In this document: positions 1 through 64,000 of the stretch, one piece after another
Layout of the letters: every line of letters begins with the position of its first letter
Numbering within the stretch: position 1 is the first letter of the stretch
Assembly: GCA_002049455.2 (NCBI GenBank)
Contig: KV918957.1
Coordinates: 1 to 64,000, forward strand
Length of the DNA stretch: 64,000 nucleotides
Reading direction: 5' to 3'
From: Porphyra umbilicalis
Lineage: Eukaryota; Rhodophyta; Bangiophyceae; Bangiales; Bangiaceae
The notes under the pieces: model-generated
What the model was told of the DNA's origin: nothing
The model's database searches: none
Seen by the model: the letters and a program-made list of their open reading frames with translations, nothing else
Translations under genes and position numbers: made by a program

Positions 1-1280
1 CGCAGGCAAAAGCCGTATTCCTTGGTCGGGTCGACCGTGACCCGCACCTGCCGGGCTTCCCCGGAGTCGCGGTCGCGCCAGACGACGTCCTTAAGGACCT
101 CCCGCCAGGGAAACGCCGTCACGGCTTGACGCATCTTGCCGTACAAGACGTACTTGGCCTCGCCGTCGGGCGCGTCCTTCAACTTGGACGTATCCAACGC
201 GTCGAAATGACGAAGCGTCTTCGTGTCCAAGTGGACGAAGAGCTTGTCCTCCTGCAGGGTGTGAACCCACGCAGCAACTAAGTTGCAGTAGTACTCGGAG
301 TACACCTCCTGCCAGACGGAGCTGTAGGCGTTGCGCAACGCGTCCGCCATGTAGGACACCACCACGGGAGTCGCCACCCACAACCCCGTGTGGGGCTCCC
401 AGTCCAGGATAGGCGGAAGCCAACGGGACAAGTCGAACGCCCGTGGCGCACGGAGAAATCCAGCCGCCCACGCGGTAGGCATCAACTCGCGACCGCGAAA
501 GAAGCGCGTGTCAGCGGCCCGACGGTGGTCGGATGGGAACATCGGCAGCCGAAGGGGGTTCGGCAACCCGGTGACCCGCGGACTGCGGTCATCTTCGACA
601 TTGTCGTTCTCCTCGTGCTTCACCAGCGCGAGCTGCTCGAGGTACGGCTCCAGACCGGAGTCGTGCCCGAAAGGGACCGAAAGGTCCTCGGCGAGAGCCC
701 TCTTGAGGAAGACGGCCTTCGGCCAGTTGCGCAACAAGCGACAAAACGAGTTGGCCGCTGCCTCGATCGACTCTGTACCCTTCACAGGGAACATAAGCGC
801 ATTGGCGTACACCAAGCGGTGGAACGGGTGCAACGGCAGTTGGTACCGCACGACCTCGTTGCAAAACGACATCACCTCGTATACACGACGCTGAGGTCCC
901 TGGTTCCCGAAGTACGGGTCCCCATGGACCTCGGCCACGCGGTCGCCCGCGTAGTCCGGCAACCCGGCTTGCGCCATCACGTCGATGAAGTCGGGCAACG
1001 CCTCGTAGTGAGCGTAAACACGGCGCGTGTGCGCACGAGCGCGATTGCGTACGCACATCTCGTACAGACGGTTGTCGGTGACCCGCGGGACCCCATCGAC
1101 CACCTCTACAGGTTTGGCGTGCACGTAGTACGAGCCGCGAGGCCGAAACTGGCGCAAGACCTCTGGGTCCGCGGAGCAATCCACTTCCGCGTGGCCACCC
1201 GCGGCGGCATGCGCCCCGTCGATGGCCTCACCGCCACCGGCAACGCCGACGTCCACCGCCATCGCGGCGGAATCCGCCAT
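1..1280 (-). CDS. Unrecognised protein, C-terminus beyond window edge
   Basis: Reading the minus strand, one frame stays open from an ATG at 1280 to position 1, about 426 codons, with no stop before the edge. The composition is that of a normal globular protein, with many aromatic, Trp and His residues, e.g. YYVHAKPVEVVDG and WVHTLQEDKLFVHLD. This is unlike the Ala/Arg-rich noise frames nearby. I recognise no family. The same frame stays open further upstream, through a 39-bp repeat, to a stop near 1690, so an ATG at 1631 is an alternative start that would add an Ala-rich repeat domain. I prefer 1280 because it follows the repeat. It could be a host gene or a protein of a mobile element. A divergent broken ORF begins at 2839. 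Confidence 0.6.
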   Translation of the reverse strand, partial: MADSAAMAVDVGVAGGGEAIDGAHAAAGGHAEVDCSADPEVLRQFRPRGSYYVHAKPVEVVDGVPRVTDNRLYEMCVRNRARAHTRRVYAHYEALPDFIDVMAQAGLPDYAGDRVAEVHGDPYFGNQGPQRRVYEVMSFCNEVVRYQLPLHPFHRLVYANALMFPVKGTESIEAAANSFCRLLRNWPKAVFLKRALAEDLSVPFGHDSGLEPYLEQLALVKHEENDNVEDDRSPRVTGLPNPLRLPMFPSDHRRAADTRFFRGRELMPTAWAAGFLRAPRAFDLSRWLPPILDWEPHTGLWVATPVVVSYMADALRNAYSSVWQEVYSEYYCNLVAAWVHTLQEDKLFVHLDTKTLRHFDALDTSKLKDAPDGEAKYVLYGKMRQAVTAFPWREVLKDVVWRDRDSGEARQVRVTVDPTKEYGFCL

Positions 1281-1314
1281 CGCGTTGGCCGTCCGGGGGG
1301 TGTTTACCCTGGCC

Positions 1315-1600
1315 GTCGCCGCCGGGCTGGCCGCGCTTACCGCCCTTGCCGCCGTCGCCGCCGGGCTGGCCGCGCTTGCCGCCCTTGCCGCCGTCGCCGC
1401 CGGGCTGGCCGCGCTTGCCGCCCTTGCCGCCGTCGCCGCCGGGCTGGCCGCGCTTGCCGCCCTTGCCGCCGTCGCCGCCGGGCTGGCCGCGCTTGCCGCC
1501 CTTGCCGCCGTCGCCGCCGGGCTGGCCGCGCTTGCCGCCCTTGCCGCCGCGCTCGCCGCCCTTGCCGCCGGGCTTGCCGCCTTGCCGCCGTGCGCGCCGC
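1315..1600. repeat. 39-bp tandem repeat, about six units plus a partial
   Basis: Units begin at about 1315, 1354, 1393, 1432, 1471 and 1510 and are nearly identical. The core reads GGGCTGGCCGCGCTTGCCGC and is followed by CTTGCCGCCGTCGCC. The period is a multiple of three, so several frames stay open. On the minus strand one frame gives an Ala-rich 13-residue repeat. Another gives a Gly-rich repeat, KRGQPGGDGGKGG, that superficially resembles collagen but lacks a steady Gly-X-Y phase. It sits just upstream of the preferred start of the left-edge minus ORF. Confidence 0.85.
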
Positions 1601-1699
1601 CCCCCCCCACTCCGCGCAGACCCACACTCATCGGGCCCAACACCTCGCGGTGTGCCACCTTGCGGCGACGCACCCCTACTCAACCTTGCCGTTAGGCAG

Positions 1700-2830
1700 C
1701 GACCTGTGCGCGAGCACGAAGACACGGGATGGCCCCGTGCCGATAACAACACGGACCCGCGTCCCGGCTTTCGCCGTGTCGTCGGGGTAGTCAAACCCCC
1801 GACGAAGGAGGCGCCACTTGGCGCCGACGACGGTTGTCCCAACGCGTGTTGCACGACGCACCCGCGCACCAACGGGTCTTAACCCCGACGCTGGTCGCCT
1901 GTCAACCGGCCGTCTGGCCACCACGCCGACGCCGACGCCGACTCCCCTGCGAGGGCGCGTGTACGCGCAAGCGCCGGTCGGATCCGCAGCGTCAGCTGCC
2001 CGCCACCCACGCCCACGCGTGTGTGGCGGGACGGTCGCGACCGACGACGGCGAACCGCCACCTCCCCCCAATCGGGACTGGGCGGCGCGCCCCCCACGGC
2101 TCCCACCGCCTGGGCGGTTGCGCCCGCGCGGGCCCGTAAGGGGCCGCGATCGCCCAATCGGGTTTCACCATCCTCGGATCTCACCGGGACGGTTCGAATC
2201 TCGCGTTGGAGGTATGTAGCATATCTCTGCTACCAATTGGCAATTAGCCACGGGTAGCCCCCTTGACTGGCCGAATCCACGGATGTGTGTGACTCGGCTT
2301 GTGGCACGCCCTTTGGGGGGTTACTTCCGCATTGTTTATTTTTTATTGCTTGTTCGCTTGCCTGTCTTATCTGTCTGCCGGCACTCATTACGATCGCTTG
2401 ATCGGATGGTCGATCGACCAGTGCCGTTGTTTGTATTAAACCACCGTGGGTCCGGGGTCGCCGTCGTGGGCACCACCCGGCTCCCCATCGGATGCCCTTC
2501 AACAAAAGGTCTTTCTTCCTCGCCGCAACGGCGATAGAACTCGCTTTATTGCTTGGCTACGGTCGGTCTCAGTACACTGGTAATTGAACTAACGTTATTA
2601 ATACCACATTTGGTGGAGCAGCAGGGGATACCCTCGCCTTCATCGTGCCTCGCGGCACGGCGTCCCCGAGAACTTTCTCGCTGCCTCGTGGCATTGTGAC
2701 GGTGTCGATACGGTCGCTTGGCGCGCGGGGCGTAAGCCATCGACTTGTGGGCGTGGTGCCGGGGGCATCACGGTTGAGATCTCCGACGTTGGCGCGCAGG
2801 GCGTAAGCCAAGTCGGAACACTTTGTTCAG
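1700..2830. other. Intergenic stretch, no supported gene
   Basis: It lies between the divergent ORFs at 1280 (minus) and 2839 (plus). It is GC-rich up to about 2200, then falls to more ordinary composition. A roughly 22-bp direct repeat containing GGGCGTAAGCCA occurs near 2718 and 2793. Frames are open in the GC-rich part on both strands without recognisable protein features. Confidence 0.4.
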
Positions 2831-2838
2831 GTCCCAGT

Positions 2839-3462
2839 ATGTCTACTGGTGGTACCGGCGGCACTTGGCGAGCCAGAGACGGCAAGTTGCCATCTGGCTA
2901 CCGGCCGCCGGGCGGGGGACAAGGCACTCCTGCCGCCTCCGACGCCCCCACGGACGGTGCTCCAACTCCTCCCATCCCTGCGGATCAAGCCGCCTCTGGG
3001 CAGATGCAGGTGGTGGAGAGCCTGAAGGCGGCCGTTGAAGCACTTCAGCGACGCCTAACGGCCCAAGAATAGACTAACGAGTCTCTGGCGCGAGCCAATG
3101 ACAAGTTGGTCGACGACGTCGAGGCCCTGCGCAAGGTCGACTCCCATGAGGAGGAACGCCGTGTGGCTAAGTCTCGCCGCCAGTCGGGCGACAAGACCAA
3201 GGACGTCAAGAAGACGACCCTGAGCAAAAGAGATGGACTTAATGCAATATTGAACAGAGAAAAGTATGAGAAAGAGGACAAAGTCACAAGAAATAATCGA
3301 AGTAAGCTAATAATCTCATTTAATTTGCCCAGCTATGCCGTACAGTCATCTGAGGAAGGGTCGAAGCCGGATGCGGCCTTCGAACGTGGTGGAACGTTCT
3401 GGTTGACTTTTCAATGTGGATTATTGGGGTGCAATGAACGGGGCCTTCGTGGCCAGTCGTGA
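2839..3462 (+). pseudogene. Coiled-coil/basic protein ORF with one in-frame stop
   Basis: An ATG at 2839 opens a frame that begins with a Gly/Pro/Ser-rich segment and runs into a heptad-like helix (VESLKAAVEALQRRLTAQE). A TAG follows at 3070-3072. The same frame then continues with the same character (ESLARANDKLVDDVEALRKV) and a Lys/Arg-rich stretch to a stop at 3462. The helix continuing across the stop argues for one reading frame broken by a single nonsense change. I recognise no family. It could be the N-terminal part of a mobile-element protein, since transposon debris follows immediately. Confidence 0.35.
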
Positions 3463-3471
3463 ACCCACTTG

Positions 3472-3523
3472 GGTTAACGATTGGCTGTGAGCGCTCCTCA
3501 GGAAGCGACAACAGCCAGTCGTT
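3472..3523. repeat. Short inverted repeat plus direct copy
   Basis: GTTAACGATTGGCTGT at about 3472 is matched in inverted orientation by ACAGCCAGTCGTTAAC ending near 3521, with one mismatch in 16. The core GTTAACGATTGG appears again in direct orientation near 3536. It could fold as a hairpin and looks like the end of an old mobile element. Confidence 0.5.
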
Positions 3524-3686
3524 AACTATTTCGGAGTTAACGATTGGACAGGAATCCTCCTCAGCATCCGGGTTCTTGTGTGTGCATGGTAAGAGGGCCG
3601 CGGTCAAAGGGCGCTCAGGGGCGCATTATCTATGCACCAGCGCCCCGAAAATCGGGGCGCACTCAACAAGCCTATTGCGCAGTCAT

Positions 3687-6457
3687 GCTCAGAGCATCTC
3701 CACCAATGGAGCCAACCGTCCAAACCAACGGCCACGTGTGCGCAACGTGTGGTGCTGTCACTGGCTATCCAAAGGCACAGCCAAAACTAAAGTCTATCCC
3801 ATTCTATTAGACCCCTGAGAACAAGAATATTTTTGTCTCGCTATAGCTCAGCCGCATCAACAGCTTTTTGGAAGCGGATTTCTCGTGCGCAATAGAGATC
3901 CACTCGACATCCTTGTTCCAGAAAATGGGACGCATAAGCATTCGAAAAGCGTCTCGTCGTCGTGCCTGAACACAGCACACACTGTTTCTGGGGGCTTTTT
4001 GCCGTCCCTACCCAACAAGAAAAGACACCAACCAGGAATTTGGCCTCCAGCCGATGTCCCCATATCCTGTCGAGTCATACTAGCCAGTGGTCGCGGTATT
4101 CCAGCTGACATGAAGGTCTGCAGAGGCCTGCCAAGACGGTCGTAGCAAAGAAGCGCAAAAATCTTGCAACGATTGAAAATCATCCATCCGAACTGTGGGG
4201 CTACTTTGAAGATTTCTTGATCCGCCGAGTGCGCGTTTTTGATCCGATGTCGGCGAGCCTGGGAAATCAGGCGCTCCGCGCGCGCGCGCTTTTTTTGCCC
4301 CAGCCTTGCACACTGCGGGCTGCTGTGGCCGACTGAGCCCGTGCGCTGCGCCTCGCGCCACGGCCGCCCCCAATTGTGTCGTGCCCTTCTGGTTCCCCGC
4401 GCGCCCCTCCGCCCCGCACTTTCTCCCAACGCCCTTCCCCTCTACGCCCCCCTGCGCCCCCGACCCCCATTTACTCGCGCCTGCGCTCTGGGTGTTGCCT
4501 TGCGCAGTGAGTCGCAATGCCGACCACGCGTGCGGTCGCGCGGAAGCCGCGCACGCGCGTGCGCGCGGTGCGCCGCATCACATGGAAGGTTGTGCTTCTT
4601 GTTGGCAGGCTGCGTGTCTTTTTCACCTCAGAACGTGATAACCATGCCGCAGAGATGCTGGAGCAGCCCGTCGACCGCACGGCGGCGGCGACTGGGCTGA
4701 GCCGCAGCACGGTTATCCGTATCGCGAACGGGGAGTATGCCGATACTCGACCCTTGTCGGGGAAGCGGGAGCGTCGTGTGAGAAAGCGTCGCGTTCCTGC
4801 CTCTAAGCTTTCGCGCGTGCGCGAGACCGTGTACACCCAGTACGCAGATAAGACTGTTCCCACATTAGACAGCACCCTCGCACTATTGGAGGAAGGGGCA
4901 GGCGAGGGCGACGACCTCTCCGACTACAAGTGGTCTCGATCAACGCTTCACAGAGCAATGACGGATCTGGGGTTCAAGTTTACACGGGGCCTCAACCACT
5001 ATGATGTGGCTCGCGAGAAGTGGTCTATCGTCAAGCAACGCGAGAACTTCATCAAGAAGATGCGGGAGTATTGTGCAGACGAACGCACTATCTTCTACAC
5101 CGACGAGACCTGGGCGAACAAGAACATGACGCCGGGGCGGATTTGGTCGGACAAGTCGTCACGCGCTCGCCTAGACGCGCCATCTGGAAAGGGAGCACGG
5201 ATCATCATCGCGCATGTCGGGTCACGCAAGACAGGTCACGTTCAACCTTACGCGTCTCCAGGAGCTCGTTGACGTGGAGTTCCACAAGATGTCGGCAGCG
5301 ATCCGGGCGAAGTACGAGGACCACGCCATCAGCATGGAGGACTTCTACATGGACATGGCCGCCATGAGGGCGGAGGTGGAGGACCGTGCCGATGAGATGG
5401 ACATTGAGCTGGAGGACGCTGAGGCGGACGGTGTGAACGGTTCTAGCTCCAGTGAGGAGGATGGGGAGGATGAGGGGGACGAGGTTGAGGAAGACGTGGA
5501 GTGAATGCGACTTTGTCGGCGTGGGCATGCTTTGATTTGGGCGTTGACAGAGAAATGTTTTGAGGGAGTCACGGATTTTAGCATGTCAAGACGGCTTGCT
5601 TCGCGCCAGCGCTTCAATTTATGATGCGCGGCGCTTCCGGCATCGAAGATTCTTGGATGTGGTCGCGCGAGCATCGCGTGTTGATCTCTTGTCTCTTTGA
5701 ATCTGAGTAAAGTAGCCCCTCAAGTTGGGATCAAGTTCGAACCGGATTCGACCAAATCTGAGATGGTCCGGAAGGGACGGTATCGGTGTGACCAGATCGA
5801 TGCCGCCGGAGGTGTACACACCACAGCGGCCGATGAACTGCGCTTCGCAACGTGATTTTTGGTGTGCTCACGCGGAACCCGTCATCGAAGGTTACTACAA
5901 AGTTTGAAACCGTTTGGAGCAAGCACGCCAACGACAGGCTCCAAAACACCAAGTGTTTAATAGAATGGGATAGACTTGGAGCAGATCACGTCTCAAACTT
6001 GGGCTCGCCTCGACGTCTCTGGAGGTGGGCTTCTTTTGTGTCACGCCAATATTCCCACAGACGCACTACAGAGAATCTCCAGGGCTGCCAGATCCTCTCG
6101 CAACTGTCTGCAAGCCACGGGTCACGCTTTCCATTGGCTTTCGTGGTCCGCACAGGGAACCAGGGGTTGGCCAAACGACTCGGGACGTCTCCAAACAGGC
6201 CAGTTTGGAGTGGCGCTGCCGTTCAAGCTCTGAAAGAAGGGCGATCCCACGAGGCCACCACGAGATGCATTAAAGGATTGGAAGATTTGAGGAGTGCAAT
6301 TTTTGGGCCGTCACACCACCGTCACACACTAGTTTTGGACCTCGCTTTCTCCACCAATGCCCCCGTGGGCCAAACGGTGCCACGTTTGGCTGTTTGGACG
6401 GTTGGAGCCATGGGTGGAGAACCTCCACCAATGGTGCATCTGATGCTCTTAGAGCGA
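3687..6457. mobile_element. Candidate element bounded by inverted repeats, enclosing a Tc1-like relic
   Basis: The left side (3687-3731) carries GCTCAGAGCATC, then GGAGCCAACCGTCCAAAC. The right side (about 6390-6457) carries the same blocks in inverted orientation with extra bases between them. A second inverted pair lies inside: AGTCTATCCCATTCTATTA near 3792 and its exact complement near 5957. A decayed Tc1/mariner-like transposase lies between. The outer and inner pairs could mark one element or two nested ones. I could not find a clear target duplication. Confidence 0.4.
4517..5504 (+). pseudogene. Decayed Tc1/mariner-like (DDE_3-type) transposase
   Basis: An ATG at 4517 starts a frame with a helix-turn-helix segment (DRTAAATGLSRSTVIRIANG). 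The first catalytic block follows in IFYTDETWANKNM, then the downstream GKGARIIIAHVG block expected of Tc1/mariner DDE transposases. The frame then ends at 5272. The typical C-terminal part (helical, then an acidic tail, EDGEDEGDEVEEDVE) resumes in another frame and ends at 5504. The segment that should hold the second Asp and the Glu is missing, consistent with an internal deletion of a few hundred bases. The copy cannot be active. Confidence 0.75.
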
Positions 6458-7298
6458 GCCAAGCGGTTCGCACCAACACCATTATATGGTGATTTCTTCC
6501 GAAATCGTGGCGTGATGTGAGTGGCTGCCCCATAATATTGTGCCAGCGATGATCGTCGTGCTCCACCGGTGCGCGCACCATATCGCGGAATGCTGTGCTG
6601 ACTTTTTGGTATCAATGTGCACTTTCCATCCAATTGTGGCCTGCTTGTATCCGATACGGGAGGCCTTGATGGCGTCCTACCGCACTTTGCAGGCCCGAGC
6701 AGGCCGCCCCCCCCCAGCCACGCGGGTCGAGGATGCCCCCGGACTCCGGCTTGGAGTCCGCTGCAGGTGGCGCACACGCCGCGAAACGGCCGTGATTGCG
6801 CCGCTGTAGCGCGGCCTTCAGTTGTCCGCTCCCAATTGCCGCATCTTAGAGACTGAAGGGGAACGTCTTAGCGAGGGCGAGCAACTCAGGTGGAGACTAC
6901 GTCAAGCCACTCTTCGGACCGACCACCTTTCTCACAGTTGGTTCCATGACGGACGATGACGGGGGCGCCGCAGATTGACGGGGCCGCGCGGTGGCAATAC
7001 GTGGGGCTGAGGCGGGATCGTCCACATCCATTTGGGAGGGCACGGCGTCTACGAGGTGATTAGTTAAATAGAAAAAAATCCAATCAAGCCGCTGCCATGC
7101 CCCGCCCTGTCGACCTGTGAAGGCTTGCTGGACTGTCGAAGTGGCAGTCAAAGATGACGTGGCAGTGAGGAATTTGGACACTTGGCAAGCGGAGAGCGCT
7201 TAGTGCCGGATTGCGAGCGTCGTGGCTCGCAATCATGCACAATATTTGCTCACATTCCAATTGTTTGACTCTTTCCGAGCGGGGGTTTCCCCCCCATG
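5505..7298. other. No supported gene; transposon debris
   Basis: This stretch has moderate GC and no ORF with recognisable protein character. It includes the right inverted ends described for the 3.7-6.5 kb unit, and several copies of TTTGGA/CCAAAC-type words between 5910 and 6400 that suggest decayed terminal repeats. Confidence 0.4.
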
Positions 7299-7383
7299 CT
7301 GCACCAAACGCTGGGATGGTGCAGATCTGACACCATACCACCGGATTATGGTGTCGGATCAACACCATCCCAACATTTGGTGC
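7299..7383. repeat. Hairpin-forming inverted repeat
   Basis: The left arm starts TGCACCAAACGCTGGGATGG and continues to GACACCAT. The right arm mirrors it, starting ATGGTGTCGGATC and ending CATTTGGTGCA. The arms are about 37 bases with a few mismatches and a short loop. This is typical of a miniature inverted-repeat element. If transcribed it would form a long hairpin RNA. Confidence 0.6.
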
Positions 7384-7516
7384 AGATAATGCACTATAAG
7401 AGCACACCCAACAACGTCTTCCCCAAGTTCGAATACGCTGACGTGTCAGAAACGTGTCTCGTAAATGCCCCACGTGCCTGAATTTCAGCTCTTGCGGATA
7501 GGGAGGGTCCCACAGC

Positions 7517-8499
7517 TAGGGTTGTGCATCACGCCCCTTTTTGGGTGGCGGGGTGGGCAATGCACGCCTAATCACGCCCTTCTGCACGCCCCCAACATTG
7601 GCACGCCCCTCTTCACGCCCTTAATGTAGCCCCCATGTTTTGACACTTACTTGATAGGCGATTCAAAGTACCCAATATTCTTGCAATTTGGATGCTTCAA
7701 AGGACCACAAAATTGCCAGAAAACACGCGATACACTCTCTTGGCCTATGCCACTCTGCGTCAAAGATGCATTGCAGCATCACGGAACGTCGGCTCGCCTG
7801 GCCTCCACCGGCTGCCCCACCGCCCGCAGTCGCACCCATCTCACCGCGCACAAAGCCAGAGCAGATGGTCATCAAATCAATCTCGGTCATGACCGCGGGG
7901 GCGTCTTCGTCGCCGGGACGACCAACGTCCTGTCCAGGGACGCCGGCGCCAGCCGTGGCGCATCGGGCGACCTCCTCGTTCAGGAGGCGCGTAGCTCGCC
8001 GCCGGCGCCCCCTTCATCACTGCCGTCGGTCTGGTCGTGGCTGGCTCGCGATGCGTCGCATTCAACGTCCTCATTGGCGCCCGTGTCGAGGAGCCCCTCC
8101 GCGTCCTCCCTGGCTGATGACAGCAGGTGGTCGTTGCTGTGCCCATCCCGCACAGATGGCGCCCGCGCATCATGGCGTAGAGCACCTTGTTTGTGGGCAC
8201 ACGACGGAAAAATGGTCCCCACGCCTCATGGCGTCGAGCACCTTGTTTGTGGACGCTCGACGGAGCAATATGACACAGCGACCTGAAAAAAAAACGAAGG
8301 TGGCTCGGAACTGCACCGAAACATATTCGGTGGACTGGCGCACCAAGAGCGCATTTGAAATTATGTATTTTTTTTTCAAGCACGCCCCAACCAGGCCCCT
8401 TAAATTCTGGGTGTGCAGGGCGTGACACGCCCACAACACGTGAAATTGCACGCCCCAGGCGTGCAATTTAGCACGCCCCGGGCGTGTTGCACAACGCTA
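7517..8499. mobile_element. hAT-type non-autonomous element, copy 1 (983 bp)
   Basis: The left end is TAGGGTTGTGCATCACGCCC. The right end is its inverted counterpart, GGGCGTGTTGCACAACGCTA. The flanking 8-bp words are CCCACAGC (7509-7516) and CCTACAGC (8500-8507), a 7/8 match. An 8-bp duplication with these ends is the hAT signature. CACGCCC words are scattered near both ends, as subterminal motifs are in hAT elements. I see no transposase inside, so it would depend on a partner elsewhere. It is roughly 90-95% identical by eye to the copy at 22789. Confidence 0.8.
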
Positions 8500-9164
8500 C
8501 CTACAGCAACGTCAGGCATCCCTAAACGCTCAGATAGAACTTGAATACAGTTGATCTGAATCGGGTAAGTCTTCCGACATTCATGCGTCACAATTGGGGG
8601 GAGGCGCCGCCCCCCCCCATTTTCTCAACGATTTAAGGGGACCCTCTGCTGCTCCCCATTTTTTCCTGTCGTGCCATTGGCTGTTGCAGATTCAGTTCCT
8701 TTCGGAAAACAAGCTTACGTGGCATGATCAGATTTCAAATTATACGGCCCGAAACTGGCGTTTTCCGGGGCTGTCTACGATCTCGGCGAACACTATCGAG
8801 ACCAATAAAAGCCTGAACGAGTCTGACCGTTTCAGGACCCCCCATTCGACGCACGTTGAGGGTGTGGTGGGTCGCTCCGCTGCCGCCTTCTGTGGCGCGC
8901 ACAGCGTGAATCAGGGCACGGCGGCGGCGTTCCCCAGGCATTGGCTTCCACAGCCTCGCGAGGTCGTTTCTGTCCGTGCTCGCGGCGGGGGGCGGGGGAC
9001 GTTGGAGGCTGGGAGATGGGATAAATTTGTGGGCCTGTCGGAGGGGGCAGTGGGACGAGGTCCTATCGGCGCCCCACGGCGTGATTGCGTGGCGGCGACA
9101 GGCGCGTCGCGACGCCCGTGTCCACGGTCGACGTCCCCGTCGACGACACCGTCTTCTTCCCACA

Positions 9165-11111
9165 ATGGGCGATCCACTCGACGTGTCTGCGGATGCGATG
9201 GTGGCGGACCCCGTCGACGGCGAAGTTGCCAACGCGGTGGTGGCCCACATGCAGGCGCTGTGGCGCTATCGTCGTCGCATCCGCCGGTCGCGGCTTGGCC
9301 GGCGGCGGTACATTGGGTCGGTGCGTGGCCACCGGCCGACCAAGCACCATGATTTTCGATCAGGTTTGCGAGCTATTTTGAGGGACTATTTTGGATAGGA
9401 CGGCTCCCCCCCCGTGTACGACGAGGCGGACTTTGAGAGACGGTTCCGTGTGCCCCTGTCAGTGTTTTTGCGTATCTACCACACCGTGAAGGGCCGCCCC
9501 TTCTTTGCGCAACGCATAAACGCGACGGGCAGACCGCAGGCACACCCCTTGCGAAAGGTGGTGGCTGCTTTCCGAGTGATTGCTTACGGAGAGGCGCCCG
9601 ATCGAACTGATGAACACGTTCGTTTGTTCGCATCGACCATTGCTATATCTGTTCGAGAGCTTCTACGTTTTATTGTGGATGACTTTTGACCGGCTTATTT
9701 GCGTCCGCCCACCCCGGCCGAGCTGGAGCGTATTCTGGAGCGCAATGCGCAGCGGGGATTGCCTGGGTGTATGGAATCGCTGGACTGCAGCCATTTGGAC
9801 TGAGCGAACTGCCCCAAGGCGTTTGCCGGAATCTACCAGAATCGGCACGGCAAACGCTCTGTGGTAATGGAAACTGATTGTGATGAGGACCTATGGATAT
9901 GGCATTTATTTGTCGGTTGCCCTGGTTCTCAGAATGACCTCAATGTTATGCATGCTTCCCCTCTGTATTTGTCTATGACGGGAGGGGAGTGGCCGCCTCG
10001 TACGTGTTCATACACAGTCAACGGCACCACCCGCACGCTCTTGTATAATCTGGTTAATGGAAATTTCCCTCCCTTTGCATTTTTCGTTTCTCCGTTCCCC
10101 GATCCCACCACTGAAGTTGAGACTACATTCAACCGGCTCCAAGAAGCTTTGAGGAAAGACGTGGAACGGCTATATGCCGTTCTATCTGCACGCTACCACA
10201 TTGCTTTACACCCCGCACGGCACGTCACCGTCAAGACAATGGTCACTGTCGCGAAGGCAGTGGCCATCTTACAAAATATGGTGACGGAGAAGCGACGCGA
10301 TGGGTACGTATCACGCACTCGAATGGCCGCCGCTGCCCAGTTGGCGGCCGGCGGCAGCGGAGGCGGAGACGCAGTTGGTGGCGGAGCCGAGGGCGTGGGG
10401 AACGGGGCTGTTGAGACCCCGGCCGCGGCCGGTGATGCGGCCGGTGGTGCGGCCGGCGACGGGGTTGGTGAGGGTGGCGGTGGTGGGAAGGGTTTCACTC
10501 CTAATGGTGGTGCTCCCGCCGCCGGTGTTGGTGCAGCCGGCGGCGGAGCTGGCGGTGGTGGGGGTGGTGGGACGGGGTTGATGCCTGATGGTGGCGGTCC
10601 CACCGCCGGTGTTGGTGCAGCCCGCGGCGGAGCTGGCCATGGTGGGGGCGGTGTGACGGGGTTGATGCCTGATGGTGGCGGCCCCGCCGCCGGTTTTGGT
10701 GTAGCCGGCGGCGGAGCTGGTGGTGATGGAGGTGGTGGGACGGGGTTGATGCCTGATGGTGGTGGTCCCGCCGCCGGTGTTGGTGTAGCCGGCGTCGGAG
10801 CTGCGGGTGGTGGGGGCGGTGGGACGGGCCTGACGGCAGATGGAGGCAGCCACGCCGCCGGCGGCGGTGCGGCCGGCGGCAGTCCGCAGAGCAATGCGAA
10901 TATTCCGGGGGGTGGCGACGGGCCGCCGGCGGGTGTGGCCGCCCCTGTCATCGCGCCGGCCGGCGAGCTTCCTGCCGGAAGTTTTGGTCACGCGATGAAC
11001 GCTTGGGGGAAGGCATGGGACGAGGAGGAGCACGAGCGCCTGAGGCATGACCTTGCTGAACACGTGTGGGTGGAAAGAAGTACGCTTCTTGCGCCCTACG
11101 TGGGGGTATAA
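9165..11111 (+). pseudogene. PIF/Harbinger transposase (Plant_tran type), three in-frame stops
   Basis: From the ATG at 9165 (MGDPLDVSADAM) one frame runs to a stop at 11111, interrupted by TAG at 9396 and TGA at 9687 and 9801. The protein reads through these positions with no change of frame or family similarity. Features in order: an N-terminal helical region (VYDEADFERRFRVPLSVFLR), the first catalytic Asp in MESLDCSHLD, the second in GSQNDLNVM, the catalytic Glu in KDVERLYAVLSARY, then a roughly 220-residue Gly/Ala-rich insert with repeats such as GTGLMPDGGGPAAGVGVAGG. It closes with EEHERLRHDLAEHVW, the usual C-terminal Harbinger motif. The 9801 TGA falls where the family has Trp. The triad survives, so the copy is young or only lightly decayed. 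Confidence 0.88.
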
Positions 11112-11159
11112 AAGGTTTTTTTTTTCCCCGGTGCGCAGGGTTTTTTTTTCCTTCGATAC

Positions 11160-13070
11160 TGTCGTCAGGAGCGGATCTTTCAGAAATTGATCCGTCCCGT
11201 CAGCGGCCTTGGCAGCGGCAAAGGCGGTGTCTCTTGTGCCGGCGGCCTCCCCGCCGGCAGTACAGGAGCGGGTGGCGGGACTGGAGCACCCTGCCGCAGG
11301 CACTAGATGGGCAAGCGGCGGATCCTGCAATGGTTGTGACAGACCCGCCGCCGGCGTTGATGAGACCGGCGGCGGGCGTGTGGGGCCGTGCGAGGAGGTG
11401 GCTGTCTGCGCTGGCGTTCATCTGAGCGGCGGTGGCGCTGCATGTCGGGGGGGCTGGTGTACAGGGTCGACGACTCAGTGTGCCTGCCCCGCCGCCGGCG
11501 CTGGCGAGACCGGCGGCGCACGTGTCAGGCGGGCATGGGAATTGGAGGAGTACCGCCGGCGTCAGTATCGCCGGCTGCGGCACTGCGTGTGGGGGGTGGC
11601 GGGCGTGCAAGGGACGCAACTAGCTCCGACAGGGCCGCCGCCGGAGGTGACGAGACCGGCAGCGGGCTTTTCGGGCGGAGAGGGGCGCTGGTGTGTTGCC
11701 GCCTGCGATTGTGCGGCCGGCGGCGGCCATTTGGCGCGGCGGGTTGCCGCCGGCGTCGGTATGGCCGGCTGCAGCTCTGCGCGTTGGGGGCGGCGGGGGC
11801 AAGGGAGGCGTCCATTTGCTACTGCTCCGTCGCCAGTGTCGGAAAAACCAGCGGCGCGTGCTTGAAGCGGGCATTGTACGGGGCGGGTTTCCGCCGGCGT
11901 CTGTGTGGCCGGCGGCACCTGTGCGTGTCGGGGGGGGCAGCAGGCAAGGGAGGCGCTCACGTGTTTCTGTTCCGCCGCCGGCGTCGGCAAGACCGGTGGC
12001 GCGTGCCTGAAGCGGGCATCGTGCGGGGCGGGTGGCCGCCGGCGTCTCTGTGGCCGGCGGCACCGGGGTGTGTCGGGGGGGGCAGCATGCAAGAGAGGCG
12101 CTCATGTGTTACTGTTCTGCCGCCGGCGTCGGCAAGACCGCCGGCGCGTGCTTGAAGCGGGCATCGTGCGGGGCGGGTTGCCGCCGGCGTCTGTCTGGCC
12201 GGCGGCGGCTGTGCGTGTATGAGGAAGGCGTGGGCAAGGGAGGCGTTTACTCGTTTCTGTTCCGCCGCCGGCGTCAGCAAGACTAGCGGCGCGTTGCCGC
12301 CTGCGTCTGTGTGGCCGGCGGGTATTGTGCAATTTTTGGGGGCCGGCGGGCAAGAGAGGCGTTTGCTCGTTTCTGTTCCACCGCCGGCGTCGGCGAGACC
12401 GGCTTCGCGTGCTCTGGGCGGGCATCGTGCGGGGCGGGTTTCCGCTGGTGTTCGTGTGGCCGACGGCGCCTCTGCGGGCATGAGGGGGCCGTGGGCATGA
12501 GAGGCGTTTACTCGTTTCTGTTCCTCCGCCGGCGTCGCCAAGAACGGCGCCGCGTGCTTAGGGCGGGCATCGTGCGGGGCGGGTTGCCACCGGCGTCTGT
12601 GTTGCCGGCGGCACCTGTGCGTTTCGGGGAAGGCGATGGTCAAGGGGAGCGTGTACCTGTTCCTGTTCCGCAGCCGGCGTCGGCAAGACCGGCGGCGCGT
12701 GCTCGGGGCGGGCATTGTTCGGGGCGGGTTGCTGCCAGCATCTGTGTGGCCGGCGGCGCCTGTGCGTGTTTGGGGCGGCGGCGGGTATTGGAAGCGTTCA
12801 CTTGTTTCTGTTCCTCCTCCGGTATCGGCAAGACCGGCGACGCGTACTCGATGCCGGCATCGGTCAGGGCGGGTTGCCGCCGACGTGGGTATGGCCGGGG
12901 TCGGCTCAGCGTGTTCGGGGGTCGGGCGGGCGAGGGAGGGGAAGAAAGGTGGGTTGCCCGTCGCCGTCGTTGGCGAGACCGGCGCAGATGTTTGGTGCGC
13001 GGAGGAGACCGGGTGTGTTTGTGTGTTGCCGCCGGAGTTCGTGCGCCAACATGTGCGGGGGGTGTAGCGC
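11160..13070. repeat. Block of ~145-bp GC-rich tandem repeats
   Basis: A motif GGGCATCGTGCGGGGCGGGT recurs with variants near 11869, 12014, 12159, 12419, 12564, 12711 and 12856, giving a period of about 145 bp with one shortened unit. Each unit also carries CCGCCGGCGTCGGCAAGACC and a CGTTTACTCGTTTCTGTTCC-like segment. More diverged units extend left to about 11200. The period is not a multiple of three, so long frames open on both strands without meaning. The block separates the transposase from the Myb-like gene. Confidence 0.8.
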
Positions 13071-13247
13071 CCGTCGGAGGTGTTTGTGCTAGGATCACTT
13101 CAGTGGCCGGAAGTGCAGGGGATCCCAAGATGTGTTGCACATTTTTTGTAGGATGCGCGGTGCACAGAAGTAAGAAAAAATGCATTGCCCAACGGAGAAA
13201 AAAAAACCTTTGGCACGCTACAGAACAAAGCATATACATCTCAAACA

Positions 13248-14573
13248 CTACAGGGACTCATAATGGTCATCGTCCCCACCGGACTCCTCGACAGCACAGC
13301 TGGCGTCGTCCGCTGCCTTGTTGTTGTGCATGGGCACCACGTACACCTCATCGTCGTCTTCCAAGGTAGTCGACGCGGCAGCAAGTGCCGCCGCCGCCTT
13401 CGCCTGCTTCGTCACCTGGGACCGAGCGCCACGGCTCGGCGTGCCTCTGCCGGTGGTCTTGGGAACAGGAGCTGTCGTCGCAGGCGCCGCCGGCGTGTTG
13501 TCCCCAGATTCTGGCGGCGATTGCACCTCGGACTCGACTGCCGCCGGCTTGCTGCCGACCGGCGGCGGCTGATGCACCTCCGACAGGGCCGCCGGTGCGG
13601 TCGACGACCCCGCGTCCGTCGCCAAGGCGGCGGCCGTCCCCGCCGGACCCGACAACATCGCCAGCTGAGACAAGGAAAAGTCCATCCCAGCCGCAGGCAT
13701 CAGCTTGCGCGCGTGCATCTTGCGGAAGGCAATCGCCTCCGGGGTGTCGCGCATCTCAGCGGTGTTGAAATACGCCACAGTTGTTCGCTCCATCGTCGCC
13801 CGGGCCAGCGCCAGCAGAGCGTCCGAGCTGTACTTGATCGTCCGAGACGCGCCGATGTCTTCACTCATCTCCCGCTTGGCTGCCTTGGAGCCGCGCGGAC
13901 ATGACAAGAAGGCACCCGCCGCCGGCGGCCCGTTATCTTCCTCGTCCGAGTCGCTCGGGGAGGCACGGCCGCCGGCAGACGCGCTGGAAGAGCCGGCGCC
14001 GCCGTCTGCGGCGGCGGCCCCGGCGGCGCCACTAAGCTTGTCAACGTGGCGCAAGATCCGCCAACACGGTACCCACGGGCTGGTCGCTTGCTTCGCCTTC
14101 CTTTTGGTTGTCTTTACCTTCGCCTTGTCAGACACCCGATCGTTCCGCATCGCCTCGTAAAAGCAGAGCCCGCAAAAGCGCGCCACAGCGGCGCGAATCA
14201 GGTCCTTGTCGCTCGGGTTTCCAGTCAGCGACAGCCGCTTAACGGCCAGGTAGTGGGAGCCAAACTCGCTCACCCCCCTCCGGATCTTGTCCCACTGCTT
14301 CTGCACCCCCCCGACACCGCGCTCAGTGCGCCGTCGCGCGCCAGGGCGACCGGCCAGTAAGCGCTTCCATTCTGCGACGACCTCCTCCCAAAATGTTGTC
14401 CCAGTCTGGTCCGAACCAATCACAGCGTCCAGAGATGTAGAAAGATATGCCCTGCTGAGGGCCACCCACTCTTCGTCCGTCCAGCCAAGCCCAGTCCCCA
14501 TGGAAGCCGGCGCGTAGGTGGCGGCAAGCAGGTCGGTGCCCTCGCCGCCATCCGCAGGTGGGGAAGGTGGCAT
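13248..14573 (-). CDS. Harbinger Myb/SANT-like DNA-binding partner, intact
   Basis: An uninterrupted 441-residue frame starts at an ATG (14573) in a Pro-rich leader. A Myb/SANT-like trihelix begins at about residue 31 with GWTDEEWVALSRAYLST and includes FWEEVVAEWKRL and VQKQWDKIRRGVSEF. After a Lys-rich stretch comes WVPCWRILRHVDKL, then an acidic Ser/Asp/Glu linker and CPRGSKAAKRE. This order matches NAM-associated Myb-like proteins encoded by plant PIF/Harbinger elements. Those help the transposase enter the nucleus and bind the element ends. The C-terminus is Ala/Pro-rich with a final acidic tail. Unlike the neighbouring transposase, the frame has no breaks. Confidence 0.85.
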   Translation of the reverse strand: MPPSPPADGGEGTDLLAATYAPASMGTGLGWTDEEWVALSRAYLSTSLDAVIGSDQTGTTFWEEVVAEWKRLLAGRPGARRRTERGVGGVQKQWDKIRRGVSEFGSHYLAVKRLSLTGNPSDKDLIRAAVARFCGLCFYEAMRNDRVSDKAKVKTTKRKAKQATSPWVPCWRILRHVDKLSGAAGAAAADGGAGSSSASAGGRASPSDSDEEDNGPPAAGAFLSCPRGSKAAKREMSEDIGASRTIKYSSDALLALARATMERTTVAYFNTAEMRDTPEAIAFRKMHARKLMPAAGMDFSLSQLAMLSGPAGTAAALATDAGSSTAPAALSEVHQPPPVGSKPAAVESEVQSPPESGDNTPAAPATTAPVPKTTGRGTPSRGARSQVTKQAKAAAALAAASTTLEDDDEVYVVPMHNNKAADDASCAVEESGGDDDHYESL

Positions 14574-14596
14574 GAACCACCCGCCCCGAAGACCAC

Positions 14597-16213
14597 CTAG
14601 ACGGAAGGACCACCGCCGCCGGCAGGTGATGCGCCGCCGCCGGTTGGCGGTGGTCGCGTAGCAGGCGGCGGCACTTGCACGTGCCTGCAGGGCGCGTCGC
14701 CGTCGGTATCGGCGGCCGGTGATGCGCCGCCGCCGGCTAGCAGCGATTGGGCAGCAGCCGGAGGCGCTGGCCCATCACAGCCGGGCTCGTCGCCGCCAGT
14801 TCCGGCGGCCAGTGCCGCGTCGCCGCCGGATCGAGACAGTCCGCCGCCGACAGCGAGTGGGGACGGAGCAGCAGCCAGCGGCCCTTGTAGGACGGTGCGG
14901 GGCGCGTTGCCGCCGGAACCGGCGGCCGGGGACGCGCCGCCGAGGGCACGAAGCGATGTGCTGCCGCCGGCAAGCGGGGATGTAGCAGCTGCCGGCGGCA
15001 CTTGTCCGTCGGTGCGGCGAGCTTCGCCGCTGGTGCCGGCGGCTGGTGATACGCCACCGCCGGCTTGCACTGGATTGGCAGCAGCCGGCGGCACTTGTCT
15101 GTTCGCGTGGGGCGCAGTGTCGCCGGAACCGGCAGCAGGTGACGCGTCGCCGCCGGCGCGAAGCGATCCGCCGCCGCCGGCAAGTGGAGATGGCTGCCAA
15201 TTGTCGCAGATCGGCCCAAAGTCGCCGGCCTGGGCGGGTCCTCCACCCGGCGGCCCCCAGTTGATGTGGGGTCCTGCGTGGCCGCCGGCTGGACGAAATG
15301 CGTGACCTGCTGGCGGCCCCTTGTTGTCTTGGCGTGAAGCGTGGACGCCGGCTTCACGACTGGCTTGGCCACCCGGCGGCCACAAATCCTTGCGAAGTGG
15401 CCCAAAGCCGCCGGGCTGATTGGGACACTGCCCGCCCGGCGGCACCCAGTTCCACCTCGGTGAAGGCTGGCGATATGGAGGGAAGCCACCGCCACCGTAT
15501 CCGCCGGGCTCTTGAGATCCTTGACCTTGACAGCCCTGCGGCGCCCACACGTTGCGGTGCGGAGATCCGTCCCTGTCCCGCGTGTCCCGTCCACGGCCGC
15601 CGTACTCGTAGTCCCGTTGGAACGGCGGGTCCCACTGGCCACCGGCTTGGGACGACCGACCAGCGGGCGACGCGCAGCCACAGCGGCGACGAGAAACTCG
15701 ACAGCCGCCCGTATCGCACCGCCGACCGCCGTGTCCGCCATTGCCGTCAGGCGGGTGCTGCGAACGGCCGCCGGCTTGGTTGTCCTGCCAGGGAGCCGGC
15801 GGCACCCACTCGTCACGCGGCGGCAGATACGGCCGTCCCACTCCCCTGCCAAATTGTTCGCCACCTTATTTAGGATCGGTGCTTGGTCGCGGCCCTCAGC
15901 TGCCGCGCGACGGCAGTGACGACCGTCCCGCCCACCCGGCACAACTGCCGCAGCCCTGGTTCAATGCAAGGTTGGGCGGCGGCACCCAGGCGCAGCCGGC
16001 TACAGGCGGTCCTTCTCCAGCCGGCGGGGCAGAGATACAAGAGCCAGGAGGCGCGGGCCCCCCGCATGGTGGGGCCGACGCTGAGCACGGTGGGCAGCCC
16101 GCGAGATGGCAAGAGCACGTGCAACGCGCGAGCACCGCCAGCCGCTCTTGATGACGACGACGCTGGTCGTGGCGACGCTCCGTGTCGCGCTCCCGGTCCG
16201 GCTTGCGGGTCAT
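14597..16213 (-). pseudogene. Third Harbinger-element protein: basic Cys/His head, disordered repeat tail
   Basis: An ATG at 16213 opens a frame whose head is highly basic (RKPDRERDTERRHDQRRR) and is followed by LAVLARCTCSCHLAGCPPC, a compact Cys/His motif. Two in-frame stops lie between 15841 and 15896 (TGA, then TAA). The same frame then runs uninterrupted to 14597 as a Gly/Pro/Gln/Trp-rich tail (e.g. NWGPPGGGPAQAG), then 30-38-residue GGASPAAGSGG-type repeats. In the copy at 35.2-36.4 kb the two stop positions are Trp and Gln, so the frame was once continuous. Shared between the copies are the basic head, C-x-C-x2-H-x6-C, PPRDEW and WQDNQAGGR. I recognise no family. A nucleic-acid-binding or condensate-forming role is only a guess. 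Confidence 0.5.
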
Positions 16214-17533
16214 GATCGGAAAGGGGGGGGGGGAAGAAGGCTGGATTTTGAAGGCCGGGGGTGGAGACGGGGACAAGGGGGGAGCGGTGACCAGAGCCAC
16301 GGGCGCGCCGCCGGTGCTCGCGGGACGCCGGCGGCGTGTTGGTTGCAACAGGCGCGCGCGGGAGGAAAAAAGGACAGAATCAGCACGAGTGAGGCGGGGG
16401 GAGGGGGACGAGCCGCCGGCGACTCCCACTCAGGCACGCCGGCGGCAAGCACGTGATCAGTGTCGCGCAGGCGGTCGTTGGGCTAGAGGGCGGGAGGGCG
16501 GAGTGCCCCCGCAAGCTGCGCCAGTGCTCCACCGTTCCCGGGGGACCCCTCGTGCGCGCAAGACGAGGGGGCGGGACAGGTTGCAGGCCCGCAGCGGGCC
16601 CGAAACACACGAGGTGTCTTTGAGGGCGCCCGAGGTGCGACACGAACCCCGGGTGACGCCTCCCCAGCCGCAATGCACACCGCCGGCGGTGACCCGCGCG
16701 CCCTCCACCGACCCGCTCCCAATCCGCAGTGGTCACGGGGTGGCCCCGAATGACCGGTTGGGCGGGACAGGGGCACATAGGACACAGGAAGCCACACAAT
16801 TTGATCACGGGCCGGCTGACCCCTCGCCGCATCGAATCCGCCTCCCATCTGAGTTTTTCTTAACAATTCCGCGAGCCAATGACGAGGCTCCATACGACGA
16901 CAAACTGTTCAATATTTCCCCATGTCAAGTAAACGAGTCGTGAGACTGGATGCGGGATTGGACCAGTTTTTTGGCGTCGGACCAGAAACACTGCCCCAAT
17001 GGAGTTTTTCACCAGCCCGCCTGCAGGGCCTGCCGACGCCTGGTCAAACGAATGGCGTCGGCCACCGTTGCTTCTGGAAGCACCCGAAAGGCGCTTCGGG
17101 ACGGACCGCGCGGTCCACGACTCGGGCTTTTCGCGACAGCGCATCGCAGCACGCACCCGTTGAGGGAGCCTCGACCAACGCCAGCATCTCAGTTGTGTCC
17201 CGTGAGACTCGGTTTTGACAGAAGTGTGCCAAGTTTCTTCCGCCGTGCTGACTCTGGACGCGTGAGGCGACCAGTTCGTCCGATGTTCACGATGCGTTTC
17301 TCTCCATTTCACAGGTGTGTGCCAAAAGTGTCTTTCATTGACGCGATTTGGAAGGTTCCACTGGGATCATAGACACTTTGTCTCACGATCTCTGCCGCAC
17401 GGCATCCTTTTCGTCCGGTGTGTCTTGGCATCGAGACTGCTTCACGATATGCACGAACTTCGACCACTTGGGGACAAACGTTGCTGGGAGCGCATCCCCC
17501 ATCTTGCTGCTCCCATCTGGTGATCATGTAGCC
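15200..17533. repeat. Duplicated segment, copy A (partner 35080-37589)
   Basis: Roughly 2.3 kb shares about 80-90% identity by eye with 35080-37589 in the same orientation. It covers the head of the third gene and a shared flank with no recognised protein. Identity is best at 16990-17340 and stops abruptly at 17533. Frames in the 16.8-17.3 kb part are alike in both copies on both strands, so they do not by themselves show coding. Confidence 0.75.
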
Positions 17534-17639
17534 AGCAGGTGGCGGCTGTGCACCTCGGTTGGGGACAGGCACCCAGTCTGGACACAAAAATGATCTATGA
17601 GAGCACGATATGGGTGCTACTTGAATGATATGGCGATCA

Positions 17640-17762
17640 TTAAGGGTGCTACTTGGGGCGTCATGAGGGCGTTTTGGCTGCCTAATGGGGCGTCAGTAAG
17701 GCGTATTATCCGTCGCGCGCCCCCGACGCCCCCAAAATAGGGGCGTCGTGTGCAACCTTATT
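17640..17762. mobile_element. Possible solo hAT-like end
   Basis: The segment ends GGGGCGTCGTGTGCAACCTTA at about 17762, closely resembling the right end of the hAT copies (TGTTGCACAACCCTA). It is preceded by repeated GGCGTC/GACGCCCC words like their subterminal motifs. No matching left end was found, so this may be a truncated relative. Confidence 0.3.
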
Positions 17763-20400
17763 CAGGGCGGTGGTGCGCTCGGCGACGCATCGACACCGGG
17801 CACGCCGGCCGGCTCCATAGCCGCGAGCGTGCACGGGGCCACGTACAGCCACGCTGCCGTGGCGGGTGGAACGTGGGGCGGGGAAAGGGGTGCCGCCGCC
17901 GCCACCGCAGCGGCGGCGGCACGCCGGCGTCGCGCGACGTCCACGGGAGGGGCCATCCCTCCGCCGCGCAGCGCACCTGCGCAGGGCGGGCAGGGTGACC
18001 GGCACGGCGCACGGGCGGGCGGGTGGGACCGACCGCCGCGCGACGGGGCGCCTCTTACCGCGCCGCTAGATGGCGTCAGAAACCGCCAACGACCCGCCGA
18101 AACAGAAGCCGGCGCGCAGGCACGATCACCCGCGGGTCTTCGCAGGCGCGTCGAGCCTCGGAAGTCGCTGCGCGCGGTCGCCGCGCGCAACTCGGGGCGG
18201 TGGGGGGGGGCAGGGGGGCAGGCGCCGTCCGGGTCCTGTGACCCTTGTGGCAGGGCAGTCCTTCTCAGCCACGTAACTCTATTCTCTTTTAGCCTCATCG
18301 CGGCCCTTCCAACCACAGCACGTTGTCAAATTGGGTCACGGAGAACTTAAAATATATGCGAACCGTGAGAGGTCGTGAGAGAAATGTTTTTCCATGCAGC
18401 AAACCTCGTGACACCATCCTCGCAAATGTCGCTGTGTCGATCTCTAAAAGGCTCTGTCTGAGAAGGCTTTCTGACACCCCCAGAGACCTTCTTACCCCAC
18501 CCACCTGGTCACCCCTACCCATGTGCGTACTCGTCTACTCCCAATAGCTGCGGGCACCGCCCAACCACGGACACTTGTGCTTGCCTCCTTTCCTGTCCTC
18601 TCCCACTCCTTTCTCCTGCTGGCAGGGGGGGGGGGGCGAGGGGGGCTGCACATACATGCCGAGGGGGTCGGGGAGGATGGGGGCGCAAACGGTGTCGCTA
18701 GAGTGGGACGGCTGCTGGCATTGCCGTGCAGAGCTCTGGCAGGGTCATGGGGCAGGTCCTCCTTGCGCGATCAAACGGCACCCTTCACACCCAGTTCAAG
18801 GCAGACTTGGCGTACACAGTATGCATTCTTGCGGGCACATGGAGACCTCTGCTCGGACGCCTCACCGTCGTAGCTTGTGTCAGCCAGACTTTGTTCAGTA
18901 CCTGTTGGCATGATAGTCTGCTACCAATGGGGACCCAGGATGCGCCCCCGGTCAACCGGGCAGCCAACCAGCGGGCTGGAAAACGTCAAGCCTTGTGCTT
19001 GGGGATAGCGGGGCGATTAATAATAATTCGAAGTGCTGGGCGGCGCCAATGCGCGCCCTCGGCATGTGTGCAGGTGACTGCCATGCTGCCCCCAGCCCCG
19101 CTCCTGGCTGCCGCCCAAGTGCACAAGTGCTGCCAACATCCCCGCTCGCTCTCCTGGCCGACCGCTCGGCCCACCCTCCTGGCGGACCGCCCCGCCCACC
19201 CTCTGGTCGACCGCCCCACCCACCCTCCTGGCCGGAAGCCCCGGCCACCCTCTGTTCGATCGCCCCGCCCACCCTCCTGCCGACCGCCCTCGTTCCTGTC
19301 GTATTCTTATCTGCATCCCCTCCATCCCACGCATTCTCTCCAGCTCGCACGGGGGCGGGGGGGAGTCACTCTACGACGGGCCGGACGACGTTTGCAGTCG
19401 CTGGACTAGTGGTGGTGGCGATTGGGTGGGGATCCACACTGGCGCAGTGTGGATAGTGTGACGCGCGCGGTGGGTGGGTGGTGGATGGGTTGGATGAACT
19501 GACCACGTACTTCTTTTTCGTGCTCGCTCGCCCGTCCCCCATGTATCCTTACCATGCATATGTGCGATGGCTTCCTCTTTCTTGGCTTCTGTTTCTTTGC
19601 AAACCAATGGGTGTTGCTGACATCGAAGTCGAGTAACTTGTGTCATACGCACATGCATGCGTGGTGTCCGCGAGTCGCTGACATGGTGAGCTTGCTGTTG
19701 TCCGGTGGCCTGTAGCTCTGTCAGAGTTTGCGGCTGTGTGCAGTTAGCTACATGTCTGCGTGACTCTGTAGCACACCGTGGCTTTCTTATCGATTTCGTG
19801 TCTGCTCTGCCACCCGTGCCCGCGCCGAGCAACAATAAAGCGACCGTGTCTTTCAATGCATCTTTGGCATGTATCCTCAATGCTGGCCGGTGTCACATCC
19901 TTTCCTCCGTCAGGGTCTTGCTCCACTTCTTCCCCGAGACCTCCGAGGGATCATTGCGGCGAGTCTCGCAACATATGTCTCGAAGGATGTGAACTTCTCC
20001 TTAAAGATTGGGCAAAGAGGAGTTATGTACTCATTTTCGATCTCTCTCTGAACGCAAAGGGGTCGAGCAGCAATACGGTTCGGCCTTGTTGCAGATACCT
20101 TGGAACCTGACACGAGATTTCATCAACGCGCTGTGACGCTGACATGCCCTCAGATCCCTGAGGACACGAATGCAGACTGCTATCTCTGAAACGGAGAGCA
20201 AGTCCCGCGATCTAAGTATATGTGTGCATCACTACACTTTGAGAGCACCCTGTCCTGAAGGCCAGGGAAAACCCCAGTGGGACACTTTGCTCGCCTCCTG
20301 TGGACGGAGGTCACCTCTGCGCTCTGTTTTTTCGCGAGGGAAAGTATCAGTGGACGTCCACCGGGCTGTGTGCCAAGTGGCGAAGGCTGTGCTCATCTTC
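17763..20400. other. No supported gene; low-complexity and intergenic DNA
   Basis: 17.76-18.28 kb is about 75% GC with frames open on both strands. 18.3-20.4 kb falls to ordinary composition with only short frames. A poly-G tract lies near 18625. AATAAA-like words occur near 19835. I see no convincing protein. Confidence 0.4.
19140..19290. repeat. Minisatellite with ~32-bp units
   Basis: CCGACCGC-(C/T)-CGGCCCACCCTCCTGG-like units recur four to five times with substitutions, each containing CCCACCCTC(C)TGG. Confidence 0.65.
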
Positions 20401-20404
20401 ATCA

Positions 20405-21090
20405 CCGGCACGGAGCGCGCACGTGGTTGTCGCTTCAGTTTCCGGTTGGAAACACCCGTGAGGGGGGGTGGTGCGTTTACGCCGACGTGGGGCAGGCCCG
20501 TGGTCGTACGTTTCGGTCACTTGTTGCATTGGGACGGTGGGGGTCCTGAGGAGGGTGGTTGCTGCAGGGGCTCGCTTTATTTTTGATAACAAAGTGGCCG
20601 GAGCGGTCGCGGCGGTCGCGGGAGAGTGATTTTATCGCGGAGCGGATGCTAGGGTGGCCGTGCTCTTATGGGGGTATGGCGACGCACTGCTGCAGGCGTT
20701 GTGACGGGGGGGGATTCAAGCCCGCTGCGGCTGTACGGTTTAACTGCGGGTTGATGGGTGCGGAGGTGGTGTTGGGAGAGGGCGGGGAGGGGGGGGGTGC
20801 GGCAACTGGTTGTCACTCTATGTGTCGTTGTTGACGTTGTCGCTGACGCGCCGGCACGCAGCGCGGACGTGGTTGTCGCCTCAGTTTCCGAACGGAAACA
20901 CCCGTGAGGGGGGGTGGTGTGTTTACGCCGTCGTGGAGCGGGTCTGGGGTCGTAAGTTTCGGATACTTGGTGCATGGGCAAGGTGGGGGTACTGGAGAGG
21001 GGGCCATTCGTGGGAGGTCGTTTGAATTTGAACGGTGCGGGCCGAGCGGTCGCGGCAAGCGGGAGAGTGATTCTGACGCGGAGCGGCCCA
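20405..21090. repeat. Degenerate direct duplication, ~240 bp units ~443 bp apart
   Basis: 20405-20650 and 20850-21090 share ordered blocks including CACGTGGTTGTCGC / GGACGTGGTTGTCGCC, GGAAACACCCGTGAGGGGGG, GTGTTTACGCCG and GGGAGAGTGATT. Identity is about 75% by eye. Similar G-rich words continue to about 21300. No protein is evident in either unit. Confidence 0.65.
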
Positions 21091-21299
21091 GTTTAGTCTC
21101 TCCGTCAAGCGGGTATTTGCCAGGGCTTTCGGACTGGGTCTCATGGTCGCAGACGTGGGGAGCTGGGTGGGGGAGCGGGGGCGGGGCAGTGGTGGACATG
21201 GTGGTTGCCAAGGTACAGCTCGTGAGCTGATTGATGAGGACGAAAGTGGTGGTGGGAGCGCGTGGGGAGGGCGGGGGGGGTGGGACTGGGCTGTACGCT

Positions 21300-22428
21300 G
21301 GTTGTTGCCAAGGCCGACTGGGCAATCTGCGGAGCGTGCCCCCCGTCAAGGGGGGGCCGAGGGCGCGGGGCGGTGTCGCAACGGCCAGTCCGGCGGCGGT
21401 AGCGGCGGCGGCAGCGCGGCGGCGGTGACGCGGCGGCTGCGCCGCGAAGGTGGCGGCGCGGACGGGGTGGCCTCTGTTTGCCGCTCCCCGGTGCCACAGC
21501 AGCGGCAAGAAGAAGACGTCGCGGTCGCGGCGCGCCGAGCGCCCGTGTGCGCCCGCTGCCGCGCCAACCGGCGGTCGAGCCGGCCGCCGTCACAGCCGCC
21601 ACCTCCGCTAACCGTCGCGTCGCCGCCGCACGGCGCTGCCGCGCGTCGCTGGCGGCAGCGACGATACCGCTGTCGCGACCACGGCAGCCCCGGCGGCGAG
21701 AACGCCACCTGCCGCCGCCGGACCTGCCGTCGCACGAGCCTTCTCCCACCGCCGGTCGCGGGCTGTGCCCTGTGCCGCCCGATGGCGCCAGCGGCGCGAC
21801 CGCCGAGAGTGTCGACGCTGTGGCCTTGCACCCCTACCCCCCTGTCCTTCTCCGTCGCGCGGCTGCTGCCTATCCACCACGCACAGAGGGCAGTGCCGTG
21901 ATGGAACTTCCTCGAGGTTGCTCCGCGCCATGGCGGCGGCGGCGGCGGCGACGGCGCCCGCCGCCCGCCGGGCCGCTGCCTGCCTATGACCGCTACCTTC
22001 GGCCGCTCTGCCGCGGGGTGGCCGCAGGGCTGCGGCTGCCGTGGTCACGGGCACCAGCCGTTTCCCCGCCGCCACGGACAGCGGCACCGCCGCCGGCACA
22101 CACACAGGCGACCCCTCCCCCCCCCTCTCCCCCCGACCCCGCCGCGCGCTGCGCGCCGCCATCCGCTACCTTGCCGGCAGCACTGCCGCCGGCGCCCCCC
22201 AGCTGCAGATCCGCTGACACCGCGCGCCAAGCTTTGAGGGCGGCCGCGGCGGCGGCCGACACGAACGGCGGCCACGCGGAAGCCGGGCAACTCAGGTGCC
22301 TGCGGCGGCCGCAGCCGCTGTGGTGGCCGCCGCAACCCCTGGCAGCCGCCGCACACCACCACCCCCACCCGCACCGCCGCGCAGGCACTCGCCACACTCG
22401 CCGCCCTGCAGCGTAGCGGGGATCCGTT

Positions 22429-22467
<39 letters not shown>

Positions 22468-22680
22468 CGCGGCGGCGGCGGCAGCGGCGGCGGCGGCGGC
22501 GGCGCTTATTTCTCGTGGCGGCGGCCGCCACGGGCGACGCTGCCGCCGGTCAGCCGCCGATTTTATGTGGGGTGGGGGCGGCCGATGTACACGCCCGCAG
22601 CGTGTCCTCCGGCAGTCTGATTGCCTCGGAGGGGGGCTGGGGGTGGCCACCCGAGTGACGACGAGCATTGTTCCGCCGTG
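21300..22680. other. Very GC-rich block, coding status uncertain
   Basis: GC is about 75-80%, with frames open for hundreds of codons on both strands. They yield Arg/Ala/Pro-rich sequences with no motif I recognise. A segment such as ALATLAALQRSGDPLVV preceding a poly-Ala run (plus strand, about 22390-22500) looks slightly more protein-like, but that is weak support. Confidence 0.3.
22427..22503. repeat. (GGC)n trinucleotide repeat
   Basis: About 77 bp consist almost wholly of GGC units, with rare CGC and AGC interruptions. It encodes poly-Ala, poly-Gly or poly-Arg depending on frame and is prone to length change. Confidence 0.9.
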
Positions 22681-22788
22681 ATGGACGCTTAGGACGTTGT
22701 TCACGGGGCAAAGACGGCGAAAAGAGCCAAGCCACAGTAGAGAAAGAAAAACAGAGGCCCCTCGCACGTTGTGCCGTTGGCTGAACAT

Positions 22789-23807
22789 TAGGGTTGTGCA
22801 TCACGCCCCTTTTTGGGTGACGGGGTGGGCGATGCACGCCTAATCACGCCCTTCTGCACGCCCCCAACGTCGGCACGCCCCTCTCACGCCCCTAATGTAG
22901 CCCCCATGTTTTGATGTTTACTTGATAGGCGATTCAAAATACCCAATACTCTTGCAATCCAGATGGTTCAAAGGACCACAAAATTGCCAGAAAACATGGA
23001 GGAAACAGCTGCATGCGATACACTCTCTTGGCCTGTGCCACTCTGCGTCAACATATATACTTTGCAGCATCACGGGACGTCGGCTCGCCTGACCTCCACC
23101 GGCTGCCCCACCGCCCGCAGTCGCACCCATCTCACCGCGCCCAAAGCCAGAGCAGATGGTCATCAAATCATTCTCGGTCATGGCCGCGGGGGTGTCCTCG
23201 TCGCCGGGACGACCAACGTCCTGTCCAAGGACGCCGGCGCCAGCCGTGGCGCATCGGGCGACCTTCTCTTTCAGGAGGCGCGTAGCTCGCCGCCGGCGCC
23301 CTCTCCATCACTGCCGTCGGCCTGGTCGTTGCCGGCGCGCGATGCGTCGCATTCATCGTCCTCATTGGCGCGCGTGTCGAGGAGCCCCACTGCGTCCTCC
23401 CAGGCTGATGACAGCAGGTGGCCGTTGCTGTGCCCATCCCGCACAGATGGCGCCCGCGCATCATGGCGTCGAGCACCTTGATGCGCGGGCGCTCTCGTTT
23501 GTGGGCACACGACGGAAAAATGGTCCCCACGCCTCATAGCGTCAAGCACCTTGTTTGTGGACGCTCGACGGAGCAGTAAGACACCGCGCCCTGAAAATGT
23601 AACGAAGGTGGTTCGCAACTGCACCGAAAAATATTTGGTGGACTGGCGCCCCAAGAGCGCATTTGAAATGATGTACTTTTTTGCCAAGCACGCCCCAATC
23701 ACGCCCCTAAATTTCTGGGCGTGCAGGGCGTGACACGCCCAAAACACGTGAAATTGCACGCCCCAGGCGAGCAGTTTAGCACGCCCCGGGCGTGTTGCAC
23801 AACCCTA
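22789..23807. mobile_element. hAT-type non-autonomous element, copy 2 (1019 bp)
   Basis: It starts TAGGGTTGTGCATCACGCCC and ends GGGCGTGTTGCACAACCCTA, perfect hAT-like inverted ends. Flanking octamers are CTGAACAT (22781-22788) and CTGGACAT (23808-23815), a 7/8 match. It shares its whole length with copy 1 at 7517 and has small insertions, including about 17 bp near 22995 and about 30 bp near 23481. No transposase-like frame is conserved between the copies. Confidence 0.82.
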
Positions 23808-23821
23808 CTGGACATTGCTGT

Positions 23822-23914
23822 GAATTCCCTGGACTTCAGTACAGGGTACTATACACACCCGCACGTTGAAGAATAAGTTGCCTTTTCCAGTGCACGTTGC
23901 GGGAGTACTTGACC
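23822..23914. repeat. Direct repeat flanking the ABC-transporter relic (partner 27260-27376)
   Basis: CCAGTGCACGTTGCGGGAGT, running on through ACTTGA, occurs here (about 23889) and at about 27351 in the same orientation. Each copy is preceded by an ATTCCCTG-ACTT/CAAGGTACTA-type segment. The two copies bracket the 24.8-27.2 kb transporter-like region. Confidence 0.6.
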
Positions 23915-24829
23915 AAAACCGTCCCGGGCGGGCCTTTTTGCGTCCTACGTTGTCCGGCGACGTCCCCAGTTTGTCTCTTGACTATGGAAAGAAGCGCATA
24001 GGTCCGCCCGACCATCGTACGAGTTTGCTCGAGGTGGCGACGTCTTCATCGTCCGTACGGTCCGCGGGAGCAGATCGTGGTTAAAAAGGTACGTGAGGGC
24101 AGGTGCGGTGTTTGCGGGGTCGTGAGGGCGGGTTGACGGGGGCGGATGTGGTCACGCTCGCGTAAGTTTTTGGGACTTGCCGAAGAGGTGGCTTCAGAGG
24201 CCTGAGAGAGCGTTTTCCTTTCGAACATTCGAATGGGGGGTTGTGTGGTCGCGGATCGCGTGGCTGCTCGAGCGGTTGCGGCCGTTCCCGTTGCCCGTGG
24301 TCGACTGGATCGGGGAGGTGGCGGCCCCCGATGGAGCATGGGCGTTGCAGGGTGTAGGGGCTGGAGGAAGAGCTGCGTGTTTTTTGTGGGTACGTTGATC
24401 ATGGGGAGCCGGTCGGGGTGGGAGGGTGCTCGGTGGTGGGGGGTGGGGGCGGTGTGGGACGGGAGGCGGCGGGGCTGTTGAGGTGTTGGGCGCCGCGCCG
24501 GTGACGCCGCCACCCTCTGAGCGAGACGGCGACGGCGGGCGGCGGGGGCCAGGCACCGGCGGCGGTGTGGGGGCGCTGTGGTTGTGGTTGACGTGGACCG
24601 CACGTCTGCCCGCGCTGCCCACCCGCGCTCTGTGCCGCCGTCCCCCCCCGCGCGCGTCGCCACCGCTGCGCTCGTGGACACCTCTTCTGTCCCTTCTTTC
24701 TCTGTTTTTGTTTTGTTTTTTCTCCTTCTCGTGCGCATTGCCACCTCTAGGATGACGCGGCGACGCTCCCCCCCCCCGTCCTCACCGCCGCCGGCGTCGA
24801 CATCACGTTCAACCCCCAATATGGGCGGG

Positions 24830-27217
24830 CCCCCCCCCCCGGGCGGCGCACCCCCCCCCCCCCTGACCCTCACCTTCACCTCCGTGTGCGTGGGCATCCC
24901 CACGTCGCGGGTGCCGGCGTCCCCGGCCGGGGCGGCCACCCCCCCCCCCCCTCCCCCGGGGAGGACCCCGCGGCTGCCCGCACGAGCCTCCTCTACCGCG
25001 TCACGGGGCGCGCTGTCTGCGGGCGCCTCGCGGCGGTGGTGGAGGTTGACGGCCGCGGCGGCGCGAGCGCGCTGCTGCGCGTGCTGGCGGGCTTCGGGGA
25101 GGGGCGGGGGGGGGTCGTCTCGGGCACCGCCGAGTGGACGGGCGTGGGGGGGGGGTTGCGCCTCGCCCTCGTGCCCCGGGGGGCGGCGCTCGTAGGGCTG
25201 CGCTTTGGGGGGGGGGTGGGGGGGGGGGTGGGGGGGGGGGGGCGGCCGCCGCCGCCGCCGCCGCCGCCACCGCCGCCGCCGAGGTTCGCGCGTGGGCGGC
25301 CGTGTGGGGGATCCCCCGCGACCCGCGGGTCGTCGATTGGGCGGTGGGGGCGGCGGGGCTCGGGCAGGGGGGGGGGGGGGGGGGGGGATGACCGCCGCGG
25401 AGGTGGCCGCCCGTTTGGCCATTGCGCGCGCGCTGGTGTGGCAGCCGTCCGTGTTGCTGCTCGATGTACGTTTGGGGGGTGGGGCGGGATGGGGTGCACG
25501 GGGGGGGGGGTTGTCCTGGGGGTGGGTGGGACTGCAGGGCGGCGCGGCGTGGCGGCACGCGAGTGGCACACGCGGGCGGTCGTAGATGCGCCGCTGGTGC
25601 GGGGCGCAACACATGCTAACGCCTCTGCTTTCGATGGGCTGCACCCCGCTTCTCCGCTGCTGCCGCGGTGTGCTGCGGCCATGGCATGCCCGCTCCACCT
25701 GGTCTTGCGGCGCGTTCCTTGCAGGAGCCAACGGCGGGCTTGTTCCCCTTTGCCGCCCAAGCCGTCACGGCGACGCTGCGGGTGCTCGCGCGCGGGGGAA
25801 CCCCCCCCCCCAGCGCGCACTCCCCCCCCCCACCCCCCCCGCCCTCGTGCTCGTCGCGAGCGGCGCCCCCCCCAAAGGCGCCTACGCCCTCTCCGACGAC
25901 CTGCTGCTCCTGTCGGGCGGCCGCTCCGTCTATGCGGGCCCCGCGGGGGAGGCGGCGCTCGCCGCCCTCGGGGCGGCGGGCGTGGCGTGCGCGCCCGGGT
26001 GGGCTCCGCCCGACTTTTTCGGCGCCGCCCTCACGCTGCGGGGCACCTGGGGCGGCGACGCTGGCGACGGCGCCGGCGCCGGCACCGACGGCGATGGCGC
26101 CGGCGCCGGCGCCGACGGGGGGGGCGCCGGCGCGGCCGCCGCCGGCTGGGGCGGCCGGGGTGGGGTGCTCGAGGCGGGGGACCCACGCCGCGCGGTGGCG
26201 CGGGTGCGGCACCTTGCCGAGGTGGTGGAGGTGGCGGGCCTCCCGGTGCTGGGCGACGCGGTGCCGCCCGCCGCGGACGAGGAGTGGGGAGGGGGTCGGG
26301 CGACGCTGGCAGCCTGGGCGACGGCGAACCCCCGTCGTCGACCGGCTTGTGGCAGCCACCGTCCATGCCCCCGTCGGCTGGGACCGTGGCCGCCTCGACC
26401 GGGGACGGGGGCACGCCCGCCGGGTCGCTGCCCGCCGGGGCGCCGCCGCCACCTCCCCCGCCGCCCGCCGCGTGGGCAACGCACTTCGCGGTCCATCTCG
26501 GCGTGCACCTGCGGCGGCGCACCGTCGACGCGCCCGCGGCGGCGGCCACGGCGCTCGCCTCCGCCGCCGCCACCGGCGCCGCCGTCGGCCTCCTCTTTCG
26601 CCCCCCCGCCGGCGCCGCCGCCGACGCGGCGCTCACTGACGCGCTCCTATCGGCGCTCGCGCTCGGCGCGGCGGGCGTCGGCGCCGTGGCGGGCCTCGAC
26701 GGCACTGCCGCGGGCGTGCGGTCCGCGGCGGGGACGGCGGGGGTGGCGTCCACCGCCTTTCTGACCGCCCCGCCGACCCGCGGGCGCCCCTGCCACCCGG
26801 GCGCGCACGTAGCCGCCGCCGCGGTGGTGCGGTGGGGGGGGTGGCGGCGGCGGCGGCCGCCGCGACGGTGCCGGCGCTGGCGCTCGGCGCGGGGGGGGGG
26901 TGCTGGCCGCCGTCGCCCGTGGCGGGCGTGGCGAGCGTGGCGGCGTGGGCGGCCGCGGCGGCGGTGGCGGCCGACGCGGCCGCGTCGGCAGTGGCGGCGG
27001 CGGCGTCGCGCCGACCGGGGGTAGCGGGGCGGCGGCGGCGGTGGTGGTGGGGGTGGGGGGGGCGGCCGCGCTCGCGGCGGGCGGCTACCTGCTGCCGGTC
27101 GAGGCGTTGCCCGACTGGCTGGCGTGGGCGCGGTGGGGGAGCCTCCCGCGCTACGCCTACCGGGCGATGCGCGCGGTGTGGGGGGGGGGGACGTGCCGTG
27201 GGCCACGTGCCAAGTGA
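24830..27217 (+). pseudogene. ABCG-type half-transporter, broken across frames
   Basis: Parts of an ABCG half-transporter appear in order. They are a beta-strand start (LTLTFTSVCVGIP), the Walker A region in poor form (VVEVDGRGGASALLRVLAGF), the post-signature helix AARLAIARALVWQPSVLLLD, EPTAGL, then SDDLLLLSGGRSVYAGPAGEA and GWAPPDFFGAAL. The membrane domain starts near VHLRRRTVDAPAAAATAL (LLFRPPA) and ends GGYLLPVEALPDWLAWARW. LLLD and EPTAGL are joined by a clear GT-AG intron (25466-25724, donor GTACGT, acceptor CCTTGCAG). Other joins change frame at G/C homopolymers. The Walker A Lys and a normal LSGG signature are not seen. It is either a pseudogene or a gene mis-sequenced at homopolymers; I lean to pseudogene. 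Confidence 0.65.
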
Positions 27218-27259
27218 AGCGCGACGCGGCTTGTTTCAAGCCTAAATAATGCTCCGGAA

Positions 27260-27376
27260 CTTACAGAAATTCCCTGAACTTACGTTCAAGGTACTACTCA
27301 AGATTGGCAAACAGCCCACACCCCAGAGCCTCTTTTAATTTCTTCAGAGGCCAGTGCACGTTGCGGGAGTACTTGA
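27260..27376. repeat. Direct repeat, right partner of 23822-23914
   Basis: It contains the same sequence beginning CCAGTGCACGTTGCGGGAGT and a similar leading segment (GAAATTCCCTGAACTT). Confidence 0.6.
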
Positions 27377-29430
27377 TATTGGGACGGTGTGCACGTAAAA
27401 CGGGACCGTGAGAAGGACACAGGACGTTGTGCTGTACGTTCTTGATATGAACGTGTCTGCAAGCCTTGGGCAATATCTTCCATGTGTTCTTTTTTTCGAG
27501 CAAGTGTCCACGTCGTCTGTGAGGGACGTTTGTATGGTTTCCAGCTACGAATCGCTCTCAATGGGGTGAAAAACGCGGTCGAGTGCGTTGTACAGGCTGG
27601 AAACGACGATTCCTGCTGCACTCGGTCGAAGCAGTTATCCGTACTTAGAAAAAGATGCGTTTGTGCGCTCTGAGGGGCATGTTTTTGAATTTTTTGACTG
27701 GGGCAGGGCGGCGTCCTTGCACTCTGTCAGTCGGTGGCTCCCCTGTCCGTGCGCCGACCGGCCCTGCGCCCCGTGCCAGGCCACCTACCCGTTTTTGTCC
27801 TCTTCCGCCCAACCGCGCGCCGCGTGCCACGCGCGGCACACCCGAGCGCGGCGGGTGAGGGCGGCGGCCGACGCCGCTAGCGGCGTTGCCGTCGCGCCTG
27901 CCGCCGACGCGGCGGTGGGCCGTGGACGACCGCGCGCGCGACGCGCACCCGCACGCGGCGGCGGGCGTCGGTGGCGGCCGCGACCGCGGCGGTGGCGGCC
28001 GCGGCGGCGGCGGCGGCCGCAGCGGTGGTGGTCCCCGTGGTGGCGGCGCACGGGCGCCGTCTGTCTGCCACCACGTGCAGCTGCCACTGTCGGATGCGCG
28101 GCCGCCGCTGCCGTGAGGGTGGCGCGGCCGCCGCGGGGGCGGCGCGGCCGCCCCCGCGGCGGCGGCCGCCGCTCTGCCGCCTCGGCCACCCGTCGCATGG
28201 CGGCCGCCGGGGTGGTCGGGCGCGGGGGCAGCGCGCCCACCCGACGGGCGGGCGGCGCCCGAGCCGCCGCGCCCCGCCGCCGCCGCCACCACCGCCGTCG
28301 CCGCGGCGTCCGCAGGCGTGTCACAGAGGGCAGTGGCCGCCGCAACGGCCGCGTCACTGCCCCGCCGCCGCGGCGTCGGCGGTCGCGAGCGACCGCCGCG
28401 GCGGTGGCCGGCCGGCGGGCGCCGCCACCGCCGCCCGCGGAGGGGCGCCGTCGGGCCGCCGCCGCCGGCGGCGCCGCTGGCTTTGCCCCCCCCCCCCCCC
28501 CGACGGCGTGGCGCCCGGCTGGGGTTGAGGCACGCCTGCCCCTGCCCCAGCCTCCGGTGGTCGCCGCCCCCGCCGGCGGGGGTCCCCTGTCAACGCTGCT
28601 CGTGTGCGCGCGTGGCGGCGGCGGCCTGTGGCGGCCGCCCCGGCGATGGCCGCCGCCGCAGCGTCGGCACCCCCCCCGCCCCGCGTGGCAGCGGTGGCGG
28701 GCACGCGGCGCCCGCCCCGCCGGCCGATCAGGCAGGGGCACCCCGGTCGGGTACACCCCGCGCCGCCCCCGGCCCCGAGGCGCCGCGCGTGGGCGCGTGG
28801 GCGGTGCGGCAGCGGCGCGCCGCCGCCGCCGCGCACGTGCGGCCGCGCCGCCGACGGCGGACCGGTGGGGGCGCGACGGCGCGGTGGGCGCCGGCGCCGG
28901 GCGCCACGCCGACGCGGGGGATGCGAGGCTTGCATCGGGCGCCACGCGCGTGGGAACTCGTGGAGACGTGGTGGGGGGGGGGTCTACGCCCCCCGCGGTC
29001 GCCCCGCTGGTCCGCGCCGTCCTCGCGCGTGGTCTGTGCGGCGGAGATGGCGCAAGGGCGATTGTACGGGGCTCCCACGGTGGCCGCTCTGTGGTGTGGG
29101 TGAGAAAGCGGTGGAAACAAGACAAGGAGTCTCTTTTGGTGTGACGAGACAGTGGCGTAGGTGTAGGTAGCATTGTGTCTGAGCCGCGTTGCCCTCTTGT
29201 CCGAGGAGACCCTCAGAAGATGCTCGTGTCGCTCTCGTCTTTCGTCGTGTGAGTACGGTTTTGTCGTTTCGCAAGTCCAGGGTGTTTTCGCGAACGCGCT
29301 TTCAGTAAGGCCAGGGTATCTTCGCGAACGCGCCCGCAGTCCCCTTTCAGCCTCTGCACTTTCCAAAAACGCGAGCTCGGCATCGACAATGACGCCCTGC
29401 ACCAGCTCATCCCCTCCCTCAAGGCCGAGC
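27377..29430. other. GC-extreme block, no supported gene
   Basis: From about 27800 to 29000 GC exceeds 80%. One plus frame stays open for 518 codons and one minus frame for 462, both Arg/Ala/Pro/Gly-rich. Neither shows domain structure. The last part of the plus frame (VAPLVRAVLARGLCGGDG, then VVWVRKRWK) looks the most protein-like. I cannot decide the coding strand. Confidence 0.3.
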
Positions 29431-30236
29431 GGACACATTGCGGACGGCCTCATGCCGCCCACGACTACCGCCACCGCCACGGCCACCGCCGTCGGCGTGC
29501 CCCCCCCCCCCCCCCCCCCGGCAAGCGCCCGTCTTGCTGCTTCATCCCTACATGTGCATCTCTGACCACTGCCGCCACCGTCTTCTCCCCCACCCCCCTA
29601 CCCCAACCCGACTGTCCTCTTCGCCATGGGCACGCTTCACTCCCTCCCGTCCCCGCCATCCGCGTTGCTCACGCCGGTTGGTGACTCTGCCGGCGGCGCG
29701 GCGACTGCGTCGACCCCAGTCCGCGTCGGGTGTTCCCCGCGCGGCGCGCGCCCCCCCCCCCCCCCCACCAGCTGGGTCCCTCCCGCGGTCGCCGCGGTCG
29801 CCCTCATCGCTACTCTCGCCACTCCCCGTGCCCGTCGCCGACGTCGTCACCGTCGCCGGGGAGCCGGACCGCGTCGCGTCGCTCTTGGCCACTGGTGGCG
29901 GCGTTCGGCTCGGCGCCGTCCTTGGCGGGGGGCTGGGGTGGCCGCCCATGGTCCCCGCCGGCCGCGGCGTCGTCTATGTGGGCGCCGACCCGCCGCCGGT
30001 GCTGGCCGCGACGGCGCTCCCTCCCGTCTCCCCCGCCGGCGCCCCCACCGACGGTGGGTGGTCCGCGGCCACCTGAGATTGGGCGGCGGTCGCTGTCCTC
30101 GCCCCTGCCCCTGTGACCATCACGGCCGTCACAGTCCGCGGGCGCCCCCACACCGGCTGGGCTGTCGTGCACCCCCGCTGCATGCGGATCTCTGTCACCC
30201 CCCCCCGCCCGCCCGCCGCGGCACCGCCGCCAGACG

Positions 30237-31190
30237 GTGTTCCGCCAAGTCACGTGCTGCTCGGCAACCACCTCGCGTCCCTCTTTCGTGGTTGGGTGCG
30301 CGGGGAGTCCACTGGTCCTCGATGCGGGGCCGTGGGGGGTTGGCAAGCGGGCGGTGGTGGTCGCTGCCGCCGCGGCTGCGGGGCTTTCGCTGGTCAGCGT
30401 CGGCTTTGACGACGGCGGCGTCAAGGCAGTCGTGGTGGCGGCGGCGGAGGCGGCGGCAGCGCGGGAAGGGTGCGTGCTGCTACTCACTGGGCTGAGAGCC
30501 ATCGTAGAGGGGGGGGGGGCCGCGGGCACCGACGGCGATGGAGGCGTCTGCCTCGCTGTCGCCGAGCTGATCGCCCCCACCCGCTATAGGCGTGCTGGCG
30601 CGGAGGCGAACTACGGTGGCGCGGGTGGCCTCGTCTGCGCGGGCGGCGCCGCGTGGGTGGTCCTTGTCGGCGTCACCGACGAGGCTGGCGGTGAGGGTGA
30701 CAGCGGCGGCGTCGGCGACGATAGTGGGGACGAGGCGGAGGGGAGAAGTGACAGCCGCCCACCGGACGCACCCCCCCCCGCGGACGCTTCGGGCCCCGGC
30801 CCGCCGACTCGCCTCACCGCTCTCTTTTGCACGGTCGTGCACGTGCTCCCGCCGTCGGTGGCCGCCGTGGGTGCCCACCTGGGTGCGCTCCTGCCTGGCT
30901 GCCCCCCGTGCGACGTGTCCGCGATCGCGCGGCTCCTCCCTCCCGCCACGACGCTCCCCGGCTTGACGCTCGCGTTTGAGGTGAGCCCCCCCCCAGCTCT
31001 CGAAGAGGCCGTCGACGCTGAGGCGGCGGCGTTGCTCCCCCCTGCCGCCCTCGTCGGTCCGTCCAAGGCCGTCATCACCGCCCCCGCGGCCGTCCCCTTG
31101 TGCGCCATTGGGGGCTCCCCCCCCACACTGGTCGCCCTCCTCTCGGCGTCGGCGGGGCCACAGGCGCGCCCCGACCCCTACCCGCCGTAG
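30237..31190 (+). pseudogene. Pex6-like AAA-ATPase D1 fragment
   Basis: The 317-codon frame contains DAGPWGVGKRAVVVAAAAAAG, which fits a P-loop (G-x2-G-x-GK) with Arg where Thr or Ser is usual. About 40 residues later comes REGCVLLLTGLRAIVE, a degenerate Walker B. Next are AWVVLVGVTDEA, where AAA proteins have a sensor strand, and PCDVSAIARLLPPATTLPG, like the D1 lid. This order and the weak Walker B recall the D1 domain of the peroxin Pex6, which pairs with Pex1 to recycle Pex5. No second AAA domain follows before the stop at 31190. Some upstream frames (29.7-30.2 kb) have similar character but do not join. Likely a truncated or broken copy; the family call is moderate. Confidence 0.4.
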
Positions 31191-31401
31191 GAGTGACTTG
31201 CGCAGCAAGCGCTCGAGTGAATTGTCCGCGTTTTTTGGTTCCGTCCTTTTCTTCGTGGCCGGGGCACAATCGCCCGAGCCCGCAAATAATCAAGCCAGAC
31301 CATACTGCACTACCACACCCTCACTCGGGTCCCCGGCGTCATAGCGCGACGCCCTCCACCTGTGGCTCCGCCGCCTCACCGTCTCTTGCACCCGCCCCCC
31401 C

Positions 31402-31953
31402 TCACTTGCGCGACCGGAACTTGACATACCCGCCATCCCGATCGAAGCTCCCGGAAAACGCCCAGTTGATCCAGCCACCATCACCCTCGTTGCGGAACCA
31501 TCCGTAGTCGAAGATCCACACCCCGTACGTGATACCTTGGTACTGAAAGTCCCGGTAGAGCTCCACGCCGCGCAGCCGGGACGAGTGGGCAACCTGGCGG
31601 TTAAAAACCATCACGTTGTAGTCCCTGATCACTTGGCGCCCGTTCTTCATCCGGTAGTACCTCACCTTGTCCAGAGTCGACCGCACAAAAGCCCCCCGGT
31701 CCTTTGCACCGCTGATGGCGCCGGCAATTGCGTTGATCAGCCCGTTCACGTTAATGTCGAAGTTCACCGCCGCTTCCCGGACAGACGCGTGAGCGGGCGC
31801 GGCGTGTACTGCCGCGCGCTGCTTCTCGGACGGGGCCACGTCTGCATGCCGGCTGGCGACGGCGGTACCGGCGGCGGGAGAGCCCACCGCAAGCACCAGC
31901 ACCAGCGCGGCCACCAGCAGGAGCGCGGCACGGCACAGTAGTGTCGGAGCCAT
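31402..31953 (-). CDS. Small secreted protein, aromatic C-terminal domain
   Basis: An uninterrupted 183-residue frame begins at an ATG (31953). The first 29 residues form a clear signal peptide, with a basic start, a long Leu/Ala/Val core (ALLLVAALVLVLAVG) and small residues before the likely cleavage site. A spacer rich in Ala and His precedes the mature domain. That domain is rich in Tyr, Trp, Phe, Asn and Gly, e.g. RDYNVMVFNRQVAHSSRL and GDGGWINWAFSGSFDRDGGY. There are almost no Cys residues outside the signal. The closing motif reminds me of uncharacterised small secreted proteins of filamentous fungi, but I cannot verify that. The same frame continues upstream to 32187, but the signal peptide fixes the start at 31953. 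This is one of the best-supported intact genes here. Confidence 0.8.
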   Translation of the reverse strand: MAPTLLCRAALLLVAALVLVLAVGSPAAGTAVASRHADVAPSEKQRAAVHAAPAHASVREAAVNFDINVNGLINAIAGAISGAKDRGAFVRSTLDKVRYYRMKNGRQVIRDYNVMVFNRQVAHSSRLRGVELYRDFQYQGITYGVWIFDYGWFRNEGDGGWINWAFSGSFDRDGGYVKFRSRK

Positions 31954-32465
31954 TGTTAAACGGAAGAGGCAGGTAGGACTCCTGCAACAGCGGGGGGGAA
32001 GGAGGGGGAAGCAGGGCCAAAGAGTGCAATGACGATTCGCCGGCAGGTGCTGCGTCCAGTCACAGATTTGTGAGTGCAGTGAGGAAGGGTTGCGGATAGT
32101 GGGTATGGGGGGCAGCGAGAAGGGGTGCCCTGAGGTCCCGGCACGGCATGGGCGTAGGATCCTGAGCGAGGTAACCACCGCGCACAAACCGTCGTGAGGA
32201 CGTACGTCCGCCCCCGCTCGTCAGCTGGGCGAAGTGGCAAGCCGATGTCTCTACCGAGCGTGTTGGACCACCTCGCCCCTCGCCACGCCCCTCTTAACCC
32301 GGCGCTGCTCGCATTGACCCCCGGCGCGCCAGTCCACCCACGCGTACACAGCTACCCCCCCCCTGCACACCCGTGCGGCCACGCCCTCCTTGCGTGCCCC
32401 CCCCGTGAGCCCCGCTGACCCCGTTGGTACTCGTGACCCCCCTCGCGCACGGCACGCGATGTACA

Positions 32466-32603
32466 GTACAGCCGTTCTTCCAAAAATCCCGCACTCCAAC
32501 TGTTGCAAAAAAGTTCCAAATCGGCCTCTGCGGCGTCGTGGAGAACGATGTGGAACTCTTTTGCAACTGTTGGAGTGCGGGAATTTGGGGAGAAAAGCTG
32601 TAC
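32466..32603. repeat. 138-bp foldback with ~53-nt arms
   Basis: The left arm (about 32466-32518) contains CCCGCACTCCAACTGTTGCA. The right arm (32551-32603) is its inverted counterpart with TGCAACTGTTGGAGTGCGGG. There are roughly nine mismatches over 53 bases and a loop of about 32 bases. It is a likely miniature inverted-repeat element and could give a hairpin RNA if transcribed. Confidence 0.7.
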
Positions 32604-32785
32604 GCAGCAAATATTATTTGCCCACCCTGGAAAGGCGATTGCGGTCGTCAATGGGATTGGATAATCGGCCTCTCTGGCCCTGATCTGCCACATTCTGGGG
32701 ACTTGAGCGTGGAGCGTTCACCCAGTGACCTACGAAGAAACGCCCCCAGCTTGTCACCAGCGGATAGAAACTCACCAGAACCATC

Positions 32786-33286
32786 ATGGCGGGATGTCGA
32801 AGGACGCCCATCACCACTCTGCAGGTAGGCGCGATCAAGGAAATGGTCGCCAACAATCAGCTCAACGGCGACATGGCAACGTCCACCAGCCACAATCGAA
32901 GAACGGATGCTTACGTCGCTACCGTCACTCGGGGGAATGGCGGGCTGACTCACAATGTAAACAGGGGCAGGACAAAGGTGGTGAGTGAATGCGAGCTGCC
33001 CGGGCTCCGTCTGCTGGAGCAGGACGCCCACTTCGCCAGTCTGGCAGAAAATAATGAAAAACACGATGCCGAGAGCACCAACACTGCTGGAGGGCCCTCT
33101 ACCCCCCACTTGTCTTTCCCAACGATGCAGAAGGCCGTCAAGGTTTTTGGATTGTCATCTCGTTCTCCTGCCAAGAAAGTTCTCCTCGTCTGCCAACAAA
33201 GACACACGCCTCGTGGACGAGGAACCGCGGGTCGGGGACCGACCACTGGGTGTTTGTCTTCTTCTCCGTCAAAGGCTCCTTTGTAG
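32786..33286 (+). CDS. Hypothetical protein, weak support
   Basis: An ATG at 32786 starts a 166-codon frame of mixed, non-repetitive composition (e.g. IKEMVANNQLNGDMATSTSH; MQKAVKVFGLSSRSPAKKVL). Local GC is lower than in the noise-rich blocks, so chance frames this long are less expected. An overlapping minus frame is of similar length. No family is recognised, and no conserved copy is seen in the window. Confidence 0.25.
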   Translation: MAGCRRTPITTLQVGAIKEMVANNQLNGDMATSTSHNRRTDAYVATVTRGNGGLTHNVNRGRTKVVSECELPGLRLLEQDAHFASLAENNEKHDAESTNTAGGPSTPHLSFPTMQKAVKVFGLSSRSPAKKVLLVCQQRHTPRGRGTAGRGPTTGCLSSSPSKAPL

Positions 33287-35075
33287 TGCGGCAGCAGCAA
33301 GCGCGGTTTGTGTGAGGCCGGTCTCGGCAACCGTGCGCATTGGCCACGAAAAAGGGTGGACAAGTAATATTAGGCAAATAAGTACTGTAGATCCCAATGC
33401 ATTCAGCGCCCCCGGTCGTGTCGGACAATGATCCGACGAGGTGCAATTCATTGGGTCACCGGTTTCCAATGAACTTGGCACCCTCGTAAGTCGCGCGTGC
33501 CGGAGCATCGGCGCTTCCCGTAGATCATGCCAACAGGCACACCTTACTCCACCCACCGCCGGCCGGCGCACTCGTCGCCGCGCCTCCACGCGGCACGTCT
33601 CCTTTTCCGTACCCGCCGCGCAACCGCGTGGTACAGCCCCGCCGCTTCCTCACGCGGCCCCTCGCCCCCGCCGCACCGCTGTCAGCCTGGCGGTGCCACT
33701 GCGCGGCGCCGCCACGCCGGGGCCGACGTGCCCCCCCCGGCGGGCGCTGCGCCCGTCACGTCCTCCGCGGCGGCCCAAGTCACGCACGCCCCCTCGTCGC
33801 GGTGCTTGTTGGCCGCCGTTCACTCAGCACGCGCCAACAATGCGCCTTTGTACCGGCTCTAAATACTGCCCGTGGGCCGATGGCACCACGATCGTGCTTT
33901 CCGTGCGCTGACGAGGCTAGCACCTTGTCAGCACACACGTCAGCGCACACGAGGCGCTAGCCTAGTCAGCACAGGGATGAGGGGGGCATAACCACAGTAC
34001 GATAATGATCTCAATAATTTGGCGAAATCATCGAAACCATGGCCGAGGGAGATGATATTGTTCGTCGGTCTGCCACGTGTTTGGCGTTAGTTTGAAGTCG
34101 GGGTTTCCAACCGTAATTGGCTCATGCATACCTCGCGCGTAATATTCAAGCGAAACTCGCTTACGCTCTTTTTCAAGAGCTGCGGCTACAGACTCGCCTC
34201 ACTCCGATTTAGTTTTGAGATCGATACGCTATCGGCCATTTTTCAAGCGAGTGTAGACAGATACGCACGCGCAAAATATTCACAATCTCTTCGAGCGAAA
34301 TCCACGATGCGGGGGGGGCGGGAGGGATGCATCAGGCAGTGTTCGGCGTGTTGGCCGGTCGCAGAAGAGACGCCCGTTGGAAATGGCACGTCCATCACCA
34401 GCGCACACCCACGCGAGCGGCGCACAAGATGCAATTCCTTCCTCCACAGCATGGCCTGACACAGGTCTCACATGCAGTTGGTCGACCCGCCCATGGCGGC
34501 CCGTGATTGGAGCGAATGTGGCTTTCCGACAGGCACACGTCCCCCCGCTGGAGTGCAGGAAAAAAGGACACAGCGCCTCACGGGGCCGTATGGGGCGTTG
34601 ACGGCGGTGCTGACGTGGCGACCATGTTGCCATGTTAGGCGGTCCACGTATAGCAGCGGGTAGTTTGAGCCACACCACTTTGGATAGCTGCGTCGGTGGC
34701 GTTCTGGCGAGAGTGTGCTTCGAGAGATTCCGCTTGTCTTTTTATGAGCGACGCGACACACCACGGCAGGCATTTGTCTACCAAGCTCTAGTCATCCGTC
34801 AAAAAGTAAAATTGAGGAGTGATGTTTGACCCGCAGGCCGACGGTTCTGATACGCTCGTCCAACAATTACGCGGACGTATATTTCTCAAGCGTACATACG
34901 CTAGACGCGTACGCGCACTGCCAGAAAGCCTGTCCATTCGCTTTGCTGGAAGTTCAAAGCTTGTTGTTCATATTCGCTGCCAGCGAGCCTACACGAAAAA
35001 TCATACGTCAATCCAACAGTGCTACGCTTGGAAACCCCTAGTTTGAATTGATTACATGGCGTACAGAACGTGGCA
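33287..35075. other. No convincing gene
   Basis: A 33527-33862 plus frame with an ATG start (111 codons, Arg/Ala/Pro-rich) is possible but unsupported. Near 33905-33960, GCTGACGAGGCTAGC and GCTAGCCTAGTCAGC form an imperfect inverted pair. The rest, to 35075, has moderate GC and short frames. Confidence 0.35.
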
Positions 35076-35079
35076 CAAT

Positions 35080-37589
35080 TAAAGCCTGGCGGTGGCAGCG
35101 TACACAGGCGCGCGGAGTGGCCGGGGCCGGCCCCTAGTTCTCTTAGCTTGCTGCGTGGCCGCCGGATTGTCGACTTCCTTGACCTCCCATCGGTCCTCAG
35201 TGGTCGTGGCGCGCCGCGTGGCCGCCGTATTGATGACTTCCTTGACCTCCCATCGGCCCCCAGTGGTCGTTGCGCGCCGCGTGGCCGCCGTATTGACGAC
35301 TTGCTTGACCTCCTGGCGGCCCCCAGTTGTCTTGGCGCGCCGCGTGGCCGCCAGATGCACGACTTGCTTGACCTCCCGGCGGCCCCCAGTTGTCGTGGCC
35401 TGCAGCGTGGCCGCCGGCTTGACGACTTGCTTGGCCACCCGGCGGCCACCGGTCCTGGATCAGTGGCCCAAAGCTGCCGGGCTGATGGGGTCGCGGCCCG
35501 CCCGGCGGCACCCAGTTCCGCCTCGGCGAAGGCTGGCGATTGGGGTGGAAGCCACCACCGCCGTGGCCACCGGGCTGTCGATCTCATTGACCTTGACAGT
35601 CCGGCGGCGCTCACACGTTGCGGCGGGGAGATCCATCCCTGTCTCGCGAGACCCGTCCCCGGCCGTCGTACTCGTGGTTCGGTTGGAACGGCGGCTCCCA
35701 GTGGACGCCGGCTTGAGAACACCGACCAGCCGGCGACGCCGAGCCGCAGCGGCGAGGAGACACTCGACGGCCGCTCGAATCCCACCCCCGACCGCCGCGT
35801 CCGCCGCTTCTGTCGGACGGTCGCTCCTACCGGCCGCCGGCTTGATTGTCCTGCCAGGGAGCCGACGGCACCCACTCGTCACGCGGCGGCAGCGACGCCC
35901 GTCCCGCTCCCCCGCCCAAATGTCCGCCACGTTGGTTGGGTTCAATCCTTGGTCCCGGGCCCCAGCTGCCGCGCGTTGGCGTGGACGACCGTCCCGCCCC
36001 CCTGGCCCAATTGCCGCAGCCCTGGTTCGGTGTAGCGTTGCGCGGCGGCGCCCAGGCGCCGCCGCCTACCGGCGGTCCGTGGCCAGTCGGCGGCGCACAG
36101 CTACCATAAACCGGAAGAGCGGGCCCCACACGTGCTTGATCCGACGTTGAACACGGTGGGTAGCCCACTATATGGAAAAAGCAGTTGCACCGCGCGAGCA
36201 CTGCGAGCCGCTCCCGATAACGACGACGCTGATCGCGGAGACGCTCCGTGTCGCGCTTCCGGTCCGGCGTACGGGTTATGCTCCGAAAGGGGGGGGGGAA
36301 GCAGGACGGCTTTTGAAGGCCGGGGGGGAGACGGGGACAAGGGGGGAGCGGTGACCAGAGCCCACGGGTGCGCCGCCGGAGATCGCGGTACACCGGCGAC
36401 GTTTCGGTTGCAACAGGCGCGCGCGGGAGACAAGAAAGAGAGAATCAGCACGAGTGGGGCAGGAGAAGGGAGACGAGCCGCCGGCGTCTCCCACTCAGGC
36501 ACGCCGGCGGCCAGCACGTGATTGGTGTCGCGCTGGCGGTCGTTGGGGAGAGAGGGCCGGTGGGCGGCGCGCCCCCGCAAGCTGCTCCAGTGCTCGACCG
36601 TGCCCGGGGGACCTCGTGCCCACTGGACGATGGGGCGGGGCAGGGCGAAGGGCGCAGCGGGCCCGAAGCACACGCGGTGTCTTCGAGGGCGCCCGAGGTG
36701 TGACACGAACCCCGGATGACGCCTCCCCAGCCGCAATGCACACTGCCAGCGGTGGCGAGCCCGCCCTCCACGCACGTCCTCCCAATCCGCAGTGGGCACG
36801 GGGTGGCCCCAGATGACCGGTTAGGCGGAAGGGGGGCACACAGGACACAGGAAGCAGCAAAATCTGATCACGGGCCGGCCGGCCCCTCGCCGCATCGGAT
36901 TCACCTCCCACCTGAGGTTTTCTGAAACAACCCCGCGAGCCAATGACAAGGCTCCATACGACGACAAACGTTTCTAATTTTCCCCTTGTCAAGCAAACAA
37001 ATCGTGAGACTGGTTGCGGGATCGGACCAGTTTTCTGGCGTCGAACCAGCGACACTTCCCCAATGGAGTTTTGTACCAGCCCGCCTGCAGGGCCTGCCGA
37101 CGTCTGGTCAAACGAATGGCGTCGGCCACCGTTGCTTCTGGAAGCACCCGAAAGGCGGCTCGGGACGGACCGCGCGGTCCTCAACTCGGGCCTGTCGCGA
37201 CAGCGTATCGCACCACGCACCCGTTCAGGGGACCTCGAACGACGCCAGCACCTCTGTTGTGTCCCGTGAGACTCGGGTCTGAGACCAGTGTGACAAGTTT
37301 CTCCAGCCGTACTGACTCTGGACGCGAGGGGCGACCAGTTCGTCCGATGTTCACGATGCGTGTCTCTCCATTTCAAAGGTGTGTGCCAGAAGTGTCCTTT
37401 ATTGACGCGATTTGAAAGGTTCCACTGGGATCATAGACTCATGATCTGTTCCGCACGGCATCCTTTTCGTCCGGTGTGCCTTGGCATCGAGACTGCTTCA
37501 TTATTTGCACGAATTTCGAACTCTTCGGGACGAACGTTGCTGGGCGCGCATCTCCCATCTTGCTTTCCCTATCTAGTGATCATGTAGCC
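35080..37589. repeat. Duplicated segment, copy B of the Harbinger right part
   Basis: It matches 15200-17533 in the same orientation, including the third-gene head and the roughly 1.1-kb flank ending at TGATCATGTAGCC. It lacks the transposase and the Myb-like gene, so it is a truncated or internally deleted relative. Its repeats are 60-bp units, compared with the longer, more mixed units of copy A. Confidence 0.75.
35197..36393 (-). pseudogene. Third Harbinger-element protein, copy B
   Basis: The frame from 36393 carries the basic head (RKRDTERLRDQRRRYRER), the motif LAVLARCNCFFHIVGYPPC and continues through GSWGPGPR and PPRDEWVPSAPWQDNQAGGR to a stop at 35827. The remaining parts occur in other frames. 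These include a tail at 35197-35511 made of 20-residue units (DNWGPPGGQASRQYGGHAAR) repeated about five times. The Met that starts copy A is Ile (ATA) here. So this copy is broken, but at different places from copy A. Family unknown. Confidence 0.5.
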
Positions 37590-39460
37590 CTTGTTTCTGG
37601 TAACTCCAGAAGGACAATTTAGAAGTCAGATCTTGGGGGAGACGTTGTTTGGTGTGCTCTTGTCGTGTGTTCACGCGCAAGCGCGTTTTTCTTGCAAAAA
37701 GCTCCGAAACCCCCTCCGTAAGGCCCTCCGCGAAGACGTCGATTTGTGGAAAAACCGTCGGCGATCTGCGGGAGAGGCCGCAAGAGTTGGTGGCTTACAT
37801 ACTACGGGGTGACCCACAATTTGGCGCAGAGAAATTCTTCAGCTGTCAACAGCGACATGGCACCAATCGCCATGACGGCTCAGGGTCTCCATGATCCAAT
37901 TTTAATCAATATCGACCGCGTCACAGCATGTGTGGCTGTTGTTGGCCAGCTGCACAAGCTGCTGACTGCTAGGAGATTGTCAATGGCTACGGCGTAAGCG
38001 GCATGGACGTTCTACAGCAAGGCCTCCTCCGTAAAATGCTGTCGTGGCAACTATTTGCGACGCACAGGGAAGCGGCGACCGGCCTGAGGGAAGGCTATAG
38101 TCTTGCTCAACCCCTCGAGATGGTTCGGATGGTAAAAAGGTGATGAACCGGACGACGCGCTCTTCCGTGGCTGTTGGGTTTGGTGTGCGAGGGTGGCGGT
38201 GAGGGTGCTAGTGTTTTTCACACTGTGTAGGTATAGCCTCTGTAGCAGTTTCAGTCCATAGTCTGTTCTGCTCTTTAGACTGTCCATCTGTACCTTGATT
38301 TGCTTCTCGCACACCCATGGCAAGAACTGATCCGTGTATGGGTGAGAACAGTAATTTTCTGGATTATTGGGGGATACAGTACCACCGTGCTTGCTGCAGT
38401 GACAAAAACAAAGCGCCAGACACTTTGCCTGTCGTGGCACCACCACAACGGCTCGGCGCCCAGTGTCAGTGACGATTGCTAGCGTCATGAGGTTGCTGGC
38501 TGTGGCGCCTCTCGTCGGAAACCGGCGCCACCAGCATTGCCGGTGGAAAGCTCGGAAGGTGTGGCTATCACCGCGTCGCTCCCGCCATGGCCGCCATTGG
38601 GGTATTATACAAAAGAGGTGGGCGTGCAGCGAGGAGCTTTGCCCGCGTGGCGAGCTGACGGCGATCCTGTGCCCACCACTGACTTGATTCGTCAAGTTGA
38701 TGTACGGACTGGCGGACGGTGACGAAACCGGGCAGGTGCCAGAAAAGAGCGCGCCGCCCCCACCAACGCTACTGCCCCCGCCCCCGCCACCAGCAATCCA
38801 GCCGCAACGGGCGCTGCCACCGCGGATCATGACCGACGTGACGCCCCCGCCACTACCCCCGCCACAAGAGAAAGCGCTCACGCCGGGGATCGAACCAACA
38901 TCATTCGTTGTCTCGTATCTGAAGCGGGAGGCGCGTGCGCTGTAGACCGGCCACGAGGAGTTTTTGTTGCAGGAACTCTGGCTACAGTCGTTCCACAAAA
39001 ACCTAGCACTCGGCCGACATCAAAAGTGCGTCCCACATGCTCTTGATTTCTTGCAAGCGCGGCTTAATTAGAGTGACGTGTCCCAGCAAGAGTCTCACAG
39101 CAACCTCTGCGCTCAATAGATTTTGGGTGCTCCATCACACACGGAGACGCATGACACCGAAGTGCTCTCCAGGGCCTTCACTGGCCCCCCACGTCGGGGG
39201 GCCAGGCCCATCGCCCAATGTGGCTGTTCCGCCAGTGACGCGCGTGCCAGGCGTCACACGTCCCGTGTCGATGATCAGAGCGCGGACCCGGCCCCGTCGC
39301 CCACTTCTGCTGACAACCCAGTGCGAGCAGGACAGAGACCACTAGATCTCGTCCTCCGCGCCATTTCGAACCGCTGGCAAGGCAATTGCAAAATCATCGG
39401 GAATCGCTGCATCTTTTGACCCTATCTTGATCCCTGAACGATGGCCCGACGGTCCAGATC
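37590..39460. other. No supported gene
   Basis: Short frames only. A Pro-rich segment near 38740-38860 and a perfect short inverted repeat, CTGGCCCCCCACGT with its complement, near 39180-39205 are the only features of note. Confidence 0.4.
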
Positions 39461-39464
39461 ACAG

Positions 39465-40466
39465 GCCCGTTCTGAGTCGGTCCAGATCACATGATCAAAT
39501 TTGTGACGATCAGAACGACGCAGATGTCGACCGGACGCCGGCGTCGTCGATGCGGATCACGTCGCCGCCACGATCCGCAGCCTTCCCACCACCCCCAACC
39601 GCCGACGCCGCCGTCGCTGCGGCTGCGGCCGCCACGTCCCCCCGACCCCCCCCCTTGCTGCCCCGCCCCCCCGCCCCCCGCCCCCCTCTATTCCGATGAC
39701 GTCTGTTTCTTCTCTCGTCTTGCATTCGTTTCTATTGCTTTCTTTTCCTTCGGTCATCTGCCTTGTTCTTTGGGCTGTCCCTCTTAGTCGTAGAAATAAA
39801 CACGTGCTGCTCCTGTTCTTTCTCGTTTTGGTCTTTCTTCTGAGCTGCGGGACTGAGTTTGTGGTCGCTGCCTTATATTGCACCTCTTTGCTGTCGGCAT
39901 CAGTTCTTCTTGCCCTTCCACAGTGCCTAAAATCCGTTTTCAAGTTCTGAAGGGACAAGCTGCATCGAAAACAGAGGGCACAAACCCACCGCCGTAACAT
40001 TTATTCACCCTTCAAATAGAAAAAAAACACTGCGAGGGAGCCACCAGCGGTGATCAGCAGAAACAAGGGACATCGACCAGGGCGGCAGAGGCAGAGGCGA
40101 CAAGAAAAAGCAACAACATGTATTTATCTCAGCGACACAGAAAGACAGCCCAAAGAACAAGGCAGATGACCGAAAGAAAAGAAAGCAATAGAAACGAATG
40201 CAAGACGAGAGGAGAAACAGAATTCATCGGAACAGGGGAGGGGGGGGCGGGGGCGGGGGGGGAGCGGGGCAGCAAGAGGGGGGGTGGGGGGGACGCGGCG
40301 GCCGCAGCCGCGGCGACGGCGGCGTCGACGGTGAGGGGTGGTGGGGAGGCTGCGGATCGCGGCGGCGACGTGGTCCGCATCGACGACGCCGGCGTCCGGT
40401 CGACATCTGCGTTCTGATCGTGACAAATTGGATCATGTGACCTCGACCGACCCAGAACGGGCCTGT
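39465..40466. mobile_element. ~1-kb foldback element with ~350-bp inverted arms
   Basis: The left arm (about 39465-39825) and right arm (about 40095-40466) are inverted copies. Examples are CAGGCCCGTTCTG against CAGAACGGGCCTG at the outer ends, a GTCGACCGGACGCCGGCGTC block, and a GTCATCTGCCTTGTTCTTTG block nearer the centre. Identity is about 85-90% by eye. The central roughly 270 bp is unique, with no gene. This fits a foldback element or large hairpin MITE. Confidence 0.8.
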
Positions 40467-40499
40467 TTCCCCGCCGCTCGTGAAGTGGGCGATCTTGTT

Positions 40500-42000
40500 G
40501 CTACGGACTCTCGAAATTTTATTGTGTAATGCGAGTAGCCCTAGTCGGACTGAAATGCAATGCAAAAGTGAGGCAGGTCGCCTCGGTGCGCCCGGCCTCG
40601 CGGTCGGCGCGCGCCGTCCACGCCCAGTTAAGACGGGTCAGATGCGGACATCAGGATTTCGCCTCATCTATTGGCTACATAGTCCCATGTAAGCGGTTTC
40701 CAACGTGTTCCACAGTTTTGGAGTACGTGTCATGCGTGTCTTTTTTCGTGTCTAACATTTAGCTCTCGTGTCTCGGCATCCAACCTGAGGTGGCCATATC
40801 GCATCTTGTGGGAGCTCAATGTTTCGCGGTATCTTGCACCGTCCGCCTCATTCAGACACAGAAAGACGGCCGACGCAGCCAAACGTCTTCCTGAGTTGAC
40901 TTCGCGCTGGCACTCGATCGGGAACGGCGGCGGTGACGCACCGCATCACCACATGTTCTTGTCCGGGCAAGACGCGGCCGCCGGCACAGTGCCCAACTTG
41001 CGGCTTGTCTGGGAAAAAACTAGCGGCAGCAGAATACGAGTGCCTCATCACTACCCCGTCGCTCCCCGGCGCCCATGAAGACTGAAAAGAGGAGGGCGGG
41101 CTCACTGCGGTGCACTATGTACCCCAGCGACAGCTTTATCTCTCCCAGTTGTTCCCTCGCCCTGACAGAAAAACGCAGAAATGGCGAAAAGAACAAAATT
41201 TGAGCACAGCGGAGGAGAAGTCAGAATCGCGTAACAAACCACGCAGCATTGATCAGCGTCATGAGCTCCATAAGACTGCAAAAACGACGGTAAAAAGATC
41301 TTCTGGTTCACGCTTGGTTCAGAGCCTTATGCACGAACTATTGCGTGCCCAGCGGCAGGGGGGTGGCGGCGGCGGACGACGACGACATGGCAGGACTGAG
41401 ACAAGCGACAGAAGCTCCGCCGGCGCAGAAGAAAGAGAAACAAACACACTGCAGTATCAATGGGACAGTTCCTGGGGTCTGGGGGGGTTGGTAAAGACGG
41501 TGGGGCAGGAGCAAGACCGACGCTCGTAGCAGCCACAAGGGGATCATCTGCGACGGAAATGGATGTCCACTCTTGTGGCAATTCTTACGCGGCTGCTGTA
41601 ATGCAGAAACGTGTCTCAATTCTGATGTCCACCCTTAACTGAGCGTGCGTCAGAGACACAGACCGGGAGATAAGGATGCTGGCACGGCAGACTCCTTGCG
41701 GCCACGGCAGTGGCCGCAGCGACGCGGGGCAGGCCGGGCGGGGCAGGAAGACAGAGGGCACCACACGGCAGTGGCGGGAGAGGAAGGATGCAGGAGGGGA
41801 GGATGGGGTCAATCGCGAGACAGGAAGGTGCTTTCCGCTCCTGTGGGGCGGACCCGGGCGGCGCCGCCGCGCCTGATGAGGGCGGGCGGGGGGCAGCCGG
41901 TACCGACGAGCCGCCGCCGCCGCCGCCGTCGCCGCCGGGATTTCACGAATCCCGACGGCCCCACAGTAGCACCCCACCCCCACGCCCGGGGTACCCCCTG
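40500..42000. other. No supported gene
   Basis: Mixed composition with short frames. A polyA-like AAAAAAC run lies near 41015. A segment with CGCTCGTG(A/G)AGTGGGCGAT occurs at about 40475 and again at about 42034 (29 bp, one mismatch) on either side of this stretch. Confidence 0.4.
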
Positions 42001-45000
42001 GCTCACTGCGCTCGAAACCGGATAATACCTTGCCGCTCGTGGAGTGGGCGATCTTGTTGCAAACCTAAACGGAGAGGCGACGTCACCTTGGCGAAGGCGG
42101 TGGTCGGCGGCACGCTGTCCGTCAGCGCTGCGCCCACAGGAAGCGGTAGTACAGCTCCCAGGCGGCGTCGTCTGCCATGGCGAGGGCATCCACGTACGCG
42201 GCGGACACGTCGTCCGTCGACTGGTCTTTCATGCCCATCAGCTGGTCGCACGCGTCCAGCTCCCCCCCAATTGTGCGGTAGCCCATCGCCGCGCCCGCGC
42301 GGAGGGAGTGGCCGGCGTACATGCCGCCGCCCGGCAAGTGCACATCCAACAGGTAGAGGCCTCGCGCATGCACGCGGTCGCCACCTCCGTCGGCAGCGCC
42401 CGCAGATCTCCGACGGGGGAGAAGCAGGGTTGGTAGTCGTCCGCCGTCTCCATGCCGACGGCCGACATGAGCATATGCACAAGCCCAAACGGGTCGTCGA
42501 GCTTGCCGCCACCGCGCCGCGGCACGTTGATGAAGATGCGCTCGCAATCTGTCCTCGCGCCTTGCTTTTAGTCAATTATCTGCACCTTGATGTTGTCACC
42601 CGTGAGGGTGGCGTCTTAACGGCGGGGGCCACCGTGCCGCGCTCGAAGATGAAGCCCAGGTAGCACGCGATGGTCACGGTCATGGCTGGCATGTGGGTGT
42701 ACCTGCTGGCCTGGAAAAAAAACCACAAAGGCCATTTACTTGTTGGCGTAGTTGCCCTTAGTCGACTCGGCCAGCACGAGGCTCAGCAGCTGCGCGGCAG
42801 TCTTACCGCCGGCGCCGGCGCCGAATTGGTGGTCGCCGAGGACGCGGCACGCCCGCGTTCATGACGTGGCGGCGGCCGTCGGCCCCCGGCTATGAACTGG
42901 AGCGCGCACACCGTCCAGTGCGGCCGCCGCGCCGGCTCGGCCGCCGCCCCGTGCCGGAAGACGCCGGCCGACCGGGGGAGGTAGCAAACCTCTTGGGCCA
43001 GCTGCAGCGCCGGCTGCCATCACGGCTGAGCCCGCCAGACCGGCACGAGGACGGTCGCCGCCGCCCGCTGCGCATTGATCAGCCGCAGCACCAGCGGGAT
43101 GAGGGAAAACGGAGGGTTGGCCCAGTTGTTGTCGTCGACCAATGACTGGGACATCCCGCCGACCGCTTCGGTCGTTGGGTCGCGGTAGCGGGAGTTGGAC
43201 CGCGGCAGCTGCGCCGTCGTGGCTGACGCGAAGCGGTGCACGGTGTGGGCCCGTACAGGCCGTCCAGAGGTAAGAAGAAGCGCCGCTTCAGCGACCATTC
43301 CGTCCTGTCCTCGTCCCTGCTCTGCGCGTCCGCCCACGCGTTCTCCGCCGTCGGGATCCATTCCCCGTCGAGGGCGACCGACAGGCGACGCGCGACGGCA
43401 TGAAGCCGCCGCAGCTCGGGGACGAGGGCGGGGGAGCGAGAGGAGTGGCCGGTGATGACCACCAATGCCACCTGCGAGTCGATGAAGAGCCGCACGACGG
43501 AGCCCGCCGGCAGCTTATCCTCAATGCTGAGAGCGACAGGGTGACCGCCAGCACCTCCTTGGCGTTGATGTGCTTTGGCATGTCCGCGGGGCCAAAGCGG
43601 CCACGGGCCTCGTATGTGGCGCCATCGATGGTGAGGCCGCCTCCCCAGCCGGCGCCACAGGCGTCGGTGTGGAGCGTCGCGGACGCGGGCGGGCGCCACA
43701 GCAGACGGCCGAACTCCTGCCCCGATCGCAAGCTGGCACAAAATCTCAAATCTCGAATAGATTGGTGAGACAATCGTCGATCGTGGCGCGACGGTCGATC
43801 GGACCGATGGATTTAATCATCGATCCGATCGTCAGACGATCGATCCATTTGACCATTCGAAATTGACCCGCGACTTTGAGGTCGCCGTATATTGCCCGGG
43901 TGTACAATTGCGCCGCGGGGATTTCAAGCTTGGTCGACACCGCCGGGTCGGCAATCCGCTGCAGTTCCTTGAGCCGATCGAACTGGCGGTTCTCGCCCTC
44001 TAAGGAGATTAGCGCCGTGGCCGCCCCGGTCATCTTGGTGACCCGCTCCGCCGGCAGCGTCAGCCGGTTGCCCGCTGTGTCGATGGTGGCGGCCCCCCTT
44101 CTCGGGGTGCAGCTGCAACCCAAGCGTGGCGTACATCCGCGCCACTGTCGCAAAGCCAGTGGCCGCGTCGGCCTTACTGCTCGGCCGGGCGCTTGGTGCG
44201 GCCGCGCCGTGGTCGCCGACGAAGCCAATGAGTGTGAAGCCCAGTCCGCGCAAGTGCGCGAGCACTGGGCGCATCACCTTTGTCCATGCCTACGGGGCGA
44301 TGAAGAGGCCAAACGGCATGGTGATGGCCTCGTACACCTCGCCATTGATGGCGAAGTTGAGGTAGGTCCGATCGTCTGGATGTATATAAACGTGATGAAA
44401 GACGTCCTTTATATCCCATGAGATGAGGTGATCGCACAGCAGGAGCGACGCTACAAACTCGGGCAGCGCCTCGTACCTAAACGACGTTTCCTCCAGCTGC
44501 TCGTTCACGTCCCTGAGATCGATCGTCAGCCTCGTCTTGGGGCGCACGTGCGAGACGAACGCAGGCAACACGCACCGCGCCGCCGCGCGCTCCGCCCCGT
44601 CCAGCTTCCGGATGAAGCCCGACGTCTGCCACCGCTTCAGCTCCTCGACCACGAAGGTGCGGTTCCCGTCGGGCACCGGGTACGCCCTCGCTTGCGGACG
44701 CGGCCGAAGGCAGGGGTCCTCCCAGGGCAGCTTCATGCCACACCACAGGAGACGGAGGAACCAACGTGGCGCGTCAATGTTACGCCACGCTTCCTCCGCC
44801 TCCCGCGCCCGCGCCGCCAGCGGCTTTCTTGGCGGCGCAGCACCGCCCGCCTTGGCGCCCGCGGTCCTGATGATCGCCCGCCGGTCGCCGGCCGACAGCG
44901 CGGTCACACCGATCGTGGCCAGCCGCCCCTAAACGAGCGCAGCTGCCGACAGCAGTCGCCACCTCGACGCTGGACGGGGCGAGGGAGGGGGAAGGGACCC

Positions 45001-45140
45001 CGATGGACTGCGGCCTCGTGGCCAGCCGGTGGCGCCGAAATATCTGTGTCATCGTCGCGGGCGACGGAAATGGGGGCACCGCCGAGGCGGTGCCGGTCGT
45101 GGCGACCCCCTCGACGGCGCTTGGAGGTGACCCACGCAAC
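42000..45140 (-). mobile_element. DIRS-like retroelement relic (RT, RNase H, tyrosine recombinase)
   Basis: Read on the minus strand, parts appear in the order expected for DIRS-type elements. They are a short N-terminal region (about 45140-44900), a reverse transcriptase N-terminal part (about 44907-44290), more RT-like sequence (44280-43850), an RNase H-like part (43770-43290) and a tyrosine-recombinase C-terminal part (about 42580-42120) with the expected HxxR-type motif. A tyrosine recombinase in place of a DDE integrase separates DIRS from Ty3-like elements. The copy is broken, with several interruptions, probably at least three. No intact terminal repeats were recognised. The age is moderate: protein similarity is still easy to see. 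Confidence 0.75.
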
Positions 45141-45468
45141 GTCCAGTAGAGGGGGGCGGGGAGAGGAGAGGCGGCCTGGATGGTGGAGCAGAGCGGGGGC
45201 GGGGGGGTCTGGTGCTGGGCGGGGGGGTCTGGTGCTGGGCGCGCGTGACGTTCATGAAAAAGAAAGTCCCACGTGCAGTGCAGAAATCAACGAGGAAGCA
45301 CACGCACAATGTGCAGACAGAAGGAAGACGCAAAATGACGCAATGCATAACATTTGAGTAACTTCTGGCATGAGTGAGAGCATGGAAGTGGCAACTGCAA
45401 CCGGAGACAGACACAACCGAGACGCACATAATCACAACCGGTCACGTGCAGGCGACCTTGCGCCCAAG

Positions 45469-46865
45469 CTAGGCCCCATACATTTCCCAAATCTCGGCGA
45501 CGAGCGCCTCCCTGGCGTTCCAGGCTCGGTCGTACGCCGCCCCGCCCGCGGGCCCGTCGATGAATTGGATGTTGGCGTGCGTTGCCTGCGCGTCCACAAC
45601 AGCCTCCCACAGGTCATCCTGTTCGACGAGAAAATTGTGGAGGGACACGCAGGCCTCCACGATGGAGGATACCAGCTCCGTCTCGGCACTGACCACGTCG
45701 TGCAGCACGCGCCACCGCCCCTTCAACAAACCAAACGCCTGCTCCACCACCGCACGGGCGGACGACAGGACCCTGTTGTACAACTTGAGGGCATCGTTGA
45801 GTTGCTCCGACAGGTAGGGCTTCAAAAGCCACTCTTCAAGAGCAAAGCCCCCGTCTGCCAGCAACCGCGACCGCGCTGCCAGCGTCCGCCGCCCAGCCGT
45901 CCCCTGTCGCCTATACCATCGGCTGTCTTTAAACGCACGGCTGTCAGCCGTGCTGCCCGGAACCCCCGACCGACACCACAGAAAGCGCTTCTTGGCGTCG
46001 CAAGTAGCCATGAGGGTGACCCCGTAAAAGCATTTTCGCGTGTTGAACGCGACCTTGACGGCACGGGGAGGGGTCAGAATTCGAATGAGAGTACCATCGA
46101 GGGCGCCAACGACGCCGGCGATGGGGCACGCGTGGATCTCCAACCAGTCGTCCGCGAGCGCCTGCTGCTCGCCCGTCGTCGTCGGGACGTCGGGGCGGGG
46201 CAAGGCGTCGAGGAGGGCGTCGACAACGTCTCGGAGGATGCCCGAAAACGTCGACGACGGCACGTCCGCGCCATCGCTGCATGAGAACTGGCTGCCGCCG
46301 TGCGCCAGCCAGTACAAGACCAGCATCAGCCGCACCCGTGCGGGAACGTTGCGCGGAGCCCCACCGACAGTGGGCCGATCCAGCGCCATGCGAGGCCCGA
46401 CGAGGACGAGGAGGTGGCGAAAGGAAGTCCGTGTCATCCTGAGCCGACGTTTAAAATATCTGCTGCTCCTCCACATGCGGCGCGCCCACAGCTGTCCGTT
46501 GTCTTGGTAGTAGTCCGGGCGCCGCCCCATCCGGCCGTCAAATTTCAGTGCCGCTGCCACCAACGTAAACCACTCGTCTTCCCCCGCCCAACCCCCACCG
46601 ATGGGCTGTCGCACATCCCCCCCCCCCCCCCCCCCCCCCCCCCGTCCGCCTGCATGCGGGCGGCCATCAGACGCTCTGGATCGGCCCTTTCTGCGGCATC
46701 TTCGTCGTCCACAAAGTCGGAAAACAAGTCCGAGAGCAACTCGGCGCGCACGGTGGCGGCGGTGGAGAAGGCGTCACGCGGCTGCAAAGCCCGCAGCTCC
46801 TCACTGAGAGCGGCGCACGGGTCAAAGCTCTGCAGCGTGCAGGTCAGGCCCGCCAAAAGGTCCAT
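45469..46865 (-). pseudogene. PIF/Harbinger (HARBI1-type) transposase with a 27-C run
   Basis: The catalytic part is one open frame, about 380 residues, ending at 45469. It shows the first Asp in GVVGALDGTLIRI, the second in LLADGGFALEEWLLKPY and the Glu in VVEQAFGLLKGRWRVLHD. The N-terminal part starts at an ATG (46865, MDLLAGLTCTLQSFDP) in another frame. The switch falls at a 27-base C run (46617-46643), a poly-Gly tract in the protein. The run length therefore sets whether the gene is readable, and sequencing error there is a real possibility. No Myb-like partner gene is adjacent. The element differs in sequence from the 9.2-kb Harbinger. Confidence 0.85.
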
Positions 46866-48386
46866 GGTAGCATCACTTTCACGCGCGCAACACGGGAAGA
46901 GGGTGCGGCGGGTGCGCGGCAATCGGCGCGCGCGGCTAGGGCGGAGGCCCACATAGCTGAGAAATGCATGGGCGCGGTGATAGTTCACAGCACTGCGAGA
47001 TGACATTCCACCCATTAGCTGTTAATTACGCGGTCGATCGTACCAGCCAAGATATATATTTATGAAATCATCGAGTGTTCAAACCCCTGTGCCGGAGACT
47101 GTGCCCGACGTAGGTTTGCGGGCACCGCCCGCTCAATGCTGCGATGGCTAGTTCTCCGGTAAACTGGGGTCAACCGGGGTCAACCACGGTGGTTATCGAA
47201 TCCGTCCGTGGGGCGCTTCCGTTCTTCTACTGGAAAATGCACCCAAGAAAATGTCTGCACCAGTTCTTGACACAATGATTTCTCATATGAGAACAGTTCG
47301 GAATCGCACAATCCAGTCAGAAAAACTTAGTATGAACGGAGTACTTGATCACCTGGAGCCCCAAGTTTCCATCCTTGTGTCGCCTTTCACCACACGAAGG
47401 AGCTGTGTGGACAGCGAAGGGAGCGCGCGTAGCTCTAGACGCTTCGCAGACGAGGGGCACATGAGTTGTTGAGGAACCTCTAGGGTCATGAGACACAAAG
47501 GGTTGCTAAAACAAGACTTTGGGCGAGGATTGAGGATAGAGCAGGGGGAAGGGAGGGGGGGAGGCGGAGGGGGAAGGCTGCAGGCCAAAGACAGACGTGA
47601 GGACGTGGGGCGCACGGGTGGGGGAGGGAGGGGGGCGGATGGGAAGGGGGGAGGTGTGTTAGGGGGGCTCAGGGGCTATCAGATGGACGATAAAATTATG
47701 AGTAAGCCTGTGCTGGTACGCAGGGAACTGGGACAGGGTTGTGCTGTGGTGACATGAAGGGCGGGGGATGGGGGGGGCGATGGGTAGCCCTGAAAAACTC
47801 GCACAGTACAATGCGACCACGAAACTCGGGCTCAAGAGCCTCTCTCATGTGCTGACCACACCTCTTCGTCGACCTTGGCCGAGAAATCGGCCCATACAGC
47901 AACTACGGGGCTCAAGAGTGCATCGGTGTGACTCGGCATCCGGGTCCCTGCGGCGAACGCGGGCGGGAGCAAGACGCTCCGCACGGAAATCACTGGAAGG
48001 GCTCTGTGGACGCGGAATTGCACCGATCCGGCCATGTACTTTTTCCTGCTCTTTTCCACGAAAACACGCTGTTCTCGTCCAGGAGTGCTCCGTTTGAGGC
48101 GCACAAGGCATCGCTGGAGAGCTGATGAGATCACGAGTCCAGTGGTGTAACTCAGACCGCGCTGATGTGCTTTGTTTATTTTATAAAAAAGAGTGAACTG
48201 CGCCGTAGGCGGTTCGGGAGCATCCCCAGGAACCCGATTTCATATGTAAACACTGTGGATTTCCCACACAAGCCCGATTTGCTAAGAACTGGTGCAAGTG
48301 TCAAGAACTGGTGACAGACGGATATCTTCAAGTACAGTACGCTTCATTGGCGGGTTCAAGCGTTTTTTAGTGAATGGCGCAGAATC
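46866..48386. other. No supported gene; purine-rich tract
   Basis: 47540-47680 is a G/A-rich tract on the plus strand with many runs of four or more G, able to form G-quadruplexes or triplex DNA. No protein-like frame is seen. Confidence 0.45.
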
Positions 48387-48491
48387 GGGTACCGTATTTC
48401 TACTTCACAGCCGAAACCTATGCGTACGCGTATATACGCGTATATACGCGTTACGCATAGGTTTCGGCTGTGAAGTAGAAATACGGTACCC
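48387..48491. repeat. Perfect 40-bp inverted repeat with 25-bp loop
   Basis: Arms at 48387-48426 and 48452-48491 match at every base by direct comparison (left starts GGGTACCGTATTTCTACTTC). The loop is built of CGCGTATATA units. It lies just outside the 2.2-kb unit with long inverted arms. Confidence 0.9.
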
Positions 48492-48559
48492 ACGTATATA
48501 CTGTACGTTTGAAACATTCGCGCGTATAACGTTTGGGGAAAATACGCTTGAAGACCCCT

Positions 48560-48900
48560 GGTATATACCCGAAAAATGTACGCGGGAATACACTTGAGGA
48601 AAAGTACTGTACTCTTGAAGACCCCTGGTTTGCATGGCACGCGCGCCTGGCCATGTTGCCGACATTGTTCGCCTCATACGCCTTGCCGGACGGACCGGAC
48701 TACCCCAGTTTTGACATCTACTCTTTGCGACCGCCATCCGCACGCCGACCCCTGGTGTTCGTACGCCGTGGTGCCAGCGCTGCTGTTTGGATTGTGACAT
48801 CTTCATTGTGCACCATGGCTCCCCCAGGCGCGTCGGCCACGTCGGTTGCGGCCACCGACGCGTTTGCAGCGATCCAGCGGGTGCGTGTGGGTGTCGTCCG
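48560..48900. repeat. Left arm of a long inverted repeat (partner 50434-50770)
   Basis: Starting at GGTATATACCCGAAAAA, this arm matches 50434-50770 in inverted orientation almost base for base. I saw one 5-base indel and a few differences near the outer end. The near-identity points to a recent duplication or gene conversion. The arm contains the first exon of the small gene at 48815. Confidence 0.88.
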
Positions 48901-49724
48901 CGTCCCTACTGCTCGCGCGCTGGGTGGCCCCAGCTGTGGTCCAGCTTGTGGCTCGCGGATTGGTATTGTTTCCCATTGACGAGGGATCTCGGTGCTCTTT
49001 TTCTTTCTGTGGTGACCGCCGCGGCTCCCAACTGTCTCTTTCGAGCCCAGCGCCAGTTGGCTTCGCATGGTAGGCATGCATTCTCGGTGCTGACGTTTCT
49101 TTGATCTATAGCATGCTTTTCGGTATCCCTGCGTTGGTGACGTTCTTGATTGCTTTGGCCCACGATGCTGCTGGTCGTATCGGTGCACAACCCGTCGCGT
49201 ACCACCCGCTGATTCTTTTTGTCGATCTTCACATCGGCGCAGCGCGAGGCCAAGGCTTTCGAAGCGGCCGTCCATGACGCGGTGTTGAGGGCACTCCAAA
49301 AAAAGGTCAAGGTAAGCTTGGGGCGTTTGTTGTTATTTGTCTGCTGCGTTTGAGCGGGCGCACAGGAGGCGGTTGCTGGGTCGTTGTCGCGCCCATCCGC
49401 ACTCCGCGCCTTGTGGTGGTGGTCTCATGGACGTTGATATGCACGCATGTGACTGACGGTACAGTCTTGGAGTGACGTTGTGCTCCTTCCCTCCCGTGTT
49501 CGCGTGGCCTCTCGGTATGCGCATGGACGTTTGTGTCACCCCTTGTGGCGGCGGCTGCCGGCGTCTGTGGACGTTCATTTTGTCTCCAACGTGCGTTCTG
49601 GTTGAAGGCTTGCTACCGCGTGGAGGGCGTCAACCACCGCAAAAAGTGCGCGGCGCTTGTCGCGCAGTACGCAGCGGTCAACAACGCGCCGGGCGCGCCT
49701 GTGGTGGCATCTACCGACAAGTGA
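48815..49724 (+). CDS. Small three-exon gene, unknown function (83 aa)
   Basis: Proposed exons are 48815-48880, 49243-49311 and 49608-49724. All junctions are phase 0, with GT-AG introns: donors GTGCGT and GTAAGC, acceptors CATCGGCGCAG and GGTTGAAG. The 83-residue product starts MAPPGASATSVAATDAF. The middle exon is helical (EAKAFEAAVHDAVLRALQKK), and the last carries ACYRVEGVNHRKKCAALVAQ. The helical middle and basic end look like a real protein, but I recognise no family. A missed extra exon in the 362-bp first intron is possible. Exon 1 and its upstream region lie in the left inverted arm, so an orphan copy of exon 1 exists on the minus strand near 50518. Confidence 0.4.
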
Positions 49725-50433
49725 TGCCGGGACGGGGCTCCTTTGTGCGGGAGCCGTCTGGCCGCCGCCGCGAGGGGCCTTGAACCGCCGGACGCTGTGA
49801 TTGCTGTCAAGTGGACACGGCCATCGGGGCGCCGCGTTAGCAGCGGGGGGGAGGGCACCTCGACGAGGCTGGGTCAAGACGACCGGCCAGAAACCGGGCA
49901 GCCAAGAGATGAAACCGAAAAAAACACTGCGTCCTTTTGTTGTACATCTATGTCACCGCAGGCGGGGAGGCGATGGCCATGGCACGCATCACGAGGCGGC
50001 TCCCCTCGCGCTCCGCCCAGGCTATCCACGTTGACGACACCGCCACCTCTCCCCCTCACCTCCCCCGCACCTCTGGTCAGGGGCACGACACCAGCCAACG
50101 CGCTGGCCAGCTGCGCGGCGGCGGTGGCGGCAGCGACCCCAAGGCCGCGCCGCGTCGGCCGTGTAGCCGACGCAGCCGCGGCTGTGCGCGTCGCCGGTCG
50201 ACGCTGCCGCTGCGCGCCCGCGGCGGTAGCCGCACCCGCGACGACGCGCCGCGGAGCCGGCGGGCGACGACGCGCCGCGGAGCCGGCGGGCGACGACGCG
50301 CGTTGACCGCCGCGGCGACCGCGCGCGCAGGCCCCACGGCGCGTGCGCGCGCGCACGCGCCGCCCGTGCGTGCGGGCGGGCGACCCGCCACGCCACCCCC
50401 GACGGCGGTCCCGCGGGTTACCCCCCGCCCCGC
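49725..50433. other. Interior of the long-inverted-repeat unit, no clear gene
   Basis: GC rises toward 80% after 50100, with open frames on both strands. A 30-bp direct repeat containing GCGCCGCGGAGCCGGCGGGC lies near 50248-50300. No domain is recognised. Confidence 0.35.
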
Positions 50434-50770
50434 CGGACGACACCCACACGCACCCGCTGGATCGCTGCAAACGCGTCGGTGGCCGCAACCGACGTGGCCG
50501 ACGCGCCTGGGGGAGCCATGGTGCACAATGAAGATGTCACAATCCAAACAGCAGCGCTGGCACCACGGCGTACGAACACCAGGGGTCGGCGTGCGGATGG
50601 CGGTCGCAAAGAGTAGATGTCAAAACTGGGGTAGTCCGGTCCGTCCGGCAAGGCGTATGAGGCGAACAATGTCGGCAACATGGCCAGGCGCGCGTGCCAT
50701 GCAAACCAGGGGTCTTCAAGAGTACTTTTCCTCAAGTGTATTCGCGCGTACTTTTTTTCGGGTATATACC
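50434..50770. repeat. Right arm of the long inverted repeat (partner 48560-48900)
   Basis: See 48560. With arms of about 340 bp and a unit of about 2.2 kb, the architecture resembles Mutator-like elements. No 9-bp flanking duplication was seen. Confidence 0.88.
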
Positions 50771-50892
50771 CGTCGCTCCCCCCGCCACCCGCCGCCCGGC
50801 ACCATAACTATAGATAAGCAGACTCGGGGGTCGGGGCGTCCTCCCCGGCGTTACGCACGTGCCCCCCCCCCCCTCCTCCCAGGGCGGCCGCG

Positions 50893-51435
50893 TCACTCAC
50901 ACAAGACGGTGACGGCCCGCCCAAAGCGCACGCCGACCGCGTCGGCGGCGGCCACGTCCGGCCGCCGCCCCCCCTCCCGTACGGGCGGCGCGGCCGCCCG
51001 CCCGCCCCCCCGCCCGCCGCCGCGGTAGATGCTCCGCGGTGGGGCGGCGCCCGCCTTGTAGCGGAACGGGTAGAGGGTTGCGGCGGCGGCGGCGGGCGGC
51101 GGCGGGCGCGTTTTGAGCGGCCGCGGCGACTGGCTGGCCGCCAGGTCGGCGGGCGGCTGCGGCACGCACCGGTCGCCGAGGGCGCACTCCCCGCCCCCGC
51201 CCGTAGCGGCGGCGGCGGTGGCGCCGCGGTGCGCACGCCGCGCCGACCCATTCTCCTTGTCGAGCGGCGCCGCCGCCGCCGACGCAGCGGCGGCAGCCGT
51301 AGCGGCAGCGGCCGCGCCCGCGGCGGCGGCTTCGGCGGCCACCGCCCGCGCCGTCTCTGCCGCGAGCGCGGCGGTGAGGGCGGCGACGCGGCGCTCCAAG
51401 CCGGCCGCCGTCGTGTCGCCGCCGCCACCCTCCCC

Positions 51436-51477
<42 letters not shown>

Positions 51478-52104
51478 TGGGCCCGCCGGCGGGTGCGCGC
51501 GCGCCGCCGCGCCGCAGCCGTCGGGCGCCCGCCGCCGCCGCCGCGGCGCGGGCATCCACCGCGGGTGCACGCCGGCCGCCGACGAGGCGGCGCCGCCCGT
51601 CGCCGCAGACGGCGGGGACGCCCGCCGCCTTGGGTGGCCCGCCGCCGACGGCGACGGCGTCACTGGCGGCAGCGTCGGCGGCGCCGTCGCGCACCCGCCG
51701 CCGGCGCGGCTGTAGATAATGGTTGTGATGCCCGCGCCGGGCTCCACCGAGTGCCGCCGCCGGTCGGGGGTAGGGGGGGAGCGGCTCGACGGCGCGCCGC
51801 AGCCACCGCCGCTGCGCGCGCGTCGCCGGGCGGCGGCGGCCGCCGCCGTCGACGGCGGGTGTGTGTGACCGGGTGTGGCCCCACGCGGGAGGCCGTGGGC
51901 AGGGGCGCCGCCGGCCGCCACGGGCGGGGAGCCCCCCGACACCGAGTGGCGACGGTTGAGGCAGGGCGTCGGGGGCGGTGGGGAGGGCGTCGAGCCGAGC
52001 GTGTCGCGTGCAGAGTGGGTGCCCGCCGGCGCGGCAGAGGGGCAAGGGAAGCCATCGGCTGGGGACGTGAAGAGCTTGCGGAGGGAGGTGAAGAGGAGCG
52101 ACAT
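50893..52104 (-). CDS. Ala/Pro-rich hypothetical protein (403 aa)
   Basis: An uninterrupted frame runs from an ATG at 52104 (MSLLFTSLRKLFTSPADG) to a stop at 50893. The N-terminus is amphipathic. The middle is Pro/Ala/Gly-rich and probably disordered, and a likely coiled coil (LERRVAALTAALAAETARAV) precedes poly-Ala and a KENGSARRAH segment. The end reads YPFRYKAGAAPPRSIYRG and, at the very end, VRFGRAVTVLCE. The structured beginning and end and the ATG context favour this strand, but GC near 80% leaves competing frames open on both strands. No family recognised. Confidence 0.4.
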
Positions 52105-53540
52105 GATCGCGTCGAGCGGGAGGCGCGTGGCGCAACGGCTCCGCGGCACGGCTCACCGCGGCGGGGAGGTTGTGGAAGCGCGCGGGCGGTGAGGGGGGAG
52201 ACTGTCGCACGCGCGTCGGGGGTGACGACCGCCAAGGACGACGAGCGGCGCGTCGTCGCCGGTGGGGGTGAGGCGCGCTCGGCGGTCGGTGGGGTGGCGG
52301 CGGCACGGTCGCGGAGGCGGCCGACGACACTGCCGCGGTGCGCCACAATGGGAAACTCGTGTGGGGTATCGACCACCCGTGGTCGGTCACGCGGCACGCG
52401 CGGCGCGGGTCGTGGGGCGCCCACCTCCGCGGTGGCCGCCGGGACTGCAACACCGCAGCGGTGCGACGCGGGCGCGCGAGCGACCGCCGCCGCGCCGTCC
52501 GCTCTTGTGCGCACCCGCGGCAGGGGGGGTGACAGCCCCGTGGTCAGCGGCGGCCGCGACCACGTTGCGAGCCGCGGCACGCGTGCGGGCAGGCGGCAGT
52601 GCGCGTGCGGCGGGCGCGGTGATGACGGAGCGCTGGTGTCCGCCTGGATGACGCGGCGCCGGGGATTCCCCCTCGCGCCGCAGCTGTGCCGGCGGCGGCC
52701 CCCGCCCGCCGCCCATGGGGGGGGGGGGTGGGCGCCCGTCCGCCTCCGCGGTGCCGGCCGGCCACCACGTCGGCGGCGCGTGGGGGACCGGCCGCGCCCC
52801 CGACCTTGGCGGTCGGCGCGGCCGCGGCGCGGCCGCGCTCGCGCCCAGCGCGCGGCGACCCATGCCAGGTGGCCCGCTGCGCACGGGCCACACCGGCGGC
52901 CGTGCGGCGGGGCGGCACGCGCCCGGCGGCGGGGCGCGCCAAATCACACGCCCGCCACGCCGGGTGGGGGGGGGGCGACCGCGCGGGGTGTGGGGGGGAG
53001 GGGAGGGCGACGCTGCCGCCGCGCCGCCGCCGCCGTTGCGGCTCGGCGGCAACGGGCGGCGGGGACCACTGGCGGCGGCCGGCCCCGTCGGCGTGACGGC
53101 CGACCGGCCACCCGCGGGGGGCGCGCTGCGGCGGGGGGGGGGGGGGGGAAACCGCCCGCCGCCGCGGGCGCTGGCGCGGCCGCACCCGACGCGGCCGCTC
53201 TCGACCGCCCGCACGGATGCGACGCTGCGCCGGCGCGCCGCGCGTGCGCGCCGGCGGCGCGGCCGGGGGGCGCCCGCGCACGCCGCCGAGGCGGGGGGTC
53301 CGCCGCCAGGGGACAGGACGCCCGCCGCCGCCGCCGCCGCTGCCGCCGCCGCCACGGCGGGGCACGGCGGCGGGCGGGCCGCCCCGGCTCGACGCTTGGC
53401 ACGCGGCTGGGTGCCGCGGCGGGATGCGCATCCCGCGCATGTGCGCGGCGGCCGCGTCAGCGGCGGAGGCGCGGCAGGGACGACCGGGCGGGTGACAGAG
53501 CGCGCCTTGCCACGCCGGCGCTGAGCGCGCGGCCAACCAC
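52105..53540. other. GC-extreme block, coding unresolved
   Basis: Plus frame 52348-53550 begins MGNSCGVSTTRG, which would suit N-myristoylation, but the rest is Arg/Ala/Gly-rich noise-like sequence. Minus frames are equally long. No decision is possible from sequence alone. Confidence 0.3.
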
Positions 53541-54335
53541 CCGGGCGTAAGGTAGGCATATCGGTAAATTTGGTCGATAAAAGAAATCGGTGAGGGTCGG
53601 TATCCCGATCGATGATCGGTATCGGTCATTCGCTCAACGGTCGGTACATGTCGGTATAGTACTTATATTTATATTTAACCGTGAGAGGAACTCGACAGAT
53701 GCCACACAACGGCGAGGCACTTGACAGACCCACAATATTCTTGTCACCGACCAGACAGACCAGCAAACCAGACGCGATAAATACGACAGTGAGCGCACAA
53801 GGCACCCGTGTCTGGCAAGCAGACCCTCCCGCGCCAGTCCAGGTGGCCCGCTCTGCCCGAGCCAGGGTGCCCACTGCCATCTCAAGACTTGCATGGGTAC
53901 CTCCAAAAGGTAATGTGGCGGTTGCGCAACGTCCTATGCGTCATACTGTTGGCAGCAGAGCGGGCGAGCAGTTTGCTGTCGATATGCGCACATTGATGCA
54001 TGAGGAAAAACGGGCGTGGCTTGGCATGCAAGAGAATCATTAACGGGGGGGCGAAGGGACGGGTCCACGCTAACCCAGGTCAGGCACGGTCGAGGTCGTG
54101 GCGTTGGTTGGGTGGGGTGCAGAGGTGAGCAGTTGGTATTACGGTCGGGTCATGTCATGGTCTGTGAGAGAGGGTGCGAACGCGAGTGGGGCTCCAACCA
54201 CACATCCCAAAAAATGGAGTTATCACGGAACTTAAAATATTGAGATATCGGTACGAAGTCGGTAAATCGGTATATCGATTAGAAACGGGTATCCAGAATC
54301 GCTACGTTCGGTATATGCCAACCTTACCGGGCAGG
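53540..54335. mobile_element. Candidate short element with CGGTAT-rich ends
   Basis: Left end words GTAAGGTAGGCATATCGGTA (about 53545) and right end words GGTATATGCCAACCTTACC (about 54310) are imperfect inverted partners. Both ends are studded with TCGGTAT words. GC inside falls sharply against the 80% GC left flank, and no transposase is present. Exact limits and target duplication are unclear. Confidence 0.45.
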
Positions 54336-54522
54336 GTCTGAGTTTGAACCGTGGCAGGACGGCAATGAGTTTTGGTTGGTCTGTGCACCGCGGTCAAGCC
54401 GGCAGTTTCAAAAGCCGCACACCGACAGCGAGGGTGATTACAGCCATTGTGCGCTTGTAAAGCAAGGTGGAGCACTTTGTAGCCCTCGTAAAGAAATACG
54501 GCAGATTGAACAATCTGTTCCA

Positions 54523-54608
54523 AAACGACAATCACTCGAGGCGCTCATGACGCTCGATCGTGGATATCCACGATCGAGCGTCATGAGCGCCTCGAGTGAT
54601 TGTCGTTT
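54523..54608. repeat. Perfect 86-bp palindrome
   Basis: The sequence is self-complementary with no loop about the axis between 54565 and 54566. Each 43-base half reads outward to AAACGACAATCACTCGAGG. I checked each pair to both ends; the next bases outside do not pair. Confidence 0.92.
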
Positions 54609-54645
54609 AAATCCGAACTTGAACACATGGTGCATTGAGGCCTTG

Positions 54646-54712
54646 TCTAGTGTCTATTCTACCAGGCCCTGGCATCAATTGATGCCAGGGTTGTGCTCAA
54701 TTGATGCCAAGC
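54646..54712. repeat. Palindrome-bearing repeat, partner at 62590-62649 (inverted)
   Basis: It contains a perfect 24-bp palindrome at 54667-54690 around GGCATCAATTGATGCC, and a second GGCATCAATTGA. Next to it is the complement of GGTAGAATAGACACTAGAC. The same combination appears at 62590-62649 in the other orientation. Confidence 0.7.
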
Positions 54713-55204
54713 CGGAATCGTTGATTCCAGCTCTCCCGCATATTGTCCTTGCGCCAAAAGCTGGACAGTCCCAGAAGAGGCGACCTTTCCTGAAGCATGC
54801 CTGTCTTGGACAATCCAGAGTGCAGCCTCATCGAACGACCTGTACTTACGTCCCGTCACAAATGTTAGATGTAGTTGTGACCATGTCTTAGTGAATCATA
54901 CACTTTACGTTTCAAAGATATCTACCACGTTTGGTGCCCGCGATGCGAAGGAGTGGGCGAAAAACATTGAGCTGATCGCTTTCGAAAAGCCGCGCCCCTG
55001 TGGTTCAGTTCAACGCTAGCCATACGTGCCCCGCGCTGGGACGGCAGTCAACTGTCCCCATTTAGGGCGCCCCGCGCTGGGACGGCGCTCATCGTTGACG
55101 ACAGCCCGCTGCTGTTCGTTGCCACCGTCGTGACGCCCATCCTCTTCGCGCTTTCGAGCAGCCACCTCACAGTACGGGCGCGCATATCCCACCGGCCACG
55201 TCCG

Positions 55205-57070
55205 ATGGCCGGCGGCTCAGCAGCAGCGGTGGGCACCGCCCCAGCTGCCACCTCCGGGACATCTAGCGACGGAAGCGCAGGTATGCTGGATATGATCGTT
55301 TCCATTTGGGCGTAGCGTGTGTGTGTCAACGCTTCTCGGTGGACTCATCGCGTTGCGCTCATCGAACTGCCCTTGGCGACACGATTCTAACGGACAGCTC
55401 CGATCTGTTGTTGAGTTGGAAATGGGGTTCGTGGCATGGACGATTGAGCTACTTGTAGGATCCCCGGCGGAGCGCGATCTCACCCGCGCCCCGCTTAATC
55501 TGTCGCCCAAGGAGGCAGTCGCTGAGCGCCCCGGACGGGCCAACGCGACGTGCGGGGCCTGTGGCTACAAAAAGACGACAGAGCACGGCAAAACCCACTA
55601 CTTTCCCAACTGCACAATGGTGGTTGGTAACGTGCAGTGCGTTGCCGCTCTGCCGAAAGGGCACGAGTTCTACACGGGAGCCAAATGTAGCGCTCTGAAG
55701 TGCCCGTGCAAAGATCCGTAAGTACTGCGCTTCTTTTTCTGTGAGCAGCCCACGACAAGATTCCGCTGCTTGCTTTTGGGCTGCCGTATATCACGCGTGT
55801 TGCTTGTTTATGCAGACGCGAGCTGACACGCACGCTCCACACCAGTTCCATCGCTTTTCTCGCTTGCCACACGTTGTGGTTTCTGTTTGCGCTTCCCAGA
55901 TGCACAAAGTGTCTGAATCCCGGGCACACGCCCCTGACGATTGCGCTGAGCCCCCTTCTCTTCCAGCGCGAGATCACGCAGAACGGCGTTATCTTCAAAA
56001 AACGAAACAAGAAGAAGCTGTCCGCCCAGTTTTATGTTTGCAGCCGGTCGGGCCAGGCGCTGTTTGAGTCGCAGCGGCGGCAAGCCCTGGAAAACTACCA
56101 GAGGGCGGACGATGCCCGCCAGGCTCGCACGGCACGCCGGCAGTCTCTTGTGGCCAACTTCGTTGGGACGTCCAATCCCGTTTCGGCGGCTGTGGACACC
56201 CTTGTTGCTGTCGGCTCCGACGCAGCGGCGGTTTCGCCAATCAACGTTGACGCCACGCGTGAGCAGGCGAGGTGTGCCGACGCTGGCCTGAGCGCGACCG
56301 CCAGCGCTTTCGCTGGGGCCCTCACGGCGACGCTTGGCGGGCCCAGCGGGGTCACCACCGACGATGCCCCAGTGAACGCTCTGGCGATTCTGAGCGGTCA
56401 TCGGGCCGCAGCGGAAAAGCACGCTGCTACTCGTCTGCGCGATTCTGCGCGAGCGCTGCAGGCACCCTCGGGATCCATTCGCCTGTACGTTTAGCTTGTC
56501 TTTCGGCTTGCTTGTACTCTTCACTTGCTTCGTCCTCATTCCTTTGGTCCACTGGGGAGCTGTGTGTGGCTCTTTATCGACTTCGGTGCCTCGTGATCAA
56601 GCTTGCGACCACGACACTGACTTGACATGTACTTGCAATGCCCCGACGCTTCCCTGCGACTAGCGGTCTGTCCTTGGTGCGCTTGAAATTTTCCCCCCTG
56701 TCTTGGTGACAGCGGCGATTGGAGCGCGCCCGGCTCTGGTGTCGCGGACCAGGATGACGTTATTGAAGTCACGCCTAGTCCCGTAGACCCGCCTGCGCGG
56801 AGGGCTGGGTCCTTACAGATGACCCCCGCGCAGGTGGCGACAGCGCTTACCCACCACATATATGGAGATGAGACTGGAGAGGAGAGAGAGAACTTTCTGA
56901 GCAAGGTGGAGGAGGGCGCGACGGCGTATGGAGTTCGTGGCTCTACTGTATCTGGGACGGCTGGTATTGACACGCTCGTGGAGCACCTATTCTCCTCCTT
57001 TGCAAAGGAGGATAAGACCTTGGCCTCCCATCAGGCCAGCTGCCGCGACTGGCTGCAGTCGGTGCGCTAG
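55205..57070 (+). CDS. Four-exon gene: Cys/His-rich N-terminal domain, unknown family (425 aa)
   Basis: Proposed exons are 55205-55280, 55459-55717, 55900-56484 and 56713-57070. Introns are 178, 182 and 228 bp, with donors GTATGC, GTAAGT and GTACGT and acceptors CTTGTAG, CTTCCCAG and GGTGACAG. Phases 1, 2 and 2 fit at every join, and the total is exactly 426 codons with the stop. After a Gly/Ala/Ser leader, residues 57-121 hold a dense Cys/His region (CGACGYKK, HYFPNC, CSALKCPC, CTKCLNPGH), probably binding two or more zinc ions. Next come a Lys-rich strand (IFKKRNKKKLSAQFYVCSR), a helical Arg/Gln-rich region, an Ala-rich middle and a helical C-terminus (GIDTLVEHLFSSFAKED). The family is not recognised. 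A candidate polyA signal follows at 57146. Host gene or transposon protein is open. Confidence 0.65.
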
Positions 57071-57145
57071 TCCCTGGGACTTGGTTGCTCGTTTGTACCC
57101 GTGTGAGTGTGTCATCTACTCGTGGCTGTTTCTGCTCGTCTGCAC

Positions 57146-57151
57146 AATAAA
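57146..57151 (+). terminator. Candidate polyadenylation signal AATAAA
   Basis: It lies about 75 bp after the stop of the four-exon gene, in moderate-GC DNA where this hexamer is less likely by chance than in the GC-rich blocks. Confidence 0.45.
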
Positions 57152-57638
57152 CTGCTTTGCTCTTTTTGGCTCCCTTGTTATGGCAGCGGAGGACCTCCAG
57201 TGGGCGTCACAGATGAGGCGTACGGTCAGAGCAACCGCGCTACGGAGCGAATAGGACCAGCAACGACAAAGTTGATGGGTGCGGTTCACTCCATCCTCAT
57301 CCAGACTGTTTTCCTATTGCAAAAAGGAGGTTGCACTAGGATGGGAGCACCAGCCGGTGCGCCGCGCCAAGTTGCGCTGTCTCACAGCTGTTGGAAGCCG
57401 CATCGTCAGTCTCTCTGAGCCACCACGCTGCACCAAAACCTGGTTCCTCCCATCCCCAAAGCGTCGGCACCCAACACACTTGCTTGACCGACGTGCTACG
57501 AGCCCCTGAGATATGTATCGACTTGGCAACTGCAAACAAAAGAAGAGAAACACGAGGCACAGTTTGATAGGGGAAAGACACGCATCACACAGAACTCCTC
57601 CCGTCCCCGCTCCCCCCCAAGTCCACTCGACTTCACCG

Positions 57639-58733
57639 TCACGGCTGCGGTGGAGCCAACTCAATCGGCGGCGCGGGCAAAACGCCTTGCAAGGGACGCC
57701 CAGGTCCCGTCAACTCCGGCAAGTGCCGCCACAGCTCACGCCGAGCCTCCCGATAATGCCCCTGGATCGTGGCGAGGGGGATGGACGCAAATGCAAGCAC
57801 GTGCGTCAGCCGGTCTGGCAATTCGGGGTGGTGGTACGTCAGATCCCGCACGTTGCGCTTGTAATCGGCAAAGGTAGGCTCAATGGAAGACAAGTTGGGA
57901 GAGTAGGGTGGCAGGTGAAGCAGTAGCACACCGTTCAACGTCAGGATCTCGTCCGCAACAGGATTGTGAACCGAGGCGTTGTCGTAAAGAAGCACACAAT
58001 CCGGCGGTTGGTCTGCCCACAAAGCCCCCGGCACGTACCCGTTCATCCGCCCGGCCAAGCTTGTGCAAAAAGCGACCCAATCGTCACCGGGCTGCGCCGG
58101 CGGCACCTCGTTGACAGTCAGCTCCAAAATCCCGGTGTTGTGGGAGATAGCGACAATTGAAGAGAAGCGTTGGCGGGGACGGGGATCGGGGGCGAGGGCC
58201 TCGAGCGGCTGGCCGACCAAGGACCGGCCCCGAGGCCGGATCATCTCCGCCCCGTGAATGTGCGTTTCGTCGGCGACAACGATGCATCTGTCCGGGATAT
58301 GCCGCGCGAGCCGACAGTGGGCAACAACGAGCGCCAGGTTGCGCTCGCTTGCCAGTCGCTCCACTTTCTTGACCGAGAAGCCAATCAGACGTAACATTTC
58401 TCCCAGGGATGACACACTTGTTGGCCAGCGTGCGTCCCAATCCGGAAGCAAAGCCAACCGCTTGAAGATGGACGATAGCTCCCGTAAAAAGATCTCGGGA
58501 TGCGTTCGAACTAGGCCGTCCAAGGCACGCAGAAAAGGAGCGTTAAAGCGAGCAGTGTCCGCGTGCCTGTTGTGGATTGCATCGTCTTCCCAAGGGGACC
58601 CGTGGCGTTGAAAGTTCGCCCACCACTTGTGGGCCGCAGCCAAACTGCAGCCCGCATGCAGCACGATGGAGTCCCATGGAAGGCCCCGTTGGCGATTACG
58701 GATGACCTGCCAGCGAACAGCCAGAGGAAACAT
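57639..58733 (-). CDS. Tc1/IS630-like DDE transposase, intact frame (364 aa)
   Basis: An ATG at 58733 opens a single frame to 57639. The N-terminus is a helix-turn-helix (WDSIVLHAGCSLAAAHKWW) with Trp-rich surroundings. The catalytic residues are all present: Asp in CIVVADETHIHG, Asp in CVLLYDNASVHN and Glu in LPPYSPNLSSIEPTFADYK. By my count 33 residues lie between the second Asp and the Glu, close to the 34-35 usual in Tc1/pogo relatives. The copy looks full length and possibly active, but I did not find its terminal inverted repeats or TA duplication. It converges on the four-exon gene, about 570 bp away. Confidence 0.88.
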   Translation of the reverse strand: MFPLAVRWQVIRNRQRGLPWDSIVLHAGCSLAAAHKWWANFQRHGSPWEDDAIHNRHADTARFNAPFLRALDGLVRTHPEIFLRELSSIFKRLALLPDWDARWPTSVSSLGEMLRLIGFSVKKVERLASERNLALVVAHCRLARHIPDRCIVVADETHIHGAEMIRPRGRSLVGQPLEALAPDPRPRQRFSSIVAISHNTGILELTVNEVPPAQPGDDWVAFCTSLAGRMNGYVPGALWADQPPDCVLLYDNASVHNPVADEILTLNGVLLLHLPPYSPNLSSIEPTFADYKRNVRDLTYHHPELPDRLTHVLAFASIPLATIQGHYREARRELWRHLPELTGPGRPLQGVLPAPPIELAPPQP

Positions 58734-59850
58734 AACAGGTTTTTTTGAGAGACCTTCTCGCTAAAGCGCCGTCCGCTCTCGGCGTCGTCAATCTCACGAG
58801 GCACCAATAATCGCCACAGTCTCACCAGAAAACGACGCAATCCGCGCACCCCCAGCGTCGACCCACGCCCGTGGCAATGCGGAACGCCCCTCCGCGATGC
58901 CCTCCACGCTTCCCGCCGCTCGGCGCCCCCTGCCACCAAAGCTGTCCAGCCGGACCCCCAGGATGCCTCGCGGCGCGAAGAAGGTGGAGAGGTCGGTGGA
59001 CGCCACGACGACGGGTGTGAGGAACGCCGAAGTGACGCCAGAACTCTGAGGGTCAGACGTCAGGAATCCAAATCCTGCGATCGCAGTCTCTGGAGCCAGG
59101 TGGGCTGGCGCGAAGGACATTCACTATTTCTGGCTCCCTGAGGGTGTCGGGTCAGTGGACACCCACCATCACAGCTGCTGGAGCATCGCCCTCTGTCAAC
59201 TGACGAGTACGTCTTCGGAGAGTTGTGGACGGGGTGGGCCCGACACTGCGGAACCCTCGATCGGACTGCCTGGGGCCAGGCTCAGACAGGCTGGCCGGAC
59301 CGAAAATGCGCGCCGGCGAGAGAGGGGCACTGTCCAAGAGGGGGCCCGGGGTCTCTCATGGGGCGGGGACGGCTGTCCGACACTCGGCACCTGCGCTGTG
59401 TTGGGAGCGTGGCCGGCAAGCCCCACCGAACGACGAGGCCTGCCACTGACAAAAGGCTAGACTCCTCTTTTTTGAATACGCTCCCTGTTCAATAACTGTG
59501 TTCCGAAAAGAAGAGGCCTCAAGAGAGGAAACCAAGAAAAGGTGCAGCATCCACCAATCAGATCTGGAGATGTCGTCGCTCTTCTATCGAGTGCTACGTT
59601 AGGATTTCGTTGAGGACATGAAGGACGCAGCACACGAAAGTTAGCTGTGTCGCACGACAATACCAGCAGACTCCCACTTGAGGAGGCGTGTTTAGCTGTC
59701 AAGAACCCTCAATCGCAACTCAGTGAGCCAGGTGGGTGGGCGGCAAAAAGCGTGGTCTCTCATGTCTCAGAGGGTGTGGGGCCAGCCGTCCGAATCCTGC
59801 AATCGTCGCCTGGAGCGCGCACACGCGTCGTCGCAGCTCCTGGATCCGGG
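58734..59850. other. No supported gene; repeat-rich
   Basis: Words such as CTGGAGCCAGGTGGG and GGGTCAGTGG recur from about 59080 onward, diverged relatives of the repeats at 59.85-60.67 kb. No protein-like frame is seen. Confidence 0.4.
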
Positions 59851-60202
59851 CATGTTTTTATTGCGACATACGCGTTTGGCGCGTTGCTGACGGTGGGGGG
59901 CCCGAGGCACGAACCGTCGATCGCAGCTTCTGGGGCCAGACGGACGGGCCGGCCAAAACATGCGCGCCGGCTGGCACTTCCAGGGGGGTGGGGATGGCTG
60001 ACAAACCCTTCGATTGCAGCGATTTGAGCCAGGTGGGTGGGGGACGGGAATAGCGGCGTGTGCGATACCCATGAGCGGGTGGGGCCAGCAGTCTAAAATC
60101 TGCGATCGCAGCCACTGGAGCCAGGTGGGCGCGAGAAGGAAATCAACTGGGGATGACCTGCTGTGGGGATGGGGGGTCAGCAGTCCGAAGCCCTCAGTAG
60201 CA
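59851..60202. repeat. Tandem duplication unit 1 (partner 60319-60670)
   Basis: About 352 bp, repeated 468 bp further on with roughly 97% identity by eye. It begins with a TTTATTGCGACATACGCGTT segment and includes CTGCGATCGCAGCCACTGGA. Within each unit shorter words recur every 70-110 bp, so the unit itself grew from smaller repeats. Confidence 0.88.
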
Positions 60203-60318
60203 GTCTGTGTGCGAGTGGGGCCAGGATGGCTTCTCTTCGAAAGCATCCAGCGAGTGTGGGGTCAGTGGGTGGTCGGGACAGAGAGATTACAGCGGCCCTT
60301 GCAGCGCTTGGGCTCGAG

Positions 60319-60670
60319 CATGTCTTTATTGCGACATACGCGTTTAGCGCGTTGCTGACGGGGGAGGCCCGAGGCACGAACCGTCGATCGCAGCTTCTGC
60401 GGCCAGACGGACGGGCCGGCCAAAACATGCGCGCCGGCTAGCACTTCCAGGGGGGTGGGGATGGCTGACAAACCCTTCGATTGCAGCGATTTGAGCCAGG
60501 TGGGTGGGGGACGGGAATAGCGGCGTGTGCGATACCCATGAGCGGGTGGGGCCAGCAGTCTAAAATCTGCGATCGCAGCCACTGGAGCCAGGTGGGCGCG
60601 AGAAGGAAATCAACTGGGGATGACCTCCTGTGGGGGTGGGGGGTCTGCAGTCCGAAGCCCTCGATGGCAG
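60319..60670. repeat. Tandem duplication unit 2 (partner 59851-60202)
   Basis: Nearly identical to unit 1. The 116-bp gap between the units contains more diverged copies of the same words. Confidence 0.88.
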
Positions 60671-62589
60671 TGCATGGAGCCAGACCAGTTGTCTGGATGG
60701 AAATTGCGCAGCGACGGCCACGTGTGGGTCGGTGACGGCAGTCACGAAGGCAGCCTCTGGAGCAAGCGTTTTGACCTGCGCCGTCCTCCAGATGAGAAGC
60801 AGACGATTTCAGCCTTTCACATGGTGTTCGGATCTATCGAATGCTGCAATCGATGAATGAGAATGTCTGTCATCGTTACTGACTGGAAGTTTTATGACTA
60901 AATATTCCTTGCAGTCATACATGTGAGTTCATGGCATATTTCATTCACGACTAACCAATCAGAGGGGAGCAATCACGGGACTTTCTGAAGGCATTCATGT
61001 GGTATGTCTTGCGTGCCTGGCCTGGCACGTGATGTGGGTCGGCTAAATGTTCTTAGCAGACTCGCTGCTCGCATCAGGTGCTAACTCAGAGCAGGAGATT
61101 TGCAACCACTCGCCCCTCTCGTCAGCAGGGTTCGAAGAAGCATGTCCCCCCCGTCGGGCGCCGGACGCCGAATGCATTCAGGCGCGGTTCGTCCAGTTCG
61201 CGTCCCAGTCAGGCCACGATGGAAGGCTTCTCTCAGGCTTCACTTCACAGATCTCGGGACGACAGCCGCAGTCACGATTGCACCTCCTTCGTCGAGCGAT
61301 GCCGACAGCCACAGAAATGGGCCCTAGTTCGAAGACTGTCCAAGAGTAGCGCGATGAGGCAGCTATCAGGTTCCTGTCCGGGGAGGCCTCCGGTCACCCG
61401 CTGTTGACATGGGCGGCGTCGGTTCTTCTTTGTGCGTGTCATCAGAAGTCTGAAGAAAGACTTGTGAGCGAAGCATCCTATCTGGAGATCGAATCGTGTG
61501 GGCCAATCACGTAGTACCAGGATATGTTCGTATGTAGTTATATGTCGCCATCACACGACAAATCGTTGCAGAAGAGACTGAATCGACCTCAACTGGGACT
61601 GAAGAGCCCCTCCTGTACTCTTCCTGTTCTCACACCTGATCATGTCATGTCCACTTTTTGGCGCATCGACAATATGAGAATACCTGATTTGGTGCCTACG
61701 AACACAAGCCGTTGCGCTTCCCAACGGAACCACGAGGATTTAAAGCATTGGCTCAAGCTCTGCGGGGAGGCAACCCCCTGAGTGTCATCCATACGAAAAA
61801 GAACTGGTACGAACGCACAAGAACCACGCCTTTCAGCAGGACCGACGTCGACCCTCCCTGCCCCCCCCCCCCCAGGAACCCCCAAAACGGCGATTTGGAC
61901 TTGCAACGATCACGCCGTCTCACCCGATCGGTCTCACCGTCGTCCCTGCCTCCGCCCCACTCTGCCACAGAGGCGAGCCACCAATGGCTAAGACGGTCAT
62001 GTGTGCACTTTGTAGAGGCTGCTCATACCACGGGAGGAGGCACCTTTCCCGCCAGCGGACACGAAAGTGGGACCAGAAAACAGGTGGCCAAGGTCGTAGG
62101 GCAGCCCACCTCTTCCCCGCCCCCCCCCCGCCTCCCCTGTTCGATTCCTCCGTCCTCCCCCCATGACATTCCAACAGATTATGAGACCCCCCTTCCATCG
62201 ACAGTCGTGCCTGTACTGAGCGCCGCCGCCCCAGAGTACCCAGGTAGGTCGCTACTGTGATCGAGGACCAGTCGCCACGAAGCGCCGCAAGTAGCAGGGG
62301 TGACAGTCAAGGGCGTAGGCTGCCCCGACAGTGAGCTATTCCTTTACTGTTCCCCGGTCCCTCGGCCGCTAGAAAGCGCTAAAGGCTGTGTAGGCATAGA
62401 CCTACCCCCCCCCCCCTGATCACGTATGGGGCGCGACAAAAGTTGGCGCTACAACCGTTCTTGAAGAGAAATGGCTCAGAATTAAAGCGTCTCCTGTTGA
62501 CCCAAGACCAAACAGGCACAGCTGGGCTCATTTCTGTTGTCGAAATTGCCATCCAACGAGCTGTTCGGCGAGCAGAGGTCATCCAAAAA

Positions 62590-62649
62590 CGGCATCAATT
62601 GACGCCCTGGGCATCAATTGATGCCTGTGGTAGAATAGACACTAGACGG
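62590..62649. repeat. Palindrome-bearing repeat, partner at 54646-54712
   Basis: Two GGCATCAATTGA words, the second within a 16-bp palindrome (GGCATCAATTGATGCC at 62610-62625), precede GGTAGAATAGACACTAGAC. This is the same arrangement as the partner in reverse. Confidence 0.7.
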
Positions 62650-62891
62650 CGGGCCGTCGTGCACGTGATTGGGCATAAACTGCAACACAATTCCGTGAAA
62701 CGGGCGTGAAGCGAGCACTGCTGTCTTCACGGCAACACGGCATGCATGAACGCGACGTGCTCAAAAGTCGGCTGCCAAAACGAGTAGATCAGATCACGCT
62801 CGCATAGGCAGAAACTCACCGTGGGGAATGCAGCACTTCGACCAATCAGAAGAGCGGAAACGATCGCAACTGGAGGCTCAAGTTGACTTTC

Positions 62892-62947
62892 GAGCACGTT
62901 CACGTGCGCGAGATATAAAAAAATATCTCGCACACGTGAACGTGTTC
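62892..62947. repeat. Hairpin with 25-bp arms and A-rich loop
   Basis: GAGCACGTTCACGTG, continuing CGCGAGATAT, is followed by an A-run, then ATATCTCGCACACGTGAACG and the rest of the complement. There are two mismatches in 25. It may be the core of a small foldback element. Confidence 0.75.
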
Positions 62948-64000
62948 GGCCCAAGAGGGACGAATTGGCACATTTTGGCTCGTAACTCCTTCGTGTGCCA
63001 TAGCATCCGATCGGTCCGTGAAGGACGAATATGGTCCGCGTGATTCGCGTGTGATTGAAGCTGTGCGTTCTGATTGGCTAGCACTCGTCTGTGCACGCCA
63101 TACACGCGCCGTCTAGACGAGGCCTGAGACACGGAAGGGCGTTGCAAGACTTGTGCCCCGGTCTTCACGAGGTGTTCTGGGGGGGTAGGCAGTCAAGTTC
63201 TGTCAGACTTACGGCAACGGATTACTCGATCGCAGATCAGCTGTGGATCATCACTTCAAGTGCCATCAAGTGCGGTGGGCCCCGCACTGGAGCGATCGAG
63301 TTGCCTCAGTTATAAAGCAGGGTACCTGTGGATAAAATCTGGGAGCACGAAAGGCACGAAAACTCGAGAGCAAAAGCGGTGACGCAGCATCCCCACAAGC
63401 AACACCCCGACCAGGGGTGGTGCTCATAGACGCGCTGCGTCGTACCGGAAGCTGCGCCACCGCCCGCTAGCCGGTGCCGGCTACTGCTTCTATACCCTCA
63501 AACGGTGTCTGCACAGGCCCCACCCCCCCGCTCGTGGGCGTCCCCAGATGGGGGAGGGGGCCTTCGACAGGCACCCAACAGGCTGACAACAGGGGGGTAC
63601 GCGTCCACACCCCCCGGGTCCCAGCAACAATGCAAAGGCCCAGCGCCCTAGGGGCTACCGGGGCCCTCCGGCGCACGTACGTAGGCGCCGGTTCAAACAT
63701 CAAGACGAGGACGGGTCCTCCCCAAGCACGCCTAGCTGAGACCCCCACGAAGCGGACTTGAGGCTTTTCATGTGATTTCCACAGTTCCATCGCTGCTGGA
63801 AGGGATACCATTCGCGATTGGATCACTGTCGAGGATACAATCGGCACCACACTGGTCCACTCCGTAAACCCTTCGAACAGTTGGCTCAGTATCAGCCTTT
63901 CGACAGGCACACGAGATGAAAATCAAGCTCTTTCGGTCCAATCTCCCATCAAGGCCCTTCACAGAGCCTGTCCCATCCACGTGGACAGCTTCTTTCACGC

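Follow-up and report, generated by a model that had tools for sequence, protein, structure and literature searches.

A probable decayed PIF/Harbinger element of Porphyra umbilicalis with a candidate third gene in its proposed right arm

The DNA analysed in this work (the window) is a stretch of 64,000 nucleotides from contig KV918957.1 of Porphyra umbilicalis, and it contains a locus that is probably a decayed, once-autonomous PIF/Harbinger element of the plant Plant_tran type (element A). The element is about 9 kb long when a nested insertion is left aside, its right arm is counted, on moderate evidence, as part of it, and a second region of the window (copy B) is taken to be the right-end piece of a sister element. 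A long third reading frame lies in the right arm, and our overall verdict is that of a decayed Harbinger element together with a third gene that is undemonstrated. Harbinger elements normally depend on two proteins, and both of them are required in the case of Ping and Pong. The locus would be a cut-and-paste transposon in which a transposase gene on the plus strand and a helper frame on the minus strand converge, with a right arm of 3 kb that separates the helper start from the right end. During transposition, the terminal repeats would be bound by the helper, which would then recruit the DDE transposase, as the helper of the reconstructed Harbinger3_DR reportedly does.

The transposase frame extends on the plus strand from an ATG at 9165 to 11111 and is broken by in-frame stops at 9396, 9687, and 9801. 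In a Pfam scan, Plant_tran (PF04827, 9.4e-38) and DDE_Tnp_4 (PF13359, 4.3e-8) both matched positions 9804–11108 above the curated cutoff, and another Plant_tran match (1.7e-4), just under the cutoff, covered 9690–9800; these Plant_tran matches are in one frame and flank the stop at 9801 on both sides. Upstream of this, the segment 9399–9686 gave only DUF4129 (0.0046), which is under the cutoff, and no Pfam match was obtained for 9165–9395. The tail of the transposase is glycine-rich and includes 84-bp repeats at 10445–10880. Members of this family read ADG at the second D of the D-D-E triad, and at the place presumed to correspond the frame has LVNG. Because the transposase carries three stops, this copy of element A would be unable to move by itself. 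A comparison of the transposase piece with the PDB returned eight weak rows (0.015 to 0.81), six of which are antibody light chains, and all were set aside as chance matches.

A tandem array of 145-bp units (11734–12920), whose period is not a multiple of 3, lies between the transposase and an open frame of 441 codons on the minus strand (13251–14573). This frame stands where the Myb-like helper (ORF1) would be expected, has its own ATG at 14573 and contains no stop. Its pattern is one that we take to be Myb-like; Pfam gave no Myb family match for it, only the sub-threshold families NAM-associated (0.001) and DUF2992 (0.12), and no relative was found in the PDB at E values up to 1. The predicted fold of the front part of the helper (mean pLDDT 44.4) was too poor for use, and no relatives of the frame were confirmed in viral contig and plasmid collections, which say little about an element of this kind. 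Of the pairing of a transposase with a Myb-like protein that was claimed in the preliminary description, the transposase is thus upheld by its family match and the helper by an open frame in the proper place, whereas its assignment to the Myb family finds no match.

The third frame of element A is located on the minus strand at 14597–16213, starting at 16213. It encodes a basic head with the motif C-x-C-x2-H-x6-C, followed by a tail rich in W and PPG that is built of 93-bp units, and it is interrupted by two stops (15898 and 15868) in 538 codons. The possibility that TGA encodes Trp was rejected, since the stops include TAA and TAG as well. The corresponding frame in copy B (35128–36279, minus strand) has no ATG at its head and contains six in-frame stops in 384 codons, three of them in the part common with A; its tail is an array of 63-bp units (35153–35447). 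The earlier proposal of a third minus-strand gene is therefore correct as to the existence of the frame but not as to its integrity, as stops are present in both copies and the head ATG is missing from B. The recurrence of the head motif at 35–36 kb and the difference between the two tails, which had also been reported, were both confirmed. Across all six frames, the window contains the motif at two places, 16085–16123 and 36151–36189, and the rate expected by chance is 0.12 per window, dinucleotide-matched simulations having given at least one occurrence in 6 of 60 cases and at least two in 1 of 60. Both places lie within one duplicated block of 2.3 kb (15243–17533 and 35309–37589, 84.6% identity), and the recurrence, judged from sequence, is therefore due to shared descent of the DNA rather than to two independent motifs. 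Pfam matched nothing in the two open pieces of copy A; TET/JBP and SET domains were absent from these and from the first open piece of copy B, the piece of B covered by the scan, where BRD4_CDT (0.61) appeared under the cutoff. No relatives of the head were confirmed in viral and genome contig collections, which cover viruses and prokaryotes and hence carry little weight here.

The third region is probably the right arm of the Harbinger element, because an inverted match ties the left end of element A to the outer edge of copy B. The putative left terminal inverted repeat of A (7392–7430, plus strand), situated to the left of the transposase, matches at 34 of 39 positions the reverse complement of 37629–37667 (minus strand), a putative right repeat just outside the copy B block. 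This match scored 53 compared with shuffle maxima of 28–32 in three comparisons, and 58 compared with 34 under a laxer scheme. Each half of the 39-bp motif, with up to three mismatches allowed, was found without mismatch at these two sites and otherwise at a single site with three mismatches, for one half. The sequence beyond the third frame, at 16214–17533 in A and 36280–37589 in B (where it is part of the duplicated block), is better kept between the copies than the frame itself. In A it contains a motif resembling the terminal repeat (17459–17488) that lies 45 bases inside the block edge, and by eye such a motif is also seen inside the right end of B. On A's left, a possible further copy in subterminal position did not reach significance (scores of 22 and 25, with the shuffle 95% point at 27). 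Neither element is closed, as no terminal repeat was found for A to the right of 17533 nor for B on its left. The target duplication of PIF/Harbinger elements is TWA; TAA precedes 7400 if the end of A is placed there, and TTG, not TWA, follows the repeat of B at the matching place, each element having only one end for this comparison. According to one account, the terminal inverted repeats of these elements are about 25–50 bp and the target duplication is 3 bp (PMC9179366).

In our judgment the 2.3 kb block is unlikely to represent a repeat family of its own that only happens to adjoin the Harbinger element in copy A. Copy B speaks for such a reading, since it is adjoined by no transposase or helper frame of the element A type and only one of the two copies of the third region lies beside a helper frame, and so does the missing terminal repeat to the right of 17533. 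It is opposed by the terminal match, which joins the transposase side of A to the block side of B, and by a weaker inverted match between A's own two sides (30 compared with a shuffle maximum of 24, or 41 compared with 35 under the laxer scheme). Head copies lacking Harbinger genes, which the preliminary description would have counted against itself, are thus represented by one of the two copies, and that one still has a putative terminal repeat. In the main reading, the outer 1.3 kb of the 3-kb right arm probably held a promoter and binding sites that served the minus-strand genes, and the inner 1.6 kb of the arm may perhaps once have been translated, either as a basic protein with Trp/Pro/Gly repeats or as an added front portion of the helper. 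A protein-coding role for the conserved flank was rejected, as no phase in 16870–17370 showed a significant synonymous excess (lowest P 0.18). A Rfam scan at gathering scores and a tRNA search gave no match.

As to the nature of the third frame, the reading that comes closest to an even chance, while still falling short of it, is that it is non-coding: the region would be a subterminal or leader stretch that is GC-rich and contains tandem repeats, it would act in cis if at all, and its open frame would be a by-product of base make-up. This is consistent with the lack of a significant synonymous excess between copies A and B (55 changes against 50.6 expected, P 0.25); in this test the strongest excess within the block came from a phase on the plus strand (60 changes against 50.9, P 0.053), and this argues against the minus frame being special. 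The dN/dS between the two broken copies was 0.76 (0.56–1.06), and both dN (0.20) and dS (0.26) are above the divergence of the adjacent flank, from which the frame differs in being more diverged (181 of 971 sites against 157 of 1307, P 1.4e-5). Decay of CpG may lie behind this extra divergence, as differences in CpG context are commoner in the frame (77 of 181) than in the flank (45 of 157), but transitions are not dominant over transversions (78 to 103 in the frame and 80 to 77 in the flank). In addition, both copies are broken, another phase of this strand has an open frame of 407 codons, the longest open frame is unremarkable (at least 422 codons were reached in 10.5% of 400 simulated sequences, P 0.105), and no domain was matched by the pieces of A. 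What the non-coding reading does not explain readily is that none of the eight indels between the copies falls in the 971 bases of the frame while all eight are in the 1307 bases of the flank (P 0.012), that the frame of A has two stops where the median is 8 (P 0.007 for this one frame, before allowing for frame choice), and that both tails have periods divisible by 3 (63 and 93 bases), unlike the 145-bp array.

These indel, stop, and tail-period observations weakly suggest past coding, and they speak in favour of a real third gene, decayed in both copies, whose basic, repeat-rich product would aid transposition or counter silencing. We regard this reading as less likely than not: a published report describes Harbinger elements that carry a gene of the SET or TET/JBP kind (PMC12730594), but the selection tests give it no support, no intact copy is present within the window and copy B lacks a start codon. 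Differences by codon position (53/55/73, raw counts) lean to the third position in the frame; they show no third-position excess in the 93-bp tail of A (80/98/95) and are 12/9/19 in the 63-bp tail of B. The test on two copies constitutes a failure to show selection and not a proof of its absence, and its power is low because the only copies are two broken ones. The description of the product as a selected accessory protein is accordingly not sustained, given the lack of synonymous excess, a dN/dS interval extending to 1, the breakage of both copies and the greater divergence of the frame than of its flank. It is quite improbable that the third frame encodes the front portion of the helper, connected with the rest through an intron or through a minus-one frameshift in the overlap 14600–14774. 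Only 23 bases separate the stop of the third frame (14599–14597) from the helper ATG and both frames are open throughout the overlap, but the helper has an ATG of its own and a single copy contains both frames.

The element resembles the PIF/Pong-like elements of plants (rice Ping/Pong) in its Plant_tran/DDE_Tnp_4 transposase, in a second frame at the helper position and in a putative terminal inverted repeat some tens of bases long. It differs from them in its convergent genes, the glycine-rich tail of the transposase, the 145-bp array between the genes and the 3-kb right arm, which holds a third open frame. Virtually all coding elements characterized at the time carried two genes, as stated in one source (PMC2836001). 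A further frame beside the transposase is also a feature of PHISTA from rust fungi, which has TET/JBP plus a third protein, and of HarbingerS from Phytophthora, which has SET (PMC12730594). Since Harbinger elements with additional genes are already in print there, the term "undescribed mobile-element system" applied to this locus was too strong. The TET/JBP and SET proteins are recognizable enzymes, whereas the third frame here has no domain match or significant selection signal. None of the literature matches listed describes, in its title or the start of its abstract, a third-gene Harbinger element in an alga. We consider it rather doubtful that the locus represents a plant-type Harbinger lineage with a third gene, i.e., one encoding a basic protein with a Cys/His motif, a fast-changing Trp-Pro-Pro-Gly tail and no known domain, with the gene lying immediately upstream of the helper and perhaps linked to it. 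If this were true, one more kind could be added to the helper genes that transposons acquire, one for a third, domain-less and quickly changing protein of a plant-type lineage. The window as it stands holds a decayed element, for which the third-gene reading remains a candidate.

The left arm of element A is interrupted by a nested non-autonomous insertion (7517–8499) that is not part of the Harbinger element and has an 89.5% identical copy at 22789–23808. Its ends are TAGGGTTGTGCA, and it is flanked by 8 bases on each side, CCCACAGC/CCTACAGC at 7517–8499 and CTGAACAT/CTGGACAT at the second copy. From these 8-bp flanks we take it to be of the hAT type, and the likeness of the locus to hAT non-autonomous elements is limited to this insertion. 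The genome hosting the element is GC-rich.

The PIF/Harbinger element with a putative left terminal repeat at 7392-7430 (element A) is, as far as shown, a degraded representative of an already described type. Its transposase frame runs on the plus strand from an ATG at 9165 to 11111, matching Plant_tran (PF04827, 9.4e-38) and DDE_Tnp_4 (4.3e-8) in Pfam over 9804-11108 and, in the same frame, Plant_tran over a short piece at 9690-9800 (1.7e-4, slightly below the curated cutoff), with no Pfam match over 9165-9395. Because in-frame stops at 9396, 9687 and 9801 interrupt the frame, it is a pseudogene of the plant-type PIF/Harbinger kind; the preliminary description was correct as to the family of this transposase. 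The second catalytic Asp is seemingly Asn, if the catalytic position is the one usual for the family. A nested insertion (7517-8499) lies between 7392 and the transposase, and a sister copy (22789-23808) is 89.5% identical to it. In each of these two non-autonomous elements the 8-base flanks agree at 7 of 8 positions, from which we take both to be of hAT type; their ends are TAGGGTTGTGCA. A hairpin with 39-bp arms (87%) is present at 7299-7385, immediately outside the left terminal repeat.

The position expected for ORF1 in such elements is occupied by the helper frame, a minus-strand frame of 441 open codons (13251-14573), which is probably a Myb-like helper. Its Trp spacing resembles that of Myb/SANT proteins. 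Although an open frame is found where a Myb-like protein had been claimed, a Myb family match is not: the Pfam matches, NAM-associated (0.001) and DUF2992 (0.12), are both under cutoff, no PDB relative was detected at E up to 1, and a single-sequence fold model (pLDDT 44.4) was too poor for use.

The third frame extends on the minus strand from an ATG at 16213 to a stop at 14599-14597. Its head is basic (11 K/R versus 6 D/E in 43 residues), and the C-x-C-x2-H-x6-C motif has two sites in the window, where simulated sequence gives an expectation of 0.12. The reported recurrence of this motif at 35-36 kb is real, but both sites are inside one duplicated block (15243-17533 and 35309-37589, 84.6% identity over 2.3 kb). 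Beyond the head, element A and the second copy (copy B) alike contain degenerate Trp-Pro-Pro-Gly-rich units, followed by tandem units of 93 bp in A and 63 bp in B, in agreement with the earlier observation that the repeat tails differ.

This third region probably belongs to the Harbinger element, as a sequence found 40 bases beyond the block end of copy B (37589) suggests. This sequence, 37629-37667, is identical at 34 of 39 bases, in inverse orientation, to 7392-7430 on the left of the transposase of A. The match scores 53, where shuffled sequence reached at most 28, 31 and 32 in the three comparisons made, and under laxer scoring 58 against a maximum of 34. A window-wide search for each half of the 39-bp motif, allowing 3 mismatches at most, found one of them only at these two sites and the other at both plus one 3-mismatch site at 57924. 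A related motif is present within the right end of A (17459-17488; score 30, shuffle maximum 24), and the comparison of A-left with A-right scored 41 (maximum 35). It is two half elements that support the link, because no terminal repeat copy was found to the right of 17533 or on the left of B, and near B there is neither a transposase nor a helper frame of the A type. Hence the third frame lies beside Harbinger genes, as had been proposed, in copy A but not in copy B.

The evidence that the third frame is a selected gene is mixed, and on balance it does not show this. The frame has stops at 15898 and 15868 in A, and in B six stops in 384 codons, three of them within the part common to A, and a head lacking an ATG. 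The dN/dS (NG86) between A and B is 0.76 (bootstrap range 0.56-1.06), compared with 1.23 and 1.18 for the remaining two minus phases, which leans toward this frame. For the head, where a dN/dS check had been suggested, the A-B comparison gives 0.57 in the first 45 codons, a point estimate from 23 changes. When the observed changes were redistributed over sites, 55 synonymous changes were seen versus 50.6 expected (P 0.25) and 8 stop changes versus 6.4; with B as reference the synonymous counts were 54 and 50.2 (P 0.25), and the top phase of the six was a plus-strand phase (60 versus 50.9, P 0.053). The selected accessory protein envisaged earlier is therefore not upheld, as both copies are broken, the synonymous excess is not significant and the dN/dS range takes in 1.

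In favor of coding, none of 8 indels falls inside the frame (P 0.012), its 538 codons contain 2 stops against a simulated median of 8 (P 0.007, for a single frame and before allowing for frame choice), and the tail units are multiples of 3, unlike those of the 145-bp array between the genes (11734-12920). Against it, the longest open frame is ordinary for this composition (P 0.105) and a different minus phase is open over 407 codons. The frame also differs at more sites than the flank beyond it (181/971 versus 157/1307, P 1.4e-5), but adaptive change is not the best reading of this, because silent sites have diverged too (dS 0.26); a flank under constraint, or faster mutation of the GC-rich frame, would explain it better.

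Harbinger elements have two genes as a rule. In the reconstructed Harbinger3_DR, the ORF1 protein both binds the terminal repeats and associates with the transposase, and in Ping and Pong the two proteins are both required (PMC2836001). By analogy with these systems, the helper would bring the transposase to the element ends, and the outer right arm would carry a promoter and binding sites for the genes on the minus strand. Three roles are conceivable for the third frame: a repeat-rich partner that binds nucleic acids, the front end of the helper, or none at all. The second of these would fit the 23 bases separating its stop from the helper ATG and the fact that both phases are open over 14600-14774. 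The preliminary description saw here a candidate for an undescribed mobile-element system, but Harbinger elements with extra genes are already in print: PHISTA of rust fungi carries TET/JBP plus a third protein, and HarbingerS of Phytophthora carries SET (PMC12730594). The candidate third gene of A would differ from TET/JBP and SET, as no Pfam domain was found in its two open pieces. That a plant-type Harbinger element possesses a third gene lacking any known domain is possible but rather doubtful; if true, it would be a new form, extra Harbinger genes as such having been published (PMC12730594).

The transposons in the window suggest that it is eukaryotic, and its GC content (64.3%) fits the 64-68% given for genomes of Bangiales red algae (PMC7423979). 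An Rfam scan of the window at gathering scores gave no match, and no tRNA genes were found in it. A second DDE_Tnp_4 transposase, unbroken (45472-46773, minus strand, 5.1e-30), is barely related in sequence to the transposase of element A (E 0.084 for the best tblastn match). Another unbroken minus-strand frame (57642-58760; DDE_3, 1.6e-10) is presumably IS630/Tc1-mariner-like. A reverse transcriptase-like frame (44293-44928, minus strand; RVT_1 1.2e-5, below cutoff) is followed downstream by a minus-strand frame with no Pfam match (43079-43816), which resembles an RNase H of DIRS-like elements. Near-perfect palindromes are present at 48387-48491 (105 bp, 98%) and 54523-54608 (86 bp, 100%), and inverted repeat pairs at 48560-48900/50434-50770 (97.7% identity, 1.5 kb apart) and 39461-39825/40098-40466 (87%, 0.3 kb apart). 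The window also contains a direct duplication (59833-60204/60301-60671, 95% identity) and a tandem array at 1312-1599 with 7.3 copies of a 39-bp period, a multiple of 3 (94% matches).
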